NCBI RefSeq assembly: GCF_012910955.1
Contig: NZ_WTVQ01000003.1
Coordinates: 62,001-126,000 of the forward strand
From: Aromatoleum diolicum
GTDB lineage: Bacteria; Pseudomonadota; Gammaproteobacteria; Burkholderiales; Rhodocyclaceae
Length of the DNA stretch: 64,000 nt
Direction: 5' to 3'
The notes below the pieces were generated by a model. It had not been told where the DNA came from, did not search any database, and worked only from the letters and a program-made list of their open reading frames with translations. Made by a program: the position numbers and the translations under genes. Below are positions 1 to 64,000 of this stretch, piece by piece. Within the stretch, counting starts at the first letter, position 1. Each line of letters opens with the position of its first letter.

Positions 1-488
1 ACGCTGGGCTTGATGATGGTGCCGATCAGCGGGCCGCTGGCGACGCCGACCAGCTCGCGCGTGCCGCTGATGCCGAACTGCGGCCCGCGGTACGCGTCGG
101 CGAAGGCCGGCGGCAGGGTCAGGTCGAGCAGGCGCAGGCCGGAGAACTCGCGCAGCTCGAAGAGGTTGCCGGCGACGGTCGCGAGCAGGTTCGGCAGCGA
201 GGGGCCGAGGTTTGCGAGCGGCCACGACAGCACGACCTCGGCGCGGCGGAAACGGGCGGACCCGCGCATGTCGGCCGGCAGCGGGCGGATCGGCAGCGAG
301 GGGTCGGCGACGTCATCGAGTTCGACGATGCTTTCGACACGCGCGCCATGCGCCGCGCGCAGCTCGTCGGTCTCGTTCGCAAGGCGCGTGAAGGTGCCCG
401 ACGACTGCTCGCCGGCCATCACTTCGGCCGCCATCGCGACCGGGAAGGGGGTTTCGATCCAGTACTTCGCGTAGATGCGCTCGGTCAT
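1..488 (-). CDS. RuBisCO-like protein (form IV type), N-terminal part, cut by window edge
   Basis: The first 162 residues are visible; the gene runs off the left edge. The N-terminal ferredoxin-like domain of the RuBisCO superfamily is recognisable: an MTERIYAKYWIETP start, then FSGLRLLDLTLPP and a GPLIGTIIKPSVG-like stretch that matches the start of the barrel (GCTIKPKLGLS in true RuBisCO). The catalytic lysines lie outside the window, so carboxylase activity cannot be judged; family IV proteins act as decarboxylases, transcarboxylases or isomerases on sugar-acid phosphates or thiosugars. The ATG at 488 follows a GGAGAC ribosome site. It is divergent from nothing nearby but carries the same operator upstream (about 538-549) as the threonate/erythronate operon, so a role in that sugar-acid pathway, or in a related apionate-type pathway, is the best inference. 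Confidence 0.8.
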   Translation of the reverse strand, partial: MTERIYAKYWIETPFPVAMAAEVMAGEQSSGTFTRLANETDELRAAHGARVESIVELDDVADPSLPIRPLPADMRGSARFRRAEVVLSWPLANLGPSLPNLLATVAGNLFELREFSGLRLLDLTLPPAFADAYRGPQFGISGTRELVGVASGPLIGTIIKPS

Positions 489-534
489 GAAGAGGGTCTC
501 CGTTACCACCGGGGCGGGTTAAGTGGTATAGATG

Positions 535-550
535 TTAGGTCATCATACCA
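535..550. promoter_or_regulatory. FadR-type operator upstream of the RuBisCO-like gene
   Basis: TAGGTCATCATACCAG; on the minus strand it reads GGTATGATGACC, an inverted GGT-N6-ACC. The same TATGATGAC core occurs at 2402-2418, 7362-7373 and 7409-7422. TATGAT on the minus strand could be the -10 box of the RuBisCO-like gene, so binding would block the promoter. Assignment to the GntR regulator at 6525-7325 is inference. Confidence 0.6.
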
Positions 551-695
551 GTAAAGGGAAGCGGTCTTTTGCGCCTGCCCGTCTCGGCCGGTACGACTCG
601 AGCGGGTGAAGAAATCGCGCGGAAACGAAAAGGGCCGGTATCTGAAAGGTCTGGAGAGCGGCGATACCGGCCCGGAGAGGAAGCGCTAGCGCGTC

Positions 696-2333
696 TTACA
701 GGATGAAACGCGTATTGACGAAGTTCGACTTGTTGCCGAGCACGATGCTGTCGAGGAGCTTCTTCGACGCCGGGCTCTGCTTCGCCGCGACCATCGTGCG
801 GATCGAGAACGAGCGCAGCGCGTCATGCACCGACAGCGTCCCCTCGGCCGAATCCTTGCGCCCGGCGAAGGGGAACACGTCGGGGCTGCGCTGGCATTGC
901 GCGTTGAGGTTCACGCGGCACACCTGGTTCACCAGCGGATCGACGAGGTTCGCGATCTGGTCCGGATTGGTGCCGAAGATCGACACCTGCTGACCGTGAT
1001 TCGAGGTGATCACGTACTCCAGCGCGGTCTCGATGTCCTCGAAGGGCGCGACCGGCACCACCGGGCCGAACTGCTCCTCGCGGTAGAGCTTCATGCCGTC
1101 CTTCACCGGGAACACCACCGCCGGGAAGAACAGCGTCTCGACCGAGGCGCCGCCGTTCTCGTTGAGCACCTTGGCACCCTTGGCGACGGCATCGCTGATG
1201 CATTCGTCCATGTAGGCGACCTTCGCCATCTCGGGTAGCGGCGTGAGCGTCACGCCCTTTTCCCACGGCATGCCGATCTTGAGTTTGCCGATCTCCTCGC
1301 AGAAACGGCGCAGGAACTGGTCGGCGATCGCCTGATGCACCAGGATCATCTTGATCGCGGTGCAGCGCTGGCCGTTGAAGGACAGCGACCCCGCGATGCA
1401 CTCCTTGACGGTGAGTTCGATGTCGGCATCCGGCAGGATGATCGCCGCGTTCTTCGCCTCCAGCCCCAGCACCGCGCGCAGGCGGTTGGTCTTCGGGTGC
1501 GCCTTCTTCAACTGGTCGGCGACCTTGCTGGTGCCGATCAGCGCCAGCACGTTCACCTTGCCCGAACTCATGATGTGCGGCACGACCACGTGGCCCTGGC
1601 CATACACGATGTTGATCACGCCCGCCGGGAAGGCACTGCGGAACGCCTCCAGCATCGGGTAATACAGCAGCACGCCGAAGCGCGGCGGCTTGAACAGCAC
1701 CACGTTGCCCATGATCAGCGCCGGGATCAGCGTGCAGAAGGTCTCGTTCATCGGGTAGTTGTACGGCCCCATGCACAACACGATCCCGAGCGGCGAGCGG
1801 CGGATCTGCGCGATCGTGCCGTCGACGATCTGGAAGCGCGAGTTCGCGTTGTCGAGGTTCTTCAACTCGGCGATGGTCGCCTTGATGTAGTCGATCGTGC
1901 GGTCGAACTCCTTCTCGGAGTCCGCGAGGCTCTTGCCGATCTCCCACATGATCAGGTTCACGATCTCGTGCCGGCGCGCGACGATCTGGTTGGTGAAGTT
2001 CTCGACGCAACTGATGCGATCGGCCACCGACATCGTCGGCCACTGGCCGCGACCGTTGTTGTAGGCGGCGCTGGCCGCGGCGATCGCCGCATCGGCTTCC
2101 ACCGTGCCGGTGACCGGGAAGCTGCCGAGCTCGACGTGGGTGAGGCTGCCGTCGGCGCCGCGCAGCGCGACCGGCGAATGCACCGGGCGCGTCTCGCCCT
2201 TCCAGATGTGCATCTCGCCGTTGAGCAGGATCGCGCGCTGGTGCAGCGGCGCGAGCACGCGGCACTCGGCGGGGATGTCGGATTCGGTGGGGAACAGGGC
2301 GTGCAGCTGCTCCTGCATTTCGGGGTGCGTCAT
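696..2333 (-). CDS. gapN: NADP-dependent non-phosphorylating glyceraldehyde-3-phosphate dehydrogenase-type aldehyde dehydrogenase
   Basis: 545 residues of aldehyde dehydrogenase fold, cytosolic. The catalytic cysteine is Cys324 in FNGQRCTAIK and the general base is Glu292 in LGLEAKN. The C-terminal QRSPDVFPFAGRKDSAEG stretch resembles the GAPN branch, which oxidises glyceraldehyde 3-phosphate directly to 3-phosphoglycerate. The N-terminus is about 50 residues longer than Streptococcus-type GapN, as in many proteobacterial members. The ATG at 2333 is preceded by GAAGGAGAC. It is transcribed divergently from the threonate operon and shares the operator at 2402-2418. Because OtnC yields dihydroxyacetone phosphate, an enzyme draining triose phosphate fits. 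A specific C4 semialdehyde substrate cannot be excluded. Confidence 0.75.
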   Translation of the reverse strand: MTHPEMQEQLHALFPTESDIPAECRVLAPLHQRAILLNGEMHIWKGETRPVHSPVALRGADGSLTHVELGSFPVTGTVEADAAIAAASAAYNNGRGQWPTMSVADRISCVENFTNQIVARRHEIVNLIMWEIGKSLADSEKEFDRTIDYIKATIAELKNLDNANSRFQIVDGTIAQIRRSPLGIVLCMGPYNYPMNETFCTLIPALIMGNVVLFKPPRFGVLLYYPMLEAFRSAFPAGVINIVYGQGHVVVPHIMSSGKVNVLALIGTSKVADQLKKAHPKTNRLRAVLGLEAKNAAIILPDADIELTVKECIAGSLSFNGQRCTAIKMILVHQAIADQFLRRFCEEIGKLKIGMPWEKGVTLTPLPEMAKVAYMDECISDAVAKGAKVLNENGGASVETLFFPAVVFPVKDGMKLYREEQFGPVVPVAPFEDIETALEYVITSNHGQQVSIFGTNPDQIANLVDPLVNQVCRVNLNAQCQRSPDVFPFAGRKDSAEGTLSVHDALRSFSIRTMVAAKQSPASKKLLDSIVLGNKSNFVNTRFIL

Positions 2334-2381
2334 CTGTCCTGTCTCCTTCGTACTCGCATCAGCGGCGAGACCTCGTTCGAG

Positions 2382-2418
2382 TTGTCGAGTCTGTCATCGC
2401 ATTGTATGATGACCATAC
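2382..2418 (+). promoter_or_regulatory. Promoter of the ltnD operon with overlapping FadR-type operator
   Basis: TTGTCG at 2382-2387 and TATGAT at 2405-2410 are 17 bp apart, a good sigma-70 arrangement. The -10 box sits inside TTGTATGATGACCATAC (2402-2418), the shared operator of this locus. It lies between the divergent aldehyde dehydrogenase and ltnD genes, so one bound repressor could shut both. Confidence 0.6.
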
Positions 2419-2542
2419 AGCAAAGTACAAGCGTCGCGAAACGCATGGATTTGCGACGCATCCACACGTCCGCGATGAGCAATCGGGGAATGAAAGGACG
2501 GCCGGCGCGCAGCCGGATCGACCGATATCAGAGGAGATCGAG

Positions 2543-3454
2543 ATGAGCAAAGTGAAGGCGGTTGGCGTGGTCGGACTGGGCGCGATGGGCATGGGGGTGG
2601 CGAAGTCCCTGCTGCGCGCCGGGCTCGACGTGCATGCCTGCGATGTGCGCGCCGAGGCGGTCGCAGCGGTAGTCGCGGCCGGCGGCCAGGGTGCGGCTTC
2701 GCCTGCGGCGATGGGCCCGGACGTCGATGCGGTGATCCTGCTGGTCGTCAATGCGGCGCAAACCGAGGCGGTGCTGTTCGGCGAGCAGGGCATTGCCCCG
2801 ACGCTGAAACCCGGCTCGATCGTGATCGCCAGCGCGACGGTGTCGCCCGAATTCGCCGAGGCGCTCGGCGCGCGACTCGCCGACATGGGCCTGCATCTGA
2901 TCGATGCGCCCGTCTCCGGCGGCGCGGCCAAGGCCGCGAGCGGCGAGATGTCGGTGATGGCCTCCGGTGATCCGGCCTTGTTCGAGCGCTGTGAGGCGGT
3001 GTTCAAGGCGATCTGCGCGCGCCTCTACCGCCTCGGTGACACGCCGGGGCAGGGTTCCAAGGTCAAGATGATCAACCAGTTGCTCGCCGGCGTGCATATC
3101 GCCGCCGCCGCCGAGGCGATGGCACTGGGGCTGCGCGCCGGTGTCGATCCGGACGCGCTGTATGAAGTCATCAGCAACAGCGCCGGCAGCTCGTGGATGT
3201 TCCAGAACCGTGTGCCGCATATCCTCGCCGGCGACTATACGCCGCTGTCCGCGGTCGATATCTTCGTCAAGGATCTCGGCATCGTGCTCGACTACTCGAA
3301 GAAGTCGGTGTTTCCGCTGCCGCTGTCAGCGACCGCGCACCAGATGTTCATGCAGGCTTCGGCCGCCGGTCACGGCCGCGAGGACGATTCGGCGGTGATC
3401 AAGATGTTCCCGGGCATCACGCTGCCCGCGCCCAAGACCGACGCCGCCCGCTGA
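2543..3454 (+). CDS. ltnD: L-threonate 2-dehydrogenase
   Basis: 303-residue 6-phosphogluconate/3-hydroxyisobutyrate dehydrogenase-family protein. It has an N-terminal NAD-binding GLGAMGMGVAKSLL fold, the family signature DAPVSGGAAKAASGEMSVM, and the catalytic-lysine helix KMINQLLAGVHIAAAAEAM. Family members in C4 acid clusters oxidise L-threonate to 2-oxo-tetronate using NAD. The start at 2543 was chosen because GAGGAG lies at 2531; the open frame extends upstream but without a ribosome site. It is the first gene of ltnD-otnK-otnC-otnI, the gene order seen in known tetronate clusters, which supports the substrate call. Confidence 0.88.
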   Translation: MSKVKAVGVVGLGAMGMGVAKSLLRAGLDVHACDVRAEAVAAVVAAGGQGAASPAAMGPDVDAVILLVVNAAQTEAVLFGEQGIAPTLKPGSIVIASATVSPEFAEALGARLADMGLHLIDAPVSGGAAKAASGEMSVMASGDPALFERCEAVFKAICARLYRLGDTPGQGSKVKMINQLLAGVHIAAAAEAMALGLRAGVDPDALYEVISNSAGSSWMFQNRVPHILAGDYTPLSAVDIFVKDLGIVLDYSKKSVFPLPLSATAHQMFMQASAAGHGREDDSAVIKMFPGITLPAPKTDAAR

Positions 3455-3475
3455 TCGAAGAGCAAGGAGAACGAC

Positions 3476-4780
3476 ATGGCAGTATTGCTTGGCTGCATCG
3501 CGGACGACTTCACCGGCGGCACCGACCTCGCCGGCATGCTGGTGAAGCACGGCATGCGCACCGTGCAGATGATCGGCGTGCCGACGGGGCCGGTGCCCGA
3601 CGACATCGACGCGATCGTGATCGCGCTGAAATCGCGCACCAACCCGGTCGAGGAGGCGACGGCCGAATCGCTCGCGGCGCTGAAATGGCTGCAGGATCAG
3701 GGATGCCGGCAGTTCTACTTCAAGTACTGCTCGACCTTCGATTCGACGCCGCGCGGCAACATCGGCCCGGTCGCCGAGGCGCTGATGGAGGCGCTCGGCA
3801 CCGACTTCACCATCGCGTGCCCGGCCTTTCCGGCGAACCAGCGCACGATCTACAAGGGCCATCTCTTCGTCGGCGACGTGCTCTTGAGCGATTCGGGCAT
3901 GCGCAACCACCCGCTGACGCCGATGACGGACGCGAACCTCGTGCGCGTGCTGCAGCAGCAGGTGCGGAGCAAGGTCGGTCTCGTGGAATTCGCGACGGTT
4001 GCGCAGGGCGGGGCGGCGATCGCCGAGCGTTTCGCGGCGCTGCGCACTGAGGGTTGCCGCTTCGCGGTCGTCGACGCCCTCACCAACGCCGATCTGCTCG
4101 CGTTGGGTGAAGCCTGCGCGGACATGCCGCTGGTGACTGCAGGTTCGGGTGTCGCGCTGGGCCTGCCGCCGAATTTCCGCCGCGCCGGGCTGCTGGCGGG
4201 AGACCTAAATGAGGCGAGTGCCGCCGCGGCGACGCTGCCGGCAACCGGCGGACGCCGCGCGGTCGTCGCCGGCAGCTGCTCGGTGGCCACGCAAGCGCAG
4301 GTCGCGGCGATGAAGGCGGTGCAGCCGGCTTTCAACGTCGATCCGCGGGCGCTCGCGCGTGGCGAGGATGTCGTCGCGGCGGCGCTCGCCTGGGCGAGGC
4401 CGCTGCTGCCGGATGGTCCGGTGCTGGTGTATGCGACCTCGACGCCGGAGGAGGTCCGCGCCGTTCAAGCGGAGCTGGGTGTGGATGCGGCCGGCGCGCT
4501 GGTCGAGGACGCGCTTGCGGCGATCGCGCAGGGACTCGTCGCGGCGGGGGTCGGCCAGCTGATCGTCGCGGGCGGCGAGACTTCCGGCGCGGTCGTGAAG
4601 GCCTTGGGCGTCACGGGCCTGCGCATCGGGCCGGAGATCGATCCTGGCGTGCCCTGGACCGTCGCGCTGAGCGGCGCTAGCGGCGGGGACAATGCCCCGC
4701 CGCCGCTCGCGCTGGCGCTGAAATCCGGCAACTTCGGCACCACCGACTTCTTCCTCAAGGCCTGGGAGCATCTGACATGA
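3476..4780 (+). CDS. otnK: 3-oxo-tetronate 4-kinase (DUF1537 family)
   Basis: 434 residues of the four-carbon acid sugar kinase family. The N-terminal domain starts with the conserved CIADDFTGGTDLA (Asp10-Asp11), and the C-terminal nucleotide-binding domain has AGSCSVATQAQV and IVAGGETSGAVVKAL. It phosphorylates 3-oxo-tetronate at C4 with ATP before decarboxylation by OtnC. An AAGGAG site precedes the ATG. Its stop overlaps the otnC start in an ATGA, implying translational coupling. The specificity call (3-oxo-tetronate rather than D-threonate or isoapionate derivatives) rests on the neighbouring ltnD, otnC, otnI and denD. Confidence 0.9.
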   Translation: MAVLLGCIADDFTGGTDLAGMLVKHGMRTVQMIGVPTGPVPDDIDAIVIALKSRTNPVEEATAESLAALKWLQDQGCRQFYFKYCSTFDSTPRGNIGPVAEALMEALGTDFTIACPAFPANQRTIYKGHLFVGDVLLSDSGMRNHPLTPMTDANLVRVLQQQVRSKVGLVEFATVAQGGAAIAERFAALRTEGCRFAVVDALTNADLLALGEACADMPLVTAGSGVALGLPPNFRRAGLLAGDLNEASAAAATLPATGGRRAVVAGSCSVATQAQVAAMKAVQPAFNVDPRALARGEDVVAAALAWARPLLPDGPVLVYATSTPEEVRAVQAELGVDAAGALVEDALAAIAQGLVAAGVGQLIVAGGETSGAVVKALGVTGLRIGPEIDPGVPWTVALSGASGGDNAPPPLALALKSGNFGTTDFFLKAWEHLT

Positions 4781-5439
4781 GTGCCGCGGTCGCGACCGGA
4801 CGCGACGAGCATCGGTTGCGCGAGGAAATCGTGCACTTCGGCCGCTCGCTCTTCAACCGCGGACTCACCGCGGGCAGCAGCGGCAACATCAGTGTGCGCC
4901 TCGACGACGGCTGGCTGCTGACGCCGACCAACGCCTGCCTCGGCGAGCTCGATCCGGCCGAACTCGCGAAGCTCGACTGGGACGGCCGCCACGTGTCCGG
5001 CGCGCAGCCGTCGAAGGAAGCCTTCCTGCATCGCTCGATGTACGAGGAGCGCGCGGGCGCCGGTGCGATCGTGCATCTGCACTCGACGCACTCCGCCGCG
5101 GTATCGTGCATGGGCGGGCTCGACTGCGAGGACTGCCTGCCGCCGCTCACCGCCTATTTCGTGATGAAGATCGGCAAGCTGCCGCTGATCCCGTATTACC
5201 GGCCCGGCGACCCGGCACTCGGCGACGCGATCCGCGGCCTCGCGCGCAAGCACTGCGCGGTGTTGCTCGCCAACCACGGTCCGGTGGTGTCGGGCACGAC
5301 GCTCGACGCCGCGGTGTATGCGACCGAAGAACTGGAGGAGACCGCAAAACTCTTCCTGCTGCTGCGCGACCTGCCGACCCGCCCCCTCAACGACGCGCAG
5401 ATCGACGAACTGGTCCGCGTGTTCAAGCTGCAACGCTGA
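4777..5439 (+). CDS. otnC: 3-oxo-tetronate 4-phosphate decarboxylase (class II aldolase/adducin fold)
   Basis: 220 residues, the normal size for the family. [14 protein letters not shown] is the phosphate-binding N-terminal motif. [14 protein letters not shown] and [11 protein letters not shown] carry the zinc-ligand histidines. The family includes fuculose-phosphate aldolase; the OtnC branch decarboxylates 3-oxo-tetronate 4-phosphate to dihydroxyacetone phosphate and CO2. It overlaps otnK by 4 bp. The locus also encodes a RuBisCO-like protein that may act on a similar beta-keto acid phosphate. Confidence 0.88.
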
Positions 5440-5455
5440 CGATCAAGGAAAAACC

Positions 5456-6235
5456 ATGCCCAAGTTTGCTGCCAACCTGACGATGATGTTCAACGAGGTG
5501 CCCTTCCCGCAACGCCTCGCCGCCGCCGCGCGGGCAGGCTTCAAGGCGGTCGAGTTCCTCTTCCCCTACGAGCACCAGCCTGCCGAAGTGGCCGGCTGGC
5601 TGAAAGAAAACGGTCTCTTCAATGCGCTCTTCAACATGCCGCCGGGCGACTGGGCAGCGGGCGAGCGGGGTTTGGCGTCGCTCCCCGGGCGGGAGGAACA
5701 GTTCCGTGCCGGCGTCGCGACCGCGCTCGAGTACGCGAAGGCGCAAGGCACGCCCTGCCTGCACGCGATGGCGGGGCTGCTGCCGGCCGGTGCCGACCGC
5801 GCCACGCATCGCGCCGTGTATGTCGAGAACCTGCGCTACGCCGCCCGCGCGCTCGCGCCGCATGGCATCACGCTGCTGATCGAGCCGATCAACTTGCGCG
5901 ACATGCCCGGCTACTTCCTGTCGACGCAGGCCGAGGCGCACGCGATCCGCGAGGAAGTCGGCGAGCCGAACCTGAAAGTACAGATGGACTTCTACCATGT
6001 GCAGATCATGGAAGGCGACATCGCGATGACGCTGAAGAAGCACTTCGACCACGTCGGCCACATCCAGATCGCGAGCGTGCCGGCGCGCAACGAGCCGGAC
6101 GACGGCGAAGTGAATTACCGCTATCTGTTCCGTCTGCTCGACGAGCTCGGCTACGCCGGCTGGGTCGGTTGCGAGTACCGCCCGCGCGGGCGCACTGAGG
6201 ACGGACTCGGCTGGCTGAAGACGCTCAACGCCTGA
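5456..6235 (+). CDS. otnI: 2-oxo-tetronate isomerase (hydroxypyruvate isomerase family)
   Basis: 259-residue TIM-barrel protein of the xylose isomerase-like superfamily. It starts [21 protein letters not shown] and carries [31 protein letters not shown] and [17 protein letters not shown], where the metal-binding Glu, Asp, His and Glu residues lie. OtnI moves the keto group from C2 to C3 so the product can be phosphorylated and decarboxylated. The ATG at 5456 follows AAGGAAAAACC. It is the last gene of the ltnD operon. Confidence 0.88.
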
Positions 6236-6279
6236 CAGGGGATGGGGATTCCGGCGTCGCGCTGCGGCGGCGCCGGCTC

Positions 6280-6528
6280 AGCGCAGCACGATCAGCAGCG
6301 CCAGCGGCAGGACTGCGAGGGACGCGAGGTTGCCGGTGAACACGATCGACGCGCCCCCAGCGCGGGGATGAAGAGCTCCAGCGCAAGCTGGTTCGCGATC
6401 GCCATGTTCGGCTTGCGCAGGCGACCATAGAGGTAGCCGACCACGACGATCGACACCATCGGCGCGAGGATCGTCGCGATGCGCATCAGCATCGGCATTT
6501 CGGCCGACGCTGCCCCCGCCCCATTCAC
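6280..6528 (-). pseudogene. Frameshifted N-terminal remnant of an auxin-efflux-carrier (AEC) family transporter
   Basis: A GTG at 6528 overlaps the regulator stop as GTGA. It opens a frame with MRIATILAPMVSIVVVGYLYG and ANQLALELFIPAL, the first membrane segments of AEC-family permeases. Near 6350 the reading shifts frame: SIVFTGNLASLAVLPLALLIVLR, the next membrane segment, continues in another frame and the remaining roughly 200 residues are absent. The likely ancestor was a permease coupled to the GntR regulator. The TRAP system downstream may have replaced it. Family assignment is moderate. Confidence 0.55.
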
Positions 6529-7325
6529 GTCGTTTCGCTACCGACCTGCGCGCCGGCGATGCGCCGCGCAGCCTTGCCTTCCTCGGTGCCCCAGAAGTCG
6601 GCGTCGGCGGACTTGATGCGGACGGCGGCCATTTCCATATGCAGGCGCGCGGCGGCGCGTGCCGCTTCGGCGTCGCCGCGGGCGATCGCATCGACCAGCG
6701 CGTCATGCTCGGCGCGCACCTGGGCCGTGTATTCGGTGCTGCGTGCTTCGTTGGCGCGGGTCACCGTCATCGCCCCGCGCAGGAACTGGCCGATGAAGTC
6801 CCACAGCGCAACGAAATGCGGGTTGTCGGTCGCGCGCGCGATTTCGCGGTGGAAGGCCATGTCGGCGTCGACGCCTTCCGCGCTCAGCGGTGCCACCTTG
6901 TCCAGCGCTTTCAGGCGCATGCGGATTTCGCCGAGCTGGTCGGCGCTGCGCCGTTCCGCGGCGAGCGCGGCCATTTCGGCTTCCAGCCCGCGCCGCAGTT
7001 CGGCGATCTGCAGCACCGAGCGCATCGATTCGACGACATTGGGGTCGATGCGAAACGGTGTGTCGAGACCGCGGTCACGCACGAAGACGCCGACCCCCTG
7101 GCGCGATTCCACCAGGCTTTCCGACTTCAGCCGCGACACCGCCTCGCGGATCACCGTGCGGCTGACGCCGAAGCGGTTGCCCATCTCGGTTTCGGTCGGC
7201 AGGCGTGATTTCGGGGGGAACTCGCCACCGCGGATCATCTGGGATAACGCTTCGGTGACGCGATCCGTCAGGCTGCCCTGGTTCGTCAGGGGTTCGATGT
7301 GGAACTCAGGTGTCGAGGCGGCCAT
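6525..7325 (-). CDS. FadR-subfamily GntR transcriptional regulator
   Basis: 266 residues. The N-terminal winged helix-turn-helix (about residues 18-85) contains SRLPTETEMGNRFGVSRTVIREAV. The C-terminal FCD domain carries metal/ligand-binding residues in DMAFHREIARATDNPHF and in the histidine-containing helix ARAAARLHMEMA. Such proteins are usually repressors released by an organic acid. The gene is divergent from denD, and two operator copies (7362-7373, 7409-7422) lie in the shared intergenic region; two more lie before ltnD/gapN and the RuBisCO-like gene. The natural effector would be a tetronate or an intermediate, by inference. Confidence 0.85.
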   Translation of the reverse strand: MAASTPEFHIEPLTNQGSLTDRVTEALSQMIRGGEFPPKSRLPTETEMGNRFGVSRTVIREAVSRLKSESLVESRQGVGVFVRDRGLDTPFRIDPNVVESMRSVLQIAELRRGLEAEMAALAAERRSADQLGEIRMRLKALDKVAPLSAEGVDADMAFHREIARATDNPHFVALWDFIGQFLRGAMTVTRANEARSTEYTAQVRAEHDALVDAIARGDAEAARAAARLHMEMAAVRIKSADADFWGTEEGKAARRIAGAQVGSETT

Positions 7326-7359
7326 GGTCTCGCTCCGGATGGTGTGGGGTGGTGCCCGA

Positions 7360-7373
7360 TATTGTCATCATAT
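7360..7373 (-). promoter_or_regulatory. FadR-type operator at the regulator's own promoter
   Basis: TATTGTCATCATAT; the minus strand reads ATATGATGACAATA, placing TATGAT as a candidate -10 box about 45 bp before the regulator ATG. It suggests autoregulation. The -35 region is weak. Confidence 0.55.
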
Positions 7374-7408
7374 TTTCTGATCGGGCCAAAAAAAGTTCTG
7401 AAGAAGTA

Positions 7409-7422
7409 TTGTCATCATACAA
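7409..7422. promoter_or_regulatory. FadR-type operator before denD, best palindrome
   Basis: TTGTCATCATACAA is a TTGT-N6-ACAA inverted repeat and the most symmetrical of the four copies. It lies about 36 bp from the copy at 7362-7373 and about 110 bp before denD. Confidence 0.6.
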
Positions 7423-7530
7423 CCATATGAGCTAGAGTTCAAACACGATACAGCGAAGAGGGGCCGGGAGGCCTCCGGTATCAGCTGGCAACCGGGCGAT
7501 CCGTCCGGACCCCACGAACAGGAGGAGATG

Positions 7531-8505
7531 ATGGACGTATTGATCACCGGCGGTGCCGGTTTTCTCGGCACCCGGCTGGCGAAGGCCCTGCTGGCACGCG
7601 GCACGCTCGCCGGCCCGGACGGCCGCCAGCAGCCGATCAGCACATTGACCCTGCTGGACCTGGCAGCACCGGCAGCGATCGACGACCCGCGGGTGCGCGT
7701 CGTCACCGGCGACATCTCCGATCCGGCGGTGATCCGCAGCGCGCTGACGGCCGACACCGCTTCGGTGTTCCATCTGGCGGCGGTGGTCAGCGGCCAGGCG
7801 GAAGCGGATTTCGAGCTCGGCATGCGCATCAATTTCGACGCGACGCGGCTGATCCTCGATTGCGCCCGCGAACACGGCAAGCGTCCGCGGGTGGTGTTCA
7901 CCAGCTCGGTCGCGGTGTTCGGCGGTCCGCTGCCGCAACAGGTGAAGGACAGCACGGTCGCGACCCCGCAGAGTTCCTACGGCGCGCAGAAGCTGATGGG
8001 CGAGATCCTCGTCACCGACTACAGCCGCAAGGGCTTCATCGACGGCCGCACGCTGCGCATGCCGACCATCTGCGTGCGCCCCGGCGTGCCGAACAAGGCC
8101 GCCTCCAGCTTCGCCAGCGGCATCATCCGCGAACCGCTCAACGACCAGCCCGCGGTGTGCCCGGTCGCGCCCGAAACGCCGATGTGGGTGATGTCGCCGC
8201 GCAAGGCGATCGAAGGCCTGATCCATGGTCACGAGATCGACGGCGAGCGCCTCGGCGCGACGCGCACGCTGAACATGCCGGGCCTCGCGACCACGGTGCG
8301 CGACATGGTCGGTGCGCTCGAAAAGGTCGCCGGTGCGAACGTCGTCGCCCGCATCCGCTGGGAACCCGATGCCGCGGTGATCCGCATCGTCAATTCGTGG
8401 CCCGGCAACTTCGACGCGGCGCGTGCCGCCGCGCTCGGCTTCGCCGCCGACCCGGATTTCGAAAGCATCGTCCGCGCCCACGTGCAGGACGAACTCGGGC
8501 GCTGA
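7531..8505 (+). CDS. denD: D-erythronate dehydrogenase
   Basis: 324-residue extended short-chain dehydrogenase of the epimerase family. VLITGGAGFLGTRLAKALL binds NAD. TSSVAVFGGPLP and SSYGAQKLMGE give the Ser and the Tyr-x3-Lys pair. DenD oxidises D-erythronate to 2-oxo-tetronate, which feeds OtnI. GGAGGAG at 7521-7527 favours the second ATG (7531) over the ATG at 7528. It heads an apparent operon with the TRAP transporter and is divergent from the GntR regulator. Confidence 0.85.
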   Translation: MDVLITGGAGFLGTRLAKALLARGTLAGPDGRQQPISTLTLLDLAAPAAIDDPRVRVVTGDISDPAVIRSALTADTASVFHLAAVVSGQAEADFELGMRINFDATRLILDCAREHGKRPRVVFTSSVAVFGGPLPQQVKDSTVATPQSSYGAQKLMGEILVTDYSRKGFIDGRTLRMPTICVRPGVPNKAASSFASGIIREPLNDQPAVCPVAPETPMWVMSPRKAIEGLIHGHEIDGERLGATRTLNMPGLATTVRDMVGALEKVAGANVVARIRWEPDAAVIRIVNSWPGNFDAARAAALGFAADPDFESIVRAHVQDELGR

Positions 8506-8579
8506 GGGGGCGCCCATCCCCGACTCCAACGCAATACCGGTTTCATCGAGCGTGATTACTACATAACCAGGAGACAAAG

Positions 8580-9563
8580 ATGAAAATCTCGAAACTTGCG
8601 ACTACCGTGCTGACCGCCCTTGGCCTGAGCCTGAGCCTGAGCGCCGGCGTGCACGCCGAGACCGTGCTGAAGCTGGGCTATACGCCGACCAAGGACTCGC
8701 ACTACGCCGCCGGCGCCGATGCGTTCGCCGAGGAACTCGCCAAACGCACCAACGGGCGCTACAAGATCCAGCAGTTCCCCGCCAGTGCGCTCGGCGGCGA
8801 GCGCGAGATGATCGAAGCGGTGCAGCTCGGCACCCAGGACATCGTCCTGACCTCGACCGGTCCGGTCGGCAACTTCGTGCCGGAGGCGCGCATCGTCGAC
8901 ATCCCCTTCCTGTTCCGCGATTACGACCACGCCCACAAGGTGCTCGACGGCCAGATCGGCCAGGACCTGCTGAAGAAGTTTCCCGGCAAGGGCCTGATCG
9001 CGCTGGTGTGGATGGAAAACGGCTTCCGCCACATCACCAACAACAAGCGCCCGGTCAATACGCCGGACGACGTCAAGGGCCTGAAGCTGCGCACCATGGA
9101 GAACAAGGTGCACATGGAGGCCTTCAAGACCATGGGCGTACTGCCGACGCCGATGTCGATGGCCGAACTGTTCACCGCGTTGCAGCAGGGCACCGTCGAC
9201 GGGCAGGAAAACCCGATCCCGGTGATCCTTTCGAACAAGCTCTATCAGGTGCAGAAGAACGTCAGCCTCACCGGCCACGTCTATTCGCCCGCGCTGCTGA
9301 TCATCTCGCCGGGGGTCTGGAACAGCCTGAATGACGCCGACAAGAAGGCCTTCATGGAGGCCGCCAAGGTCGGGGTCGAAGCCAACCGCAAGCGCGTGAC
9401 CGCCGACGAGGCGAGCGGCATCGCGACGATCAAGGCCGCCGGCGTCCAGGTGGTCGAGAAGGTCGACCATGCCCAGTTCGCGAAAGCGGTCCAGCCGGCC
9501 TACACGGTGTTCGCCAAGGAGTTCGGCGCCGACCGCATCAAGCAGATCCAGGACGTCCGCTAA
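8580..9563 (+). CDS. dctP: TRAP transporter substrate-binding protein
   Basis: 327 residues with a signal peptide ending near VHA-ET (residue 26), then the DctP fold: LKLGYTPTKDSHYAAGADAF, GGEREMIEAVQLGTQDI, and LKLRTMENKVHMEAFKTMG with the arginine that usually binds the substrate carboxylate. It is periplasmic. The position after denD suggests it delivers erythronate/threonate. An ACCAGGAGAC site precedes the ATG. Confidence 0.9.
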   Translation: MKISKLATTVLTALGLSLSLSAGVHAETVLKLGYTPTKDSHYAAGADAFAEELAKRTNGRYKIQQFPASALGGEREMIEAVQLGTQDIVLTSTGPVGNFVPEARIVDIPFLFRDYDHAHKVLDGQIGQDLLKKFPGKGLIALVWMENGFRHITNNKRPVNTPDDVKGLKLRTMENKVHMEAFKTMGVLPTPMSMAELFTALQQGTVDGQENPIPVILSNKLYQVQKNVSLTGHVYSPALLIISPGVWNSLNDADKKAFMEAAKVGVEANRKRVTADEASGIATIKAAGVQVVEKVDHAQFAKAVQPAYTVFAKEFGADRIKQIQDVR

Positions 9564-9576
9564 CCTCACCGGAGGA

Positions 9577-9599
9577 GGGAGGGGCTCCGCGCTCCTCCC
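9577..9599 (+). promoter_or_regulatory. Intercistronic hairpin between dctP and dctQ
   Basis: GGGAGGGGC and GCTCCTCCC can pair (9 bp with one G-U pair) around a 5-nt loop. No T-tract follows. Such a stem could protect or attenuate the transcript so that the binding protein exceeds the permease; dctQ lacks a clear independent ribosome site. Confidence 0.45.
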
Positions 9600-9608
9600 G
9601 CAACGCTC

Positions 9609-10100
9609 ATGATCAAGCAGCTACTCAAGTTCGAGAGCCATGTGACCGACGTGATGCTGTGGCTCGCCTGCACGTTTCTCGTCCTCGCGGCGTCCTTCGG
9701 CATCTATCAGGTCATCACCCGTTTCGTCTTTTCCGAGCCCTCCACCTGGTCCGAGGTCGGCACCCGCATGGCGCTGATCTGGATGGTGTTCCTCGGCACC
9801 GTCGCCGCTTTCCGCCATGGCGCGCTGGTCTCGGTCGATCTCGCCTACCGGATCAGCAAGGGCGCGTGGCGCAAGGCCCTGCACCTGATCATCACCACCG
9901 TGACGCTGATCTTTCTCGCCGTCATCCTGTGGTTCGGCATCGATATCACGTGGAAGGTGCGTTTCCAGGAACTCGCCGGACTGGAGATCTCGATCTCGTG
10001 GGCCTATCTCGCCCTGCCGGTAGGCGCGCTGTTCAGCATGCTCGCCGTCATCGCGCACTACTTCGACCCCGTGCACGAGGAACTCGAAACGGCGCTGTGA
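9609..10100 (+). CDS. dctQ: TRAP transporter small permease subunit
   Basis: 163 residues with four predicted membrane segments (about residues 15-35, 50-70, 90-115, 130-150), the standard DctQ layout. It pairs with the large subunit to form the membrane complex. The ATG at 9609 lies just after the 9577-9599 stem and has no strong Shine-Dalgarno sequence. Confidence 0.85.
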   Translation: MIKQLLKFESHVTDVMLWLACTFLVLAASFGIYQVITRFVFSEPSTWSEVGTRMALIWMVFLGTVAAFRHGALVSVDLAYRISKGAWRKALHLIITTVTLIFLAVILWFGIDITWKVRFQELAGLEISISWAYLALPVGALFSMLAVIAHYFDPVHEELETAL

Positions 10101-10140
10101 CGCCGCCCGCGTCCCGCGTTGAGTTCCTCCGGAGGAAAAC

Positions 10141-11415
10141 ATGTCAGTAACGATGTTGTTCACGATGATTCTCGGCTTCGCGCTGAGCGTCTCGATCGCC
10201 GTGTCGATCGGTTTCGCGAGCGTCGCCGGCATCGCGCTGTTCTCCAGCGTGCCGATGCTCGTGATCCCGAAGGAAATCTTCGGTGCGATCGACAAGTACC
10301 CGCTCGCCGCGATTCCCTTCTTCATCCTCGCCGGCAACCTGATGGAAGTCGGCGGCATCTCGCGCCGGCTGGTCGAGTTCGCCAAGTCCATCGTCGGTGG
10401 CATGCAGGGCGGGCTCGCCTGCACCTGCGTGCTCACGTGCATGATCTTCGCGTCGGTGTCGGGCTCCAGCGTCGCGACCACCTTCGCGATCGGCGCGATC
10501 CTGATCCCGGCAATGATCAAGCACGGCTACCCGAAGCCCTTCGCGGCCTCGGTGCAGGCGACCGCCGCCGAGTTGGGCGTGATCATCCCGCCGTCGATCC
10601 CGATGATCCTGTACGGCGTGTCGGCGGAAGTCTCGATCGGCGAGCTGTTCATCGCCGGCATCGGTCCGGGCATTTTCATCGGCGTCGTGCTGATCATCTT
10701 CGTTGCCGTCTGGTCGCGCATCAAGGGCCACGGCAAGGACGACCACGTTGGTCGCAAGCCTTTCCGCGTCGCGCTGCGGGAAGCGGGACTCGCGCTGATG
10801 ATGCCGGTGATCATCCTCGGCGGCATCTACGGCGGCGTGTTCACGCCGACCGAAGCCTCGGTGGTGGCGGTGTTCTACGCGTTCCTGGTCGGTGCGCTGA
10901 TCTACCGCGAAATCACCGTCGATGACCTCGGCCGCATCCTGAAGAAATCGGTGATCTCGTCCGCGGTGATCATGTTCATCATCGCCAACGCGGGCCTCTT
11001 CAGCTTCCTGATCACCCGCGCCGGCGTGCCCGAGCAGATCGGCGAGTTCCTGCGCGAGATCCTGAAGAATCCGGCGATGTTCCTGCTCGGCGTCAACGTC
11101 GCGCTGTTCCTGATCGGCATGTTCATCGAGACCTCGGCCGCGATCATCGTGCTGGCCCCGATCCTCGCGCCAGTCGCGGCGAGTTTCGGCATCGACCCGG
11201 TGCATTTCGGCACGATCATGATCGTGAACCTCGCGCTCGGGATGATCACCCCGCCGTTCGGCGTCAATCTGTTCGCCGCCTGCACGGTCGCGAAGCTGTC
11301 GCTCGACAAGATGATCTCGTCGCTGCTGCCCTTCGTCGCGGTGATCCTCGCCTGCCTGATGGTGATCACCTACTTCCCGCCGCTGTCGCTGTTCCTGCGG
11401 GATCTGGCGTTCTGA
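10141..11415 (+). CDS. dctM: TRAP transporter large permease subunit
   Basis: 424 residues, highly hydrophobic, about 11-12 membrane segments. Typical DctM stretches include AIPFFILAGNLMEVGGISRRL, ELGVIIPPSIPMILYG and LGMITPPFGVNLF. It catalyses sodium-coupled uptake with DctQ and the binding protein. Its ribosome site GGAGGAA lies in a perfect 14-bp palindrome (10124-10137), which could fold and limit initiation. It is the last gene of the operon; a terminator follows. Confidence 0.9.
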   Translation: MSVTMLFTMILGFALSVSIAVSIGFASVAGIALFSSVPMLVIPKEIFGAIDKYPLAAIPFFILAGNLMEVGGISRRLVEFAKSIVGGMQGGLACTCVLTCMIFASVSGSSVATTFAIGAILIPAMIKHGYPKPFAASVQATAAELGVIIPPSIPMILYGVSAEVSIGELFIAGIGPGIFIGVVLIIFVAVWSRIKGHGKDDHVGRKPFRVALREAGLALMMPVIILGGIYGGVFTPTEASVVAVFYAFLVGALIYREITVDDLGRILKKSVISSAVIMFIIANAGLFSFLITRAGVPEQIGEFLREILKNPAMFLLGVNVALFLIGMFIETSAAIIVLAPILAPVAASFGIDPVHFGTIMIVNLALGMITPPFGVNLFAACTVAKLSLDKMISSLLPFVAVILACLMVITYFPPLSLFLRDLAF

Positions 11416-11446
11416 CGGTCCCCCGCGAGGGCGCCCCGATGAAGTC

Positions 11447-11473
11447 AAAAAGCCCGGCGATGCCGGGCTTTTT
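11447..11473 (+). terminator. Rho-independent terminator after the TRAP operon
   Basis: AGCCCGGC and GCCGGGCT form an 8-bp stem around a 3-nt loop, flanked by A4 and T5. It is a bidirectional-looking intrinsic terminator 32 bp after the dctM stop. Confidence 0.85.
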
Positions 11474-11617
11474 GTCGCGTGTGCCGGCCGGTGACGGAAC
11501 GATCCGCGAGTCGCAGCGTGTGGGGGCGGCCGCAATGGCCTCGACAGGGTGAAGCCGGCGGACTACCTTGAAACGAACGCGGCGAGCTTGCCGTGGCCTT
11601 GCGGACAGGAGGACTCC

Positions 11618-12043
11618 ATGCCGACTCGGGAGAGGCCATCGTCACCGACCGTTGTCGCGGTGCGAGCCGATCATGAAATCCTCACGCGACAAGGGCTGCC
11701 GTATTTCGTCGGAATTTCGGGCGAAACGGCCGGCAGTCGCGGCCTGTCGATGCACCTGGTCGTCATCCCGCCCGGTGGCGTGGCGGCCGCGCATCGGCAT
11801 CGCGGCTACGAGACCGCGATCTACGTACTGGAAGGCCGGGTCGAAACGCGCTACGGCGCGGGCCTGCGCGAAAGCGTGATCACCACTGCGGGCGAGTTCC
11901 TTTTCATTCCCCCGGACGTTCCGCACCAGGCCTTCAACCTGAGCGACAGCGAACCCGCGCGCGCAATCGTCGCCCGCAACGACCCGGCCGAACAGGAAAA
12001 TGTCGTGCCCTACGATCCGGCGGAAGACCGCAACCACGACTGA
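11618..12043 (+). CDS. Cupin-domain protein
   Basis: 141 residues. A single conserved beta-barrel covers about residues 35-110: PPGGVAAAHRHRGYETAIYVLEGRVETRYG carries the His-x-His and Glu metal ligands of motif 1, and AGEFLFIPPDVPHQAFN carries the motif 2 histidine. The ATG at 11618 is preceded by ACAGGAGGA. It stands between the TRAP terminator and the convergent methyltransferase. Its substrate is unknown; it may be a small metal-dependent enzyme or a sensor. Confidence 0.7.
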   Translation: MPTRERPSSPTVVAVRADHEILTRQGLPYFVGISGETAGSRGLSMHLVVIPPGGVAAAHRHRGYETAIYVLEGRVETRYGAGLRESVITTAGEFLFIPPDVPHQAFNLSDSEPARAIVARNDPAEQENVVPYDPAEDRNHD

Positions 12044-12054
12044 AGCGCTGTTGT

Positions 12055-12789
12055 TCAGGTCGTTTGCTTGCAGACGGCAGTGGAAGTCAGCTCGGGTTTC
12101 CTGAGGACGTAAAAGACATAGCCGTAATTGCCCTCCGCGGAGTCGAAAATCCGGATCCCCTTGAGCGTTTGATCCGCAAAATTGCGCACGGCCTGTTCGG
12201 GGTGCTGCAGCAGGGATTTCGCGAGCGGTTCGAGTTTGTCGTAATACCCGTCGATCCAGGCTGCTTTCGACAGCAGGTGCGTGGCGATCACATCGTAGCC
12301 CGCGTCCCGCGCGATCGCGAGGTTCTGGTCGGCGGTCCGCATGTCAGGGTACCCGGACTGAAAATAGGCGCGTACGGGATCAGGGACTTCCTCGCGCAAC
12401 CAGGACAATTCACTGACCACCGCATACCCGCCCGGCCTGATGGCCCGGAACCAGGTCTTGAGCGCGTTGGGGAAGCCCATGTGGTATGCGGCACATTCCG
12501 CCCAGAGCAGATCGATTTCGGGAAACGTCTGCGGGATGTCCGCCATGTCGATGCAATGCGTTTCGACAAGATGTTCAAGGCCGGACTCCGCCGAATATCG
12601 GGCGAGGCTCGCCAGATGTCGTTCGGATGTATCGACCGCATGCACTCTTGTCCGAAGACCGTTTGCCAGGGCGAGGGTCTGGCGGCCGACGCCGCTTCCG
12701 GCGTCGACGATCACCGCAAAGGCGTCATGCGGGATCATGGCCAGCACTTGCAGCGTGTCGGCGTTGCTTCCAGGGCCTAGTTTTTCCAT
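12055..12789 (-). CDS. SAM-dependent class I methyltransferase
   Basis: 244 residues. Motif I IVDAGSGVGRQTLALA binds S-adenosylmethionine. VHAVDTSERHLASLARY is the acidic loop, CIDMADIPQTFPEIDLLWAECAAYHMGF covers motifs II-III, and IRPGGYAVVSELSWL follows. The ATG at 12789 was chosen because the open frame upstream has no ribosome site; the one here is also poor. It lies 47 bp after the acyl-CoA dehydrogenase on the same strand, so it may be its operon partner. The methyl acceptor is unknown. Confidence 0.65.
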   Translation of the reverse strand: MEKLGPGSNADTLQVLAMIPHDAFAVIVDAGSGVGRQTLALANGLRTRVHAVDTSERHLASLARYSAESGLEHLVETHCIDMADIPQTFPEIDLLWAECAAYHMGFPNALKTWFRAIRPGGYAVVSELSWLREEVPDPVRAYFQSGYPDMRTADQNLAIARDAGYDVIATHLLSKAAWIDGYYDKLEPLAKSLLQHPEQAVRNFADQTLKGIRIFDSAEGNYGYVFYVLRKPELTSTAVCKQTT

Positions 12790-12836
12790 TTTTCGGATCG
12801 CGGTTGGATGGGATTGTTCGTCGTGCGCAGGCGGTC

Positions 12837-14084
12837 CTATTCGAGCAGATAGTAAGCTGCCGTCGCGCCGCGGTTGGCCCTGGCCTTGTCGAGTTCGCTG
12901 CGGGCCAGCACGCGCAGATGAACTTCGTCCGGACCGTCGAAGAAGCGCATCGCCCGGCCCCAGGTCCAGAACAGCGACAGGGGCGTGTCCGGCGTCAGCC
13001 CCATCGCGCCGAACACCTGCATGGCGCGGTCGAGGACGCGCGTTTGCAACTGGGCGGCGACGAGCTTGATGGCCGAGACATCGACGCGCGCGGCCTGATT
13101 GCCGCGCTGGTCCATCAGCCACGCGGCGCGCAGGACGAGCAGGCGCGCCTGGTCGATCTCGACGCGCGAGTGGGCGATCCACTCCTGGATGTTGGCGAAG
13201 TCGCTCAGATACTTGCCGAAGGTGCGGCGCTCCAGGGCGCGCTCGCACATCATTTCAAGCGCGAGTTCGCACTGGCCGATGGTGCGCATGCAGTGATGGA
13301 CGCGTCCCGGTCCGAGGCGCGCCTGGGCCAGCGCGAAGCCGTTGCCTTCCTCGCCGAGCAGGTTCTCCGCCGGGACGCGGACATCGCGGAAGACGATTTC
13401 GCAATGCCCCTCCGGCGCCAGGTGGTGCATCACCGGGATGTTGCGAACGATCTGCACGCCGGGCGTGCTCATCGGCACGATCACCATCGAATGGCGACAG
13501 TGCGCCTTCTCGTCCGCTGCGTCCTTCGTCAGGCCCATGACGATTGCAAACTCGCAGCGAGGATGGGCGGCGCCGGTGACGAACCACTTGCGGCCATTGA
13601 TGACGTAGTCGTCGCCGTCGCGCCGGATACTGGTGCGGATGTTGGTCGCGTCGGATGAGGCAACGTCGGGTTCCGTCATGGCGAAGCACGAGCGGATGCG
13701 GCCCTCGAGCAGGGGGCGCAGCCAGCGCTCGTACTGGATTTCCGTGGCGTGCAGGTGCAGCAGTTCCATGTTGCCGGTGTCGGGGGCGCTGCAGTTGAAC
13801 ACCTCCGATGACCACGGAATCCGGCCCATGGCTTCGGCCAGCGGGGCGTATTCCAGGTTGCCGAGCCGGGTGCCCGGTTCGTTCTCGCGCAGCCCGGGGA
13901 GGAACAGGTTCCACAGCCCTTCTTCGCGCGCGATGGCCTTGAGCGGCTCGATCACCGCCAGCGGATACTCGCCGCGTTCGACGCACTGGTGCCATTTTAG
14001 ATTGACCGGCAGTACGCGCCGGCTCATGAAGTGGCGCAACACTCCCAGGGCCGTTTCGGTTTTCTCTGAATAGTCGAAGTCCAT
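12837..14084 (-). CDS. Acyl-CoA dehydrogenase family protein (ACAD10/11-like), paralogue A
   Basis: 415 residues. The N-terminal helical domain is followed by the FAD/substrate motif CFAMTEPDVASSDATNIRTSI and [19 protein letters not shown]. The C-terminal helical domain ends with RFFDGPDEVHLRVLARSELDKAR. It uses FAD to desaturate an acyl-CoA at alpha-beta. The ATG at 14084 has GAGGAA 9 bp upstream. It is about as long as, and clearly paralogous to, the divergent gene at 14709-15968, so the two may form a heteromer as seen in some steroid side-chain dehydrogenases. A spacing-variant TetR site lies in its promoter. Confidence 0.82.
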   Translation of the reverse strand: MDFDYSEKTETALGVLRHFMSRRVLPVNLKWHQCVERGEYPLAVIEPLKAIAREEGLWNLFLPGLRENEPGTRLGNLEYAPLAEAMGRIPWSSEVFNCSAPDTGNMELLHLHATEIQYERWLRPLLEGRIRSCFAMTEPDVASSDATNIRTSIRRDGDDYVINGRKWFVTGAAHPRCEFAIVMGLTKDAADEKAHCRHSMVIVPMSTPGVQIVRNIPVMHHLAPEGHCEIVFRDVRVPAENLLGEEGNGFALAQARLGPGRVHHCMRTIGQCELALEMMCERALERRTFGKYLSDFANIQEWIAHSRVEIDQARLLVLRAAWLMDQRGNQAARVDVSAIKLVAAQLQTRVLDRAMQVFGAMGLTPDTPLSLFWTWGRAMRFFDGPDEVHLRVLARSELDKARANRGATAAYYLLE

Positions 14085-14157
14085 CGGGTTCGGTTCCTCG
14101 TGTCCGGCCTCGTCATCCATCGATCCGTGCCGATGGGGAAATGCGAGGTCTCGGGTG

Positions 14158-14186
14158 ATTATAGACGACCGACTGGGCGGTCGTGT
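14158..14186 (-). promoter_or_regulatory. Promoter -10 and spacing-variant TetR operator before acyl-CoA dehydrogenase A
   Basis: On the minus strand ACGACCG-N6-CGGTCGT is followed directly by TATAAT (14163-14158). The arms match the island operator but are 6 bp rather than 2 bp apart. The sequence sits where the -35/-10 spacer would be; the -35 hexamer is poor. Confidence 0.5.
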
Positions 14187-14196
14187 ATCGTGCGTG

Positions 14197-14588
14197 TCAA
14201 CTAAACGTGGTGATGGGCGGCTTTCCCGGGAATCCGGGTCACGTCGTGGCGAGGGAGTCCGGTGTGGGCGCTGCGCGAACGCGAAGTGGAGGCAGATGGT
14301 GCAGGGGAGCTGCGGGACAAATCCGGGTGGGCGGTATGGCGGCAGAAGGGCCTGAGGCATGGCGGCCGGTGACCGCGCACGGCCAGGACGGCGAGCATGC
14401 GGCGGATGCCGGTCACGACCGGGCGTCGCCGGTCTGCCCGCTGATCCCGAGCCGGATGAAGTACACGTGCTCGGGACGCTGCAAGGGGTGCAGCCCGGTC
14501 GGCCGCGTGACGAAGCCGGGGCCGGCGGACGGGGCTGGCGAAATTTCGTGAGGAGGACGACGGGTGTGCAAGGCAACACGTCGACCGA
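14197..14588. other. Intergenic stretch without recognisable gene
   Basis: About 390 bp between the divergent acyl-CoA dehydrogenase promoters. Open frames here have no family resemblance or ribosome sites. I see no repeat or RNA structure that I can name. Confidence 0.4.
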
Positions 14589-14618
14589 TTGACACCCGAC
14601 CGGTCGGTCGGGTACTCT
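14589..14618 (+). promoter_or_regulatory. Promoter with TetR operator in the spacer, upstream of the acyl-CoA dehydrogenase B/Mo-enzyme operon
   Basis: TTGACA (14589-14594) and TACTCT (14613-14618) flank the perfect inverted repeat ACCCGACCG-GT-CGGTCGGGT (14594-14613). A bound TetR dimer would cover both promoter boxes. Confidence 0.75.
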
Positions 14619-14708
14619 AGGTCATGTCAGCGTACGCACATTCGCAAGGACGCTCCGTCGCCCACGCCGGGTCGGGGCTGCGTCATCAATTCAGAGAGGT
14701 CGCCAGAA

Positions 14709-15968
14709 ATGGATTTTGAGCAATCGAAGAAGTCACTTGAGTGGATGGAGCGGGTCCGAGTTTTCATGGACGAGCATGTCTATCCGGCCATTCCGGTCTA
14801 TCACCAGCAGGCCGCCAGCATCGATCGCTGGACGGAGACACCGCCAGTGTTCGAGGAACTCAAGGCGAAGGCGCGTGCCGAAGGGCTGTGGAACATCTTC
14901 ATGCCGCCGTCGGATCATGACGACGACTTCTTCAGGAGCATCGGCCTGACCAACGTCGAGTACGCGCCGATCGCGGAGCTGATGGGGCGCGTGTCCTTCG
15001 CGTCCGAGGTGTTCAACTGCATGGCGCCGGACACCGGCAACTTCGAGGTGCTGCACCGCTACGGCACGGCCGACCAGAAGCGCCGCTTCATGGTGCCGCT
15101 GATGAACGGCGAGACGCGCTCGGCCTTCCTGATGACCGAGCCGAAGGTGGCGTCGTCCGATGCGCGGAATATCCGCACCGAGATCCGCCGCGACGGCGAC
15201 GACTACGTGATCAACGGCCACAAGTGGTGGTCGTCGGGCGCGGGCCATCCGCACTGCGCGTTCTTCATCGTGATGGGCAAGACCGATCCGGACGCGGAGA
15301 CCTATCGCCAGCAGTCGATGATCCTGGTGCCGCGCGACACGCCGGGGGTGACGGTGGTGCGCCACCTCAACGTGTTCGGCTTCGACCACGCGCCGCACGG
15401 GCACTTCGAGGTGATCCTCGACAACGTGCGCGTACCGGCGGAGAACCTGGTCCTCGGCGAGGGTCGCGGCTTCGAGATCGCGCAGGGCCGCCTCGGGCCG
15501 GGCCGCATCCATCACTGCATGCGCAACATCGCGTCGGCGGAGGTTGCGCTCGAGCGGATGTGCATCCGCCTGATGTCGCGTGAAGCGTTCGGCAAGAAGA
15601 TCAACGAGCACTCGGTGTGGGAGGAGCGCATCGCCAAAGCGCGCATCGACATCGAGATGGTGCGCCTGCTGTGCATGAAGGCGGCCTACATGATGGACAC
15701 GGTCGGCAACAAGGCCGCGCGCGGCGAAATCGCGATGATCAAGGTCGTCGCCCCGCAGGTGGCCCAGCGCATCATCGACATGGCCATTCAGGCACACGGC
15801 GGCGGCGGTGTTTCGCAGGATTTCGGGCTCGCCGAGATGTACGCGAATACCCGGATCGTGCGATTGACCGACGGCCCGGACGAGGTGCATTGTCGAACGG
15901 TGGCCAAGCTCGAGTGTCGCAAGTACGAAGGGCGCGACTACGCGAGCATCAAGGCGTATTCGAAGTGA
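14709..15968 (+). CDS. Acyl-CoA dehydrogenase family protein (ACAD10/11-like), paralogue B
   Basis: 419 residues. [20 protein letters not shown] and [19 protein letters not shown] are the FAD-binding core; [23 protein letters not shown] and [19 protein letters not shown] are C-terminal family stretches. FAD-dependent acyl-CoA desaturation is expected. The ATG at 14709 has AGAGAGG upstream; a longer open frame from 14589 only runs through the promoter. It is the first gene of the operon with the PadBCD-like complex, which links it to the oxidation of a CoA thioester. A 16-bp direct repeat (15962 and 15984) overlaps its stop. Confidence 0.83.
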
Positions 15969-16068
15969 TGGCGAAGTAGCGGTGAAGTGATGGCGAAGTG
16001 ACCCGCGCGGGGCGGCGCGAGCGCGCCCGTCCCCGGCAGGGATAACGATATGGTTGGAGGGACAGAGA

Positions 16069-18678
16069 GTGACAGCGTCGGTGAAAAGCGGTAAGTGGGA
16101 GGATGTCGAGCTCAAGACCACCTGCTACGGTTGCCCGGCAGGCACTTGCGGCATGCTCGCGCGTCGGGTCGATGGCGTGGTCGTATCCTTGCGCGGCGAC
16201 CCCGAGGATCCCTTCAGCCAGGGCAAGCTGTGCGCGAAGGGCCAGGCGCAGCTGATGATGGCCTACAGCAAGCGGCGCGTGACGAAGCCCCTCAAGCGCA
16301 CGAATCCCGAGAAGGGCATCGGCGTCGATCCGCGCTGGGTCGAGATCAGCTACGAGGAAGCGGTCGCGATCACGGCCGAGAAGGTCAAGCATTGCCGGGA
16401 TGTTGATCCGGGTGGTTTGGTCTTCGCGACTTCCGATTTCACGACCCTGCCGTGGTTCCTGCCTTCGCTGCTGATCTCGTTCGGCAGCTTCAACCACACT
16501 TCGGGCGGCCGCGCGTTCTGCGGCAACAACGTGCACCCGGTGCTGCAGCAGGTGCATGGCGGCTTCCACGTCGGCCCCGACTTCCACTTCTGCAATCACC
16601 TGATGTTGTTCGGCTCGAACAAGGGGGCGATGTCGAACTGGGCGGCGGTGACCGCGACCCTCGAGATGGCGCGCGCGCGCCGTCGCGGCATGAAGCTGGT
16701 GGTCATCGACCCGTGGTGCTCGAACGCGGCGTCCATCGCCGACGAGTGGGTGCCGATCCGCCCCGGCACCGACGGCGCGCTGGTCATGGCGATGATCAAC
16801 GTGATGGTCAATGAGCTCGGCATGTACGACGTCGAGTTCGTGCGCAAGCTGAGCAACGGCACCTACCTGATCCGCGACGCGGACGGGCACTACGCCCGCG
16901 ATCCGGTGACGGGCAAGCCGCAGCTGTGGGATACGAGCGATCAGAAGGCCAAGGTGTACGACGATCCGTCGCTCGCCGTGCCGGCGCTGGAGGGCAGCTT
17001 CGTGGTCGACGGCGAGCCTTGCACGCCCGCCTTCCAGCTCCTCAGGAAGCACCTGACCAAGTTCACGCCCGAGAGCGCCGCCGAGATCACGACCGTGCCG
17101 GCGCACACGATCCGGCGCCTCGCGCGCGAGTTCGCGACCGCGGCCTCGGTCGGATCGACGATCGAGATGGACGGCCACACGCTGCCGCTGCGTCCGGCGT
17201 GCGCGCACTGGTACAAGGGCATCAGCCAGCACTCGCAGGGTTTCGAGCAGGGTCTGGCGATCGCGATGCTGAACACCATCGTCGGCGCGGTGGACGTGCC
17301 CGGCGGGCTGCTCGCCGACACCGTCTTTGCGCATCACCCCGAGTTCTCCGAGAACAGCACCTGGATGGGCGCCGGTTCGGGCATGCGCGAGCGCGACGGC
17401 CTTGTCGCGGCGGGCAAGATCGCGACCTACGGCGACTCCTTCCCGGCGCCCTTCCCGATGAAGGACGTGCCCAAGCCGTACAACATGTCGGCGGACTCGC
17501 TGGCGGCGGTGGGTTCGTACAACAGCGGCCTGGTGAGCAAGGTCAGCGTGCTGGAGCCGAAGACGTTCAACGACAAGGTGCCGCACAACCCGATGGTGTA
17601 TGTGCAGGTGGTGTCGAACGACATCCTCAACGAGGGCAACCCCAAGCAGCAGGCGGACTTCCACCGGAAATTCGGCTTCCAGCTGTCGATCGTGCCGAAC
17701 ATCGATGAGACGGCCGAGTTCGCCGACATCATCTTCCCGACGCAGACGCAGCTCGAACGACTCGACATGGGGGCGAACAACATCCCCGACACGATGGGCT
17801 CGACGGCGACCAACGAGTACTGCATCAACCTGCGCCAGCCGGTCGTGCCGACCGACTACAAGCACAACGTCGACATCTGGATCGACATCGCGGAGAAGGC
17901 GGGCTTCCTGCCGGCCTTCAACCAGACGGTCAACCAGTTCCTCGAACTGAAGGGCGAATGGGCGCTGGAAGCCGGCAAGAAGTACGACAACAAGAATCTC
18001 ATGGAGCGCTGGATCCGGTCGATGACCGCCGGCAAGCTCTCGCTCGAGGACGTCGCCAAGGAAGGGCGCATCCGCTGGGCGAAAACCGTGCAGGAAAAGT
18101 ATCCGCGTCCGTTCTACAAGAGCCGCATCCCGGTGTATTACGAGTACTTCCTCGAAGCCGGCGCGCGCGTCAAGGCAACGACCGACTCGATCGGCATGGA
18201 CTGGGACGTGTCGCGCTACAAGCCGCTGGTCGACTGGTACCCGGCGCCGGGACACGGGCGCGGCCAGAACGGCTACGAGCTGTTCGCGGTGAGCTTCAAG
18301 TGGCCCTTCCTGACCAGCACCTTCTCGAACTTCAACCCGTGGCTCGCGGAGCTGGCGCAGTACCACCCCTACGTTGGCAAGATCATCCTCAACCGCAGTT
18401 ACGCCGAGTCGCAGGGCCTGCGCGACGGCGACCGCGTGGTGGCGGAGAACCTGCGCGGGCGCCGGGTGGAGGGCGTCCTGCTGCTTAGCGAGTGCATCCA
18501 TCCGGAATGCGTCGGGATGGACCACCACGGCGGGAGCTGGGCAAAGGCCCTGCCGCCGCGGCGCAAGAACACCGGGCCGCACTTCGGCGAGCTGCTCGAT
18601 TACGACATGAAGAATCTCGACATCATGGACGGCGCGTTCGAGGCCAGTCCGAAACTGCGGGTCACGCGCGTGGGCTGA
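16069..18678 (+). CDS. Molybdopterin oxidoreductase catalytic subunit, DMSO reductase family, PadB-like
   Basis: 869 residues. Cys19, Cys22, Cys27 and Cys55 (CYGCPAGTC ... GKLCAKG) bind the N-terminal [4Fe-4S] cluster. Cys151 in GGRAFCGNNVHPV aligns with the Cys/Sec molybdenum ligand of NapA/FdhF. There is no obvious Tat signal. Size and the two following genes match phenylacetyl-CoA:acceptor oxidoreductase (PadBCD) of denitrifying betaproteobacteria, which oxidises the alpha carbon of a CoA ester; polysulfide/thiosulfate reductase-like enzymes are the main alternative. GTG at 16069 was chosen because GGAGG lies at 16056-16060. The operon also has an acyl-CoA dehydrogenase and a flavoprotein, so an acyl-CoA substrate other than phenylacetyl-CoA is likely. 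Confidence 0.78.
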   Translation: MTASVKSGKWEDVELKTTCYGCPAGTCGMLARRVDGVVVSLRGDPEDPFSQGKLCAKGQAQLMMAYSKRRVTKPLKRTNPEKGIGVDPRWVEISYEEAVAITAEKVKHCRDVDPGGLVFATSDFTTLPWFLPSLLISFGSFNHTSGGRAFCGNNVHPVLQQVHGGFHVGPDFHFCNHLMLFGSNKGAMSNWAAVTATLEMARARRRGMKLVVIDPWCSNAASIADEWVPIRPGTDGALVMAMINVMVNELGMYDVEFVRKLSNGTYLIRDADGHYARDPVTGKPQLWDTSDQKAKVYDDPSLAVPALEGSFVVDGEPCTPAFQLLRKHLTKFTPESAAEITTVPAHTIRRLAREFATAASVGSTIEMDGHTLPLRPACAHWYKGISQHSQGFEQGLAIAMLNTIVGAVDVPGGLLADTVFAHHPEFSENSTWMGAGSGMRERDGLVAAGKIATYGDSFPAPFPMKDVPKPYNMSADSLAAVGSYNSGLVSKVSVLEPKTFNDKVPHNPMVYVQVVSNDILNEGNPKQQADFHRKFGFQLSIVPNIDETAEFADIIFPTQTQLERLDMGANNIPDTMGSTATNEYCINLRQPVVPTDYKHNVDIWIDIAEKAGFLPAFNQTVNQFLELKGEWALEAGKKYDNKNLMERWIRSMTAGKLSLEDVAKEGRIRWAKTVQEKYPRPFYKSRIPVYYEYFLEAGARVKATTDSIGMDWDVSRYKPLVDWYPAPGHGRGQNGYELFAVSFKWPFLTSTFSNFNPWLAELAQYHPYVGKIILNRSYAESQGLRDGDRVVAENLRGRRVEGVLLLSECIHPECVGMDHHGGSWAKALPPRRKNTGPHFGELLDYDMKNLDIMDGAFEASPKLRVTRVG

Positions 18679-18752
18679 CGCCCGCCGCGTGGCGACGACG
18701 ACAAACGAGATCGAAAAATTATTTCCCCACGGATTGCAGGAGGTTGGTACTG

Positions 18753-19367
18753 ATGGCTCGACTGGGAATGGTCATTGACTTGAAGGTGTGTGTGGGTTGC
18801 CATGCGTGCACGGCTGCCTGCAAAGCCACCAACGGCACGCCGCCGGACATCTACTTCGCGCGCGTGCATGAACGGGAGGTCGGCGTGTATCCGAATGCGC
18901 GCCGTGAGTTCCTGCCGGTACTGTGCAACCACTGCGAGGATCCGCCGTGTGTGCCGGTGTGCCCGACCGGGGCGAGCTACAAGCGCGAGGACGGCATCGT
19001 CGCCGTCAAGAGCGACCTGTGCATCGGCTGCCGCAGCTGCGCGACCTCGTGTCCGTACGAGCATCGCCACTACGTCAAGCCGGGCATCCTGGAAACCGGG
19101 TACTTCAACGGCGAACTGTCGATCTACGAGAAGGCGAAGTACAGCCGCTGGGACTCAGGCACGGTGATCAAGTGCGACTTCTGCATGGATCGCGTGGATC
19201 AGGGGCTGCAGCCGGCCTGCGTCGAGACCTGTCCGGCGGAGGCGCGAATATTCGGCGATCTCGCGGACCCGGAAAGCGCCCCGAGCAAGCTGCTGAGCGA
19301 ACGCGAGTCGTTCACGCTGCTGCCCGATGCCGGCACCAAGCCGAGCGTGCATTACCTCAAGGCCTGA
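18753..19367 (+). CDS. Iron-sulfur electron-transfer subunit (DmsB/PadC-like)
   Basis: 204 residues with sixteen clustered cysteines for four [4Fe-4S] centres: CVGCHACTAAC (Cys13, 16, 19, 23), CNHCEDPPCVPVCP, CIGCRSCATSCP and CDFCMDRVDQGLQPACVETCP. It carries electrons from the molybdenum subunit to the membrane anchor. The ATG at 18753 follows CAGGAGG. No signal peptide was seen, so the complex probably faces the cytoplasm. Confidence 0.88.
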   Translation: MARLGMVIDLKVCVGCHACTAACKATNGTPPDIYFARVHEREVGVYPNARREFLPVLCNHCEDPPCVPVCPTGASYKREDGIVAVKSDLCIGCRSCATSCPYEHRHYVKPGILETGYFNGELSIYEKAKYSRWDSGTVIKCDFCMDRVDQGLQPACVETCPAEARIFGDLADPESAPSKLLSERESFTLLPDAGTKPSVHYLKA

Positions 19368-19408
19368 TGCGGCCCGCGCCCATCACCTGATCCAAAGGAA
19401 TCGATGTC

Positions 19409-20323
19409 ATGAGCCTTAAGTACCAGACCGGCGTTCGCTTCAATCATCACCTGGGCCCCCAGGAAACTCTGAGCTTCATGGGGGAGGGGGTGGGCGCGGC
19501 GTTGTTCGCGATCGCTTTCTTCACCGGGCAGTGGCTGTTCGCGGTGCCCGGCATCCTGTTCGTGGTCGGCGCCGTCGTCGCGCTGCTCGGACACCTCGGC
19601 AACCCGCAGCGCGCCTGGCGCGCCGTGACGCGGGTGGGCACGTCGTGGGTAAGCCGCGGGACGCTCTTCATCGGCGTCTTCGTGGGCATCGCGACGCTTG
19701 CGGTGGCGGCGGGCTATCTGGGTATGACTGCGCTGCAGGGACCGCTGGCCTTCGCGGCGCTGGTGGTGGCGGTGCCCGTGATGGCCTACGCGGGAATGTT
19801 GCTGCGTTCGATACGCGCGATCCGCCTGTGGCGCGGCCCTTTCGTTCCGCTGGCCTTCGTCGCGCACTCGCTGGCGTCGGCATTGACCCTCGCTTGGGCG
19901 CTGATGCCCGTGCTGGCGGGATCGGACGCCGCACCGTGGCTGCAGCCGGCGGCGATGGTGAGCCTCGTTGCCAGCGCACTGGTGTCGCTGCTGCATCTGT
20001 TGCGCGCAGAGCGCAGCGCCGGGGTGCAGGCGTCCTTCGAGCGGCTGTTCCGCGGCGACCTCCGGTCGAGCTTCATTGTCGGCGGGGTTGTTTGCGGCAT
20101 CGTCATTCCGCTGGTGGCGATGGCCGTGCTGGCGGCACTTGCCGGCGGCGGTGCGGTGACGGCGCTGATGCTTGCGGTTGCACTGTGCCGGCTGTACGGC
20201 GACTTTGCCTACCGCAACGGCGTGGTGCTGGCGGGTGCCTATGAGCCGGTGATGCCCGACTGGCCCATGCGTTCTTTCACGCCGCCAGGGGCCGCACCGG
20301 CCTGCGGCACGGCGGGGCATTGA
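19409..20323 (+). CDS. Membrane anchor subunit (DmsC/PadD-like)
   Basis: 304 residues with about eight membrane segments, starting near FMGEGVGAALFAIAFFTGQW. It matches the DmsC/NrfD-type anchor that passes electrons to the quinone pool. It completes the catalytic-FeS-anchor trio with the two preceding genes; spacing is 41 bp with an AAAGGAA ribosome site. Confidence 0.8.
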   Translation: MSLKYQTGVRFNHHLGPQETLSFMGEGVGAALFAIAFFTGQWLFAVPGILFVVGAVVALLGHLGNPQRAWRAVTRVGTSWVSRGTLFIGVFVGIATLAVAAGYLGMTALQGPLAFAALVVAVPVMAYAGMLLRSIRAIRLWRGPFVPLAFVAHSLASALTLAWALMPVLAGSDAAPWLQPAAMVSLVASALVSLLHLLRAERSAGVQASFERLFRGDLRSSFIVGGVVCGIVIPLVAMAVLAALAGGGAVTALMLAVALCRLYGDFAYRNGVVLAGAYEPVMPDWPMRSFTPPGAAPACGTAGH

Positions 20324-20481
20324 GCGGCCAGCGGCCACTTTAACGGCGGGCGCCGTCCGGCGACCCGCTGCTGTCTTTCGATACGGGTGAGCCGGCGGCA
20401 GCCGGAGCGGCGGGCCGCCGGAAGGCGGGGCCCGGCCGTCGGCTGCTGCCCGGTTGCCCGAACAAACCGATGGAGGCATGA

Positions 20482-21948
20482 ATGAAAGCAATCCCCGAGG
20501 TGATCGAGGCTGCCCGCGTGGCGCACTGGGACGACCAGGCTGGCGTGATCGTGGTCGGCTATGGCATCGCCGGCGCGTGTGCTGCGCTGGAGGCGCGCCG
20601 CGCCGGTGCGGACGTGCTGGTGGTGGAGCGTGCGAGCGGCGGCGGCGGCGCCAGCGCGATGTCGTCGGGCATCTTCTATCTCGGCGGCGGAACGCCGGTG
20701 CAGAAGGCGGCCGGCTACGACGACACGCCCGACGAGATGTACAAGTTTCTCATGGCGAGCACCAATGCGCCGGACGCCGCGCTGGTACGGCGCTTCTGCG
20801 ACGACTGCGTGGAGCACTTCGACTGGCTGGAAGCGCAGGGTGTTCAGTTCGAGCGCAGCTACTATCCGGGCAAGTCGGTGTTCCTGAACACCACGGAATG
20901 CCTGATGAGCACGGGCAGCGAGAAGGTGTGGCCGTTCCGCGACGTCGCGCGGCCGGCGCCGCGCGGCCACAAGGTCGCGCGCGCAGGCGACGATGCCGGC
21001 TCGCAGGCGATGGAGGCGCTGCTCGCGCGCTGCGCCGCAGAGGGCATCCGCGCGGCCTACGACTGCCAGGTGACGGGGCTGGTGATGGATGCGGACGGGC
21101 GCGTGGTCGGGGTGCGCGTGAAGCGGTCGGGCGAGGAGATCCACCTGCGCGCGCGGCGCGGCGTGATCCTTTCGACCGGCGGTTTCAACCTCAACCGCGA
21201 GATGCTGGAAGAGCACGTGCCGCAGATGACCGGAAACTCCGAACCGCTGGGTATCCCGTACAACGACGGGGCGGGGATCAAGCTCGGCGTGTCGGCGGGC
21301 GGGGCGACGCAGGCGATGGACGGCGTGATCGCGACCGCCTCGTTCTATCCGCCGGCGCAGCTGATCAAGGGCATCCTCGTGAACGCGCGCGGTGAGCGCT
21401 TCGTGGCCGAGGATTCGTATCACGGCCGCACCGCCGCGCACATCATCGAGCAGCCCGAGTACAAGGCCTACCTGATCCTCGATGCGGAGATTTTTGCCTA
21501 TCCGGAGTTGACCGACTATTCGCACCACACGCTGGTGGATGGCTGGGAAACCGTGGAGGAAATGGAGGCGGGACTGAAGTTGCCGGAGGGATCGCTGCAG
21601 CGCACGCTCGCGGAGTACAACCGCCATGCGGAGAACGGCGTGGATCCGTTGTTCTACAAGCATCCCGAATGGGTCAAGCCGCTGAACGTCGGCCCGTATG
21701 CGGCGTTCGATGTGTCGTTCAACAAATCGACCTACCTGTTCATCACGCTCGGCGGCCTCAAGACAAACGTCGACGGCGAGGTGCTGACGCCGCTGGGCCG
21801 CACCGTAGCAGGCCTGTACGCGGCGGGCGCGTGCGTGTCGAGCATTCCGCAGAACGGCGAGGGCTACGCGAGCGGGCTGAGCCTCGGGCCGGGGTCGTTC
21901 TTCGGCCGTTGCGCCGGACGTCGCGCGGCGGTTGCGCCGCTCGCCTGA
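20482..21948 (+). CDS. FAD-binding oxidoreductase of the fumarate reductase/3-ketosteroid dehydrogenase family (cytoplasmic)
   Basis: 488 residues. VIVVGYGIAGACAALEARRAGADVLVVER is the dinucleotide-binding fold, GGGGASAMSSGIFYLGGGT is the family FAD loop, RGVILSTGGFNLNREML is the second FAD stretch, and GLYAAGACVSSIPQNGEGYASGLSLGPGSFFGR is the C-terminal FAD contact. No signal peptide. Members remove or add hydrogens at C-C bonds next to a carbonyl (ketosteroid delta-1 dehydrogenase, enoate reductases). It is last in the PadBCD-like operon. The substrate is unknown. Confidence 0.75.
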   Translation: MKAIPEVIEAARVAHWDDQAGVIVVGYGIAGACAALEARRAGADVLVVERASGGGGASAMSSGIFYLGGGTPVQKAAGYDDTPDEMYKFLMASTNAPDAALVRRFCDDCVEHFDWLEAQGVQFERSYYPGKSVFLNTTECLMSTGSEKVWPFRDVARPAPRGHKVARAGDDAGSQAMEALLARCAAEGIRAAYDCQVTGLVMDADGRVVGVRVKRSGEEIHLRARRGVILSTGGFNLNREMLEEHVPQMTGNSEPLGIPYNDGAGIKLGVSAGGATQAMDGVIATASFYPPAQLIKGILVNARGERFVAEDSYHGRTAAHIIEQPEYKAYLILDAEIFAYPELTDYSHHTLVDGWETVEEMEAGLKLPEGSLQRTLAEYNRHAENGVDPLFYKHPEWVKPLNVGPYAAFDVSFNKSTYLFITLGGLKTNVDGEVLTPLGRTVAGLYAAGACVSSIPQNGEGYASGLSLGPGSFFGRCAGRRAAVAPLA

Positions 21949-22005
21949 TTCGCGGGCCGGAGTGATCTGGATGCGGACCTCCTGCGGTGCAGGGGTCCGC
22001 GCGCT

Positions 22006-22896
22006 TCAGTCGATGATGCGTTGCGGATGCGCGTAGACCATCGCGCGGTCGTCGCGGACGAAACCGCACAGCGTGAGGCCGTGGCGCTGCGCCAGTTCGA
22101 TCGCCAGGGATGACGGCGCGGAGATCGCGGCCAGCACCTCGAGTCCCGCGCGCACGGCCTTGGCTGCCATTTCGTAGCTCACGCGGCTCGAGATGAAGGC
22201 CCCGCAGCCGGCGAAACTCTGCCCGCTGAGGAAGTGGCGGCCGATCACCTTGTCGAGGGCGTTGTGCCGGCCCAGATCCTCGGCGACCGCGAGCAGCTGC
22301 AGGTCCGGCCCGAAGAGCGTTGCGCCGTGTGTCCCTCCCGTCGCGCCGAAGACGCGCTGGCGGTCCTGCATTCCTGTGCGGATGGTCGCGAGATCGGCGA
22401 TGCGCAAGCGCAGGTTGCCGGTGGGCGGCGCCGTGCAGGTGACGCCATCGAAGAGTTGTTCGCGCCCGCCGCACACCCCGCAAGAACTATTCACGACGAC
22501 GTTGCGGCGGCGCACGTTGGCCTCGTCGGGATGCGCCAGCCGCAGGTTCACGACGTCCGGGCGCTCGTGACAGATCCACATCGCCGCGATGTCGGACAGG
22601 GTGTCGATGATCCCCTCGGTGAAGGCGAAGCCCGTGGCCAATGCCAGCGCCTCGGGGATGTCGCCGTCCGCGAGAACGCCGTCCTGGGCCGTGTAACCGA
22701 CATCGCCCGGAGGCTCGTCGGTCGGCGTCCACATCAGGGAATAGGCGCCGATGCCCTCGACCTCGATGGTCAGCACATCCTCGCGCACGACCTGGCATTC
22801 CGGAATCGTGCGTCGCCCGCCTGCCGCCGAATGGTGCTCGGCAGTCGCCGGCGTGACGCCGAACAGGCGCGGAAGGTGATCTCGCGGGACGTTCAT
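22006..22896 (-). CDS. fdhD: FdhD-type sulfurtransferase for molybdenum cofactor maturation
   Basis: 296 residues. NSSCGVCGG (Cys139, Cys142) is the essential CxxC of FdhD, which passes sulfur from a cysteine desulfurase to the Mo-bis-MGD cofactor of formate-dehydrogenase-like enzymes. The ATG at 22896 was preferred to one 36 bp upstream. The gene stands between two flavoprotein genes and has a TetR-like operator in its leader, which ties cofactor sulfuration to the island's molybdoenzymes rather than to a formate dehydrogenase, none of which is nearby. Confidence 0.88.
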   Translation of the reverse strand: MNVPRDHLPRLFGVTPATAEHHSAAGGRRTIPECQVVREDVLTIEVEGIGAYSLMWTPTDEPPGDVGYTAQDGVLADGDIPEALALATGFAFTEGIIDTLSDIAAMWICHERPDVVNLRLAHPDEANVRRRNVVVNSSCGVCGGREQLFDGVTCTAPPTGNLRLRIADLATIRTGMQDRQRVFGATGGTHGATLFGPDLQLLAVAEDLGRHNALDKVIGRHFLSGQSFAGCGAFISSRVSYEMAAKAVRAGLEVLAAISAPSSLAIELAQRHGLTLCGFVRDDRAMVYAHPQRIID

Positions 22897-22981
22897 GGGC
22901 TCGACTCCAGCGCAATGTGTTTGGTGTGTCAATCGCAGCCGGCATGAGGGTGGCTGGTGCGATTGATCTTATCACCAAAAG

Positions 22982-22999
22982 CCGACCGACTGGTCGGGT
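22982..22999 (-). promoter_or_regulatory. TetR operator (one mismatch) before fdhD
   Basis: CCGACCG-AC-TGGTCGG, one base from the CGACCG-N2-CGGTCG consensus. It is 86 bp upstream of the fdhD start and 68 bp from the site that serves the divergent flavoprotein gene. Confidence 0.6.
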
Positions 23000-23060
23000 G
23001 TGATGGATGTTTTTTTGTTCGGCGAAATTCGGCGGCCCGCAAAATAGGGGGAAAACGGCA

Positions 23061-23089
23061 TTGACAACCGACCGGACGGTCGGTACCGT
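23061..23089 (+). promoter_or_regulatory. Promoter with TetR operator in the spacer, before the Tat flavoprotein operon
   Basis: TTGACA (23061-23066), 17-bp spacer and TACCGT (23084-23089). The perfect repeat ACCGACCG-GA-CGGTCGGT (23067-23084) fills the spacer. Confidence 0.75.
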
Positions 23090-23203
23090 TGTCCCCACTC
23101 TGCGCGGTCCCATGATCGCGCAGTTTCGCACCGGTAAAGCTGGAAGTCCCGCAGGCCGCGCAGGGCTCGTCAATGTCGGGACTCTACAAGAACAGGAGGA
23201 GTG

Positions 23204-24970
23204 ATGACAATGAAAGGGATGGGCCACGATCCGTCGCGGCGGCGCCTGCTGGCCAATGCCGGACGTAGCGTCGGCGCTGCGGCCATGCTCGGTCTGGGCG
23301 TCGGCCAGGCATCCGCGGCGTCGGGCGTGAAATGGGCGCGCGAGGTCGACGTGGTATGCGTGGGTAGCGGCGCCGCGGCGCTCACCGCAGCCGTGACCGC
23401 CGCGAACGCGGGCAGCCAGGTGCTGGTGCTGGAGAAGGGGCCCATCACTGGCGGGACGACGCGCAAGTCCGGCGGGGTGTTCTGGATTCCGAACCACTAC
23501 GCCTTGCGCGAGCGCGGCATCGACGACCGCAAGGAGGACTGCCTCCGCCATCTGTGCCGGGTCTCGTATCCGGAGCGTTACCGGCCGGACAGCCCCACGT
23601 TCGGCCTCGATCAGGACGCCTTCGCGCTGTTGGAAGCGTTCTACGACAACGGCTACAAGGCGGTCGACCTGATGCGCAGCCGCGGTGCGTTGCGCATCGC
23701 GCAGTTCAACATGTGGCAGCTCAATCGCCCGGCACCGGACTACCAGGATCATCTCCCCGAGGACAAGACCTCGCAGGGGCGTTCGCTGGGCGTGCTCAAG
23801 GCCGACGGCAGCAACGGCGGCGGCACCGACTACATCGACCAGCTCGAAGGCTACCTGAAGAAGCAGGGCGTCGAGATCCTGACCGACCACCGCGTGCAGA
23901 AACTGATCCTGAACGCCCGCCAGGAAGTGGTCGGCGTCGAAGTCGAGACCGAAGATGGCGTGGTGCAGATCCGCGCCCGCAAGGGCGTCGTCTTCGGCAC
24001 CGGCGGCTATGCGCACAACCTGGATTACGTGCGCCTCTACCAGCGCACCTTCCTGTACGGCTCCTGCGCGACGCCCTACGCGACCGGCGACTTCATCACG
24101 ATCGCGGGCACGGCGGGGGCGCGGCTGGGCAACCTCGGCTCGGCGTGGCGCAGCCAGGCGCTCATCGAGGAGTGCATCGAGAATCGCTCTCTTGCGCGCT
24201 GCGTCGACATGCCGCCGGGGGACTCGATGTTCATGGTCAACAAGTACGGCGTGCGGGTCGTCAACGAGAAGCGCAACTACAACGACCGCACCGAAGCGCA
24301 CCTGACCTTCGACCCGAACAACGGCGAGTTCCCGAACCAGCTGCAGTTCATCATCTACGACCAGCGCACGGCCGAGCTCTTCGCCGGCGCCCATCCGCTG
24401 CCGGCGACCCCGACCGGGGCGGGCTATGTGATCCAGGGCGGCACGCTCGACGAACTCGCGACGAACATCGCGGCACGGCTCGAGCGCATCCGCGCGCATA
24501 TCGGCACCGTGAAGCTGGCACCGGAATTCTCGCGCAACCTCAAGCAGACTTTCGAGCGCTTCAACGGTTACGCCAAGCGCGGTGTCGATCCCGATTTCCA
24601 CCGGGGAGAGGCCGAATACGATCGAGCGTGGGCGCTGTTCTTCCAGCCGGCGCGCGAGAACACGCGCTGGTCGGTGAAAACGGGCCTGCCCAATCCCGCC
24701 ATGCATCCGCTCCAGGCAAAAGGTCCGTATTACGCGCTGATCGTCGGTGCCGGGGCGCTGGATACCAACGGTGGTCCTGTCGTCGACGCGCAGGCGCGCG
24801 TGATCCACGCCAGCGGCAAGCCGATCCCGGGGCTCTACGGGGCGGGCAACTGCATCGCGAGCCCTTCGCGGGAAGCCTATTTCGGCGCCGGCGGCACGAT
24901 CGGGCCGGCGATGGCCTTCGGTTACATCGCCGGCATGAATGCGGCGGCGGCACCGGTCAAGGAGCTGTAG
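23204..24970 (+). CDS. Tat-exported FAD-binding dehydrogenase (fumarate reductase/KstD family)
   Basis: 588 residues. A twin-arginine signal, SRRRLLANAG followed by a hydrophobic stretch, ends near ASA-ASG, so the folded flavoprotein is sent to the periplasm. VVCVGSGAAALTAAVTAANAG and GGTTRKSGGVFW bind FAD, RKGVVFGTGGYAHNLDYV is the second FAD stretch, and GLYGAGNCIASPSREAYFGAGGTIGPAM closes the site. AGGAGGA at 23194-23200 fits ATG 23204 or 23210. The next gene encodes a small cytochrome c, a likely electron acceptor, so this looks like a two-subunit flavocytochrome dehydrogenase. It is the first gene of a five-gene operon under TetR control. Confidence 0.8.
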   Translation: MTMKGMGHDPSRRRLLANAGRSVGAAAMLGLGVGQASAASGVKWAREVDVVCVGSGAAALTAAVTAANAGSQVLVLEKGPITGGTTRKSGGVFWIPNHYALRERGIDDRKEDCLRHLCRVSYPERYRPDSPTFGLDQDAFALLEAFYDNGYKAVDLMRSRGALRIAQFNMWQLNRPAPDYQDHLPEDKTSQGRSLGVLKADGSNGGGTDYIDQLEGYLKKQGVEILTDHRVQKLILNARQEVVGVEVETEDGVVQIRARKGVVFGTGGYAHNLDYVRLYQRTFLYGSCATPYATGDFITIAGTAGARLGNLGSAWRSQALIEECIENRSLARCVDMPPGDSMFMVNKYGVRVVNEKRNYNDRTEAHLTFDPNNGEFPNQLQFIIYDQRTAELFAGAHPLPATPTGAGYVIQGGTLDELATNIAARLERIRAHIGTVKLAPEFSRNLKQTFERFNGYAKRGVDPDFHRGEAEYDRAWALFFQPARENTRWSVKTGLPNPAMHPLQAKGPYYALIVGAGALDTNGGPVVDAQARVIHASGKPIPGLYGAGNCIASPSREAYFGAGGTIGPAMAFGYIAGMNAAAAPVKEL

Positions 24971-24973
24971 GCG

Positions 24974-25360
24974 ATGCGTCGGCAAGTGCTGGTCGGCGTG
25001 CTGTGCGGCGCGCTCACGGGGATGGCGCAGGCGGGTGACGTCCAGTTCGCGCGCGACGTGGTGCCGATCTTCAAGACGAGCTGCGTGATGTGCCACCTGC
25101 CCGGCAACGGGCCGGCGGGACTCGCGCTGCATCCGAAGGGCGGGTACGCGAACCTGGTGGGGATTGCCTCCACGCAGAGTCCGCTGCTGCGCGTTGCTCC
25201 CGGTAATCCGGAAGAAAGTTACCTGTATCGCAAGCTCGTCGGCACGCATGCCGGGGCGGGCGGCAGCGGGGAACGGATGCCCTTCGGCGACATGCAGTTG
25301 GGCGAGGAACAGATCGACGTGATCCGTCGCTGGATCGCGGACGGCGCGAAGGCTGAATGA
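24974..25360 (+). CDS. Small periplasmic cytochrome c
   Basis: 128 residues. A signal peptide covers residues 1-20 (cleavage near AQA-GD). CVMCH (Cys37, Cys40, His41) binds one heme c, and a methionine in ERMPFGDMQL may be the sixth ligand. The stretch DVVPIFKTSCVMCH and the ending EEQIDVIRRWIADGAK are typical of single-heme domains found beside dehydrogenases. It starts 4 bp after the Tat flavoprotein and is its probable electron partner. Confidence 0.82.
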   Translation: MRRQVLVGVLCGALTGMAQAGDVQFARDVVPIFKTSCVMCHLPGNGPAGLALHPKGGYANLVGIASTQSPLLRVAPGNPEESYLYRKLVGTHAGAGGSGERMPFGDMQLGEEQIDVIRRWIADGAKAE

Positions 25361-25370
25361 GGGGGTTGGG

Positions 25371-26102
25371 ATGCAATTGGATGATCTGAAGGACAAGGTG
25401 GTCGTGGTCACCGGAGGCAACTCCGGCATGGGACGCGCGATGGCGATCGGATTCGCCGCGCACGGCGCCCGGGTCGTGGTCGGAGATCGCGCCACGGAGC
25501 CGGAGCCGTTCGACGACGCGGCTATCGTGTATCACCAGTGCGACGTGTCGAAGGCACAGGACGTCAAGGAGCTCGTAGGGGTCGCGACTTCGCGTTTCGA
25601 CCGGCTGGATGTCCTGGTCAATAACGCCGGCATCAACGGCCCGCTGATGCCGCTCGCGGAGCTGCAGGACGAGGCCATCGACGCGGTCCTCGGCGTGAAT
25701 CTGAAGGGCACGCTGTACGGCCTGAAGTACGGCCTGCAGGCGATGGTCGGACAGGGCGCGGGGGTGATCATCAACATCGCCTCGGTGCAGGGCCTGCGGC
25801 CGATCTACGCCGGCGGGTCGATCTACGCCGCGAGCAAGGCGGCGGTGGTATCGCTGACCCGTTCGGCCGCGCATGAATACGGGCAGTACGGCATCCGCGT
25901 GATCGGGGTCGCGCCCGGCCCGATCGACACGCCGATGCTGCGCGCGGCGGACGCCACGATGAGCATCGTCAATTCCGTGCCCTTGCACCGCATCGGCACG
26001 CCGCAGGAGTTGGCGAACGCCGTGCTGTGGCTCGCGAGCGATGCGGCCTCCTACGTGTCGGGCTGCGTGCTGACGGTCGACGGCGCCTTCCTGGCGGCAT
26101 AA
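25371..26102 (+). CDS. Short-chain dehydrogenase/reductase
   Basis: 243 residues. TGGNSGMGRAMAIG binds the cofactor, NNAG is present, and Ser in NIASVQG with Tyr-AASK is the catalytic set. A classical SDR that interconverts an alcohol and a ketone on NAD(P). It is third in the operon with the Tat flavoprotein and cytochrome. The substrate is unknown. Confidence 0.85.
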   Translation: MQLDDLKDKVVVVTGGNSGMGRAMAIGFAAHGARVVVGDRATEPEPFDDAAIVYHQCDVSKAQDVKELVGVATSRFDRLDVLVNNAGINGPLMPLAELQDEAIDAVLGVNLKGTLYGLKYGLQAMVGQGAGVIINIASVQGLRPIYAGGSIYAASKAAVVSLTRSAAHEYGQYGIRVIGVAPGPIDTPMLRAADATMSIVNSVPLHRIGTPQELANAVLWLASDAASYVSGCVLTVDGAFLAA

Positions 26103-26111
26103 GGGCATACG

Positions 26112-26140
26112 GTCCGGTCGGGGCGACGCGCCGACCGGAC
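26112..26140. repeat. Inverted repeat carrying operator-like half sites
   Basis: GTCCGGTCGG and CCGACCGGAC are perfect 10-bp arms with a 9-nt loop, between the SDR and SnoaL genes. The arms hold CGGTCGG and CCGACCG, the operator halves in reversed order. No T-tract follows. Confidence 0.5.
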
Positions 26141-26178
26141 GTTCCATTGCAGGACTTGAACCCAATCGGGAGAGCACC

Positions 26179-26649
26179 GTGGCGAGAAGTGTCGAGGAGC
26201 GATTGAAGCAGCTGGAAGATGTCAGGGAAATCAACGAACTCAAGGCTCATTACTGCAATGCGGTCGATTGCGGCTGGGATGGCCTCACGCAGGACGGCGA
26301 CCGGATGGCCGAGCTGTTCGTGGCCGACGGGGCGTGGGAAGCCGTGCCCTCGTTCCGGCTCGACGGGCGCGAGGCGATACGCGAATTTTTCAACTCGAAC
26401 CCGTTCCCGTTCGGATTTCACGGCGTCACCAATCCGCTGATCAAGATCGAGGGCGATTACGCGACCGGGCAGTGGCACATGCTCTGCCCCTGCGTGAATG
26501 CCGACAAGGAGTCGATCTGGTTTGGTGGCATCTACACCGACGAGTTCGTCCGGACGGCGGACGGCTGGCGATTCAAGCGCGTGGCGGTGAGCGCGGCCTT
26601 CACCAGCAAGCATCCGCAGGGATGGGAGTGCAGCCAGGCGGGCGCATAG
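26179..26649 (+). CDS. SnoaL/NTF2-like small protein
   Basis: 156 residues of cone-shaped alpha+beta fold: EERLKQLEDVREINELKAHYCNAVD, then MAELFVADGAWE and YTDEFVRTADGWRFKRV. Members include ketosteroid isomerase, limonene epoxide hydrolase and polyketide cyclases, so an isomerase, hydratase or binding role is possible; no catalytic set can be assigned with confidence. It uses a GTG start with GGAGAG upstream. A second SnoaL-type gene lies at 51203-51646 in a parallel operon. Confidence 0.72.
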   Translation: MARSVEERLKQLEDVREINELKAHYCNAVDCGWDGLTQDGDRMAELFVADGAWEAVPSFRLDGREAIREFFNSNPFPFGFHGVTNPLIKIEGDYATGQWHMLCPCVNADKESIWFGGIYTDEFVRTADGWRFKRVAVSAAFTSKHPQGWECSQAGA

Positions 26650-26705
26650 CCGGCGGCATTCGAAGCAGGCAGGCGACATAAGCAATCATAAGAGGAGACA
26701 GCAGC

Positions 26706-27764
26706 ATGACGGGTATTACCAACTATCAGTGGATTCTGCAAAAGCGTCCGGAGGGCCGGGTCAAACGCTCCGATTTCGAATTCCGCCAGTCCGAGCTTCC
26801 TCCCCTGCAGGCCGGGGAATGTCTCGTGAAGGTGCTGTACATGGCCATGGATCCGGCCACTCGCGGCTGGATGTCGGCGAGCGGCGGGTACCTGGAGCCG
26901 CTGCCGCTGGGCGGCCCGGTGATGGGCGTCACGATCGGCAAGGTGGTCGAATCGCGCAATCCTCAGATCGAAGCCGGCACGGTCGTGGCGGGCGTCGGGC
27001 AGTGGGCGAAGTACATGATCGTCGGGCCGCAGCAGATCTCCCCGGTGCGCACCGGGTCGCTCGGCATCCTCGCGCCGATGGACGTCTCGACCGGTTTCGA
27101 ACTGCCGATGTACCTGCACGCGATGGGCACGAGTGGTGGGACGGCCCATCGCGGCCTGTTCGACATCGCCGCGATGAAGGCCGGGGACAAGGTGCTCGTG
27201 AGCGGCGCCGCGGGCAGCGTCGGCTCCCTGGTCGCGCAGATGGCGAGGTTGAAGGGCGCGGCCAAGGTGGTCGGCATCGCCGGCGGGGCGGAGAAGTGTG
27301 CCACCGTCGTGCGCGATTACGGCTGCGACGCGTGCATCGACTACCGTGCCACCGACAACCTGAGCGCGGCCATCGCGCGCGAGTTTCCGGACGGACTCGA
27401 CGTGTTCTTCGATAACGTCGGCGGCGACATCCTCGAAGCGGCGATCGACAACCTCGCCAAGGGGGCGCGGATCGCCGTCAGCGGGATGGTCTCGCAGTAC
27501 AACAACAGCGAACCTGCGCCGGGACCGCGAAACCTCTGGAACCTGGTCGTCAACACGGCCCGCATCGAAGGTTTCCTGGTGGGCGACTACTTCGGCACGC
27601 CGGCCAGCGAAGCGGCCTATCGCGAAATCGCCGCCTGGCTGAAAGCGGGCCAGCTGAACGCGCGCCTCGATGTGCGCGAGGATTTCGAGAATACGCCCGA
27701 TGTCTTCAATCAGCTGTTCACGGGGGGCAACAACGGCCGCCTGGTCATGAAGGTGCCGGACTGA
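26706..27764 (+). CDS. NADP-dependent medium-chain oxidoreductase (prostaglandin/alkenal reductase-like)
   Basis: 352 residues, no zinc-binding cysteines. LVKVLYMAMDPATRGWMS is the N-terminal signature, VLVSGAAGSVGSLVAQMARLKGAAKVVGIAGG the NADP-binding fold, and DVFFDNVGGDILEAAI the family stretch. Such enzymes reduce the C=C bond of enones. It is last in its operon. A paralogue occurs at 52528-53547. Confidence 0.83.
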   Translation: MTGITNYQWILQKRPEGRVKRSDFEFRQSELPPLQAGECLVKVLYMAMDPATRGWMSASGGYLEPLPLGGPVMGVTIGKVVESRNPQIEAGTVVAGVGQWAKYMIVGPQQISPVRTGSLGILAPMDVSTGFELPMYLHAMGTSGGTAHRGLFDIAAMKAGDKVLVSGAAGSVGSLVAQMARLKGAAKVVGIAGGAEKCATVVRDYGCDACIDYRATDNLSAAIAREFPDGLDVFFDNVGGDILEAAIDNLAKGARIAVSGMVSQYNNSEPAPGPRNLWNLVVNTARIEGFLVGDYFGTPASEAAYREIAAWLKAGQLNARLDVREDFENTPDVFNQLFTGGNNGRLVMKVPD

Positions 27765-27796
27765 GGACTCTCCCGGTTCGCCGTGTCCGATTCGCT

Positions 27797-27832
27797 GCCG
27801 CCTTGGAGCCCTCGTAAGGGCCCCAAGGCGGC
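27797..27832 (+). terminator. Strong hairpin after the oxidoreductase operon
   Basis: A 15-bp stem with one mismatch (GCCGCCTTGGAGCCC pairing with GGGCCCCAAGGCGGC) around a 6-nt loop, 33 bp after the stop. There is no U-tract, so it may be a Rho-dependent or processing structure rather than an intrinsic terminator. Confidence 0.55.
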
Positions 27833-27934
27833 CGGCTGCGCATCTTCCGGTGGCCACCGCCGTTCCCGTTTCTGTCCAGAAGGCCACGCCACGCAAGGGT
27901 TTCAGGCAATTTTTGGATAGATAGAAATATATTC

Positions 27935-27963
27935 TTGACACCCGACCGGTCGGTCGATATTCT
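27935..27963 (+). promoter_or_regulatory. Promoter with TetR operator in the spacer, before the DUF1302 transport operon
   Basis: TTGACA (27935-27940), a 17-bp spacer and TATTCT (27958-27963). CGACCG-GT-CGGTCG (27943-27956) lies in the spacer. The upstream region is AT-rich. About 220 bp of leader separates it from the first gene. Confidence 0.8.
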
Positions 27964-28055
27964 TGTTTCGAACGCGGTCACCAAGGTATCCAAAAGTTTC
28001 ACGCCACCTGGGTGTTGCGTAATCCCCGAGAAGGCGGGCAAGTCTTCGAAAGGCA

Positions 28056-28071
28056 TCGACCGGCCGGTTGG
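28056..28071 (+). promoter_or_regulatory. Second, one-mismatch TetR operator in the DUF1302 leader
   Basis: CGACCG-GC-CGGTTG at 28057-28070, 114 bp downstream of the main site. Two sites in one control region could support cooperative or roadblock repression. Confidence 0.45.
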
Positions 28072-28182
28072 ACCGGTCCTCGCGACAGGCGCATTTTCGT
28101 GTCGCGACGAAAAAGCCGGCAAGAGACTTCAAGAGTTGTTGGATGAAGACAAATGAAGCGCAGCTCAAAGGAGGAGTTTGAC

Positions 28183-29856
28183 GTGAAGCGAGATTCTGGA
28201 TTCTGGATTTCTCCGTGGCACCTTCTGCACGGGGTTGCTGCGGCGGCGCTATGCAGCAGTGCCGCATACGCATTCGAAATTACCACCGGCAATGCGGACC
28301 TGAACGTTCGCTGGGATAACACCGTCAAGTACAACGCCGGCTGGCGGATCGACGAACGGGACCGCAAGCTCGGGGACTCGTGGGGCATGCAGGGGGGTGA
28401 GCACCGGTTCGACCAGGGCGAGATGGTCACCAATCGCTTCGACCTGCTGACCGAATTCGACTTCATCTACAAGAAGAACCATGGCTTCCGCATTTCCGGC
28501 GCGGCCTGGTACGACGCCGCGTACGACCGCGACGTCGATGGCAATCCCGCCTATCAGCGGGCCGGCCTGGGTACCGCTTTCCCAAACAATCGCCTGACCG
28601 ACTCTGTGGCGCGCCCGTACACCAGCTCTGGCGAGATCCTCGATGCCTTCGTGTTCGGGCGCCTCGAAGTGGGCGGCCGGCCGATCGACCTCAAGGCCGG
28701 GCGTCACACGGTCTATTGGGGCGAATCGCTGTTCTCGCCGATCCACGGCGTGTCGTATTCGCAGGGGCCGGTCGATTTCCGCAAGGCACTTGCGACGCCG
28801 GGTTCCGAGGCGAAGGAGCTGTTCCTTCCGTTGAACCAGCTGTCGTTCGCGGCGCAGGTGACCGACAAGCTGTCGGTCGCGGGCCAGTACTTCCTGGAGT
28901 GGAAGCCGTACCGGCTCGCCGAAGGCAGCACCTACTTCAACACCTTCGATCCCTTGTTCCAGCGCGGCACCAACTTCCTCGGCATTCCGTACCACGGCAA
29001 TCTGAAGTCCGGGCCTCACGAGATTCCGGACGACGCGGGTAGCTGGGGCATCAATGCCAAGCTGGCGACCGATGTGGGCACGGTTGGCGTCTACTACCGC
29101 CGCTTCGACGACAAGCTTCCCGCGGTGCTGAGCACCGGCGGCAGCTTCGGCGAGCTTCACAATGCCTATGCGGAAGACGTGAAGCTGATGGGGGCAAGTT
29201 TGTCGACGCTCGTGGGGGGAACGGCGATCGGCGCCGAAGTCGTGCATCGCCGGAATACGGCCTTGAACACGGCGTTCGGTTCGGCGGAAATCGCCCGCGG
29301 CGACACCTGGCATGCGTTGGTGAATGCGATCTCGTATTTCGGCAAGACCGCGCTGTTTGATTCGGCGACGCTGCTGGCGGAACTCACCTACAGCCGCCTC
29401 GATCGACTCGACAACAAGACCAAGGCGTTTTACGCCGGGGTCGGGCATGCCTGTGCCGACTCGTTTGGCGGCCGCGGCAGCCGGGATGACGGCTGCGCGA
29501 CGCGCGATGCCTGGGGTATGGGTTTCACCTTCACGCCCACCTGGTTCTCCGCCTTGCCGCAGACCGACATCACGATGCCGATCCACTTCGACACGGGCCT
29601 CAGCGGCAACTCGCCCGTCCCGGCGGGGGGCAACGAGGGCAACGGCAGCTGGAGCATCGGTCTGGGCTTCGACTACCAGGCGAAGTACAAGCTCGACGTT
29701 GCCTACACCGACTATTTCGGCGACTACAACAAGGGCCCCAACCCGCTCGCCTTCGTCCCTGGCATCAGCCCCGTCGTGATGGGTACCGCCAGTGGAGGCA
29801 TGGCGCCGCTGCATGACCGCGGCTGGTTGTCCGTGACTTTCAAGACAACCTTCTGA
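28183..29856 (+). CDS. DUF1302 outer-membrane protein
   Basis: 557 residues. A signal peptide ends near AYA-FE (about residue 30). The mature part has the alternating aromatic beta-strand pattern of a large barrel and ends in the outer-membrane signature SVTFKTTF. DUF1302 proteins always sit with DUF1329 and are linked to uptake or export of hydrophobic compounds. GTG at 28183 was chosen since AAAGGAGG lies at 28167-28174; an ATG at 28153 lacks such a site. It is the first gene of a transport operon. Confidence 0.82.
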   Translation: MKRDSGFWISPWHLLHGVAAAALCSSAAYAFEITTGNADLNVRWDNTVKYNAGWRIDERDRKLGDSWGMQGGEHRFDQGEMVTNRFDLLTEFDFIYKKNHGFRISGAAWYDAAYDRDVDGNPAYQRAGLGTAFPNNRLTDSVARPYTSSGEILDAFVFGRLEVGGRPIDLKAGRHTVYWGESLFSPIHGVSYSQGPVDFRKALATPGSEAKELFLPLNQLSFAAQVTDKLSVAGQYFLEWKPYRLAEGSTYFNTFDPLFQRGTNFLGIPYHGNLKSGPHEIPDDAGSWGINAKLATDVGTVGVYYRRFDDKLPAVLSTGGSFGELHNAYAEDVKLMGASLSTLVGGTAIGAEVVHRRNTALNTAFGSAEIARGDTWHALVNAISYFGKTALFDSATLLAELTYSRLDRLDNKTKAFYAGVGHACADSFGGRGSRDDGCATRDAWGMGFTFTPTWFSALPQTDITMPIHFDTGLSGNSPVPAGGNEGNGSWSIGLGFDYQAKYKLDVAYTDYFGDYNKGPNPLAFVPGISPVVMGTASGGMAPLHDRGWLSVTFKTTF

Positions 29857-29878
29857 GAATCGACAGGAGATATTGGAA

Positions 29879-31255
29879 ATGATCCACCGCACCAAGATTA
29901 CCCTCGCGGCCTTGATTGTCGCCGCCTACGCGGGCGGCGCCGTTGCCGCCGTGACCGCCGAAGAGGCGAAGAAGCTCGGCACCACTCTCATGCCGTGGGG
30001 GGGCGAGAAGGCCGGCAACAAGGACGGCACGATCCCCGAGTGGACCGGGCCGGTGAAGGCCGCGAACTACGACCCGAAGGTTCCCGGTGCGCGACCCGAT
30101 CCGTTTGCGAACGAGAAGGCGCAGTTCTCGATCGACGGCAAGAACATGGACAAGTACGCCGACAAGCTCACCGAGGGCATCAAGGCGTTGCTGAAGAAGT
30201 ACCCCAGCTACCGCCTGGACATCTATCCGAGCCACCGCACCGCGAACTATCCGAAGTTCTTCCAGGACAACGCGCTCAAGAACGCCACGGTCTGCAAGAC
30301 GACGGACAATGAGCTGAAGATCGACGGCTGCTACGCCGGCACGCCGTTCCCGATCCCGAAGACCGGCAACGAGGTGATGTGGAATCGTCTGCTCAAGTAC
30401 GACAACCACGTGACCGACGTGAAGGGGCTGGTGAGCTTCCTGGTCGATCCGAAGGGCAACACAACGATCGGCGGTCAGTACGATTTCACCGCCTACTATC
30501 CGATCTTCGATCCGAAGAAGACCGGTGTCATCGGCGCCAAGGATCCGTACGAGAAGATCCGCATCGATTACTGGAATCCGGCGCGCAAGGCTGGCGAGAA
30601 GCTCGTCATCCACGACAACGTCGATATGGTCAGCGTGGGGCGCCAGGCGTGGTCGTATCTGCCGGGTCAGCGGCGCGTGAAGCTGTCACCCGACGTGGCC
30701 TACGACACGCCGAGCCCGACCGGTGGCACCGCGACAACGGTTGACGATGCGGCGGTGTTCTACGGTGCGCTCGATCGCTTCGACTTCAAGCTTGTTGGCA
30801 AGAAGGAGATGTACATCCCGTACAACGCCTACAAGGCGCGCGACCTCAAGGTGTGCCCGCCCGAGGTGATCAACACGAAGAATCACCTCAATCCGGACTG
30901 CCTGCGTTGGGAGCTGCATCGCGTGTGGGTGGTCGAGGCGACGGTGAAGCCGGGCCAGCGCCACTTGTACCCGAAGCGTACGTTCTACTGGGACGAGGAT
31001 CTGCCGGGCGCCGGTCTCGCGGACAACTACGATGCGGCGGGTCAGCTGTATCGGATGGTGCATTCGATGCCGATCACGTTCTACGAGAGCGAGGGTCAGG
31101 GGCACGGTACCGATCCGTACGTCGTCTATGACCTGTCGAACGGCTACTACTCGAGCCAGATGTATTCGGTCGATCCGAAGGGCTGGGAAGTCGTCACGCC
31201 ACACCCCGAGCACTTCTACTCGCCGGAAGCGCTGGCCGGCTCCGGAGTGCGGTAA
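29879..31255 (+). CDS. DUF1329 periplasmic/outer-membrane lipid-binding-type protein
   Basis: 458 residues. The signal peptide ends near VAA-VT (about residue 24). The DUF1329 family resembles LolB-like half-barrels and pairs with DUF1302. LGTTLMPWGGEKAGNKDGTIPEWTGP is the typical N-terminus, and WVVEATVKPGQRHLYPKRTFYWDED a conserved C-terminal stretch. It probably shuttles a hydrophobic ligand between the outer-membrane barrel and the MMPL pump. The ATG at 29879 has AGGAGA 9 bp upstream. Confidence 0.8.
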   Translation: MIHRTKITLAALIVAAYAGGAVAAVTAEEAKKLGTTLMPWGGEKAGNKDGTIPEWTGPVKAANYDPKVPGARPDPFANEKAQFSIDGKNMDKYADKLTEGIKALLKKYPSYRLDIYPSHRTANYPKFFQDNALKNATVCKTTDNELKIDGCYAGTPFPIPKTGNEVMWNRLLKYDNHVTDVKGLVSFLVDPKGNTTIGGQYDFTAYYPIFDPKKTGVIGAKDPYEKIRIDYWNPARKAGEKLVIHDNVDMVSVGRQAWSYLPGQRRVKLSPDVAYDTPSPTGGTATTVDDAAVFYGALDRFDFKLVGKKEMYIPYNAYKARDLKVCPPEVINTKNHLNPDCLRWELHRVWVVEATVKPGQRHLYPKRTFYWDEDLPGAGLADNYDAAGQLYRMVHSMPITFYESEGQGHGTDPYVVYDLSNGYYSSQMYSVDPKGWEVVTPHPEHFYSPEALAGSGVR

Positions 31256-31396
31256 GTCGGATCCGGAACCCGGGGAGACAGGCTGTCCGCTTTCGCGACG
31301 GCCTGTCTCGCTCCCGGAGATCGGCGGGACTGGTGGAGCCGCGGCTTTCCCCCCGGTGTCACCATTGCCTTGCGTGCGGAATTGGAGATTGGTTTC

Positions 31397-32461
31397 ATGG
31401 GTAACCGTCGCACTTTCATCCAGCAGGTACTAGGAGCAGCCGCCGTGGCTGCGACGCCGGGGTGGGCTGCAGCCTTCGTGCATCCGCTCGATGAACCGGC
31501 GATGCGAAACCGCCTGGCCGCACGCTCCACGCTGCTCGCGGTGACCGGTACGGGACACCGGCTGGTGGCCGTGGGCTACCGCGGGCTGGTGGTGTTCTCC
31601 GACGACGAGGGGCGCACCTGGACCCAGGCAAGCGTCCCGGTCAGCACCGACCTGGTGGCAGTGACTTTCCCGACCGACAAGCTGGGCTGGGCAGTGGGTC
31701 ACGGCGGGGTCGTGCTGCACACCACCGATGGCGGTGCCAAGTGGATGAAGCAGTTCGACGGCCGGCAGGCGGCGCAGGTGGCCGTCGAGACCTTCGAGCG
31801 GCGGCTTGCCGAAGGGCCGGCGATCGAGCGGCTGCTGGCCGACGAGCGTTCATTCGTCGACGGCGGCGGAACGCAGCCCTTCCTCGGGCTGTATTTCGAG
31901 AACGAGCGCGTGGGCTATGTCGTGGGCACCTTCAACCGGATCTTTCGCACCGAAGATGGCGGGAACACGTGGGTGCCGTTGATGGATCGGACCGACAACC
32001 CCGACGGCCTGCACTTCAATGCGATCGCCGGTGACGGCGCTAACGTCTATCTCGCCGGCGAACAGGGCATGGTCTGGCGTCTCGATGGCGCGAACGGGCG
32101 CTTCGTGCGTGCGCCGACCGGATACAGCGGCACGTTCTTCGGACTCCTGCCGCTCTCATCGTCGGACGTCCTTGCATACGGCATGCGTGGCAGCGTCTAT
32201 AGAAGTACCGATGCCGGCGCCACCTGGCAGCGGATCGCGATGGCGACGCTGGCGGGCGTGACGAACGGCGCGCTCCTGCCCGACGGGTCAGTCGTGCTGG
32301 TGACCCAGGCGGGTGGCATGGAGATCAGTCGTGATCAGGGCCGTTCCTTCAAGCCGTTCAAACCGAAAATGCCGATGTCGTATCACGGGGTGTTCCCGGG
32401 CCCGAGTGGCCAGGTGATTCTGGCCGGTGCCGAGGGTATGCGGAGCGAGACGGTGCGCTAG
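31397..32461 (+). CDS. Tat-exported YCF48/BNR-repeat beta-propeller protein
   Basis: 354 residues. The N-terminus MGNRRTFIQQVLGAAAVAA is a twin-arginine signal. The rest is made of repeats such as VVFSDDEGRTWTQASVP, VLHTTDGGAKWM, IFRTEDGGNTWVPL and VYRSTDAGATWQRI, the Asp-box pattern of YCF48-like propellers. Related proteins are found next to MMPL/RND genes in steroid and hydrocarbon clusters; here it lies between DUF1329 and the pump. The likely role is assembly or ligand relay in the periplasm. Confidence 0.78.
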   Translation: MGNRRTFIQQVLGAAAVAATPGWAAAFVHPLDEPAMRNRLAARSTLLAVTGTGHRLVAVGYRGLVVFSDDEGRTWTQASVPVSTDLVAVTFPTDKLGWAVGHGGVVLHTTDGGAKWMKQFDGRQAAQVAVETFERRLAEGPAIERLLADERSFVDGGGTQPFLGLYFENERVGYVVGTFNRIFRTEDGGNTWVPLMDRTDNPDGLHFNAIAGDGANVYLAGEQGMVWRLDGANGRFVRAPTGYSGTFFGLLPLSSSDVLAYGMRGSVYRSTDAGATWQRIAMATLAGVTNGALLPDGSVVLVTQAGGMEISRDQGRSFKPFKPKMPMSYHGVFPGPSGQVILAGAEGMRSETVR

Positions 32462-32521
32462 ACACCGGTTACACACAACTAGGTGAGCCGGGCAACCGAA
32501 CAGCACCAGGAGCGAGGAGAC

Positions 32522-35047
32522 ATGAGCGAGCGGCACATGCAGCAAGTGATATCGGACCCCAAGGACTTCGACGACCGGTCGGGCAACATCGTCGAGCGCC
32601 TGATTTTCAACAACCGGATGGCGCTGGTGGCGGTGTGCGTACTGCTGACCGCATTCTTCGGCTTTCAGATGCGGGGCTTGGTGGTCAATGCGAGCTTCGA
32701 CAAGATGCTCCCGCAGGGCCACCCCTACATCCAGAACTACGTCGAGAACCGCGGCGAACTGCGCGGCCTGGGCGATTCGGTGCGGGTCGTCGTGGAGAAC
32801 CCGAAGGGCGATATTTTCGATCCCGCGTTTCTTGCGACCTTCGCCAGGATCAACGACGAGATTCTCGTCCTGCCCGGTGTCGACCGCGCCTGGATGAAGT
32901 CGATCTTCACGCCCGTGGTGCGCTGGATCGAGGTCACCGAGGAAGGCTTCAAGGGTGGGCCGGTGCTGCCGACCGACTACAACGGCAGCGCCAAGTCCAT
33001 CGAGGATCTGCGGATCAACGTCGGGCGTGCCGGCGTCACCGGCAGTATCGTCTCCAACGACCTGCATTCGAGCATGATCGTCGTGCCCCTGATGCCGACC
33101 GACGGAGCCGGCAACTCGCTCGACTACCACACACTGTCGACGGCGCTCGAAAACATTCGCGCCAAGTACGCGACCGACGCCAGCGGCGAGGCGCCGGTGC
33201 GCATGTACATCATCGGCTTCGCGAAGATGACGGGCGACCTCATCGACGGCCTCGAAAAGGTCATGAACTTCTTCCTGCTGGCGGCGGCGGTCGCGGCATT
33301 CATCATCTACCTCTTCACGCGCTGCGTGCGCAGCACGGTGCTGGTGCTGGTGTGCTCGCTGGTGGCCGTGGTCTGGCAATTGGGCAGCCTCGTGGTGCTC
33401 GGGCTAGGGCTGGATCCGTTCTCGATTCTCGTGCCCTTCCTCGTATTCGCGATCGGGGTGAGCCACGGCGCGCAGAAGATGAACGGCATCATGCAGGACG
33501 TGGGTCGCGGCACGCACAAGTTGGTGGCCGCCCGCTACACCTTCCGCCGGCTTTTCATCGCCGGGGTGACGGCGCTGCTCGCGGACGTGGTCGGTTTCGC
33601 GGTGCTGATGATCATCGACATTCCCGTCATCCGCGAACTCGCGATGACTGCCAGCCTCGGTGTCGGCGTGCTGATCTTCACCAACCTGATCCTGCTGCCG
33701 GTGCTGTTGTCGTATGTCGGGGTCAGCCCTGCCGCGGCCAGGCGCAGCCTCGCCGAGGAGACGGAAGAGGTGAAAGGACGCGGCCTGGGCAAGGTGTGGC
33801 TGCTGCTGGACCACTTCACCGAGCGCCGCTGGGCGACCGCAGCCATAGTGGTGAGTATCGCGATGGCGGTCGGCGGGTATTACGTCGCGCTCGACCTGAA
33901 GGTCGGCGACCTCGACGCGGGGGCCCCGGAGCTGCGCCCGGATTCGCGCTACAACCGCGATAACGCGTTCATCACGAGCAACTACCAGATCTCCAGCGAC
34001 GTGTTCGCGGTGATGGTGAAGACCGCCCCCGAGGGCTGCCGCGACTGGCAGACCATCACCGAGATCGACCGCCTGAGCGCGACACTCGAGCAGGTACCGG
34101 GGGTGCAGCGCGCGAGCTCGCTCGCCGACACGATGCGCGCCTACATCGGCGGTTCGTCGGAAGGCAATCCCAAGTGGCTGACCATTCCCGACAACCAGTC
34201 GATCGTCGATGGACAGATCAACAACGCGCTCTCGTGGAACTCGGAGTTCCTCAACACGATGTGCTCGCTGAGCCCGGTGCTCGCCTACCTGACCGATCAC
34301 AAGGCGGAAACCCTGAACGAAGTGGTCAAGGTCGCGAGCGAGTTCGCCGAGAAGCACGACAACGGCGAGCGCAAGTTCCTGCTCGCGGCAGGCAGCTCCG
34401 GCATCGACGCGGCGACCAACATCGTCGTCGCGGAGGCCAACCGCACGATGCTGATCTACGTCTATGCGTCAGTCATCGTGCTGTGTGCGATCGCGTTCCG
34501 CAGCTGGCGCGCGGTGGTCGTGGCGGTGCTGCCACTGATCCTGACCTCGATACTGGCCGAGGCGCTGATGGTGAAGCTCGGCATCGGCGTGAAGGTTGCC
34601 ACGCTGCCGGTGGTGGCGCTGGGGGTGGGTATCGGGGTGGACTACGCGCTGTACCTGCTCTCCGTGCAGCTCGCGCAGCAACGCCTCGGCTTCTCGCTCG
34701 GCCAGGCCTACCAGCGCGCGGTGGCCTTCACCGGCAAGGTGGTCGCGCTGGTCGGCGTGACGCTCGCCGCCGGCGTCGTGACCTGGGTCTGGTCGCCGAT
34801 CAAGTTCCAGGCCGACATGGGCATCCTGCTGACCTTCATGTTCCTGTGGAACATGCTCGGCGCGCTGATCCTGATCCCCGCGCTGTCGCACTTCCTGCTG
34901 CAGGGCGAAACCCGCCGGAGCTCCACCAAGCCCGACGAGGCCACCCTGCCGGAGGAGGCGCTGGCCGACACCTGCGCCGCGCCCCGCAAGGGGGTCGAGA
35001 CGCCGGACGCGTACGCCCGGTCGGAGCCCGCGCTGGCGAAGACTTGA
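32522..35047 (+). CDS. MMPL/RND-family inner-membrane transporter
   Basis: 841 residues with about 12 membrane segments in two halves, each with a large periplasmic loop (about residues 45-235 and 460-640). IRELAMTASLGVGVLIFTNLILLPVLLSY and VALGVGIGVDYALYLLSV are the proton-relay-type helices. Members move hydrophobic molecules (hopanoids, lipids, sterols). The ATG at 32522 has GAGGAGA directly upstream. It works with DUF1302, DUF1329 and the propeller protein as a cell-envelope transport set; import versus export cannot be decided from the sequence. Confidence 0.85.
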   Translation: MSERHMQQVISDPKDFDDRSGNIVERLIFNNRMALVAVCVLLTAFFGFQMRGLVVNASFDKMLPQGHPYIQNYVENRGELRGLGDSVRVVVENPKGDIFDPAFLATFARINDEILVLPGVDRAWMKSIFTPVVRWIEVTEEGFKGGPVLPTDYNGSAKSIEDLRINVGRAGVTGSIVSNDLHSSMIVVPLMPTDGAGNSLDYHTLSTALENIRAKYATDASGEAPVRMYIIGFAKMTGDLIDGLEKVMNFFLLAAAVAAFIIYLFTRCVRSTVLVLVCSLVAVVWQLGSLVVLGLGLDPFSILVPFLVFAIGVSHGAQKMNGIMQDVGRGTHKLVAARYTFRRLFIAGVTALLADVVGFAVLMIIDIPVIRELAMTASLGVGVLIFTNLILLPVLLSYVGVSPAAARRSLAEETEEVKGRGLGKVWLLLDHFTERRWATAAIVVSIAMAVGGYYVALDLKVGDLDAGAPELRPDSRYNRDNAFITSNYQISSDVFAVMVKTAPEGCRDWQTITEIDRLSATLEQVPGVQRASSLADTMRAYIGGSSEGNPKWLTIPDNQSIVDGQINNALSWNSEFLNTMCSLSPVLAYLTDHKAETLNEVVKVASEFAEKHDNGERKFLLAAGSSGIDAATNIVVAEANRTMLIYVYASVIVLCAIAFRSWRAVVVAVLPLILTSILAEALMVKLGIGVKVATLPVVALGVGIGVDYALYLLSVQLAQQRLGFSLGQAYQRAVAFTGKVVALVGVTLAAGVVTWVWSPIKFQADMGILLTFMFLWNMLGALILIPALSHFLLQGETRRSSTKPDEATLPEEALADTCAAPRKGVETPDAYARSEPALAKT

Positions 35048-35122
35048 GGAAGGACCTGGAAACGGATCGAGTCTGCCGACTGCGGGGAATTCCGCACCAA
35101 CTAGCGATCACAGGAGATGCTG

Positions 35123-35716
35123 ATGACAAGACTGTCCATGCTGCCCTCAGAACAATGGGATGCCGACCTGCGGGTATTGGCGCAAGCGGAAGCGGCAACA
35201 CCGCTGGAGCAGGGTTTGCTGCGCATCATGGCCCACGCGCCGGAACTGGCGAAGGCGCTCGTTACCTTCGGCAGTACGATGTGGCGTAGCCATACATTGC
35301 CGCGTCGATTGCTGGAATTGGTTCGGCTGCGGATCGCATTTCATAACCAGTGCCGCAGTTGCATGGCCATCCGCTATCAGTCGGCGGTCGATGACGGTTT
35401 GACCGAAGGCATGGTCTGTTCACTGGAAAAGCCGCACGAGGCGCCTGATCTCACCGATGCGGAAAAGGCGGCAATTGCGTACGCCGACCTTTCCGCGAAT
35501 GATCATTTGTCGATCAACGATGAGACGTTTTCGCAGCTTCGCGGGTATTACACCGAAGGCGAAATCGTCGAGCTGGGCATGTTCATCGCGTTCTTTATCG
35601 GCTACGGCCGCCTCGGTGCAGCCTGGGACATGGTCGAGGAATTGCCGCAAAGCTTCCAGGACAAATCGGCGAAGGCCGCGCCGTGGGCGCGAGAGTCGAT
35701 CCAGGTTCGCGGATGA
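35123..35716 (+). CDS. Carboxymuconolactone decarboxylase (AhpD-like) family protein with CxxC
   Basis: 197 residues. VRLRIAFHNQCRSCMAIRYQSAVDDG carries the CxxC of the AhpD-like branch, which acts as a thiol peroxidase or reductase; the carboxymuconolactone branch lacks it. The downstream helix has YADLSANDHLSIND. CAGGAG supports ATG 35123 rather than 35117. It lies in the transport operon. Its role is not known; redox protection or a hydrolytic step is possible. Confidence 0.7.
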   Translation: MTRLSMLPSEQWDADLRVLAQAEAATPLEQGLLRIMAHAPELAKALVTFGSTMWRSHTLPRRLLELVRLRIAFHNQCRSCMAIRYQSAVDDGLTEGMVCSLEKPHEAPDLTDAEKAAIAYADLSANDHLSINDETFSQLRGYYTEGEIVELGMFIAFFIGYGRLGAAWDMVEELPQSFQDKSAKAAPWARESIQVRG

Positions 35717-35789
35717 GGCGCGTCCTTGGGCGGCCCGTCGGCGGTGCGAAGAACAGCTGACAACTAGAGACTCTACGAAGAGGTAGTTT

Positions 35790-36548
35790 ATGACCGAGCA
35801 ATTCGACCAGAAGGTCGTTCTCATCACCGGCGCCGGCACGGGCATCGGGCGCGCCACCGCGCTCGCCTTCGCGCGCAAGGGCGCGCGCGTCGCGGTGGCC
35901 GACATCTCGGCCGCCGAAGGCGAGCAGACCGTCGCCCAGATCCGCGCTGCCGGCGGCACGGCGGATTTCCACCGCGTCGACGTCACGAAGGCCGCCGAGG
36001 TCGAGCAACTGGTCGCGGACGTGGTCGCGCGCTGGGGTCGGCTCGACGTCATCCACAACAACGCCGGCATCACCAACGAGAACGCATCGACCACCGAGAC
36101 GACCGAGGCCGATTTCGACCGCGTCATCGCCGTGAACCTGAAGGGCGTGTGGCTCGGTATGAAATACGCCATCAACCAGATGCTTGCGCAGGGCGGCGGG
36201 GTGGTCGTCAACACCGCGTCGGCGCTGAGCCTCCGCGTGCTGCCCGGCTCCTCGGCCTATGTCGCGAGCAAGCACGGCGTGGCCGGCCTCACCAAGACCG
36301 CCGCGGTCGAGTACGGCGGCAAGAACATCCGCATCAACGCGGTATGCCCCGGGGTGATCCGCACGCCACTGCTCACGAACCTGCCCAACGCCGCGGAACT
36401 GGAGCAGAGCCTTGTCGCGCTGCACCCGATCGGGCGCCTGGGCACGGTCGACGACGTCGCGAACTGCGTGCTGTGGCTGGCCTCGGACCAGGCCGCCTTT
36501 GTGCACGGTTCGCTGATCTCGGTCGATGGCGGCTGGGTCGCGCAGTAA
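35790..36548 (+). CDS. Short-chain dehydrogenase/reductase
   Basis: 252 residues. TGAGTGIGRATALAFARKGA binds NAD(P), NNAG is intact, and the catalytic set is Ser (NTASALS), Tyr and Lys (YVASK). It resembles alicyclic alcohol dehydrogenases. It follows the CMD gene and precedes a ferredoxin in the same operon. Confidence 0.85.
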   Translation: MTEQFDQKVVLITGAGTGIGRATALAFARKGARVAVADISAAEGEQTVAQIRAAGGTADFHRVDVTKAAEVEQLVADVVARWGRLDVIHNNAGITNENASTTETTEADFDRVIAVNLKGVWLGMKYAINQMLAQGGGVVVNTASALSLRVLPGSSAYVASKHGVAGLTKTAAVEYGGKNIRINAVCPGVIRTPLLTNLPNAAELEQSLVALHPIGRLGTVDDVANCVLWLASDQAAFVHGSLISVDGGWVAQ

Positions 36549-36842
<294 letters not shown>

Positions 36843-36990
36843 AGGGCATTCCCCCCATCGAGGTCGACGCGACAGCGCCTCCGGTCGCCCCTTCAAAGGT
36901 TCAACGGCAGGTTTCAGGGCGATGTAGCCCGGCGCGCCGCGCAGCGAGGCGGCGTCGACTGGGACCCTCGCTCGTACATCGGCTCCACGC

Positions 36991-37785
36991 TCAACGCGAG
37001 CGCCGCCGCCAGACGAGCGCCCCCGCTGTCAGCCCCAGCACCAGTAACCCCACCAGCACCCACCACACGATGGTGACCGTCAGCACCGGCGGGGACAGTT
37101 TCAGCTCCGTGACCATGGTCAGCACGGCGCCGTCAGGAAGGCTGAAGTTCTGGTTCAGTAAGGGATTGAAGCCGGTGAAATTCACTACCGGGCGCACGGT
37201 GACCGGCGGATAAGGTGGCTGTCCAGTGAGCGAACTGGCCTGTGGCGTGCCCTGGAAATAGATCATCGTGGTCCCCTCCACTGTCAATCCGTTCAGATCT
37301 GGGACCTCGAGCGCGGCCTGGGTCGGCTTGAAACCCATTCCCGTCAGCTGGACCGGAACCGCACCGCCCGACTTGTTGTGGATGTCGACTTTCTCCGAGA
37401 TGCGTGACGATCCACTGTCTGTCGCACCGCCATTGACCGAATAGGCGACGGCGCCCGTCACCGCGCCGGTCGTTGCCCCGGTGCCGTAGCCGAGGAGCGG
37501 ACCCTGGGCATGGACCTGATTGGCGCCGACATGGGCGCCTGGGTGGATGTGACCGATGTCCAGCAAGGTGAGGGGGGCCGACGGATACACCAGGATGCGC
37601 CGGCCATCTACCGTCCATTCGACCGTGCGCGGAAGCTGCACCGGGTCGTTCGGAACATTCAGGTTGAACGTGGGGTCGTCAATCGTGAATTCGAGGCTGG
37701 AGTTCTGGTCCGTCACCGTGTAGGAAACGGCCTGCGATTGGCAGGCGCATGAGGCAAGAAACACGACTGCAAGCAGCACTCTCAT
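36991..37785 (-). CDS. Secreted protein with C-terminal membrane anchor, function unknown
   Basis: 264 residues. The signal peptide ends near SQA-VS (about residue 19). The mature domain is beta-rich and polar: LEFTIDDPTFNLNVPNDPVQL and GTTMIYFQGTPQASSLTGQ. The C-terminus is one membrane helix, VTIVWWVLVGLLVLGLTAGALVW, followed by RRRSR, a layout seen in sorted or anchored surface proteins, although no PEP-type motif precedes the helix. I do not recognise the family. It is convergent with the ferredoxin operon. Confidence 0.6.
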   Translation of the reverse strand: MRVLLAVVFLASCACQSQAVSYTVTDQNSSLEFTIDDPTFNLNVPNDPVQLPRTVEWTVDGRRILVYPSAPLTLLDIGHIHPGAHVGANQVHAQGPLLGYGTGATTGAVTGAVAYSVNGGATDSGSSRISEKVDIHNKSGGAVPVQLTGMGFKPTQAALEVPDLNGLTVEGTTMIYFQGTPQASSLTGQPPYPPVTVRPVVNFTGFNPLLNQNFSLPDGAVLTMVTELKLSPPVLTVTIVWWVLVGLLVLGLTAGALVWRRRSR

Positions 37786-38112
37786 GATCGAACTCCGTCG
37801 GTTGTACTCTTTTTAGAATAGTCAACGAGCGCCCTTGTCGGCCTCGCGCATCCGCCCCCCGGACAAAAATCAGGAAGCAGGCCGGCCTCGGCCCTCGTCG
37901 GGCTGTCCGTCAGCTACGGCCCACGAGAACGCGAGCAGTGATCGCTGCGACCGGCAGGAGTCCGGGCGGAGCCGACTTTCCTATGTTCGGTGTGAAAAGG
38001 GATCGACAGGCCGTTTATGGCCGAAGGCTCCTGGTCGTGGGTGCCTGCCAAGCCCCCTTTTGCTCGCGCGCGCCGGGCGCGTGGCGTCGATATCCCGGGT
38101 GGGCGGGCGCGC
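37786..38112. other. Intergenic region without recognisable gene
   Basis: About 330 bp between the anchored protein and the phosphoesterase gene. No family-like open frame, TetR site or RNA was seen. Confidence 0.4.
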
Positions 38113-39507
38113 TCACGGCGTGCGCAGCCGCGCGGCCGGAAATTCCTCCTGCCACAGGCGCGTGCCCGCGGCGTTCCACGCGGCAACGCGCAGCAACCGC
38201 GCGCCGGCTGGCCCGGAGAACTCCAGCGTGCAGAAGTTGCGCTGCGTGACCAGCGTCCCGGGCACCTCGCGCACCGGGAACGGGCGGGGATGCACGCGCG
38301 AGGTCAGCGGCGAGCAGGTCAGCTCGGTCAGCGGGTAGGTGCCGGGGCGCTCGCGCTCGGTCAGGTGGGTGTAGTGGATGTCGCCGGAGAGGAAGAACAC
38401 GCCGTCGATGCGCTCCGCAGCGAGCCAGTCGAGGAACGCCTGGCGCTCGCGCGGGAAGTTGTGCCAGCCCTCGCCGCCGCGCTGCTCCGGCGACGGGCGG
38501 TCGCTGAGCATGCGGCTGCCGTTGGCGACCAGCTTGAAGGTGGCGAGCGAGTCACGCAGCGCGCCCTTGAGCCACTCGAGCTGCGCCGCGCCGAACATCG
38601 TCCGCGCCGGGTCCGCGCCGGCATCGTCGTCGCGGTGGTAACGGTCGTCGAGCAGGAACAGCTCGACGTCGCCGAGCGGCACCCGGCCGAAGATCCCGGC
38701 CGCGCCGGGCAGTCCGTAGCTGGGGTTCGCCCAGTAGTCCTGGAACAGCGCCAGCGCCGTCGCCTTGAGCGCGAAGTCGCGGTTCGAGTTGTCCGGGCCG
38801 AAGTCGTGGTCGTCCCAGATAGCGACGTGCTGGCCGGTGCGCAGTAGCCGCTGCAGCGGCGCGAAGCCGCGCGTGGTCGCCCAGCGCCGGTGCATCCGCG
38901 CGGCGGCCTCGTCCGCGGGCGCGAGGTCGTCGTCGCGGTAGTAGATGCTGTCGCCGAGCCACAGCATCACGTCGGGTCGCCGTGCGGCGACGGTATCGAA
39001 GATCTCGAAGCCGGCGCCGAAGGAGCCCTGCGTGACCTCGTAAGGGGGGTCGGGGACGTAGTTGCACGAGCCGGTGGCGATGACCAGCTCGCGAGGCGCC
39101 GCCCGATCCGCGGGCGCGGTGGTGAACGCGGGCACCTCGCCGAGCTCGACCGGGGTTCCGTCGAGCAGCACGCGGTAGGCGTAGCGGGTGGCGGCCTGCA
39201 GACCGTCGAGGTCGACGCGCGTGGTGTGGGCGCGCTCCGGGCTGACGGCGACCGGCGCGCTGCGCCGCGCCGCGTCGGGCTTCCCGTGCGGCCAGTACTC
39301 GAGCTGCACCTGCGCGGGGGCGTCGGTCATCAGCCACACGCCGACGCGCGCGGCCGTCGCCGGGCCGGCCATCGGGCCGCCGGCCAAGGTGGCCGCGCTG
39401 GCGCCGGCCGCGTGCAGCGCCAGCAGCAGCCAGGGCAGCGCCAGGCGGCGCAGGGCACGCCACGCGAGGCCGGGGCGCAACGGGGAAACGGGCCTGGCGG
39501 CATGCAT
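38113..39507 (-). CDS. PhoD-like alkaline phosphatase/phosphodiesterase
   Basis: 464 residues with an N-terminal signal (ALHAAGASA near residue 39). A fibronectin-like N-terminal domain ends near FTTAPADRAAPREL. The metallophosphoesterase core has WLGDSIYYRDDD, IWDDHDFGPDNSN and FLSGDIHYTHL, the PhoD metal-binding stretches. It hydrolyses phosphate esters outside the cytoplasm. It is single and lacks island regulatory sites. Confidence 0.82.
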   Translation of the reverse strand: MHAARPVSPLRPGLAWRALRRLALPWLLLALHAAGASAATLAGGPMAGPATAARVGVWLMTDAPAQVQLEYWPHGKPDAARRSAPVAVSPERAHTTRVDLDGLQAATRYAYRVLLDGTPVELGEVPAFTTAPADRAAPRELVIATGSCNYVPDPPYEVTQGSFGAGFEIFDTVAARRPDVMLWLGDSIYYRDDDLAPADEAAARMHRRWATTRGFAPLQRLLRTGQHVAIWDDHDFGPDNSNRDFALKATALALFQDYWANPSYGLPGAAGIFGRVPLGDVELFLLDDRYHRDDDAGADPARTMFGAAQLEWLKGALRDSLATFKLVANGSRMLSDRPSPEQRGGEGWHNFPRERQAFLDWLAAERIDGVFFLSGDIHYTHLTERERPGTYPLTELTCSPLTSRVHPRPFPVREVPGTLVTQRNFCTLEFSGPAGARLLRVAAWNAAGTRLWQEEFPAARLRTP

Positions 39508-39509
39508 CG

Positions 39510-39784
39510 GTCTACGGTGCGAACGGAGCCCGCGTAGGGCTGCCCGTATTTGACCGGATTGAAATGCAGGTAGTCGAGGTGCGCACGATAGTCATGCTCG
39601 TCACGAATCAGGTGTTCCCAATAGCGCCGCTGCCATATCCCCCGCTCTCCACGCGCCCGGGGAACCGCGGAGCGCCTCTCGGTGGCAGGCAAGACGTTTG
39701 AAAAAGCCTGCCTCCGCGCTGCAGGGCATTGACCGTGAAGAACCAGGTGCCGCCGGGATGCCAGGCGCGTCGATAGTCGGGCAT
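39510..39784 (-). pseudogene. REP-associated tyrosine transposase (RAYT), internally deleted
   Basis: The minus strand starts at 39784 with MPDYRRAWHPGGTWFFTVNALQR, the RAYT N-terminus. After about 70 bp the C-terminal part appears in another frame: RGIWQRRYWEHLIRDEHDYR followed by HLDYLHFNPVKYGQPYAG. The roughly 80-100 residues in between, with the His-x-His metal site, are missing, so it is dead. AGCCC-GCGTA-GGGCT (39527-39541) is a small REP-like stem at its C-terminal end. Confidence 0.8.
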
Positions 39785-39850
39785 GCCATCATGTTGCGCG
39801 GAACGCCATGGTGGCGCAATGCCCTTCGGTTACATGCTGCACGATTCCTC

Positions 39851-40750
39851 CTAGCCGTCGCCCGCGAGCTCGTCGACCAGGAAGTTGATGAAGGCCCGCG
39901 CGCGGGCGGGCAGGTTGCGCTTGCCCGGGTAATACACGTACAGGTCGGCGTTCGGTAGCGCGAAGTCGGGCAGCACGCGCCTGAGGCGGCCGCTCTCGAG
40001 GTACTTCGCGAGATCCCATTCCGAGCGGATCAGGATGCCGTGGCTGTCGAGCGCCCAGCCGAGCACGATGTCGCCGTCGTTGCTCGACAGCGCACCGTGA
40101 ACCTTGACGATTTCGGTGTGGCCGTTGCGCGTGAAGCGCCAGATGCCGTAGGCGTCGTCGTTCTGGCGATGGACGATGCAGCGGTGGCGGGTGAGATCGT
40201 CGAGTGTTTCGGGCGTGCCGTGCTGTTCGAGGTAGCGCGGCGAGGCGCACAGGAAGCGCCGGTTCGACATGATGCGGCGGGCGTGGACGCGGCTGTCGGA
40301 CAGTTCGCCGAAGCGGATCGCGAGGTCGTAGCCGGCCTCGACCAGGTCGATTGGCCGATCGGTGACCTCGAGCTGCACTTCGACGTCCGGATAGCGCGCG
40401 GCGAAGGCCGAGACCAGCGGGGCGATCGTCGTACGGCCGAAGCCGAGCGTCGCGTTGACGCGCAGCAGCCCGCGCGGCGCTTGCCGGCTGCTGGAGACGA
40501 TCTCGTCCATCTCGCGCAGTTCTTCGAGCAGGCGGGTAGCGTGCAGCAGGTAGAGCTCGCCTTCGCTGGTCAGGCTGATGCTGCGCGTGGTGCGATTGAC
40601 GAGGCGCACGCCGAGCCGCTCCTCGATGGCCGCGAGCCGCATCGTCGCCGCAGGCGGGGTGATGTCGAGCGCACGGGCCGCGGCCGACAGGCTGCCGTGG
40701 CGGGCGAGTAGAACGAAGAACTCCAGTTCGGAGGCGCTGGCGGTTTTCAA
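39851..40750 (-). CDS. LysR-type regulator, probably of tarD
   Basis: 299 residues. Helix-turn-helix at about residues 18-40 (GSLSAAARALDITPPAATMRLAAIE) and a PBP-like C-terminal effector domain. It resembles CrgA/TtdR/DmlR-type regulators. The start is a TTG at 40750 because a stop lies in frame 20 bp upstream and no ATG exists. Divergent from the D-tartrate dehydratase gene, 112 bp away, so it is the likely activator, with tartrate as effector by inference. Confidence 0.8.
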   Translation of the reverse strand: MKTASASELEFFVLLARHGSLSAAARALDITPPAATMRLAAIEERLGVRLVNRTTRSISLTSEGELYLLHATRLLEELREMDEIVSSSRQAPRGLLRVNATLGFGRTTIAPLVSAFAARYPDVEVQLEVTDRPIDLVEAGYDLAIRFGELSDSRVHARRIMSNRRFLCASPRYLEQHGTPETLDDLTRHRCIVHRQNDDAYGIWRFTRNGHTEIVKVHGALSSNDGDIVLGWALDSHGILIRSEWDLAKYLESGRLRRVLPDFALPNADLYVYYPGKRNLPARARAFINFLVDELAGDG

Positions 40751-40862
40751 GAAAACTGAAGAATGAAGTCAATCGACGTGAAACACCGGCGTGTTGGCGC
40801 GACGTAATGTTCGTCCGCCGGGGCCGATACCGTGCCCCCGAAAATACATAGGAGCCACGCCC

Positions 40863-42029
40863 GTGAGAATAGTCGAAATCCGCGAGAAGACCGTCCCGAT
40901 CAGTTCGCCGATCCGCAACGCCTACATCGATTTCAGCAAGATGACGCTGAGCCTCGTCGCCGTCGTCACCGACGTGATCCGCGACGGCAAGCCGGTGGTC
41001 GGCTACGGCTTCAATTCGAACGGCCGCTACGGACAGGGCCAGTTGATGCGCGAGCGCTTCATTCCGCGCATCCTCGAAGCCGACCCCGCGAGCCTTGTCG
41101 ACGACACCGGCAGCAACCTCGACCCGCACAAGGTCTGGAACTGCATGTTCACGAACGAGAAGCCCGGCGGTCACGGCGAACGCTCGGTGGCCATCGGCAC
41201 GATCGACATGGCGATCTGGGACGCGGTCGCGAAAATCGAGGGCAAGCCGCTGTTCCAACTGCTGGCCGAGCGCTACGGCAACGGCACGCCGGACCGGCGC
41301 ATCTTCGTCTATGCCGCCGGCGGCTACTACTACCCCGGCCAGGACCACGAAAAGCTCAAGGACGAGATGCGCAGCTACATCGACCGCGGCTATACCGTCG
41401 TCAAGAAGAAGATCGGCGGCGCGTCGCTCGACGAGGATCTTCGGCGCATCGACTCGATCCTTTCCGTGCTGCAGGATGGCCAGAAGCTTGCCGTCGATGC
41501 CAACGGACGCTTCGACATCGACACCGCGATCCAGTACGCCAAGGCACTGTCGCAGTACGACCTCTTCTGGTACGAGGAGCCGGGCGATCCGCTCGACTTC
41601 GAGCTGCAGGCGACGCTGCGCAACTACTACGCCAATCCGATGGCGACCGGCGAGGATCTGTTCTCGATGCAGGACGCCCGCAATCTGATCCGCTACGGCG
41701 GCATGCGCCCGGATCGCGACTGGCTGCAGTTCGACTGCGCGCTGAGCTACGGCCTGGTCGAGTACCTGCGCACGCTGGACATGCTCAGGCAGCACGGCTG
41801 GTCGCCGAGCCGCTGCATTCCGCACGGCGGGCACCAGATGTCGCTCAACATTGCGGCGGGCCTGGGCCTCGGCGGCAACGAGTCGTATCCCGATCTTTTC
41901 CAGCCCTACGGCGGGTTCCCCGATGGCGTGACCGTCGATAACGGCTACGTCACGCTGCCCGACCTGCCGGGCATCGGCTTCGAAGGCAAGGCCGACCTGT
42001 ATCGGGAGATGCAGAAGCTGTCGGCGTAA
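40863..42029 (+). CDS. tarD: D(-)-tartrate dehydratase (enolase superfamily)
   Basis: 388 residues. Near-identical stretches to characterised TarD: PISSPIRNAYIDF, GYGFNSNGRYGQG, EKPGGHGERSVA, and NESYPDLFQPYGGFPDGV. The catalytic Lys is in TVVKKKIGG (Lys181/Lys183), the metal ligands are Asp212, Glu238/239 and Glu264, and the second base is His321 in PHGGHQM. It dehydrates D-tartrate to oxaloacetate, Mg-dependent, in the cytoplasm. GTG at 40863 has AGGAG at 40850. The gene follows a divergent LysR. Confidence 0.92.
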   Translation: MRIVEIREKTVPISSPIRNAYIDFSKMTLSLVAVVTDVIRDGKPVVGYGFNSNGRYGQGQLMRERFIPRILEADPASLVDDTGSNLDPHKVWNCMFTNEKPGGHGERSVAIGTIDMAIWDAVAKIEGKPLFQLLAERYGNGTPDRRIFVYAAGGYYYPGQDHEKLKDEMRSYIDRGYTVVKKKIGGASLDEDLRRIDSILSVLQDGQKLAVDANGRFDIDTAIQYAKALSQYDLFWYEEPGDPLDFELQATLRNYYANPMATGEDLFSMQDARNLIRYGGMRPDRDWLQFDCALSYGLVEYLRTLDMLRQHGWSPSRCIPHGGHQMSLNIAAGLGLGGNESYPDLFQPYGGFPDGVTVDNGYVTLPDLPGIGFEGKADLYREMQKLSA

Positions 42030-42036
42030 CGCGGCG

Positions 42037-42960
42037 TCACCACCGCGATTCGTGCATCGCGGGGCTGTCTGCATGCCCGCTCAGATAGTCCCGCAGGTGC
42101 TCGATGAAGAACGACACCTTGGCCGAGAGGTTGAGGCGCTCCAGATAGACCGCATAAATGTCCGCGGCCGGCGTGTCGTAGTCGGGCAGTACCCGCTCCA
42201 GCCTGCCGCTCCTCAGGTATTTCGCGACGTCCCATTCGGCGCGCATCAGGATGCCGTGCCCGTCCAGCGCCCAGTTCAGCGCGACCTCGCCATCGTTGGT
42301 GCTGAGCTTGCCGCGTACTTTGACGGTGTCGTTCTGTTTTCCGCGACTCAGCCGCCACATCCCGTAGGCCGACTCGTTCTGCCTCAGGACGATGCACTCG
42401 TGACGGTTCAGGTCGGCCGGAACCTCCGGCCTGCCGTGCGACCGCAGGTAGACGGGCGACGCGCACAGCAGCCGGCGGTTCGAGGCGATTTTCTTGGCGA
42501 TCAGACGTGAATCGGGGATTTCGCCGAAACGGATCGCGACATCGATCGCTTCGTCGGGAAGGCTCACCGGGCGGTCGGTGAGCTGGAGCTGGACTTCGAC
42601 GTCGGGATAGCGTTTCGTGAAGCGGGAGACCGCCGGCCCGATGTAGGACCGCCCGAATCCCAGTGGCGCATTGACCCGCAGCAATCCCTTCGGCACGGCC
42701 CGGCTGCCGGAGATGCGGCTTTCCATTTCGGCGATGTCGCCGAGGATGCGCTGTGCGTGGGTGAAGTACACCTCGCCTTCGTTGGTCAGGCTCAGGCGCC
42801 GCGTCGTGCGGTTCAGCAGGCGCACGCCCAGCCGCTCTTCGAGCTGAGCGAGCCGCTTCGTGACGGCGGGCGGCGTCAGGTTCATCTCGCGCGCGGTCGC
42901 GGCGAGGCTGCCCATCTTGACCAGCAGACAGAAGAAAGCGAGCTCGGAGTTTGGATTCAT
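42037..42960 (-). CDS. LysR-type regulator, probably of the dctA-ttdAB operon
   Basis: 307 residues, strongly similar to the LysR at 39851-40750: both share ITPP/LTPPA-VTKRLAQLEERLGVRLLNRTTRR and WRF/WRL-type effector domains, suggesting a duplication. It is divergent from dctA and has direct repeats TATTAACT (42994, 43016) in the shared control region. It is convergent with tarD. Likely effector: tartrate or another C4 dicarboxylate. Confidence 0.82.
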   Translation of the reverse strand: MNPNSELAFFCLLVKMGSLAATAREMNLTPPAVTKRLAQLEERLGVRLLNRTTRRLSLTNEGEVYFTHAQRILGDIAEMESRISGSRAVPKGLLRVNAPLGFGRSYIGPAVSRFTKRYPDVEVQLQLTDRPVSLPDEAIDVAIRFGEIPDSRLIAKKIASNRRLLCASPVYLRSHGRPEVPADLNRHECIVLRQNESAYGMWRLSRGKQNDTVKVRGKLSTNDGEVALNWALDGHGILMRAEWDVAKYLRSGRLERVLPDYDTPAADIYAVYLERLNLSAKVSFFIEHLRDYLSGHADSPAMHESRW

Positions 42961-42993
42961 GGCGGATTCATCTCGGACTCGGTGTGGATTGAT

Positions 42994-43023
42994 TATTAAC
43001 TCTGAGGAAGCAATGTATTAACT
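42994..43023. repeat. Paired TATTAACT direct repeats in the LysR-dctA intergenic region
   Basis: TATTAACT occurs at 42994-43001 and 43016-43023, exactly 22 bp (two helical turns) apart, between the divergent genes. It may be a regulator binding region. Confidence 0.4.
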
Positions 43024-43151
43024 TTCGCTCGATTCTGGCAAGAATCAAAGCCCTTACTCTCCTCCTCGCGTTCAAGCCCATCAGGGAGCGCCTGCCGAGC
43101 CGCGGAAGACGGACAGCAAGTTCGCTCAAAGCAAGTCCTATCGGAGGAGAT

Positions 43152-44486
43152 ATGTTCAAACGATTAATTGGTAAGTTGTACGTCCAGGTGCTCGTCGGCG
43201 TAACGGCCGGCGTGCTGCTGGGCATTTTCTACCCGCAGCTGGGAGCCGACCTGAAGCCGATCGGCGATGCCTTCATCAAGCTGATCAAGATGGTGTTCGC
43301 GCCGATCATCTTTGCGACGGTCGTGCTCGGCATCGCGAAGATGGAAAGCATGAAGGAGCTCGGGCGGGTCGGCGTGCGCGCGCTGATCTACTTCGAGATC
43401 CTCTCGACCTTCGCGCTGGCCCTCGGGCTGATCGTGGTCAACGTGGTTCAGCCGGGCTCGGGGATGAACATCGACCCGGCCACCCTCGACGCGAAGAGCA
43501 TCGCGAACTACACGGCATCCGCCGCAAAATCGATGACCTTCGTCGAGTTCATGCTGAACATGATTCCGTCGAGTCTGGCGGAAGCCTTCGTCAAGAACGA
43601 GATCCTGCAGATCCTGGTGTTCTCGTCGCTGTTCGGCGTCGCGCTGTCGCGCCTCGGCCAGCGCGGCAAGCCGGTCGTCGATTTCCTCGAGTCCTTCTCG
43701 CACGGCATGTTCGACATCGTCGGCATGGTGATGCGCGTCGCCCCGCTGGCCGCGTTCGGTGCGATGGCCTTCACGGTCGGCAAGTACGGCCTCGGCTCGA
43801 TCGCCTCGCTCGGCAAGCTGATGGCGAGCATGTACCTCACCTGTTTCCTGTTCGTCGCGGTTGTGCTCGGCGGGATCTCGCGGATGTGCGGCTTCAGCCT
43901 GTGGAAGTTCCTCAAGTACATCCGCGAGGAGCTCTTCACGGTGCTCGGCACCAGCTCGTCGGAGTCGGTCGTGCCGCAGCTGATGAAGAAGCTCGAGAAC
44001 GTCGGCGTGCCGAAGCCGGTCGTGGGCCTCGTCGTCCCCTCGGGCCTGACCTTCAACCCGGACGGCCAGTGCATCTACTATACGATGGCCGCGATTTTCA
44101 TCGCCCAGGCGACCGACACGCCGCTGTCGATGATCGATCAGCTCGTGATCCTCGGCGTGCTGATGCTGACGTCGAAGGGTTCGGCGGGTGTCACCGGCTC
44201 GGGCTTCATCACGCTCGCCGCGACCCTCGCGTCGATGGGCAAGATCCCCGTCGCCGGCATGGTGCTGCTGCTCGGTGTCGATCGCTTCATGTCCGAAGCC
44301 CGTGCGATCACCAACACGATCGGCAACGCGGTCGGGACGATGGCGATCGCGAAGTGGGTCGGCGACCTGGACGACAAGCGCGTGAAGGAAGTCCTGAATG
44401 GTAAAGCCGAAGAACGCCGCGAAACGCCGGAAGCCAGCCTCCCCGAATTTGCCGAACGCACCGCAGTGCAGGCGAAAGCCGCCTGA
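43152..44486 (+). CDS. dctA: C4-dicarboxylate:cation symporter DctA
   Basis: 444 residues, DAACS family. [20 protein letters not shown] is the HP1 loop signature, [26 protein letters not shown] the cation-coupled helix 7, and [21 protein letters not shown] the HP2 region. It imports fumarate, malate, succinate and, in context, tartrate. GGAGG precedes the ATG. It lies upstream of ttdAB in the same operon. Confidence 0.92.
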
Positions 44487-44571
44487 CAGAGCGGCGAACC
44501 ATCCGCGGGTGAGCATCGCCGTGGCGCCCGCGGACAGCAGTCCCCCAACCGATTACCAACGGAGCAACATC

Positions 44572-45471
44572 ATGGATAAGGAAGTCGCAGTTCAGTCCCT
44601 GACCGACACGATGGCCAAGTTCACGTCCTACATCGGCAAGCGCCTGCCGACCGACGTGAAGCAGAAACTGGCCGATCTTCGCACCCTCGAAACCAACCCG
44701 CTCGCCAAGTCGATCTACGATTCGATGGCCGAGAACCAGGAGGCCGCCGACAAGCTCGACCGGCCGAGCTGCCAGGACACCGGCGTGATCCAGTACTTCA
44801 TCTCGGCGGGCGCGAAGTTCCCGCTCTTGGGCGAGCTCGAAGAGATCCTGCAGAACGCGACGCTGGGCGCGACGAAGATCGGCCCGCTGCGCCACAACGC
44901 GGTCGAGACCTTCGACGAGAAGAACACCGGCACCAACACCGGCTCGAAGATTCCCTGGCTGGACTGGGAGATCGTGCCGGACTCGGACGCCGCGACGATC
45001 GACGTCTACATGGCGGGCGGCGGCTGCACGCTGCCGGGCAAGGCGACGGTGCTGATGCCGGGCCAGGGTTACGAAGGGGTCGTCGAGTTCGTGTTCGACG
45101 TCATCACGTCGCGCGGCGTCAATGCCTGCCCGCCGCTGCTCGTCGGCGTGGGCGTGTCGACCTCGGTCGAGACCGCGGCGCGGCTGTCGAAGCGCGCGAT
45201 CCTGCGGCCCGTGAATTCGAAGAACCCCAACGCGAATGCCGCGCTGATGGAAGAGCTCCTCGAAGAGGGCCTCAACGAAGTCGGCATCGGCCCGCAGGGC
45301 CTTACCGGCAACAACAGCGTGATGGGCGTGAATATCGAATCGTCGGCGCGTCACCCCTCGACGATCGGCGTCGCCGTGTCGACCGGGTGCTGGGCGCACC
45401 GCCGCGGCAAGATCCGCTTCAACGCCGACCTGTCCTACGAAATCCTGTCCCACGAAGGAGTGGTGCTGTGA
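44572..45471 (+). CDS. ttdA: L(+)-tartrate dehydratase/class I fumarase-type alpha subunit
   Basis: 299 residues, close to E. coli TtdA (about 300). [26 protein letters not shown] and [12 protein letters not shown] hold conserved cysteines for the labile [4Fe-4S] cluster. With TtdB it forms a heterodimer that dehydrates L-tartrate to oxaloacetate; two-subunit class I fumarases look alike, so fumarase is an alternative. The tartrate-type neighbours (tarD, dctA) favour tartrate. GTGA overlap with ttdB. Confidence 0.82.
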
Positions 45472-46076
45472 AAAAGATCCTGCAAACCCCGATCAAGGAC
45501 GAAGACCTGGAAGACCTCAACGTCGGCGATGTCGTCTATCTCACCGGCCACCTCGTCACCTGCCGCGACGTCGCGCACCGCCGCCTGATCGAGCAAAAGC
45601 GCGAGCTGCCGGTGGATCTCAAGGGCGGCGCGATCTTCCACGCCGGCCCGATCGTGCGCAAGAAGGACGACGGCAAGTTCGAGATGGTCTCGATCGGCCC
45701 GACCACCAGCATGCGGATGGAGAAGTTCGAGCGCGAGTTCATCAAGCAGACGGGCGTGAAGCTGATCGTCGGCAAGGGCGGCATGGGACCGGAGACGGCC
45801 GCGGGTTGCCAGGAAGGCAAGGCCGTGCATGCGATCTTTCCGGGCGGCTGCGCGGTGCTCGCGGCGACCAAGGTCGAGGAGATCGAGCGCGCAGAGTGGC
45901 AGGACCTGGGCATGCCGGAAACCTTGTGGGTCAACCGCGTCAAGGAGTTCGGCCCGCTGATCATCTCGATCGATACCAAGGGCAAGAACCTGATCGAGCA
46001 GAACAAGGCGCGCTTCAACGAGAAGAAGGCGCCGGTGATGGAAAGGATCTTCGATCAGGTGAAGTTCATCAAATAA
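45468..46076 (+). CDS. ttdB: L(+)-tartrate dehydratase/class I fumarase-type beta subunit
   Basis: 202 residues. The GTG start overlaps the ttdA stop. [22 protein letters not shown] and [14 protein letters not shown] are beta-subunit signatures; [12 protein letters not shown] follows. It provides part of the active site at the heterodimer interface. It ends the dctA-ttdA-ttdB operon. Confidence 0.82.
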
Positions 46077-46236
46077 GCATCGCGCGGGAGAGGCGGCCAT
46101 CGGCCGCGCCCGCGTCCTTCCCCTGGCGGCGCACCGCACACGTGGAGCGCCGCAATCCACCGAGAGCAACTCGCGGCCGGCCGGACGATGACCGTTAGTT
46201 GACGACCCAGGTATCGCCGCTGTTGAAGAGCCGTTC

Positions 46237-46257
46237 GAGGGGCCCGGACGGCCCCTC
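46237..46257 (+). terminator. Hairpin between the convergent ttdB and molybdoenzyme genes
   Basis: GAGGGGCC and GGCCCCTC form an 8-bp stem around CGGAC. It is followed by CCTTGT rather than a clean T-tract, so termination is likely but not certain. Confidence 0.5.
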
Positions 46258-46271
46258 CCTTGTCCCGCCGG

Positions 46272-48431
46272 TCAGTGCCCCTGCGCGAGCGGCACCACGC
46301 TCACGGCGATCGCCGACATCTGCGCGAGGCCGGTGATGGGGTCGAAGTCCTGGTCGTCCGGGATCAGGCGCTGTACGTTGATACCCTTCTCGCGCGGGCC
46401 ACCCGGTTCGGCCGGGTCGCCCCAGCCGTGGGCGATGCCGATCACGCCGCGCGGAAACTCGACGCCGCCGGCGACCAGGCCCTCGACCGAGCCATAGCTG
46501 CTCGACACCTTCACCGCGTCGCCGTCGGCGAGCCCCAGCGCCTGCATGTCGTCCGGGTTCATCATCACCGGGTTGTACGGAATGCGACGGCGCAGGTCGG
46601 GCAGGTTCTGGCCCTGCGTGCAATACACGTCGTCCTCGCGGTAGGTGATCATGCGGAAGGCATGCTCATCGCTCGGCGCGTAGCCGCCGCCCTCGGCCCA
46701 GTATTCCGTCTGCACCTCGCGCAGTTCGGCGACGACTTCGGGGTGGGCGAGGTCGAAGCGCTTGTTCGCGTTGCCGATCATGCCCGGCAGGATGTGGCCG
46801 GCGCGGCTCACGGTATCGCCCCAGATATGGCCTTCGGCGTGTTCGCGGATCTTGGCCATCGGGATGCGCGAGCCGGCGTTGAGGCCGTCGAGCATTTCGT
46901 CGGCGGTCGGCTGGTGCTCCATCGAGATGCCAGGGATGTCGAGCTTGACGCCGAGCTGGCGGGCGAGGTCCCAGAACACCTCGAATTCCTGGAACACGCT
47001 GTCCGGCGCCTGCACCAGCGGCGGCGTGTATTGCGAGTACGGGAAGGGGAAGAAGGCGTCCATCAGGCGCGGCACGTCGGCGCGCTCGTACGGATGACGG
47101 CAGGCGAGCACGTAGTCGGCGTATTTGGCGGTCGCCGACATGAAGAGTTCATTGACGACCAGCAGATCCAGGCTCTTCAGCGCCTTCACGGTGCCGGCCT
47201 CGTCGGGGAAGACCAGCGCCGGGTTGCCGCCGTGCACGATCAGCGCGCGGATCTGGCCCTTGCCCGGGGTCAGAATCTCGTCGGTGAGGGTGTTGGACGG
47301 CATTTCCTCGACGCCCAGCCAGTTCGTGAGCGCGCGAATGCCGCGTACGCGCGACACCGGGCCGGGGTGCAGCGGCAGCGGGATCGGGCCCGAGCCTTCC
47401 GGCATCTCTGGCGCGAGCGTGCCGGGCATCGCGAGCATGCCGCCGCGGCGGTCGTAGCGGCCGCACAGCGCGTTGAGCGTCATCACGAGCTGGGTCGTGA
47501 GGTTCTGGTGGCGCGCCATGTGCAGGCCCGTGCCGCTCGTCGCGGCGCCGCTGCCGGCCGTGGCGAAGGCGACCGCGGCGTCTTCGATGAGCTGGGCCGG
47601 TACGCCGGTGCGGCGCGAGGCGTAGTCGAGGTCGAAGCTGCCGACCGCATCGTGCAGCTCGGCGAGCCCGCTGCCGAACTGCGCGACATAGTCCTGTGCG
47701 TAGAGGCGGCGGTCGAGGATCACCTTGATCAGCGCGGCGAGCAGGGTCGCGTCCTCGCCCGGTTTCACCTGCAGGTGGATGTCGGCGACCTTGGCGACCT
47801 CGCAGCGGCGCGGATCGATCACGATCAGCTTCATGCCGCGCTTGCGGGCGTCGCGCAGGCGCTTCGACGGGTTCGACTGCGGCATCGTCAGCATGTGCGA
47901 GACGACCGGGTTGGTCGCGATGAACATGCACACGTCGGCGTGATCGATGTCGAACAGGCTGAAGGGCATCAGCGAACCCCACAGGCGCTGCATCGCGACG
48001 ACGAGGCTGGGCGAATCGACGGTGTAGGAGGTGTAGAAGCCGCGCGAGCCGATCGCGTCGAGCCACTTGCGCACGAACCACGGGCCCGAGGCCGACATGC
48101 GGTGCCCGGCGTCGCCGATGTACACCGCGACCGACTCGGGGCCATGCTGGTCGATGATCTCACGCAGCTTGGCGCCGACTTCGTCGAGCGCCTGGCGCTT
48201 GCCGATATCGACGAACTCGTCGCCGACGCGCTTCCTGCTCGAGAGCAGCCGGTTGGGGTGGTAGAGGCGCTCCATTTCAGCGCGGCCCTTGGGGCAGGTG
48301 TAGCCCTGCGATACCAGGTTGTCGCGATCCGGACGCACCGCGACGACCCGATTCGCGGCCTTATCGACATCCACCTGGATGCCGCAGAATACATGGCAGA
48401 ACCGGCAAAACGACTTGTGAGTCTCGATCAT
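46272..48431 (-). CDS. Single-subunit molybdopterin oxidoreductase, DMSO reductase family
   Basis: 719 residues. Cys9, Cys12, Cys16 and Cys46 (CRFCHVFC ... YTCPKG) bind [4Fe-4S]. VCMFIATNPVVSHML, MKLIVIDPRRCEVAKVADIHLQVKPGEDATLL and IRALIVHGGNPALVFPD are MGD-binding stretches. At the position of the Cys/Sec ligand in NapA and FdhF (13 residues before a conserved Gly) I read Asp139 in YTVDSPSLVV, so an Asp-ligated or otherwise unusual centre is possible. There is no Tat signal. GAGGAGA precedes ATG 48431. The promoter carries a TetR operator. Substrate unknown. Confidence 0.78.
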   Translation of the reverse strand: MIETHKSFCRFCHVFCGIQVDVDKAANRVVAVRPDRDNLVSQGYTCPKGRAEMERLYHPNRLLSSRKRVGDEFVDIGKRQALDEVGAKLREIIDQHGPESVAVYIGDAGHRMSASGPWFVRKWLDAIGSRGFYTSYTVDSPSLVVAMQRLWGSLMPFSLFDIDHADVCMFIATNPVVSHMLTMPQSNPSKRLRDARKRGMKLIVIDPRRCEVAKVADIHLQVKPGEDATLLAALIKVILDRRLYAQDYVAQFGSGLAELHDAVGSFDLDYASRRTGVPAQLIEDAAVAFATAGSGAATSGTGLHMARHQNLTTQLVMTLNALCGRYDRRGGMLAMPGTLAPEMPEGSGPIPLPLHPGPVSRVRGIRALTNWLGVEEMPSNTLTDEILTPGKGQIRALIVHGGNPALVFPDEAGTVKALKSLDLLVVNELFMSATAKYADYVLACRHPYERADVPRLMDAFFPFPYSQYTPPLVQAPDSVFQEFEVFWDLARQLGVKLDIPGISMEHQPTADEMLDGLNAGSRIPMAKIREHAEGHIWGDTVSRAGHILPGMIGNANKRFDLAHPEVVAELREVQTEYWAEGGGYAPSDEHAFRMITYREDDVYCTQGQNLPDLRRRIPYNPVMMNPDDMQALGLADGDAVKVSSSYGSVEGLVAGGVEFPRGVIGIAHGWGDPAEPGGPREKGINVQRLIPDDQDFDPITGLAQMSAIAVSVVPLAQGH

Positions 48432-48621
48432 GCTGCGTGTCTCCTCGCTGTGAATAGGCATTGCATGGAGCTTCACGGGCGTTGAAGACGGCCAGCGCAC
48501 CGCAGAGATCTGAAGGCATGCGGTTCTGGCTGCCAGTGGTCGAGCTGTCAGTGGCCGGGCTTGCGCGCACTGCGCGAGCCGATCGTTTCCGGTAGCGCCA
48601 TGATGTTTTTTGCGTGGATGC

Positions 48622-48650
48622 AGATTATCGACCGTCCGGTCGGGCGTCAA
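48622..48650 (-). promoter_or_regulatory. Promoter with TetR operator in the spacer, before the second molybdoenzyme
   Basis: On the minus strand TTGACG (48650-48645), a 17-bp spacer and TAATCT (48627-48622). CGACCG-TC-CGGTCG (48629-48642) lies in the spacer. Confidence 0.75.
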
Positions 48651-48708
48651 CAGATTTCCACATTATCTTCGGGGTCAAACGCGAGGGAGAAAATCCGCAG
48701 AAGCCACT

Positions 48709-48737
48709 AGACGACCGACCGATCGGTCGTCTATTCT
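48709..48737 (+). promoter_or_regulatory. Promoter with extended TetR operator before the SRPBCC operon
   Basis: AGACGACCGA and TCGGTCGTCT are perfect 10-bp arms (48709-48732). Inside, CGACCG-AT-CGGTCG (48716-48729) is the consensus 2-bp-spaced site, so two registers overlap. TATTCT at 48732-48737 is the -10 box; the -35 (TAGACG) is weak. Confidence 0.72.
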
Positions 48738-48813
48738 GGGGACGTTCAGATCAACATGGGCCGTGGGCCCGCCGCCGATGCCGAACAAACCATTTCTGAG
48801 GAACAAGCCGACC

Positions 48814-49266
48814 ATGCACTACATCAAAGTCAGTCACGATTTCGACGCGCCGGCCGCGCTGGTGTGGGACCTGCTGCGGGATTTCGCGCACATCGAGCGC
48901 TGGTGGCCCACGCATGATCCGGCGGTGCAGATCGACCATGTCGACCTCGTCGGCGAAGGCATCGGCCAGGTGCGCCACATCTACAACGTGGGCTACCCGG
49001 ATCCGGTCAGCGAGCGGCTGGACTTCCAGGATCCCGCGACGATGACCTACAAGCTGTCGATCGTCGGCCGGCCGCCGATGGGGATCACCCATTACCAAGC
49101 CACCGGGCGCATCGAAAGTCTCGGCGAAGGACGCTGCCGCCTCAACTATTCGAGTGAGCTCACGACCGAATCGGGCGAGCCCGACGAGGCCGACGCATGG
49201 CTGCGCATGGCCTATGCGCTGATGTTCCGCGGGGTTGCCGACGCCGCGGCACGGGCGACGGCCTGA
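48814..49266 (+). CDS. SRPBCC (polyketide cyclase/START-like) small protein
   Basis: 150 residues. VSHDFDAPAALVWDLLRDFAHIERWWP is the typical N-terminus of the helix-grip fold, with RLDFQDPATMTYKL and a long C-terminal helix WLRMAYALMFRGVADAA. It binds hydrophobic ligands or acts as a cyclase or hydratase; no catalytic residue can be assigned. ATG 48814 has GAGGAA upstream. First gene of a five-gene operon. Confidence 0.75.
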   Translation: MHYIKVSHDFDAPAALVWDLLRDFAHIERWWPTHDPAVQIDHVDLVGEGIGQVRHIYNVGYPDPVSERLDFQDPATMTYKLSIVGRPPMGITHYQATGRIESLGEGRCRLNYSSELTTESGEPDEADAWLRMAYALMFRGVADAAARATA

Positions 49267-49294
49267 TGTCCACGAGTCAGGCGGAGAAACGCGC

Positions 49295-50344
49295 ATGAAG
49301 GCCGTTCGATTCATCGAGCCGGGGCGGCCCCCGGTCGTTGCGGAAGTGGCTGTCCCGGTACCGGGCCCGGGCGAGGTGCTGGTGAAGATCGGCGGCGCCG
49401 GCGTGTGCCATTCCGACCTGCACGTGCTCGACCATGGGGTTGCCGGTGCTGGCGAGTGCCGCGGTTTCACGCTGGGGCACGAGAACGCCGGTTGGGTGGC
49501 GGCCGTCGGCGCCGGGGTCACGGGCTGGAAGGAGGGTGATCCGGTCGCGGTGTACGGCCACTGGGGTTGTGGCCACTGCCACGCTTGCCAGCAGTCGATG
49601 GAGAACTACTGCGAGAACGCCGACTCGCTGCCTAACCCCGGCGGCGGGTTCGGCGCCGACGGCGGCATGGCCGACTACCTGCTGGTGCCATCGCCGCGAT
49701 TGCTGGTGCCGCTCGGCACGCTGGCGCCGCGCGAAGCCGCGCCGCTTACCGACGCGGCGCTGACCCCCTACCACGCGATCAAGCGCGCGTTGTCGCTGCT
49801 TACGCCGGATGCGACCGCGGTGGTGATCGGCGTCGGCGGGCTGGGCCACATGGCGGTGCAACTGCTGCGCGCGCTGTGCGGCGCGCGCGTCGTTGCCGTC
49901 GATGTCGACGAGCGCCGCTTGGAGCATGCGCGGCAACTGGGTGCCGAACTCGCGGTGAATTCGCGCGATGGCACGGATGCCGCCGCGCGCATCCGTGCCT
50001 TTACCGGCGTGCGCCGCGCGGCCTTCGTGCTCGACTGTGTCGGCGCGCAGCCGACGCTGGATCTCGCGGTGCAGATCGTCGGGCGCAACAGCCAGCTCAC
50101 CGTCGTCGGCGTGGGTGGTGGCGTGATCCAGCTGGGCCAGCTGACGCTGCCGTTCGGCTGTTCGGTGTGCACGCCGCTGTGGGGTACGCGCGCGGAATTG
50201 CAGGAAGTGATCGCGCTCGCGCAGAGCGGCCGCATCCACGTCGATGCCCATTACTTCGGCATCACCGAGGGCCCGCGGGTGCTGCAGGAGTTGCGCGAGG
50301 GAAAGATCATGGGGCGCGCCGTGCTGGTGCCCGACCTCGACTGA
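49295..50344 (+). CDS. Zinc-dependent alcohol dehydrogenase
   Basis: 349 residues. GVCHSDLH and LGHENAGWV hold the catalytic-zinc Cys and His, and GCGHCHACQQSMENYC the four structural-zinc cysteines. VVIGVGGLGHMAVQLLRALCGARVVAVDVD binds NAD. It oxidises an alcohol to an aldehyde or ketone; its operon has two SDRs and a SnoaL protein, so it may handle a later alcohol of the pathway. ATG 49295 has GGAGAA upstream. Confidence 0.85.
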   Translation: MKAVRFIEPGRPPVVAEVAVPVPGPGEVLVKIGGAGVCHSDLHVLDHGVAGAGECRGFTLGHENAGWVAAVGAGVTGWKEGDPVAVYGHWGCGHCHACQQSMENYCENADSLPNPGGGFGADGGMADYLLVPSPRLLVPLGTLAPREAAPLTDAALTPYHAIKRALSLLTPDATAVVIGVGGLGHMAVQLLRALCGARVVAVDVDERRLEHARQLGAELAVNSRDGTDAAARIRAFTGVRRAAFVLDCVGAQPTLDLAVQIVGRNSQLTVVGVGGGVIQLGQLTLPFGCSVCTPLWGTRAELQEVIALAQSGRIHVDAHYFGITEGPRVLQELREGKIMGRAVLVPDLD

Positions 50345-50410
50345 ACACGCTGCCCGGTAACGCACCGGGCGCGTGGTGAGGCAAATGAGGCAACAAGCGA
50401 GGAGACAAGA

Positions 50411-51172
50411 ATGAGACTGAAGGGCAAGGTGGCGATCGTCACCGGCGGCGGCTCGGGGCTGGGCCGCGCGATGTGTGTGCGCCTGGCGGCCGAGGGCGCG
50501 CGGGTCGTGGCGGCCGACCTCAACATCGCAGCCGCGCGCGATACCGTGGGTCCCATCGTCGCGGCCGGCGGCGAGGCCGTGGCGATGCAGGGCGATGTCG
50601 CCAGCCGCGAGGACGTCGCGCGCATCGCCGCGGACACGCTCGCGCAGTACGGTGCGATCGACGTGCTGGTCAATAACGCGGGCATCGTCGGCCAGTTCGT
50701 GAAGACGGCGGAAGTGAGCGACGAATCCTGGGACCGCGTGCTCAACGTGAACCTGAAGAGTGTCTTCCTGTTCTGCCGGCGGGTGATCCCGCAGATGGTG
50801 CAGCAGGGCGGCGGCGTGATCATCAACATCGCCTCGACCGCCGGCGTGCTGGCCACCGCGGCGGGCATCGAATACACCGCCGCGAAGCACGCGGTGGTCG
50901 GCATGACGCGCGAGATCGCCTACGAGTACGGCCAGCAGAACATCCGCGCGGTCGCAATCGCGCCGGGGATCATCATGACGCCGATGGTCGCGAGCATTCC
51001 GAAGGAATTCCTCGACGCGAGCGCGGACTACCAGAAGATGCTGCGCGCGCCCGCCGGGCGTGCCGGGCAGCCGGAAGAGGTCGCCGCCGTGGTGGCCTTC
51101 CTCGCGAGCGACGACGCGAGCTTCATCCACGGCAGCACCGTCGCCGTCGATGGCGGTTATTCGACCTTCTGA
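50411..51172 (+). CDS. Short-chain dehydrogenase/reductase
   Basis: 253 residues. TGGGSGLGRAMCVRLAAEGA binds NAD(P), NNAG is intact, NIAST and YTAAK give the Ser, Tyr and Lys. Resembles bile-acid/cyclohexanol-type dehydrogenases. GCGAGGAGACAAG precedes the ATG. Confidence 0.85.
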   Translation: MRLKGKVAIVTGGGSGLGRAMCVRLAAEGARVVAADLNIAAARDTVGPIVAAGGEAVAMQGDVASREDVARIAADTLAQYGAIDVLVNNAGIVGQFVKTAEVSDESWDRVLNVNLKSVFLFCRRVIPQMVQQGGGVIINIASTAGVLATAAGIEYTAAKHAVVGMTREIAYEYGQQNIRAVAIAPGIIMTPMVASIPKEFLDASADYQKMLRAPAGRAGQPEEVAAVVAFLASDDASFIHGSTVAVDGGYSTF

Positions 51173-51202
51173 CTTCACAGCCTTCACAGGACTCCGACCA
51201 AT

Positions 51203-51646
51203 ATGAACCAGACAGACGTGCAAGTCCTGCGCGACCAGCGCGACATCGAGCAGATCCTGATCCGTTATGCGGTCGATCTCGACGAGCACCAGTGGGCAGG
51301 CCTCGACGAGGTCTTCGTGCCCGAGGCCACCGCCCGCTACCTGGGCATCGGCGACTTCACCGGCCGCGACGGGATCCGCAACATGGTGCGCAGCGCGCTC
51401 GAACGCTGCGGCCGCACCCAGCACCTGCTCGGCAACTACCGCATCGTCGTCGACGGCGACAAGGCGACCGCGAAGTGCTACCTGCAGGCGATCCACCTCG
51501 GGCTCGGCGACTACGCGCAGAACATCATGACGGTGTGGGGCGAGTATCGCGACCGGCTGGAGCGTCGCCCCGAGGGCTGGCGCATCGTCCATCGCGAGCT
51601 CGAAGTGTTCAAGGTCGATGGCGACATCGGCCCGATGCTGCTGTGA
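51203..51646 (+). CDS. SnoaL/NTF2-like small protein
   Basis: 147 residues: LRDQRDIEQILIRYAVDLDEHQWAGLDEVFVPEA is the standard SnoaL_4 N-terminus, and WRIVHRELEVFKVDGD the C-terminal strand. Comparable with the protein at 26179-26649 in the parallel operon. Could be an isomerase, hydratase or dehydratase of the pathway; not assigned. Confidence 0.72.
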   Translation: MNQTDVQVLRDQRDIEQILIRYAVDLDEHQWAGLDEVFVPEATARYLGIGDFTGRDGIRNMVRSALERCGRTQHLLGNYRIVVDGDKATAKCYLQAIHLGLGDYAQNIMTVWGEYRDRLERRPEGWRIVHRELEVFKVDGDIGPMLL

Positions 51647-51678
51647 GCAGCTTGAACGGTGAACAGGGAGGTGAGGGG

Positions 51679-52461
51679 ATGATGCGTTTTCAGGACAAGG
51701 TGCTACTGATCACCGGGGCCGGCTCGGGCCTCGGGCGGGCGACGGCGCTGCAGCTCGCGCAGGAAGGAGCGAAGCTGGCGATCGTGGATCGCAACGGCGC
51801 CGCGCTGGAGGAAACCCAGGGCGCCCTGCGTGCGGCGGTGCCAAAGGTCGAGATCCTCGCGATCGCGGCGGACGTCGCCGACGAGCAGGCGGTACGCGGC
51901 TTTGTCGACCAGACTGTCGCCCGTTTCGGCGCCATCGACGGCTTCTTCAACAACGCCGGTATCGAGGGCAAGCAGAATCCGACCGAGGACTACGGGATCG
52001 ACGAGTTCCACAAGGTCGTCGCGGTCAATCTCGACGGCGTGTTCTTCGGCATGAAGTACGTGCTGCAGGTGATGCACCGCCAGGGGCACGGCGCGATCGT
52101 GAATACGGCCTCGGTCGGCGGTATCCGCGGCGTCGGCAACCAGGCCGGCTATGCGGCCAGCAAGCACGGCGTGGTCGGCCTGACGCGCAACGCCGGCGTC
52201 GAGTACGGCCAGTTCGGCATCCGCATCAACGCCGTCGCCCCGGGCGCGATCATGACGCCAATGGTCGAAGGCGCGCTGCGCCAGATCGGCGGCGACGACT
52301 GGGAGGCGGTGGGGCGGGAGTACGTCAGCGTGAATCCGATGAAGCGCCTCGGTCGCCCCGAGGAAGTCGCCTACGTCGTCGCCTTCCTGCTCTCGGACCA
52401 GGCGTCCTTCATCAATGCAACCGTGATTCCCGTCGACGGCGGCCAGTCGGACAAGTATTGA
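51679..52461 (+). CDS. Short-chain dehydrogenase/reductase
   Basis: 260 residues. LITGAGSGLGRATALQLAQEGA binds cofactor, NNAG is intact, NTASVGG and YAASK complete the catalytic set. It resembles 2,5-dichloro-2,5-cyclohexadiene-1,4-diol/cyclohexanol-type SDRs. GGGAGGTGAGG precedes the ATG. Last gene of the SRPBCC operon and convergent with the oxidoreductase at 52528-53547. Confidence 0.85.
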   Translation: MMRFQDKVLLITGAGSGLGRATALQLAQEGAKLAIVDRNGAALEETQGALRAAVPKVEILAIAADVADEQAVRGFVDQTVARFGAIDGFFNNAGIEGKQNPTEDYGIDEFHKVVAVNLDGVFFGMKYVLQVMHRQGHGAIVNTASVGGIRGVGNQAGYAASKHGVVGLTRNAGVEYGQFGIRINAVAPGAIMTPMVEGALRQIGGDDWEAVGREYVSVNPMKRLGRPEEVAYVVAFLLSDQASFINATVIPVDGGQSDKY

Positions 52462-52527
52462 CGACTTGCGCAGTTCGCTGCCGGCGCCACCCGTGATGCG
52501 TGGCGCCGGCAGTGCGGCACCGCCCCC

Positions 52528-53547
52528 TCAGAGGCGGACGATGCACTTGCCGCGGCTCTTTCCTTCCAGCATGTCGCAGAACGCCTTCGGCGTCTGCTCG
52601 ATACCTTCGCGGATATCGACGACGGTCTTCAGGCGGCCTTCGCCCAGCCACTTCGCCAGCGCCTGCACCGCTTCCGGGTAGCGCTCGACGTAGTCCGAGA
52701 ACATGAAGCCCGCCGCGCTCGCGCGCTTCACGATGAACTGCCACATGTGGAACACGCCCGATTCGCGGTCGTTCTGATCGTAGTCGGCGATCGCGCCGCA
52801 TAGCACGACACGTGCGCCGAGCTTCATGTGCTGGACGGCCTGGTCCAGCATCGGGCCGCCGACGTTGTCGAAATAGATGTCGAAGCCGTCGGGCAGGTGC
52901 TCGCGGATGCCGGCCGCGAGGCCGCCCGGCGCGCGGTGGTTGATCGCCGCGTCGTAGCCCAGTTCCTCGGTGAGCCAGCGGCACTTTTCTGCGGAACTGG
53001 TGATGCCCACCGTGCGGCAGCCGAGGATGCGCGCAATCTGCCCGACCACCGATCCGACCGCGCCGCCGGCCGCGCTCACGAGCACGGTGTCGCCGCTGCG
53101 GGGACGGCCGATGTCCATCAGGCCGAAGTAGGCCGTCATGCCGGTGGGGCCGAGCGTCGCGACATACTCGTGCAGCGGGAAGCTGCCGTCGTGGTCGAGC
53201 TTCTGCAGGAAGTCGCTGCCGTCGAAGATGCTGAACTCCTCCCACGAACTGCGCCCCAGCACGAGGCTGCCGACGGGGAAGTGCTCGTTGCGCGAGGCCT
53301 CGACGCGGCCCAGGACGATGCTCTGCACCGGCGCACCGAGTTCCATTGCGGTCAGGTAGTTGTCGTCGGCGCCGGCGTTCATCCACTTGCGGAAGCCCGC
53401 GTCGAGCGAGAAGTACAGGTTGCGCGAAAGGCATTCGCCGTCGCGGATCTCGCGCACGGGGCGCGTCGCCAGCGTGAAGTCGCTCTCGCGCAGCGCGCCC
53501 TCGGGGCGCTGCCGAAGCAGGATCTGCTTGTTCTGCAGTGTGTTCAT
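52528..53547 (-). CDS. NADP-dependent medium-chain oxidoreductase (enone reductase-like)
   Basis: 339 residues, no zinc ligands. VLVSAAGGAVGSVVGQIARILGCRTVGITSS binds NADP and FDIYFDNVGGPMLDQAVQHMKLGARVVLCGAI is the family stretch. It resembles the protein at 26706-27764 and reduces C=C bonds of enones in characterised relatives. GAGGAG precedes ATG 53547; a TetR operator (53577-53590) lies 30 bp upstream. Confidence 0.84.
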   Translation of the reverse strand: MNTLQNKQILLRQRPEGALRESDFTLATRPVREIRDGECLSRNLYFSLDAGFRKWMNAGADDNYLTAMELGAPVQSIVLGRVEASRNEHFPVGSLVLGRSSWEEFSIFDGSDFLQKLDHDGSFPLHEYVATLGPTGMTAYFGLMDIGRPRSGDTVLVSAAGGAVGSVVGQIARILGCRTVGITSSAEKCRWLTEELGYDAAINHRAPGGLAAGIREHLPDGFDIYFDNVGGPMLDQAVQHMKLGARVVLCGAIADYDQNDRESGVFHMWQFIVKRASAAGFMFSDYVERYPEAVQALAKWLGEGRLKTVVDIREGIEQTPKAFCDMLEGKSRGKCIVRL

Positions 53548-53576
53548 TGTGACTCCTCGCGAAGATGTTTGGCGCC

Positions 53577-53590
53577 CGACCGGACGGTCG
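53577..53590 (-). promoter_or_regulatory. TetR operator before the enone reductase-like gene
   Basis: CGACCG-GA-CGGTCG, a perfect consensus 30 bp upstream of the start codon. No clear -10 overlaps it; the likely promoter lies upstream (CACAAT near 53595-53600 on the minus strand), so binding would act as a roadblock. Confidence 0.7.
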
Positions 53591-53635
53591 AATTGTGCCA
53601 TATTCGCGAGGAGTTGGCTGCGATACCGGTGCCGC

Positions 53636-53932
53636 TCAGTAGGCGCTGGCGAACCCGTGCCCGACGAACCAGATTCGCACGCTGGCGAGCAGGCGCAGCA
53701 GGTTCAGGCGCATCATGATCCACGGCGTTTCCGTAACCGGATAACGAGCGATCACTTCCTGGTCCAGCAGGTCGATCCAGCGTGCCTTGGCATGGCCCCA
53801 ATAGGCCGAGTTGCGGTCCGCGCCGGCCACGTGGTCGGCGTCGCGGCAAGCTTCGTTCCACAGCGCGAGCGTGCGTTCCTCGCTGACTCCCCATTTGCGT
53901 GCGAGCCAAGGCAGAATCATCGGTGCGTTCAT
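53636..53932 (-). CDS. Small protein of unknown function
   Basis: 98 residues: MNAPMILPWLARKWGVSEER, then a basic/aromatic middle (NSAYWGHAKARWIDLLDQE) and a hydrophobic C-terminal end (LNLLRLLASVRIWFVGHG). No family recognised. TGGAGAACACC gives a good ribosome site. It lies upstream of the enone reductase gene in the same direction; an AT-rich stretch with palindromes (53955-53998) precedes it. Confidence 0.6.
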   Translation of the reverse strand: MNAPMILPWLARKWGVSEERTLALWNEACRDADHVAGADRNSAYWGHAKARWIDLLDQEVIARYPVTETPWIMMRLNLLRLLASVRIWFVGHGFASAY

Positions 53933-53954
53933 GGTGTTCTCCAGGATTTTTCAA

Positions 53955-53998
53955 ATTGTGCAGTGCAATATTAATACGGCGGAAATTGCAGCGCAATT
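53955..53998. promoter_or_regulatory. AT-rich region with inverted repeats
   Basis: AATTGC-AGC-GCAATT (53984-53998) is a perfect palindrome and ATTG-TGCAGTG-CAAT is nearby (about 53955-53969). This is unlike the TetR sites and may serve a different regulator or the 98-residue gene's promoter. Confidence 0.45.
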
Positions 53999-54079
53999 CT
54001 GTTTCTTTATGAATTTTCAACAATTTTTTATTCCCTCCGGCGGTGATGGACAGTCTTTTGAAGCCGCGCGAGGCGAGCA

Positions 54080-54107
54080 TTGACAGTCTCACGGTCGAGA
54101 CTATAAT
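54080..54107 (+). promoter_or_regulatory. Strong promoter of the aldehyde dehydrogenase gene
   Basis: TTGACA (54080-54085), 16-bp spacer and TATAAT (54102-54107), both perfect consensus boxes, 138 bp before the start codon. Confidence 0.8.
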
Positions 54108-54124
54108 TCGCCTGCTAGGTGGCT

Positions 54125-54138
54125 CGACCGATCGGTCG
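54125..54138 (+). promoter_or_regulatory. TetR operator downstream of the aldehyde dehydrogenase promoter
   Basis: CGACCG-AT-CGGTCG, perfect consensus, 17 bp after the -10 box. It would lie over the transcription start region, not in the spacer. Confidence 0.75.
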
Positions 54139-54245
54139 GGCGGTGGAGGTCGCAGTGCTGGAGTCTTGTCGCTGGTGACCGGTCGCCCAGCGTTCCCGCA
54201 CGGCGGGAATTTCGGAGTCAGTTGGTCCACGATGGAGACGTGAGC

Positions 54246-55751
54246 ATGGAAGATGCGGTGAGAGGAAAGGCGTCGTTGAGCGACTACACGCTGTCGGAAG
54301 GAACCCGGCGTTTTTTGGCGGAGACCCGGTTGGGGCACCTGATCGACGGCGAGATCGTGATGTCGGCCGACGAGGCCACCATGCCGGTCGTCGATCCGAA
54401 CACGGGGCGCGAATTCGCCCGGGTCGCCGAAGGCGGTAAGGCCGAGGTCGATCGTGCGGCACGGGCCGCGCGGCAGTCCTTCGAGGACGGGCGCTGGCGC
54501 AACCTGCCGCCGATGCAGAAGGAAGCCGTGCTGCGCCGCCTCGCCGCGCTGCTGGAAGACCATCGCGAGGTGCTGATGGACCTCGACATGCTCGACGGCG
54601 GCATCATCCGCGCACAGACGCCGTTCTTCGTGCAGTTCGGCATCGACGTCACGAACTACTATGCCGGCTGGCCGAGCAAGATCGAAGGCGCGATGTCGCC
54701 GACCGGCTCGAACCTGATCGTGCAGCAGGTGCGCGAGCCGATCGGCGTGTGCGGCGTGATCATGCCGTGGAACGCCCCGTCGGCGGTGTCGCTGGGCGTG
54801 GTCGCGCCGCTCGCCTGCGGCAACTCGGTGGTGCTCAAGCCCGCCGAGCAGACGCCGCTGACAGCGCTCTTTTTCGGCAAGCTGTGCCTCGAGGCAGGCG
54901 TGCCGCCGGGCGTCGTGAACGTCGTGCACGGGCCCGGCCATCTTGTCGGCGCCGGCATCGTCGAGCACAAGGAGATCGACTCGATCAGCTTCACCGGCTC
55001 GGTCGAGACCGGGCGCCGCATCCAGGCAGCCGCGGCGGCGCGGCTCAAGCGCGTGTCGCTCGAGCTGGGCGGCAAGAGCGCCCAGATGGTGTTCCCCGAC
55101 GCCGACCTCGATCGCGCCGCGCAGGCCGCCGCGTGGGCGGTGTGGGGCCATTCGGGACAGATCTGCACGGCCGGCTCGCGCGTGCTCGTGCATCGCTCGA
55201 TCCACGACGAATTCGTCGAGCGCATGGTCGAGGCCTCGCGCGGGCTGAAGATCGGCTCCTGCTTCGATGCCGACACCGCCGTGGGTCCGGTCATCTCGCG
55301 CCAGCAGCTCGACCAGGTGAGCCGCTACGTCGACATCGGCAAGCGCGAAGGCGCGCAGCTCGCGCTCGGCGGCGCGCGCCACGGCGACGAGGGTTATTTC
55401 TTCCAGCCCACGATCTTCACCGGCGTGAACAACGAGATGACGATCGCGCGCGAGGAAATCTTCGGGCCGGTGATGGCGGTGATCCCGTTCGAGAGCGACG
55501 ACGAGGCGTACGCAATCGCCAACGACACCGATTTCGGTCTCGCCGCCGGCGTGTGGACGCGCGACGTGGTGCGCGCGCACCGCGCCTCGCAGCGGCTCAA
55601 GGTGGGCACGGTGTGGATCAACGCCTACCAGCTCAACGAAACCTCGGTGCCTTACGGCGGGGTCAAGTTCTCCGGCTTCGGGCGCAGCCTCGGTGCAGTC
55701 TCGGTCGAGGAATTCACCCACGTGAAGAGCGTGTGGATCAACCTGGCCTGA
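54246..55751 (+). CDS. Aldehyde dehydrogenase
   Basis: 501 residues. The catalytic Cys is in GHSGQICTAGSRV, the general base Glu in SLELGGKSAQM, and FTGSVETGRRI is the NAD-binding loop. It oxidises an aldehyde to the acid, which the CoA ligase of the island could then activate. The ATG at 54246 has TGGAGA upstream; an earlier in-frame TTG was set aside. First gene of an operon with the CMD gene. Confidence 0.87.
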   Translation: MEDAVRGKASLSDYTLSEGTRRFLAETRLGHLIDGEIVMSADEATMPVVDPNTGREFARVAEGGKAEVDRAARAARQSFEDGRWRNLPPMQKEAVLRRLAALLEDHREVLMDLDMLDGGIIRAQTPFFVQFGIDVTNYYAGWPSKIEGAMSPTGSNLIVQQVREPIGVCGVIMPWNAPSAVSLGVVAPLACGNSVVLKPAEQTPLTALFFGKLCLEAGVPPGVVNVVHGPGHLVGAGIVEHKEIDSISFTGSVETGRRIQAAAAARLKRVSLELGGKSAQMVFPDADLDRAAQAAAWAVWGHSGQICTAGSRVLVHRSIHDEFVERMVEASRGLKIGSCFDADTAVGPVISRQQLDQVSRYVDIGKREGAQLALGGARHGDEGYFFQPTIFTGVNNEMTIAREEIFGPVMAVIPFESDDEAYAIANDTDFGLAAGVWTRDVVRAHRASQRLKVGTVWINAYQLNETSVPYGGVKFSGFGRSLGAVSVEEFTHVKSVWINLA

Positions 55752-55814
55752 CGCGAATGCCTCCGCGCGCCCTGACGCGCGGGGGCTCGATTGCCGCAAT
55801 GACGAGGATGTGAC

Positions 55815-56504
55815 GTGACAGGAAACAAGCTACTGGCCTCGCCGCTGCTGCGGCGCATCGCGCCGAAAACGCTGGGCGGTTATTCGCGCTTCCGGCGCGT
55901 GATCGAGGAGGACGGCGCGCTGCCGGGGCGGATCAAGGTGCTGTTCGTGGCCGTGGCGGCGACGACCAAGGGTTATCGCGAAATGGCGCTGCGCGAGCTC
56001 ACGCGTGCGCGCGACCTGGGACTGACTTTCGAGGAGGCTTCCGCCGCCGCGATCGTTCTGAGCAGCGTGCGCGGCGAAGGGGCGGCGCTGTCCTATCTCG
56101 ACTCGCTGGAAACGGTGTATCCGGGGCGTACCGGCGGTGACGATGCCTTCCCCGAGATCGGCGTGGAGCCGGGCGCGGTCGAGGCGAACTTTCTTGCCTA
56201 TTTCGGCGCGATGCCGCCTTCGCTCGGCAAGCTGATCGACCTGATTCCGCTGGGGGCGGAAGCGTATTACCTGATGCGCGAAGGCACGATCAACGGCACG
56301 CCGCTGGGGCCGAAGTATTCCGAGCTGCTGCTGGTGACGGTGCTTGTGGCGGATTACAGCCCGCTCGCTGCCGTGCATATCAAGGGCGCGCGGACCGCAG
56401 GCGCCAGCGAGCGCGAGATCGCCGAGGCGATCGTGTGCACGGTGGCGACCAGCGGTCTGTCGGGTTGGGTCAGCGGCGCGACCGCGATGGACGCGCCCGG
56501 CTGA
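55815..56504 (+). CDS. Carboxymuconolactone decarboxylase family protein without CxxC
   Basis: 229 residues. It has two CMD-like halves: KVLFVAVAATTKGYREMALRELTRARDLGLTFEEASAAA, and SELLLVTVLVADYSPLAAVHIKGARTAGASEREIAEAI. It has no cysteine pair, unlike the protein at 35123-35716, so the redox function is absent. A lyase or hydrolase role is possible. Its stop abuts that of the convergent TetR gene. Confidence 0.68.
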   Translation: MTGNKLLASPLLRRIAPKTLGGYSRFRRVIEEDGALPGRIKVLFVAVAATTKGYREMALRELTRARDLGLTFEEASAAAIVLSSVRGEGAALSYLDSLETVYPGRTGGDDAFPEIGVEPGAVEANFLAYFGAMPPSLGKLIDLIPLGAEAYYLMREGTINGTPLGPKYSELLLVTVLVADYSPLAAVHIKGARTAGASEREIAEAIVCTVATSGLSGWVSGATAMDAPG

Positions 56505-57149
56505 TCAGGGGCGGGCGTTCAAACCGTTGAGGAGAATCTGGCAAAGCTGCTTTGCCATTTTCTCCGGCGGCACTTGATGGGCCATGCGCGGATACCACTT
56601 GTAGGCCCAGTTGCACATGCCGACAAAGGCGAGGGTCGTGAGCTGGGGATCGGTGTCGGCAAACTGGCCGGTTTCGATGCCCTCGCGGATGATGTTCGTC
56701 ACACGGGTGAAGTAGTCCCGCCGGCGCAGCCGCATTTCCTCGCGCTGCTCGTCCTCGAGCTCGGCGTAGTGGTCCATGAAGGCCCGCACATAGCCGGGGT
56801 GGTGCGCGATCTCGCGCAGCGTCGACGCGCAGGCACGCTCCAGGCGCTCTGCCGGCTGGATGCCCGCGATCTGGGAGTCCTGCTCGAGGCCGCCGATCAT
56901 CGAGTCGATATGCAACTGGTGCATCTCGTACAGGATGTCGCCCTTGCTTGCGAAATAGTGATACAGCGTCGGCTTGCCAAGACCCACTTCGTCGGCAAGC
57001 ATCTGCATCGACGTGCCGTGATAACCGACGCGATCGAATAGCGAAGCGCAGTGCGCGATGATTTCATGACGTTTTTCGTCATGTGCGGCAGACGTTGCGC
57101 GGCCATTCTTCTTCTTTGGCGCGGCTGCCTTCTTGACCGGACTCTTCAT
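56505..57149 (-). CDS. TetR/AcrR-family repressor, probable regulator of the island
   Basis: 214 residues. A basic, Ala/Lys-rich N-terminal tail (residues 1-20) precedes the HTH TSMQMLADEVGLGKPTLYHYFASKGDILYEM. The C-terminal ligand/dimer domain has EIAHHPGYVRAFMDHYAELEDEQREEM and ends at QILLNGLNARP. It is the only TetR-type gene in the window and lies at the end of the minus-strand beta-oxidation/ligase gene run, whose upstream promoter has an operator (60807-60824). That would give autoregulation through the operon. Its effector is likely a CoA thioester of the pathway, by family analogy. Confidence 0.85.
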   Translation of the reverse strand: MKSPVKKAAAPKKKNGRATSAAHDEKRHEIIAHCASLFDRVGYHGTSMQMLADEVGLGKPTLYHYFASKGDILYEMHQLHIDSMIGGLEQDSQIAGIQPAERLERACASTLREIAHHPGYVRAFMDHYAELEDEQREEMRLRRRDYFTRVTNIIREGIETGQFADTDPQLTTLAFVGMCNWAYKWYPRMAHQVPPEKMAKQLCQILLNGLNARP

Positions 57150-57237
57150 GTGACTCCCATTTTCTGAAAGATAGCGGCGACGCGATACCCTTTTGTCATG
57201 TATCTGCACGGACCCGAAAGCCGTTGGAGCACCGTGC

Positions 57238-58785
57238 TCAACCGAGCCCCAGTTCGGCAACGGCAATCTTCGACATGCGTTTCTTGTCGACCTTGCCGGT
57301 CGTTGTATATGGGAAATGATTGATGATCAAGAGGTGTTCCGGCCACTTCTTCTTCGACAGGCCGATTTCGCCCAGATGCCGCTTGATGTCTTCGAGGGTC
57401 GGTTCCGCAAAGCCGTCACGAATCGAGCACAGCGCACAGGCCTGTTCGCCGAGCCTCGGTTCGGGGACGGAAACGATCGAGACCTGATCGATCGCCGGGT
57501 GCCTGAGTAGCGCCGCCTCGACTTCCGCCGGGTCGATATTATAGCCGCCCCGGATGATTTGATCCTTGATCCGGCCCACGACGCGCAGATACCCGTCCGC
57601 GCTGCAGATGATTTCATCACCGGTGAGGTAGAAGCCGTCGGGAGTGAGCTGAAATTCGTGCTCGCCGAGGCCGCGGCAATAGCCGAGGAACAGCGACGGA
57701 CCGCGCACTCCCGCCTGGCCGCGCTCGCCGCGCGGCAGCATCCTGCGTTCGCTGTCGAATGCCTCGTCCTGCGTACCCGGGAAGGATTTGCCATCGGAAT
57801 GGCACTGCAGTTCCAGCGCATCGTCGGGGCGGGTGGAGGCGTGGCCCATGCATTCGGACATGCCGAACATGCGCAGCGCGGGGATGCCGAGCAGTTCGCG
57901 CGCATCGCGAATGAGCTCCGGCGTCATCGAGCTGCCGCCGACGCCCAGCGCCTTGAGCGGGCTCGGTGCCGACCATTGTCCTTTACGTGCAAGTTCGACC
58001 ATCGTCGCGAGGTGGGTCGGTACGCAGATGCCCCAGCGGACGTCGTGCGCGGCGATCTTCTTCAGCGTCTCGAGCGGGTCCCACGGATCGACGATCACGA
58101 GCGGGTGGCCAAGCGAGAGCGAGAAGTGGACGGTGAAGGTGAAGCCCGGTGCACTACCCAGCGGCACGACCCCGAGGATTGCGTCGCCCGGCGCAAGGCC
58201 GGCGATGTGTTCGCAGGCGCGCACGGTGTAGTTCATCGATGCTGCCGACTGCATCACGCCTTTGGGTACGCCGGTCGTGCCCGAAGTGAATCCGATCAGC
58301 GCCGTGCGGGCATTGCGTTCGTCGGGGATCGCGTCCGGATTGCGGCGGCGCAGTTGGAGGCGCAGGCTCGGTGTGCCGGCGATCGCTTCGCCGTCGGCGT
58401 CGCCGATCACGGCGATGTGGTCGAGGCGCTCATCGAGGACGTGGCGCTCGGCCGCACCGAGGTCGGGCGTATAGGGACAGATGATGGCTCCGGCCGCCGA
58501 GATACCCAGCGCGGCGGCCAGTACGGGGGCGGTTTTGCGCCCCTGCAGCATCACGCGGTCCTGAGCTCCGACGCCGCCGGCGAGCAGGGCGTCGCGCACG
58601 GCCAGTGCCATGTCGCGCATCTCGGCGCGGTTCCAGCGGCGTCCGTCGGCGCCGACGACGGCCAGCGCCTCGGGCACGGCGACAGCGAGGCGCGAAAACT
58701 GTGTCCACAGCGTGTCGTCGGTCCAAGCGAGACCGTCGGCGCTGTAATGGGTGGGGCTGCGATCAGGCAATCGACTGACCTCCAT
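57238..58785 (-). CDS. Acyl-CoA synthetase (AMP-forming ligase)
   Basis: 515 residues of ANL superfamily. IGFTSGTTGVPKGVM is the P-loop-like signature; FLGYCRGLGEHEFQLTPDGFYLTGDE and GRIKDQIIRGGYNIDPAEVE are core motifs; TTTGKVDKKRM has the adenylation lysine. It forms a CoA thioester from an organic acid and ATP. The start at 58785 overlaps the upstream SDR gene by 23 bp. The substrate, presumably a cyclic or branched acid of the island, is unknown. Confidence 0.85.
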   Translation of the reverse strand: MEVSRLPDRSPTHYSADGLAWTDDTLWTQFSRLAVAVPEALAVVGADGRRWNRAEMRDMALAVRDALLAGGVGAQDRVMLQGRKTAPVLAAALGISAAGAIICPYTPDLGAAERHVLDERLDHIAVIGDADGEAIAGTPSLRLQLRRRNPDAIPDERNARTALIGFTSGTTGVPKGVMQSAASMNYTVRACEHIAGLAPGDAILGVVPLGSAPGFTFTVHFSLSLGHPLVIVDPWDPLETLKKIAAHDVRWGICVPTHLATMVELARKGQWSAPSPLKALGVGGSSMTPELIRDARELLGIPALRMFGMSECMGHASTRPDDALELQCHSDGKSFPGTQDEAFDSERRMLPRGERGQAGVRGPSLFLGYCRGLGEHEFQLTPDGFYLTGDEIICSADGYLRVVGRIKDQIIRGGYNIDPAEVEAALLRHPAIDQVSIVSVPEPRLGEQACALCSIRDGFAEPTLEDIKRHLGEIGLSKKKWPEHLLIINHFPYTTTGKVDKKRMSKIAVAELGLG

Positions 58786-59560
58786 CGACGAGGAAGGTTT
58801 GGCCGGTGATGAAGCTGCCGGCCTGCGAGACGAGTAGGGCGACTGTCGGCGCGACCTCAGCGGGCTTGCCGAAACGGTGCAGCAGGATGCCGTCGAGGAG
58901 CTTCTGCTGGATGCCTTCGGTGAGGGTTTCGGTCATGCCCGTCTCGACCGAGCCCGGTGCGACGGCGTTCACGCGGATGCCGTGATGCGCCCACTGCGCA
59001 GCCAGATCGCTGGTGAGGTGCACCATTGCGGCCTTGGTCGTCGTGTAGGGAACGACCTGGCCGGCGTCCGGCCGGTAGGAGAGGAAGGCCCCCACCGACG
59101 CGATATTCACCATGCAGCCGCCGCCGTTGGGGATCATGTGGCGCGCCGCATGACGGCACGCGAGGAAGGTGCCGGTGAGGTTGACGTCGACCACCTTGCG
59201 CCAGCCCGACAGCGGGATATCTTCCGGCAATCCCCACCAGGAGGCGCCGGCGTTGTTGATCAGGATGTCGAGGCCGCCAAGCTGCTCTACGGTTGCGGCG
59301 ACCGCCGCCTCGACTTCTTCCTCGCTGGCGATGTCGCAGCGCAGGCCGATGGCCTTGCATGAAAAGCGCTCTGCGAGGCTCGCCGCCATGGCGGCGCATT
59401 CCTGCTCGTGGCGCGAGGCCAGCGCGACGTTGCAGCCGAGATCGGCCAGGGTCGCGGCAATGGCCTCGGCGAGGGCGCCGCGACCGCCGGTAATGAGGGC
59501 GACCTTGCCGTCGAGGCGAAACTTGCGGGCGACGAAGCCCGGGGAATAGTTCTCGCTCAC
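58763..59560 (-). CDS. Short-chain dehydrogenase/reductase
   Basis: 265 residues. ITGGRGALAEAIAATLADLG binds cofactor, NNAG is intact, NIASVGAF and YTTTK give Ser and Tyr/Lys. It resembles gluconate 5-dehydrogenase/FabG-like proteins and may act as a 3-hydroxyacyl-CoA dehydrogenase. It overlaps the ligase gene by 23 bp, showing tight coupling. Confidence 0.84.
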   Translation of the reverse strand: MSENYSPGFVARKFRLDGKVALITGGRGALAEAIAATLADLGCNVALASRHEQECAAMAASLAERFSCKAIGLRCDIASEEEVEAAVAATVEQLGGLDILINNAGASWWGLPEDIPLSGWRKVVDVNLTGTFLACRHAARHMIPNGGGCMVNIASVGAFLSYRPDAGQVVPYTTTKAAMVHLTSDLAAQWAHHGIRVNAVAPGSVETGMTETLTEGIQQKLLDGILLHRFGKPAEVAPTVALLVSQAGSFITGQTFLVDGGQSIA

Positions 59561-59585
59561 CTTGTTGTCCTTGCGATGCGGGATT

Positions 59586-59924
59586 TCAGGCGCCCTGCGT
59601 GCCGGGGAGAAGATCGAGCTCCTCGGTGATCAGGGCGATCCGCTTGCCTTTCATCTTGCCGACGTGGGCCACCGCGGCGGCCCACTCGGTAGAACGAAGT
59701 GCCGCGTCGAGCACTTCGCGCGAGGCAAAGGTCAGCACGGCATGGCCATCCCAGGCGGGCCCTTCCGGATGATCGTAGTCGAACGTCACCTCGCCGTGGC
59801 GGTAGGCGGCGAGGCCCGGGAGCTTCTTCGCGTAGTCCGCGTGCTCGCTGCGCCACCAGGTGGTGAATTGCTCGCGCGACCATTCGGGGGGGCGGGTCGC
59901 CAGGATGACCAAGCTTGCTGACAT
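59586..59924 (-). CDS. EthD-like small protein
   Basis: 112 residues. WSREQFTTWWRSEHADYAKKLPGLAAYRHGEV and the ferredoxin-like layout fit the EthD/dimeric alpha-beta barrel family. Such proteins occur in catabolic operons as accessory or cyclase/monooxygenase-like factors. Function not assigned. Starts with a good site between the SDR and the hydratase. Confidence 0.62.
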   Translation of the reverse strand: MSASLVILATRPPEWSREQFTTWWRSEHADYAKKLPGLAAYRHGEVTFDYDHPEGPAWDGHAVLTFASREVLDAALRSTEWAAAVAHVGKMKGKRIALITEELDLLPGTQGA

Positions 59925-59945
59925 ATGCCTATCTGCCTCTGCGGA

Positions 59946-60743
59946 TTAGCGACCGGTCCACTTCGGAGTGCGCTTCTCGAGGAACGCGCGCACGCCTTCC
60001 TTGGCGTCTGCCGAATGATGGACCACGTTGCAGGTCATGGTTTCGAGGGTGATCAGGGAGTCGGTGTCCGCGTCGAGGCCGCGGTTCAACGCCATCTTGG
60101 TCATCCACATGCAGAACGGGCTCTTGTCGATCAGCGGGGCGCAGAAGTCCTCGATCAGCTTGTCGAACTCGGCCTGCGGCGCGGCGGCGTTGATCAGGCC
60201 CCAATCGGCGCACTGCACGCCGGTGAGCAGCTTGCCGGTGAGCATCAGTTCCTTCGAGCGGCGCATGCCGATCATGCGCGGCAGGCGGTAGATCGGGCCC
60301 GCGCCGCCGAACAGCGCGCGGCGGATGTGGAAGTCGCCGATCTTGGCTTCGTTCGCGGCGAGCGCGAAGTCGCAAGAGATCATCAGCTCGAAGCCGCCTG
60401 CAACCGCGAAACCTTCCACGGCGGCGATGGTGGGCTTCTTCATGTTGAAGATCTTGTCGAAGGTGCGTGCCGAATCGATTGCCAGTTGCAGCGAGGTCGA
60501 GCTTTCGTGCAGCACCGGGCTGACCAGCAGATCAAGGTCCGCGCCCGAGCAGAAGGTGTTGGCGCGGCCGCGGAACACCACCGCGAGAGCTTCCTTGTCC
60601 TCGGCGGCGCGATCGACGGCCTTCTCGAGTTCCTTCAGCAATTGCGGGCTGACGCAGTTGCGCTTGTGCGGACGGTTGAGCCAGATGGTGGCGATGCCGT
60701 TGCCTGCAACTTCGTACTGAATGACGTCCTTTTCCAGTTCCAT
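59946..60743 (-). CDS. Enoyl-CoA hydratase/isomerase family protein
   Basis: 265 residues of crotonase fold. RANTFCSGADLDLL is the oxyanion-hole loop and EGFAVAGGFELMISCDFALA the second oxyanion/Glu stretch. The usual second catalytic segment (PE in GxPExxxG) reads IGDFHIRRALFGGAGP, so the second glutamate is not at its usual place; an altered reaction such as isomerase or hydrolase is possible. The ATG at 60743 follows a TGGAACTGG region. The gene has its own TetR-controlled promoter. Confidence 0.8.
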   Translation of the reverse strand: MELEKDVIQYEVAGNGIATIWLNRPHKRNCVSPQLLKELEKAVDRAAEDKEALAVVFRGRANTFCSGADLDLLVSPVLHESSTSLQLAIDSARTFDKIFNMKKPTIAAVEGFAVAGGFELMISCDFALAANEAKIGDFHIRRALFGGAGPIYRLPRMIGMRRSKELMLTGKLLTGVQCADWGLINAAAPQAEFDKLIEDFCAPLIDKSPFCMWMTKMALNRGLDADTDSLITLETMTCNVVHHSADAKEGVRAFLEKRTPKWTGR

Positions 60744-60806
60744 GGTTGTGTCTGCTCCAGTGTAATTTTCAACCCAAACCCGGGATGATCCCGTATCCAA
60801 TTTCGC

Positions 60807-60861
60807 ACCCGACCGGTCGGTCGGTTAAATGAAACCTTACCACGCCAACGATATTTGTCAA
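60807..60861 (-). promoter_or_regulatory. Promoter and TetR operator before the hydratase-ligase-TetR gene run
   Basis: Minus strand: TTGACA (60861-60856), 16-bp spacer, TAAGGT (60839-60834), then the operator CGACCG-GT-CGGTCG (60810-60823) within ACCCGACCG-GT-CGGTCGG. The operator is downstream of the -10 box. Confidence 0.75.
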
Positions 60862-60871
60862 TGCCGCGTCA

Positions 60872-62074
60872 TCAGAAAATTTCGAACAGTCCGGCGGCGC
60901 CGATACCCCCGCCGACACACATCGTGACGACGCCGTACTTTGCCTTGCGGCGACGTCCTTCGAGCAGGATATGGCCGGTCATGCGTGCCCCGGACATGCC
61001 GTAGGGGTGACCGACGGCGATGGCTCCGCCGGAGACGTTGAGGCGCTCGTCGGGGATGCCCAGCTTGTCGCGGCAGTAGAGCACCTGCGAGGCGAAGGCC
61101 TCGTTGAGTTCCCACAGGTCGATGTCCTCGACCTTGAGTCCGGCCTTCTCCAGCAATTTCGGGACCGCCAGGACCGGGCCGATGCCCATCTCCTCCGGGC
61201 CGCAGCCGGCGACCGCCATGCCGCGGTAGCGTCCCAGCGGGGTCAGCCCGCGCCGTTGCGCCTCCGCTGCTTCCATCAGCACCAGTGCTGCGGCGCCGTC
61301 GGACAGCTGAGAGGCGTTGCCGGCGGTGACGAAGCGGCCTTCCTTGAGCACCTGCCCACCGGTGAAGACCGGCTGCAACTTGGTCAGGTCTTCGAGCGTG
61401 GTTTGCGGTCGGTTGCCTTCGTCGTGCGCGAGGGTCACGGTCTCGAACACGGTGCTGCCGCTCGCCTTGTCGAAGCGCGCCATGACCGATTCCATCGGCA
61501 CGATCTCGCCGTCGAAGCGCCCTTCGGCCTGCGCCTTGGCGGTCAGCAGCTGCGAACGCAGGGCGTATTCGTCCTGGCGTTCGCGGCTGATGCCGTAGCG
61601 CTGCGAGACGATTTCGGCGGTTTCGAGCATCGACATGTAGAGCGCCGGGATGCGCTCGTCGAGTACCGGATCCTTGATGCGGAACATGTTGTAGTGCTCG
61701 TTCTGCACCAGCGACACCGATTCGACACCGCCGGCGACCGCGACCTGCATGCCGTCGACGATGATCTGCTTGGCCGCGGTGGCGATCGCCATCAGGCCCG
61801 AGCCGCACTGGCGGTCGATGGTCATGCCGGGGACGCTGACCGGCAGGCCGGCGCGCAGGGCCGCCTGGCGGGCGACGTTGAAGCTCGTGGTGCCCTGCTG
61901 GATTGCGCAGCCCATGACGACGTCGTCGACGGCGTCGGATTCGACTCCGGCGCGATCGAGGGCGGCCCGCACGACGTGCGCGGCGAGGGCCTGGCCCTGG
62001 GTGTTGTTGAAGGCACCGCGATAGGCCTTGCCGATCGGGGTGCGGGCAACGGAAACGATTACCGCGTCACGCAT
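60872..62074 (-). CDS. Acetyl-CoA acyltransferase (thiolase)
   Basis: 400 residues. Cys90 in [12 protein letters not shown] is the acyl-accepting cysteine; His in [20 protein letters not shown] and Cys in [18 protein letters not shown] are the second-stage residues. It cleaves a 3-ketoacyl-CoA with CoA. With the FadB-like gene upstream it makes the end of beta-oxidation. The ATG at 62074 follows AGGGAGCGC. Confidence 0.9.
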
Positions 62075-62129
62075 CTTGTGCGCTCCCTGTAGTGGTGGTT
62101 GGTGGGTGAGAGAAATTGTGGGATCGGGG

Positions 62130-64000
62130 TCAGACGGGGGGCAGCGCAGCATCCCAGTCGCCGCCGCATTCCGCCGCACGCGCGAGCAGCGGCGAGGGCG
62201 TCCAGTAGTCGCCGTGCTGGCGGTGGTACGCGACGACAGCGTCGTGAATCGAGGTGAGCCCGGCTTCGCGCGCCCACCACATCGGGCCGCCGCGCGTGGC
62301 CGGAAAGCCGTAGCCATTCACATAGACGACATCGATGTCGCCGGCTCGCAGCGCGACGCCTTCGGCGAGGATGCGGGCGCCTTCGTTCGCCATCGCGCAC
62401 AGCAGGCGCTGGAGGATCTCCGTGTCCGGGATGTCCTTGCGCGCAATACCCAGTTCGGCCGACACGCTGACGATGAGAGTCTCGATCTCGGGGTCGGGAA
62501 TCGCGGTGCGACCGTCGTAGAGGTAATAACCCCGTCCGGTTTTCTGGCCGAAGCGGCCCATCTCGCAGATGCGGTCGGCGATCGGCGAGTAGCGCAGGTG
62601 CGCCGCCCGGGTCGGGTTCTCCTGCTGGCGGATGCGCCAGATGACGTCGAGCCCCGCCATGTCGCGCATAGCGAAGAGGCCCATCGGGAAGCCGAACTCG
62701 GTCAGCACGCGGTCGATCTGCCACGGCGTGGCGCCTTCCTCGAGCAGGAAGTCGGCCTCCCGGCCGTAGGCGGCGAGGATGCGGTTGCCGATGAAGCCGT
62801 AGGCGTTGGCGGAGATCACCGCGATCTTGCGCAGCGTGCGGGCGAGCGCCATGGCCGTGGCGAGCGTCTCGGGCGCAGTGCGCGGGCCGCGCACCACTTC
62901 GAGCAGGCGCATCACGTTGGCGGGGCTGAAGAAATGCAGGCCCAGAACCTTGCCGGGGCGCGAGGTCGCGCCGGCGATCGCGTCAATGTCGAGCGTCGAC
63001 GTGTTGGTTGCGAGGATTGCACCGGGCTTGGCGATCGCGTCGAGGCGGCGGAACACCGTCTGCTTGATTGCCATGTCCTCGAAGACGGCCTCGACGATCA
63101 GGTCGGCGTCGGCCAGCGCGGAATCCTCGGTGGAGCCGCGGATGCGCGCGAGGGCCGCGTCGGCGCGCGACTGCGGCATGCTGCCGCGGCTGACCGAGGT
63201 GGCGTAGTTGCCGGCGATCAATTTCATGCCGCGAGCGAGCGCCTCGTCCGAGGTGTCGAGGAGGGTGACCGGCAAGCCGGCGTTGGCGAAGCACATGGCG
63301 ATGCCTGCACCCATCGTGCCGGCGCCGACGACGCCGATCGAGGCGACGGGCGCCGCGGTGTCCGTGACGTCGGGGAGCTTGCCGGCGGCGCGCTCGGCGA
63401 AGAACAGATGGATCAGCGAGCGGCTCTGGTAGCTGTGCTCGCATTCGCGGAAAGCGTCCTTCTCGAGTCGGAAGCCTTCCGCAAAGCTCAGGCGACAGGC
63501 CGCCTCGACGCAGTCGACGATCTTCCACGGCGCGAGCTGTCCCTTCCACTTGCGCTGGTTCTTGCGCCGGAATTCGTCGAAGAGCGCCGGATCGACGCTG
63601 CGGATCTTGTCGGTGGATTCCGCCAGGTTTCGCGCCGGGAGTGTGCCGCTGACGACATCCTGGGCAAGCACCAGGGCGTCCTCGAGCAGCTTGCCCTCGG
63701 CGATGCGGTCGATGACGCCCCATTCGTGCGCCTGACGCGCGGCGACCGGATTGCCGCCGGTCGTCACTTCGAGGGCGACTGCCGGACCCGCCAGGCGTGG
63801 CCACCACTGGGTGCCGCCGCCGCCGGGCATGAGACCGAGCTTCACCTCGGGCTGGCCGATCTGTGCGTCGGGGCTTGCAATGCGCCACTGGCAGCTGAGC
63901 GCGAGCTCCAGCCCGCCACCGAAGGCGGTGCCGTGGATTGCCGCGACCACGGGCTTGGAACTCGCCATCAACGCGTCGATGATCGCGTAGAGGCTGGGCT
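62130..64000 (-). CDS. Bifunctional enoyl-CoA hydratase/3-hydroxyacyl-CoA dehydrogenase (FadB-like), N-terminus cut by window edge
   Basis: 623 residues are visible, with the frame open to the edge. The N-terminal crotonase domain has [15 protein letters not shown] and [19 protein letters not shown], with both glutamates in place. The dehydrogenase domain starts at [24 protein letters not shown] and has [13 protein letters not shown] and [20 protein letters not shown]. Hydration and NAD-dependent oxidation of acyl-CoAs. It is placed directly before the thiolase gene. Confidence 0.88.

Follow-up and report, generated by a model that had tools for sequence, protein, structure and literature searches.

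Two described systems invite comparison with the molybdoenzyme considered here. The first is PadBCD, the phenylacetyl-CoA:acceptor oxidoreductase, whose canonical genes adjoin padEFGHI elsewhere in the Aromatoleum diolicum genome. The second is the monoterpene island of Castellaniella defragrans, in which mrcB lies next to mrcA and PadBCD is not listed (PMC4109377); this organism carries out activation via CtmAB, and its MrcA and MrcB were found on alpha-phellandrene only (PMC4109377). Among the strains compared in that study, ctmAB occurs only in C. defragrans, yet T. terpenica, too, is able to mineralise cyclic monoterpenes, and other activating enzymes must therefore exist. Monoterpene growth of Azoarcus strains was still untried as of 2014 (PMC4109377). 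When denitrifying, a C. defragrans molybdenum-transport mutant could still grow with acetate, whereas limonene, myrcene and perillyl aldehyde gave no growth (PMC4109377, Table 2), a pattern which, from one insertion mutant, suggests a molybdenum-dependent step at or after the aldehyde. Because C. defragrans has no padBCD between mrcB and mrcA, its molybdenum dependence must come from another Mo enzyme; a "Molybdopterin-binding OR" lies elsewhere in its island, and its amount was unchanged (PMC4109377, Table 1).

The window analysed here is a 64,000-nucleotide stretch of the A. diolicum genome. We found that it encodes a three-subunit complex:

16069..18678, plus strand: catalytic Mo-bisMGD subunit, 869 aa, with Cys151 (Pfam domains, alignments)
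18753..19367, plus strand: FeS subunit, 204 aa, 16 Cys giving four 4Fe-4S patterns (start codon picked by eye)
19409..20323, plus strand: NrfD/DmsC-type membrane anchor, 304 aa, matching both NrfD and DmsC

The catalytic subunit contains the Pfam domains Molybdopterin and Molybdop_Fe4S4, with a Molydop_binding match under its cut-off. Cys151 occupies the metal-ligand position, where it aligns to the Cys of PsrA/thiosulfate reductase (2vpw), acetylene hydratase (2e7z) and ArrA (6cz7). The residue is Cys in all 72 counted rows of our alignment, the window's own row included (residue counts, here and for the FS0 cluster, cover 72 of 73 rows, a duplicate of the window's own gene being omitted). 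The Cys of the FeS subunit number exactly 16, in four groups, and with its FeS and NrfD partners the complex belongs to the DMSO-reductase (Mo-bisMGD) superfamily. The original prediction of a catalytic subunit, FeS protein and membrane anchor of PadBCD-like kind and order is thus upheld by Pfam, alignment and Cys count. FS0 begins at Cys19, so near the N-terminus that there is no room for a Tat signal, and the catalytic subunit has no export-signal sequence. An AlphaFold model built from five near-identical orthologs reached a mean pLDDT of only 29.4.

All three subunit genes are under purifying selection, with dN/dS values of 0.04-0.19 against A. toluclasticum and A. tolulyticum. The same gene order is found in A. 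tolulyticum (locus L050) and A. toluclasticum (L051); at the Azoarcus sp. Aa7 locus (L048) padC was overlooked by the gene caller. The low dN/dS and the order kept in relatives together mean that the arrangement is not due to chance.

To place the catalytic subunit, we collected 90 ORFs spanning more than 700 query residues, which gave 64 after removal of duplicates, and added eight SoeA-like sequences. The first tree had 75 rows, including two very long paralogues (L011 and L013); the second, on which the AU tests were run, omitted these two and drew on 43 of the 73 rows left. By these alignments and trees, the window enzyme forms a long-stemmed lineage of its own among several PadB-like lineages, with moderate support for the deeper groupings (SH-aLRT 91 for A+B+B2+T+C, and 79 when D+E are joined to these). 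Uniting the window lineage with groups D and E, which comprise the canonical-PadB clade and its relatives, was rejected at AU p 0.0207, a value that, like the other AU values given here, concerns groups defined after inspection of the first tree.

Comparison with the canonical PadBCD copies of A. diolicum and of a second genome (G490) gives a mixed picture. The two enzymes are alike in subunit plan and order, in the position of FS0 at the extreme start, in the Cys ligand, in a His at position 163 and in a CoA-type setting. They differ in that identity to canonical PadB is 28-33%, varying with the aligner, that the canonical sequences form a separate clade, that all 13 rows of this clade have Asp at FS0 ligand position 27, where the window enzyme has Cys, and that padEFGHI stands alongside canonical padBCD only. 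In the A. diolicum genome, a PadI model exceeded its cut-off at contig C102 only; no padEFGHI was found beside the window genes, and the sole match within the window was the enzyme's own FeS subunit, which scored 47 bits where the cut-off is 700. The predicted non-phenylacetate context therefore holds, while the close kinship with PadBCD implied alongside it does not survive the AU result and the Asp/Cys difference. To judge from its sequence, the window enzyme is no more than distantly related to the phenylacetate enzyme. That it could be a second phenylacetyl-CoA:acceptor oxidoreductase, a PadBCD isoenzyme, as the common three-subunit plan and Cys ligand might suggest, is extremely unlikely given the rejected union, the single PadI location and the canonical pad cluster already present elsewhere.

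Closest by identity (33-38%) are lineages B and C, from Rhodocyclaceae and other Burkholderiales. They share the FS0 Cys set, and their FeS subunits are 50-56% identical to that of the window where the latter is the best match. Their neighbours are unlike those in the window, and include UbiD, CoA-transferase III, a TPP enzyme and PadEFGHI-like genes. The last were found at 5 of 11 lineage-C loci; a clear PadEFGHI set was absent from the stretch read at the other six. At one lineage-B locus (L091) the enzyme is adjoined by CoA-transferase III, an ACAD and a 3HCDH. A CoA ester is accordingly a plausible substrate for the window enzyme as well.

We also asked if the enzyme might be a sulfur-compound (PhsA/PsrA/SoeA-type) or other inorganic oxidoreductase, a placement that had been named as counting against the original prediction. 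The tree answers this in part: grouping with a set that we take to be PhsA-like (group F) was rejected (AU p 0.0066), but grouping with a presumably SoeA-like set (group S) was not rejected at 5% (p 0.0698). The best NCBIfam model for the catalytic subunit is PhsA, at 178.9 bits, which is far short of the cut-off of 694 and is also the top match for 10 of 10 relatives scanned, canonical PadB among them. PsrA/PhsA, SoeA and acetylene hydratase share the superfamily with the window enzyme, and PsrA and acetylene hydratase share its metal-ligand Cys; family scores are low, however, and the setting is another. PsrA and PhsA carry a Tat signal, which the window enzyme lacks. None of the identified neighbours indicates sulfur metabolism, and we regard a sulfur or inorganic role as highly improbable.

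The remaining genes identified in the window are the following:

12837..14129, minus strand: acyl-CoA dehydrogenase (ACAD), divergent partner, with Pfam ACAD domains, 48% identical to the next ACAD
14709..15968, plus strand: ACAD11-type acyl-CoA dehydrogenase (Pfam; best solved relative ACAD11, 8v3u, E 2.3e-138), MrcB-like via a published table
20482..21948, plus strand: MrcA-like flavoprotein, closest solved relative 3-ketosteroid-delta4-(5alpha)-dehydrogenase (4at0, E 3.1e-111)
22006..22932, minus strand: FdhD (model match)
23201..24970, plus strand: cyclohexanone-dehydrogenase-like flavoprotein (8am8, E 3.1e-115), Tat-like start by eye
24974..25360, plus strand: small exported c-type cytochrome with one CxxCH (by eye), adjoining the preceding flavoprotein
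25371..26102, plus strand: SDR dehydrogenase (Pfam), kept in the Aromatoleum clusters read
28153..35047, plus strand: AmeABCD-type operon (DUF1302, DUF1329, YCF48-like, RND/MMPL), compared with PMC6394551
35790..36548, plus strand: SDR dehydrogenase
46272..48491, minus strand: second Mo enzyme, single subunit, best solved match acetylene hydratase (2e7z, E 3.7e-41)
49295..55751, no strand assigned: Zn-ADH, SDRs, SnoaL-like, CurA-like ene-reductase and ALDH
57238..63971, minus strand: AMP-dependent CoA ligase, SDR, EthD, enoyl-CoA hydratase, thiolase and an ECH/3-hydroxyacyl-CoA dehydrogenase fusion

The ACAD and KstD-type flavoprotein predicted to adjoin the complex are thus real, as judged by Pfam and by their solved relatives. 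FdhD is a sulfurtransferase for Mo-bisMGD enzymes. Tyr319, Tyr466 and Ser468 of 4at0 (chain offset 20), which we take to be its catalytic residues, are kept in the MrcA-like flavoprotein as Tyr313, Tyr462 and Ser464. In the flavoprotein at 23201..24970, Tyr181 aligns to the catalytic Tyr195 of cyclohexanone dehydrogenase; this gene is absent from the corresponding place in L048, L050 and L051, and the pair it forms with the cytochrome is also found in G552, at 50% identity. An identification of entries 8am3, 8am6 and 8am8 as AcmB was dropped, as these are cyclohexanone dehydrogenase (PMC10966990).

Much of this neighbourhood is conserved. Both ACADs, that at 12837..14129 included, the padBCD-like genes, the MrcA-like gene, FdhD, the SDR and the AmeABCD-type genes are kept in the clusters read from Azoarcus sp. 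Aa7, A. tolulyticum and A. toluclasticum, as is the CoA ligase/beta-oxidation block. The second Mo enzyme is 82% identical in A. tolulyticum and Aa7, and did not appear in the stretch read from A. toluclasticum (L182-L184). Of 17 genomes of the genus, five carry the catalytic gene (at least 93% identity), and precisely these five carry the MrcA-like gene (at least 94%). Among plasmid records, 14 match the catalytic subunit, none of them reaching 60% identity, and a single one, at 27.5%, aligns along most of its length; relatives of the MrcA-like flavoprotein at 61-62% lie on two plasmids, Novosphingobium pNL2 and Cupriavidus pBB1, and the 31 kb read around either gene contained no padBCD.

Together with MrcA- and MrcB-type genes, the AmeABCD-type operon is common to the window cluster and the C. 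defragrans island (PMC4109377 and PMC6394551, the latter giving the operon's definition). C. defragrans MrcB is 90% identical to A. toluclasticus WP_018990727, and MrcA 73% to WP_018990723 (PMC4109377, Table 1). This numbering leaves room for three proteins, which fits the ACAD-B-C-D-FAD order of L051. The published identities and the accession numbering, set against this gene order, suggest that the window ACAD at 14709..15968 and the flavoprotein at 20482..21948 are orthologs of MrcB and MrcA. A search with the ACAD (E <=1e-165) found 13 of 399 genomes, namely G000 itself and 12 others; since these 12 matches are all at 63-65% identity, none is the 90% ortholog of C. defragrans. Unlike in the island, the Mo enzyme stands between the mrcB-like and mrcA-like genes, and the complex is therefore not essential to every mrc pathway.

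Because the MrcA-like flavoprotein is closest to a ketosteroid dehydrogenase, and a carrier of the enzyme, Azoarcus sp. Aa7, is a bile-acid degrader (PMC8399759), a steroid role, such as an unassigned step of the 2,3-seco pathway, was considered. A KshA_C search of 12 genomes found KshA in 4 of the 5 that carry the enzyme and in 1 of the 7 that do not: A. tolulyticum is the carrier lacking KshA, and CIB the non-carrier that has it. Moreover, Aa7 and CIB have a separate 45% flavoprotein paralogue about 18 kb from KshA, away from any window-type cluster, and in A. diolicum the two are on different contigs, KshA on 92 and the paralogue on 81. The steroid reading was set aside as very unlikely.

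An enzyme in the role of CtmAB, hydroxylating an activated (allylic or alpha-keto) position of a free terpene or cyclic ketone before CoA activation, would agree with the Ame-type operon, the ring-ketone flavoproteins and the restriction of ctmAB described above. Yet the gene lies directly between the ACAD and the MrcA-like flavoprotein, and some related lineages adjoin CoA-ester genes, so that we consider this unlikely. Distinctly unlikely is a reductive or hydratase direction, as in a quinol-dependent dehydroxylase or in an enzyme that adds water in the manner of acetylene hydratase, which is the second-best solved match of the catalytic subunit and has the metal-ligand Cys in common with it. 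For a hydratase the FeS wire and quinone anchor would be needless, and the denitrification of related organisms would favour oxidation.

The reading we prefer, at about even chances, is that of a cytoplasmic, quinone-linked Mo hydroxylase or dehydrogenase acting on a CoA-thioester intermediate in oxygen-independent alicyclic or terpenoid ring degradation, a type of pathway absent from the original prediction. It draws on the conserved cluster, the matching distribution of the catalytic and MrcA-like genes, the suggested MrcA/MrcB link, the C. defragrans molybdenum-transport mutant, the AmeABCD-type operon, the cyclohexanone-dehydrogenase-like flavoprotein with its catalytic Tyr, the residues kept between 4at0 and the MrcA-like flavoprotein and the early start of FS0, and, for the thioester, on the CoA-type genes that adjoin lineages B and C at some loci. 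A terpenoid or alicyclic substrate is probable, the hydroxylating or oxidising direction somewhat less so, and a CoA thioester only slightly favoured. In this scheme, the catalytic subunit, FeS wire and NrfD anchor would form a cytoplasm-facing, quinone-linked Mo-bisMGD complex, which would put water-derived oxygen in at an activated C-H of the thioester intermediate, either alpha or, after the flanking MrcB-like ACAD, vinylogous to the thioester. Electrons would pass via the quinone pool to denitrification, and the alcohol or ketone product could be taken up by the cluster SDRs and the MrcA-like flavoprotein, which would form or reduce an enone.

The oxygen-independent oxidation of cyclic terpenoids and ring ketones by denitrifiers is incompletely understood; one activating enzyme that has been described is CtmAB of C. 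defragrans, and related degraders are without it. It is possible, if somewhat doubtful, that an undescribed lineage of Mo-bisMGD hydroxylases, encoded between the mrcB and mrcA genes of some Aromatoleum species, performs a key oxygen-independent C-H oxidation in anaerobic terpenoid or alicyclic degradation, perhaps a chemistry done by other enzymes in C. defragrans. The Mo enzyme between two terpenoid-type ring genes offers a specific target gene in cultured, named Aromatoleum strains. If this is true, the "PadB-like" group would be a broader family of oxidases working without oxygen, and the oxidation of phenylacetyl-CoA would be just one example of what it does.

The original prediction placed a three-subunit molybdoenzyme next to an acyl-CoA dehydrogenase (ACAD) and a KstD-type flavoprotein, and we found all of these to be encoded as it described. 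They are listed here with two further genes of the window:

14709-15968 (+), ACAD11-type, MrcB-like acyl-CoA dehydrogenase
16069-20323 (+), padBCD-like Mo-bisMGD complex (catalytic, FeS and membrane anchor subunits)
20482-21948 (+), MrcA-like flavoprotein of KstD type
23201-24970 (+), flavoprotein with a Tat-like start; its cytochrome c gene extends the pair to 25360
46272-48491 (-), second, single-subunit Mo enzyme; best solved match acetylene hydratase; 82% in A. tolulyticum and Aa7

A domain search of the 869-aa catalytic subunit returned the Mo-cofactor and FS0 (FeS site) domains, and Cys151 aligned to a Cys of PsrA, acetylene hydratase and ArrA that we take to be a metal ligand in each. 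The 16 Cys of the FeS subunit fall into four groups; the membrane anchor is NrfD/DmsC-like. Because FS0 starts at Cys19, there is no space for a Tat signal, and the active site should on that account face the cytoplasm. For all three subunits, dN/dS was 0.04-0.19 in comparisons with two other species.

A second padB-type enzyme is encoded in the same genome on another contig, C102, with 33% identity to the window catalytic subunit (28% by blastp). The sole PadI-model match above the curated cut-off in the genome (847.7 bits) lies near it, and the C102 locus is the phenylacetate cluster of this organism; the same arrangement is found in G490, G526 and other genomes. In a 43-row phylogenetic tree, the window lineage (A) joined four other PadB-like lineages (B, B2, T and C; SH-aLRT 91, not starred), separate from the canonical-PadB clade (D) and its relatives (E). 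The original prediction had likened the complex to phenylacetyl-CoA:acceptor oxidoreductase in subunit size and order. Grouping of A with D and E was rejected when forced (p 0.0207), as was grouping with set F, presumably PhsA-like (p 0.0066), while set S, presumably SoeA-like, gave p 0.0698 and lineage B p 0.301; these values are somewhat favourable, because the groups were named after the first tree had been seen. Separation from the PhsA-like set was upheld, though not separation from the SoeA-like set at the 5% level, and close kinship with canonical PadB was not supported. PhsA was the top NCBIfam model for the window catalytic subunit and for 10 of 10 relatives scanned, canonical PadB among them, so this model does not discriminate.

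Canonical PadB also differs at FS0 position 27, which is Asp in 13/13 D and 8/8 E rows but Cys in every row counted for A, B, B2, T, C, F and S. This Asp takes the place of the third FS0 Cys in the canonical clade (for example at L092 8532-11354). His163 is common to A, B, T, C, D and E, with Gly in B2, Trp in F and Tyr in S. PadEFGHI-like genes accompany clade D at most fetched loci, with none in the stretch read at L068, L119 and L120. Judged by its sequence, the window enzyme is not a canonical PadB.

The window complex would most likely be a quinone-linked oxidase that takes oxygen from water. We favour a CoA thioester as the substrate because of the cytoplasmic appearance of the enzyme, the flanking ACADs and the location of some related lineages beside CoA-ester genes; its alpha or vinylogous C-H would be sufficiently activated. 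Lineage C adjoins PadEFGHI-like genes at 5 of its 11 loci (L056, L093, L113, L115 and L117), and lineage B adjoins CoA-transferase III, ACAD and 3HCDH genes in L091, the sole lineage-B locus with flanks scanned this deeply. Alternatively, a cyclic ketone or hydrocarbon in free form may be the substrate, or the reaction may run reductively. The five lineage-C loci represent a second pad-like cluster, and some of these genomes also have a canonical pad cluster. Lineage B (loci L091, L104, L108, L110, L185 and L186, the last two assigned by 35% identity alone and not placed on the tree) is represented two or three times over in several genomes, with UbiD, CoA-transferase III, enolase-superfamily, TPP-enzyme or FAA-hydrolase genes as neighbours.

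The ACAD11-type gene has a divergent partner that is 48% identical to it. By far the closest solved relative of the MrcA-like flavoprotein is the 3-ketosteroid-delta4-(5alpha)-dehydrogenase 4at0 (E 3.1e-111), and the residues matching Tyr319, Tyr466 and Ser468 of 4at0 (chain offset 20), which we take to be catalytic, are all conserved. Further downstream are FdhD, the Tat-like-start flavoprotein, a gene for a small cytochrome c, and genes of SDR and SnoaL-like type. This second flavoprotein matches 8am8 (E 3.1e-115), the cyclohexanone dehydrogenase of Alicycliphilus denitrificans, and conserves the Tyr that was mutated as catalytic in PMC10966990. Gene order is kept in A. tolulyticum and Azoarcus sp. 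Aa7 and largely so in A. toluclasticum. At the matching position in the clusters of these three (L050, L048 and L051, respectively), the cyclohexanone-dehydrogenase-like gene and its cytochrome are missing; the second Mo enzyme did not turn up in the part of the A. toluclasticum region that was read. Beyond the second Mo enzyme lie ADH, CurA-like reductase, ALDH, CoA ligase, thiolase and ECH/3HCDH genes. The catabolic region extends downstream of the window (L179 14739-16329 (-)), where a thiolase-like gene is paired with one for a ChsH2-like OB-fold/zinc-ribbon protein, a combination known from steroid side-chain cleavage. The kinase/aldolase-like, NAD-epimerase and TRAP transporter genes at 2402-11415 resemble, by eye, a sugar-acid (erythronate/threonate-type) cluster and are apparently unrelated.

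The flanking genes point to terpenoids. Table 1 of PMC4109377 has MrcB (an ACAD) and MrcA (an FAD oxidoreductase) among the Castellaniella (C.) defragrans proteins with peptides detected exclusively in cells grown on alpha-phellandrene; their best matches, both in Azoarcus toluclasticus, are WP_018990727 (90%) and WP_018990723 (73%), respectively. This numbering leaves room for exactly three proteins, and exactly three padBCD-like genes lie between the ACAD and the flavoprotein at L051. Published identities and accession numbering thus make a strong, if indirect, case that these two A. toluclasticum proteins are the MrcB and MrcA matches. In C. defragrans, by contrast, mrcB and mrcA are adjacent, and Table 1 is without PadBCD; one “Molybdopterin-binding OR” is listed elsewhere in the island, its amount unchanged. 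Table 2 of the same paper describes an insertion mutant in molybdenum transport: under denitrifying conditions it could use acetate for growth, but limonene, beta-myrcene and perillyl aldehyde did not support it. This one mutant hints that, apart from denitrification itself, monoterpene degradation needs a Mo enzyme, either at the aldehyde or at a later step. The window also contains an Ame-type operon (DUF1302, DUF1329, YCF48-like and RND/MMPL genes) which has the make-up of AmeABCD in the Castellaniella monoterpene island (PMC6394551). In genome G552, a 75% relative of the MrcA-like flavoprotein adjoins a cyclohexanone-dehydrogenase-like gene and its cytochrome, with AmeA/B-type genes within ~20 kb and no padBCD in the 40 kb read around it. 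We found no paper on this gene set among the literature matches listed.

The window belongs to an Aromatoleum genome, and orthologs of its enzyme with 93-98% identity are present in Azoarcus sp. Aa7, A. toluolicum, A. tolulyticum and A. toluclasticum, as found with six exact peptide patterns that more distant orthologs could escape. Lineage A is found in 5/17 genomes of the genus and in 0/31 of a neighbouring genus, which we take to be Thauera; outside the genus, no member was met at the thresholds used among 199 genomes sampled from the family, 399 from the order and 398 from the phylum. The MrcA-like flavoprotein, at at least 94% identity, occurs in exactly the same 5/17 genomes.

A role in steroid degradation was also considered: strain Aa7 degrades bile acids, according to PMC8399759, and KshA is present in 4/5 lineage-A carriers versus 1/7 non-carriers tested. 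A. tolulyticum, however, carries the cluster but lacks KshA, whereas CIB shows the reverse. Both Aa7 and CIB encode a 45% paralogue of the MrcA-like flavoprotein ~18 kb from KshA; in the genome studied here, contig 92 carries KshA and contig 81 the 45% paralogue. Because the cluster and KshA can occur one without the other, and because it is this paralogue that lies near KshA in Aa7 and CIB, a role with terpenoids or simple alicyclic compounds is more likely than one with steroids.
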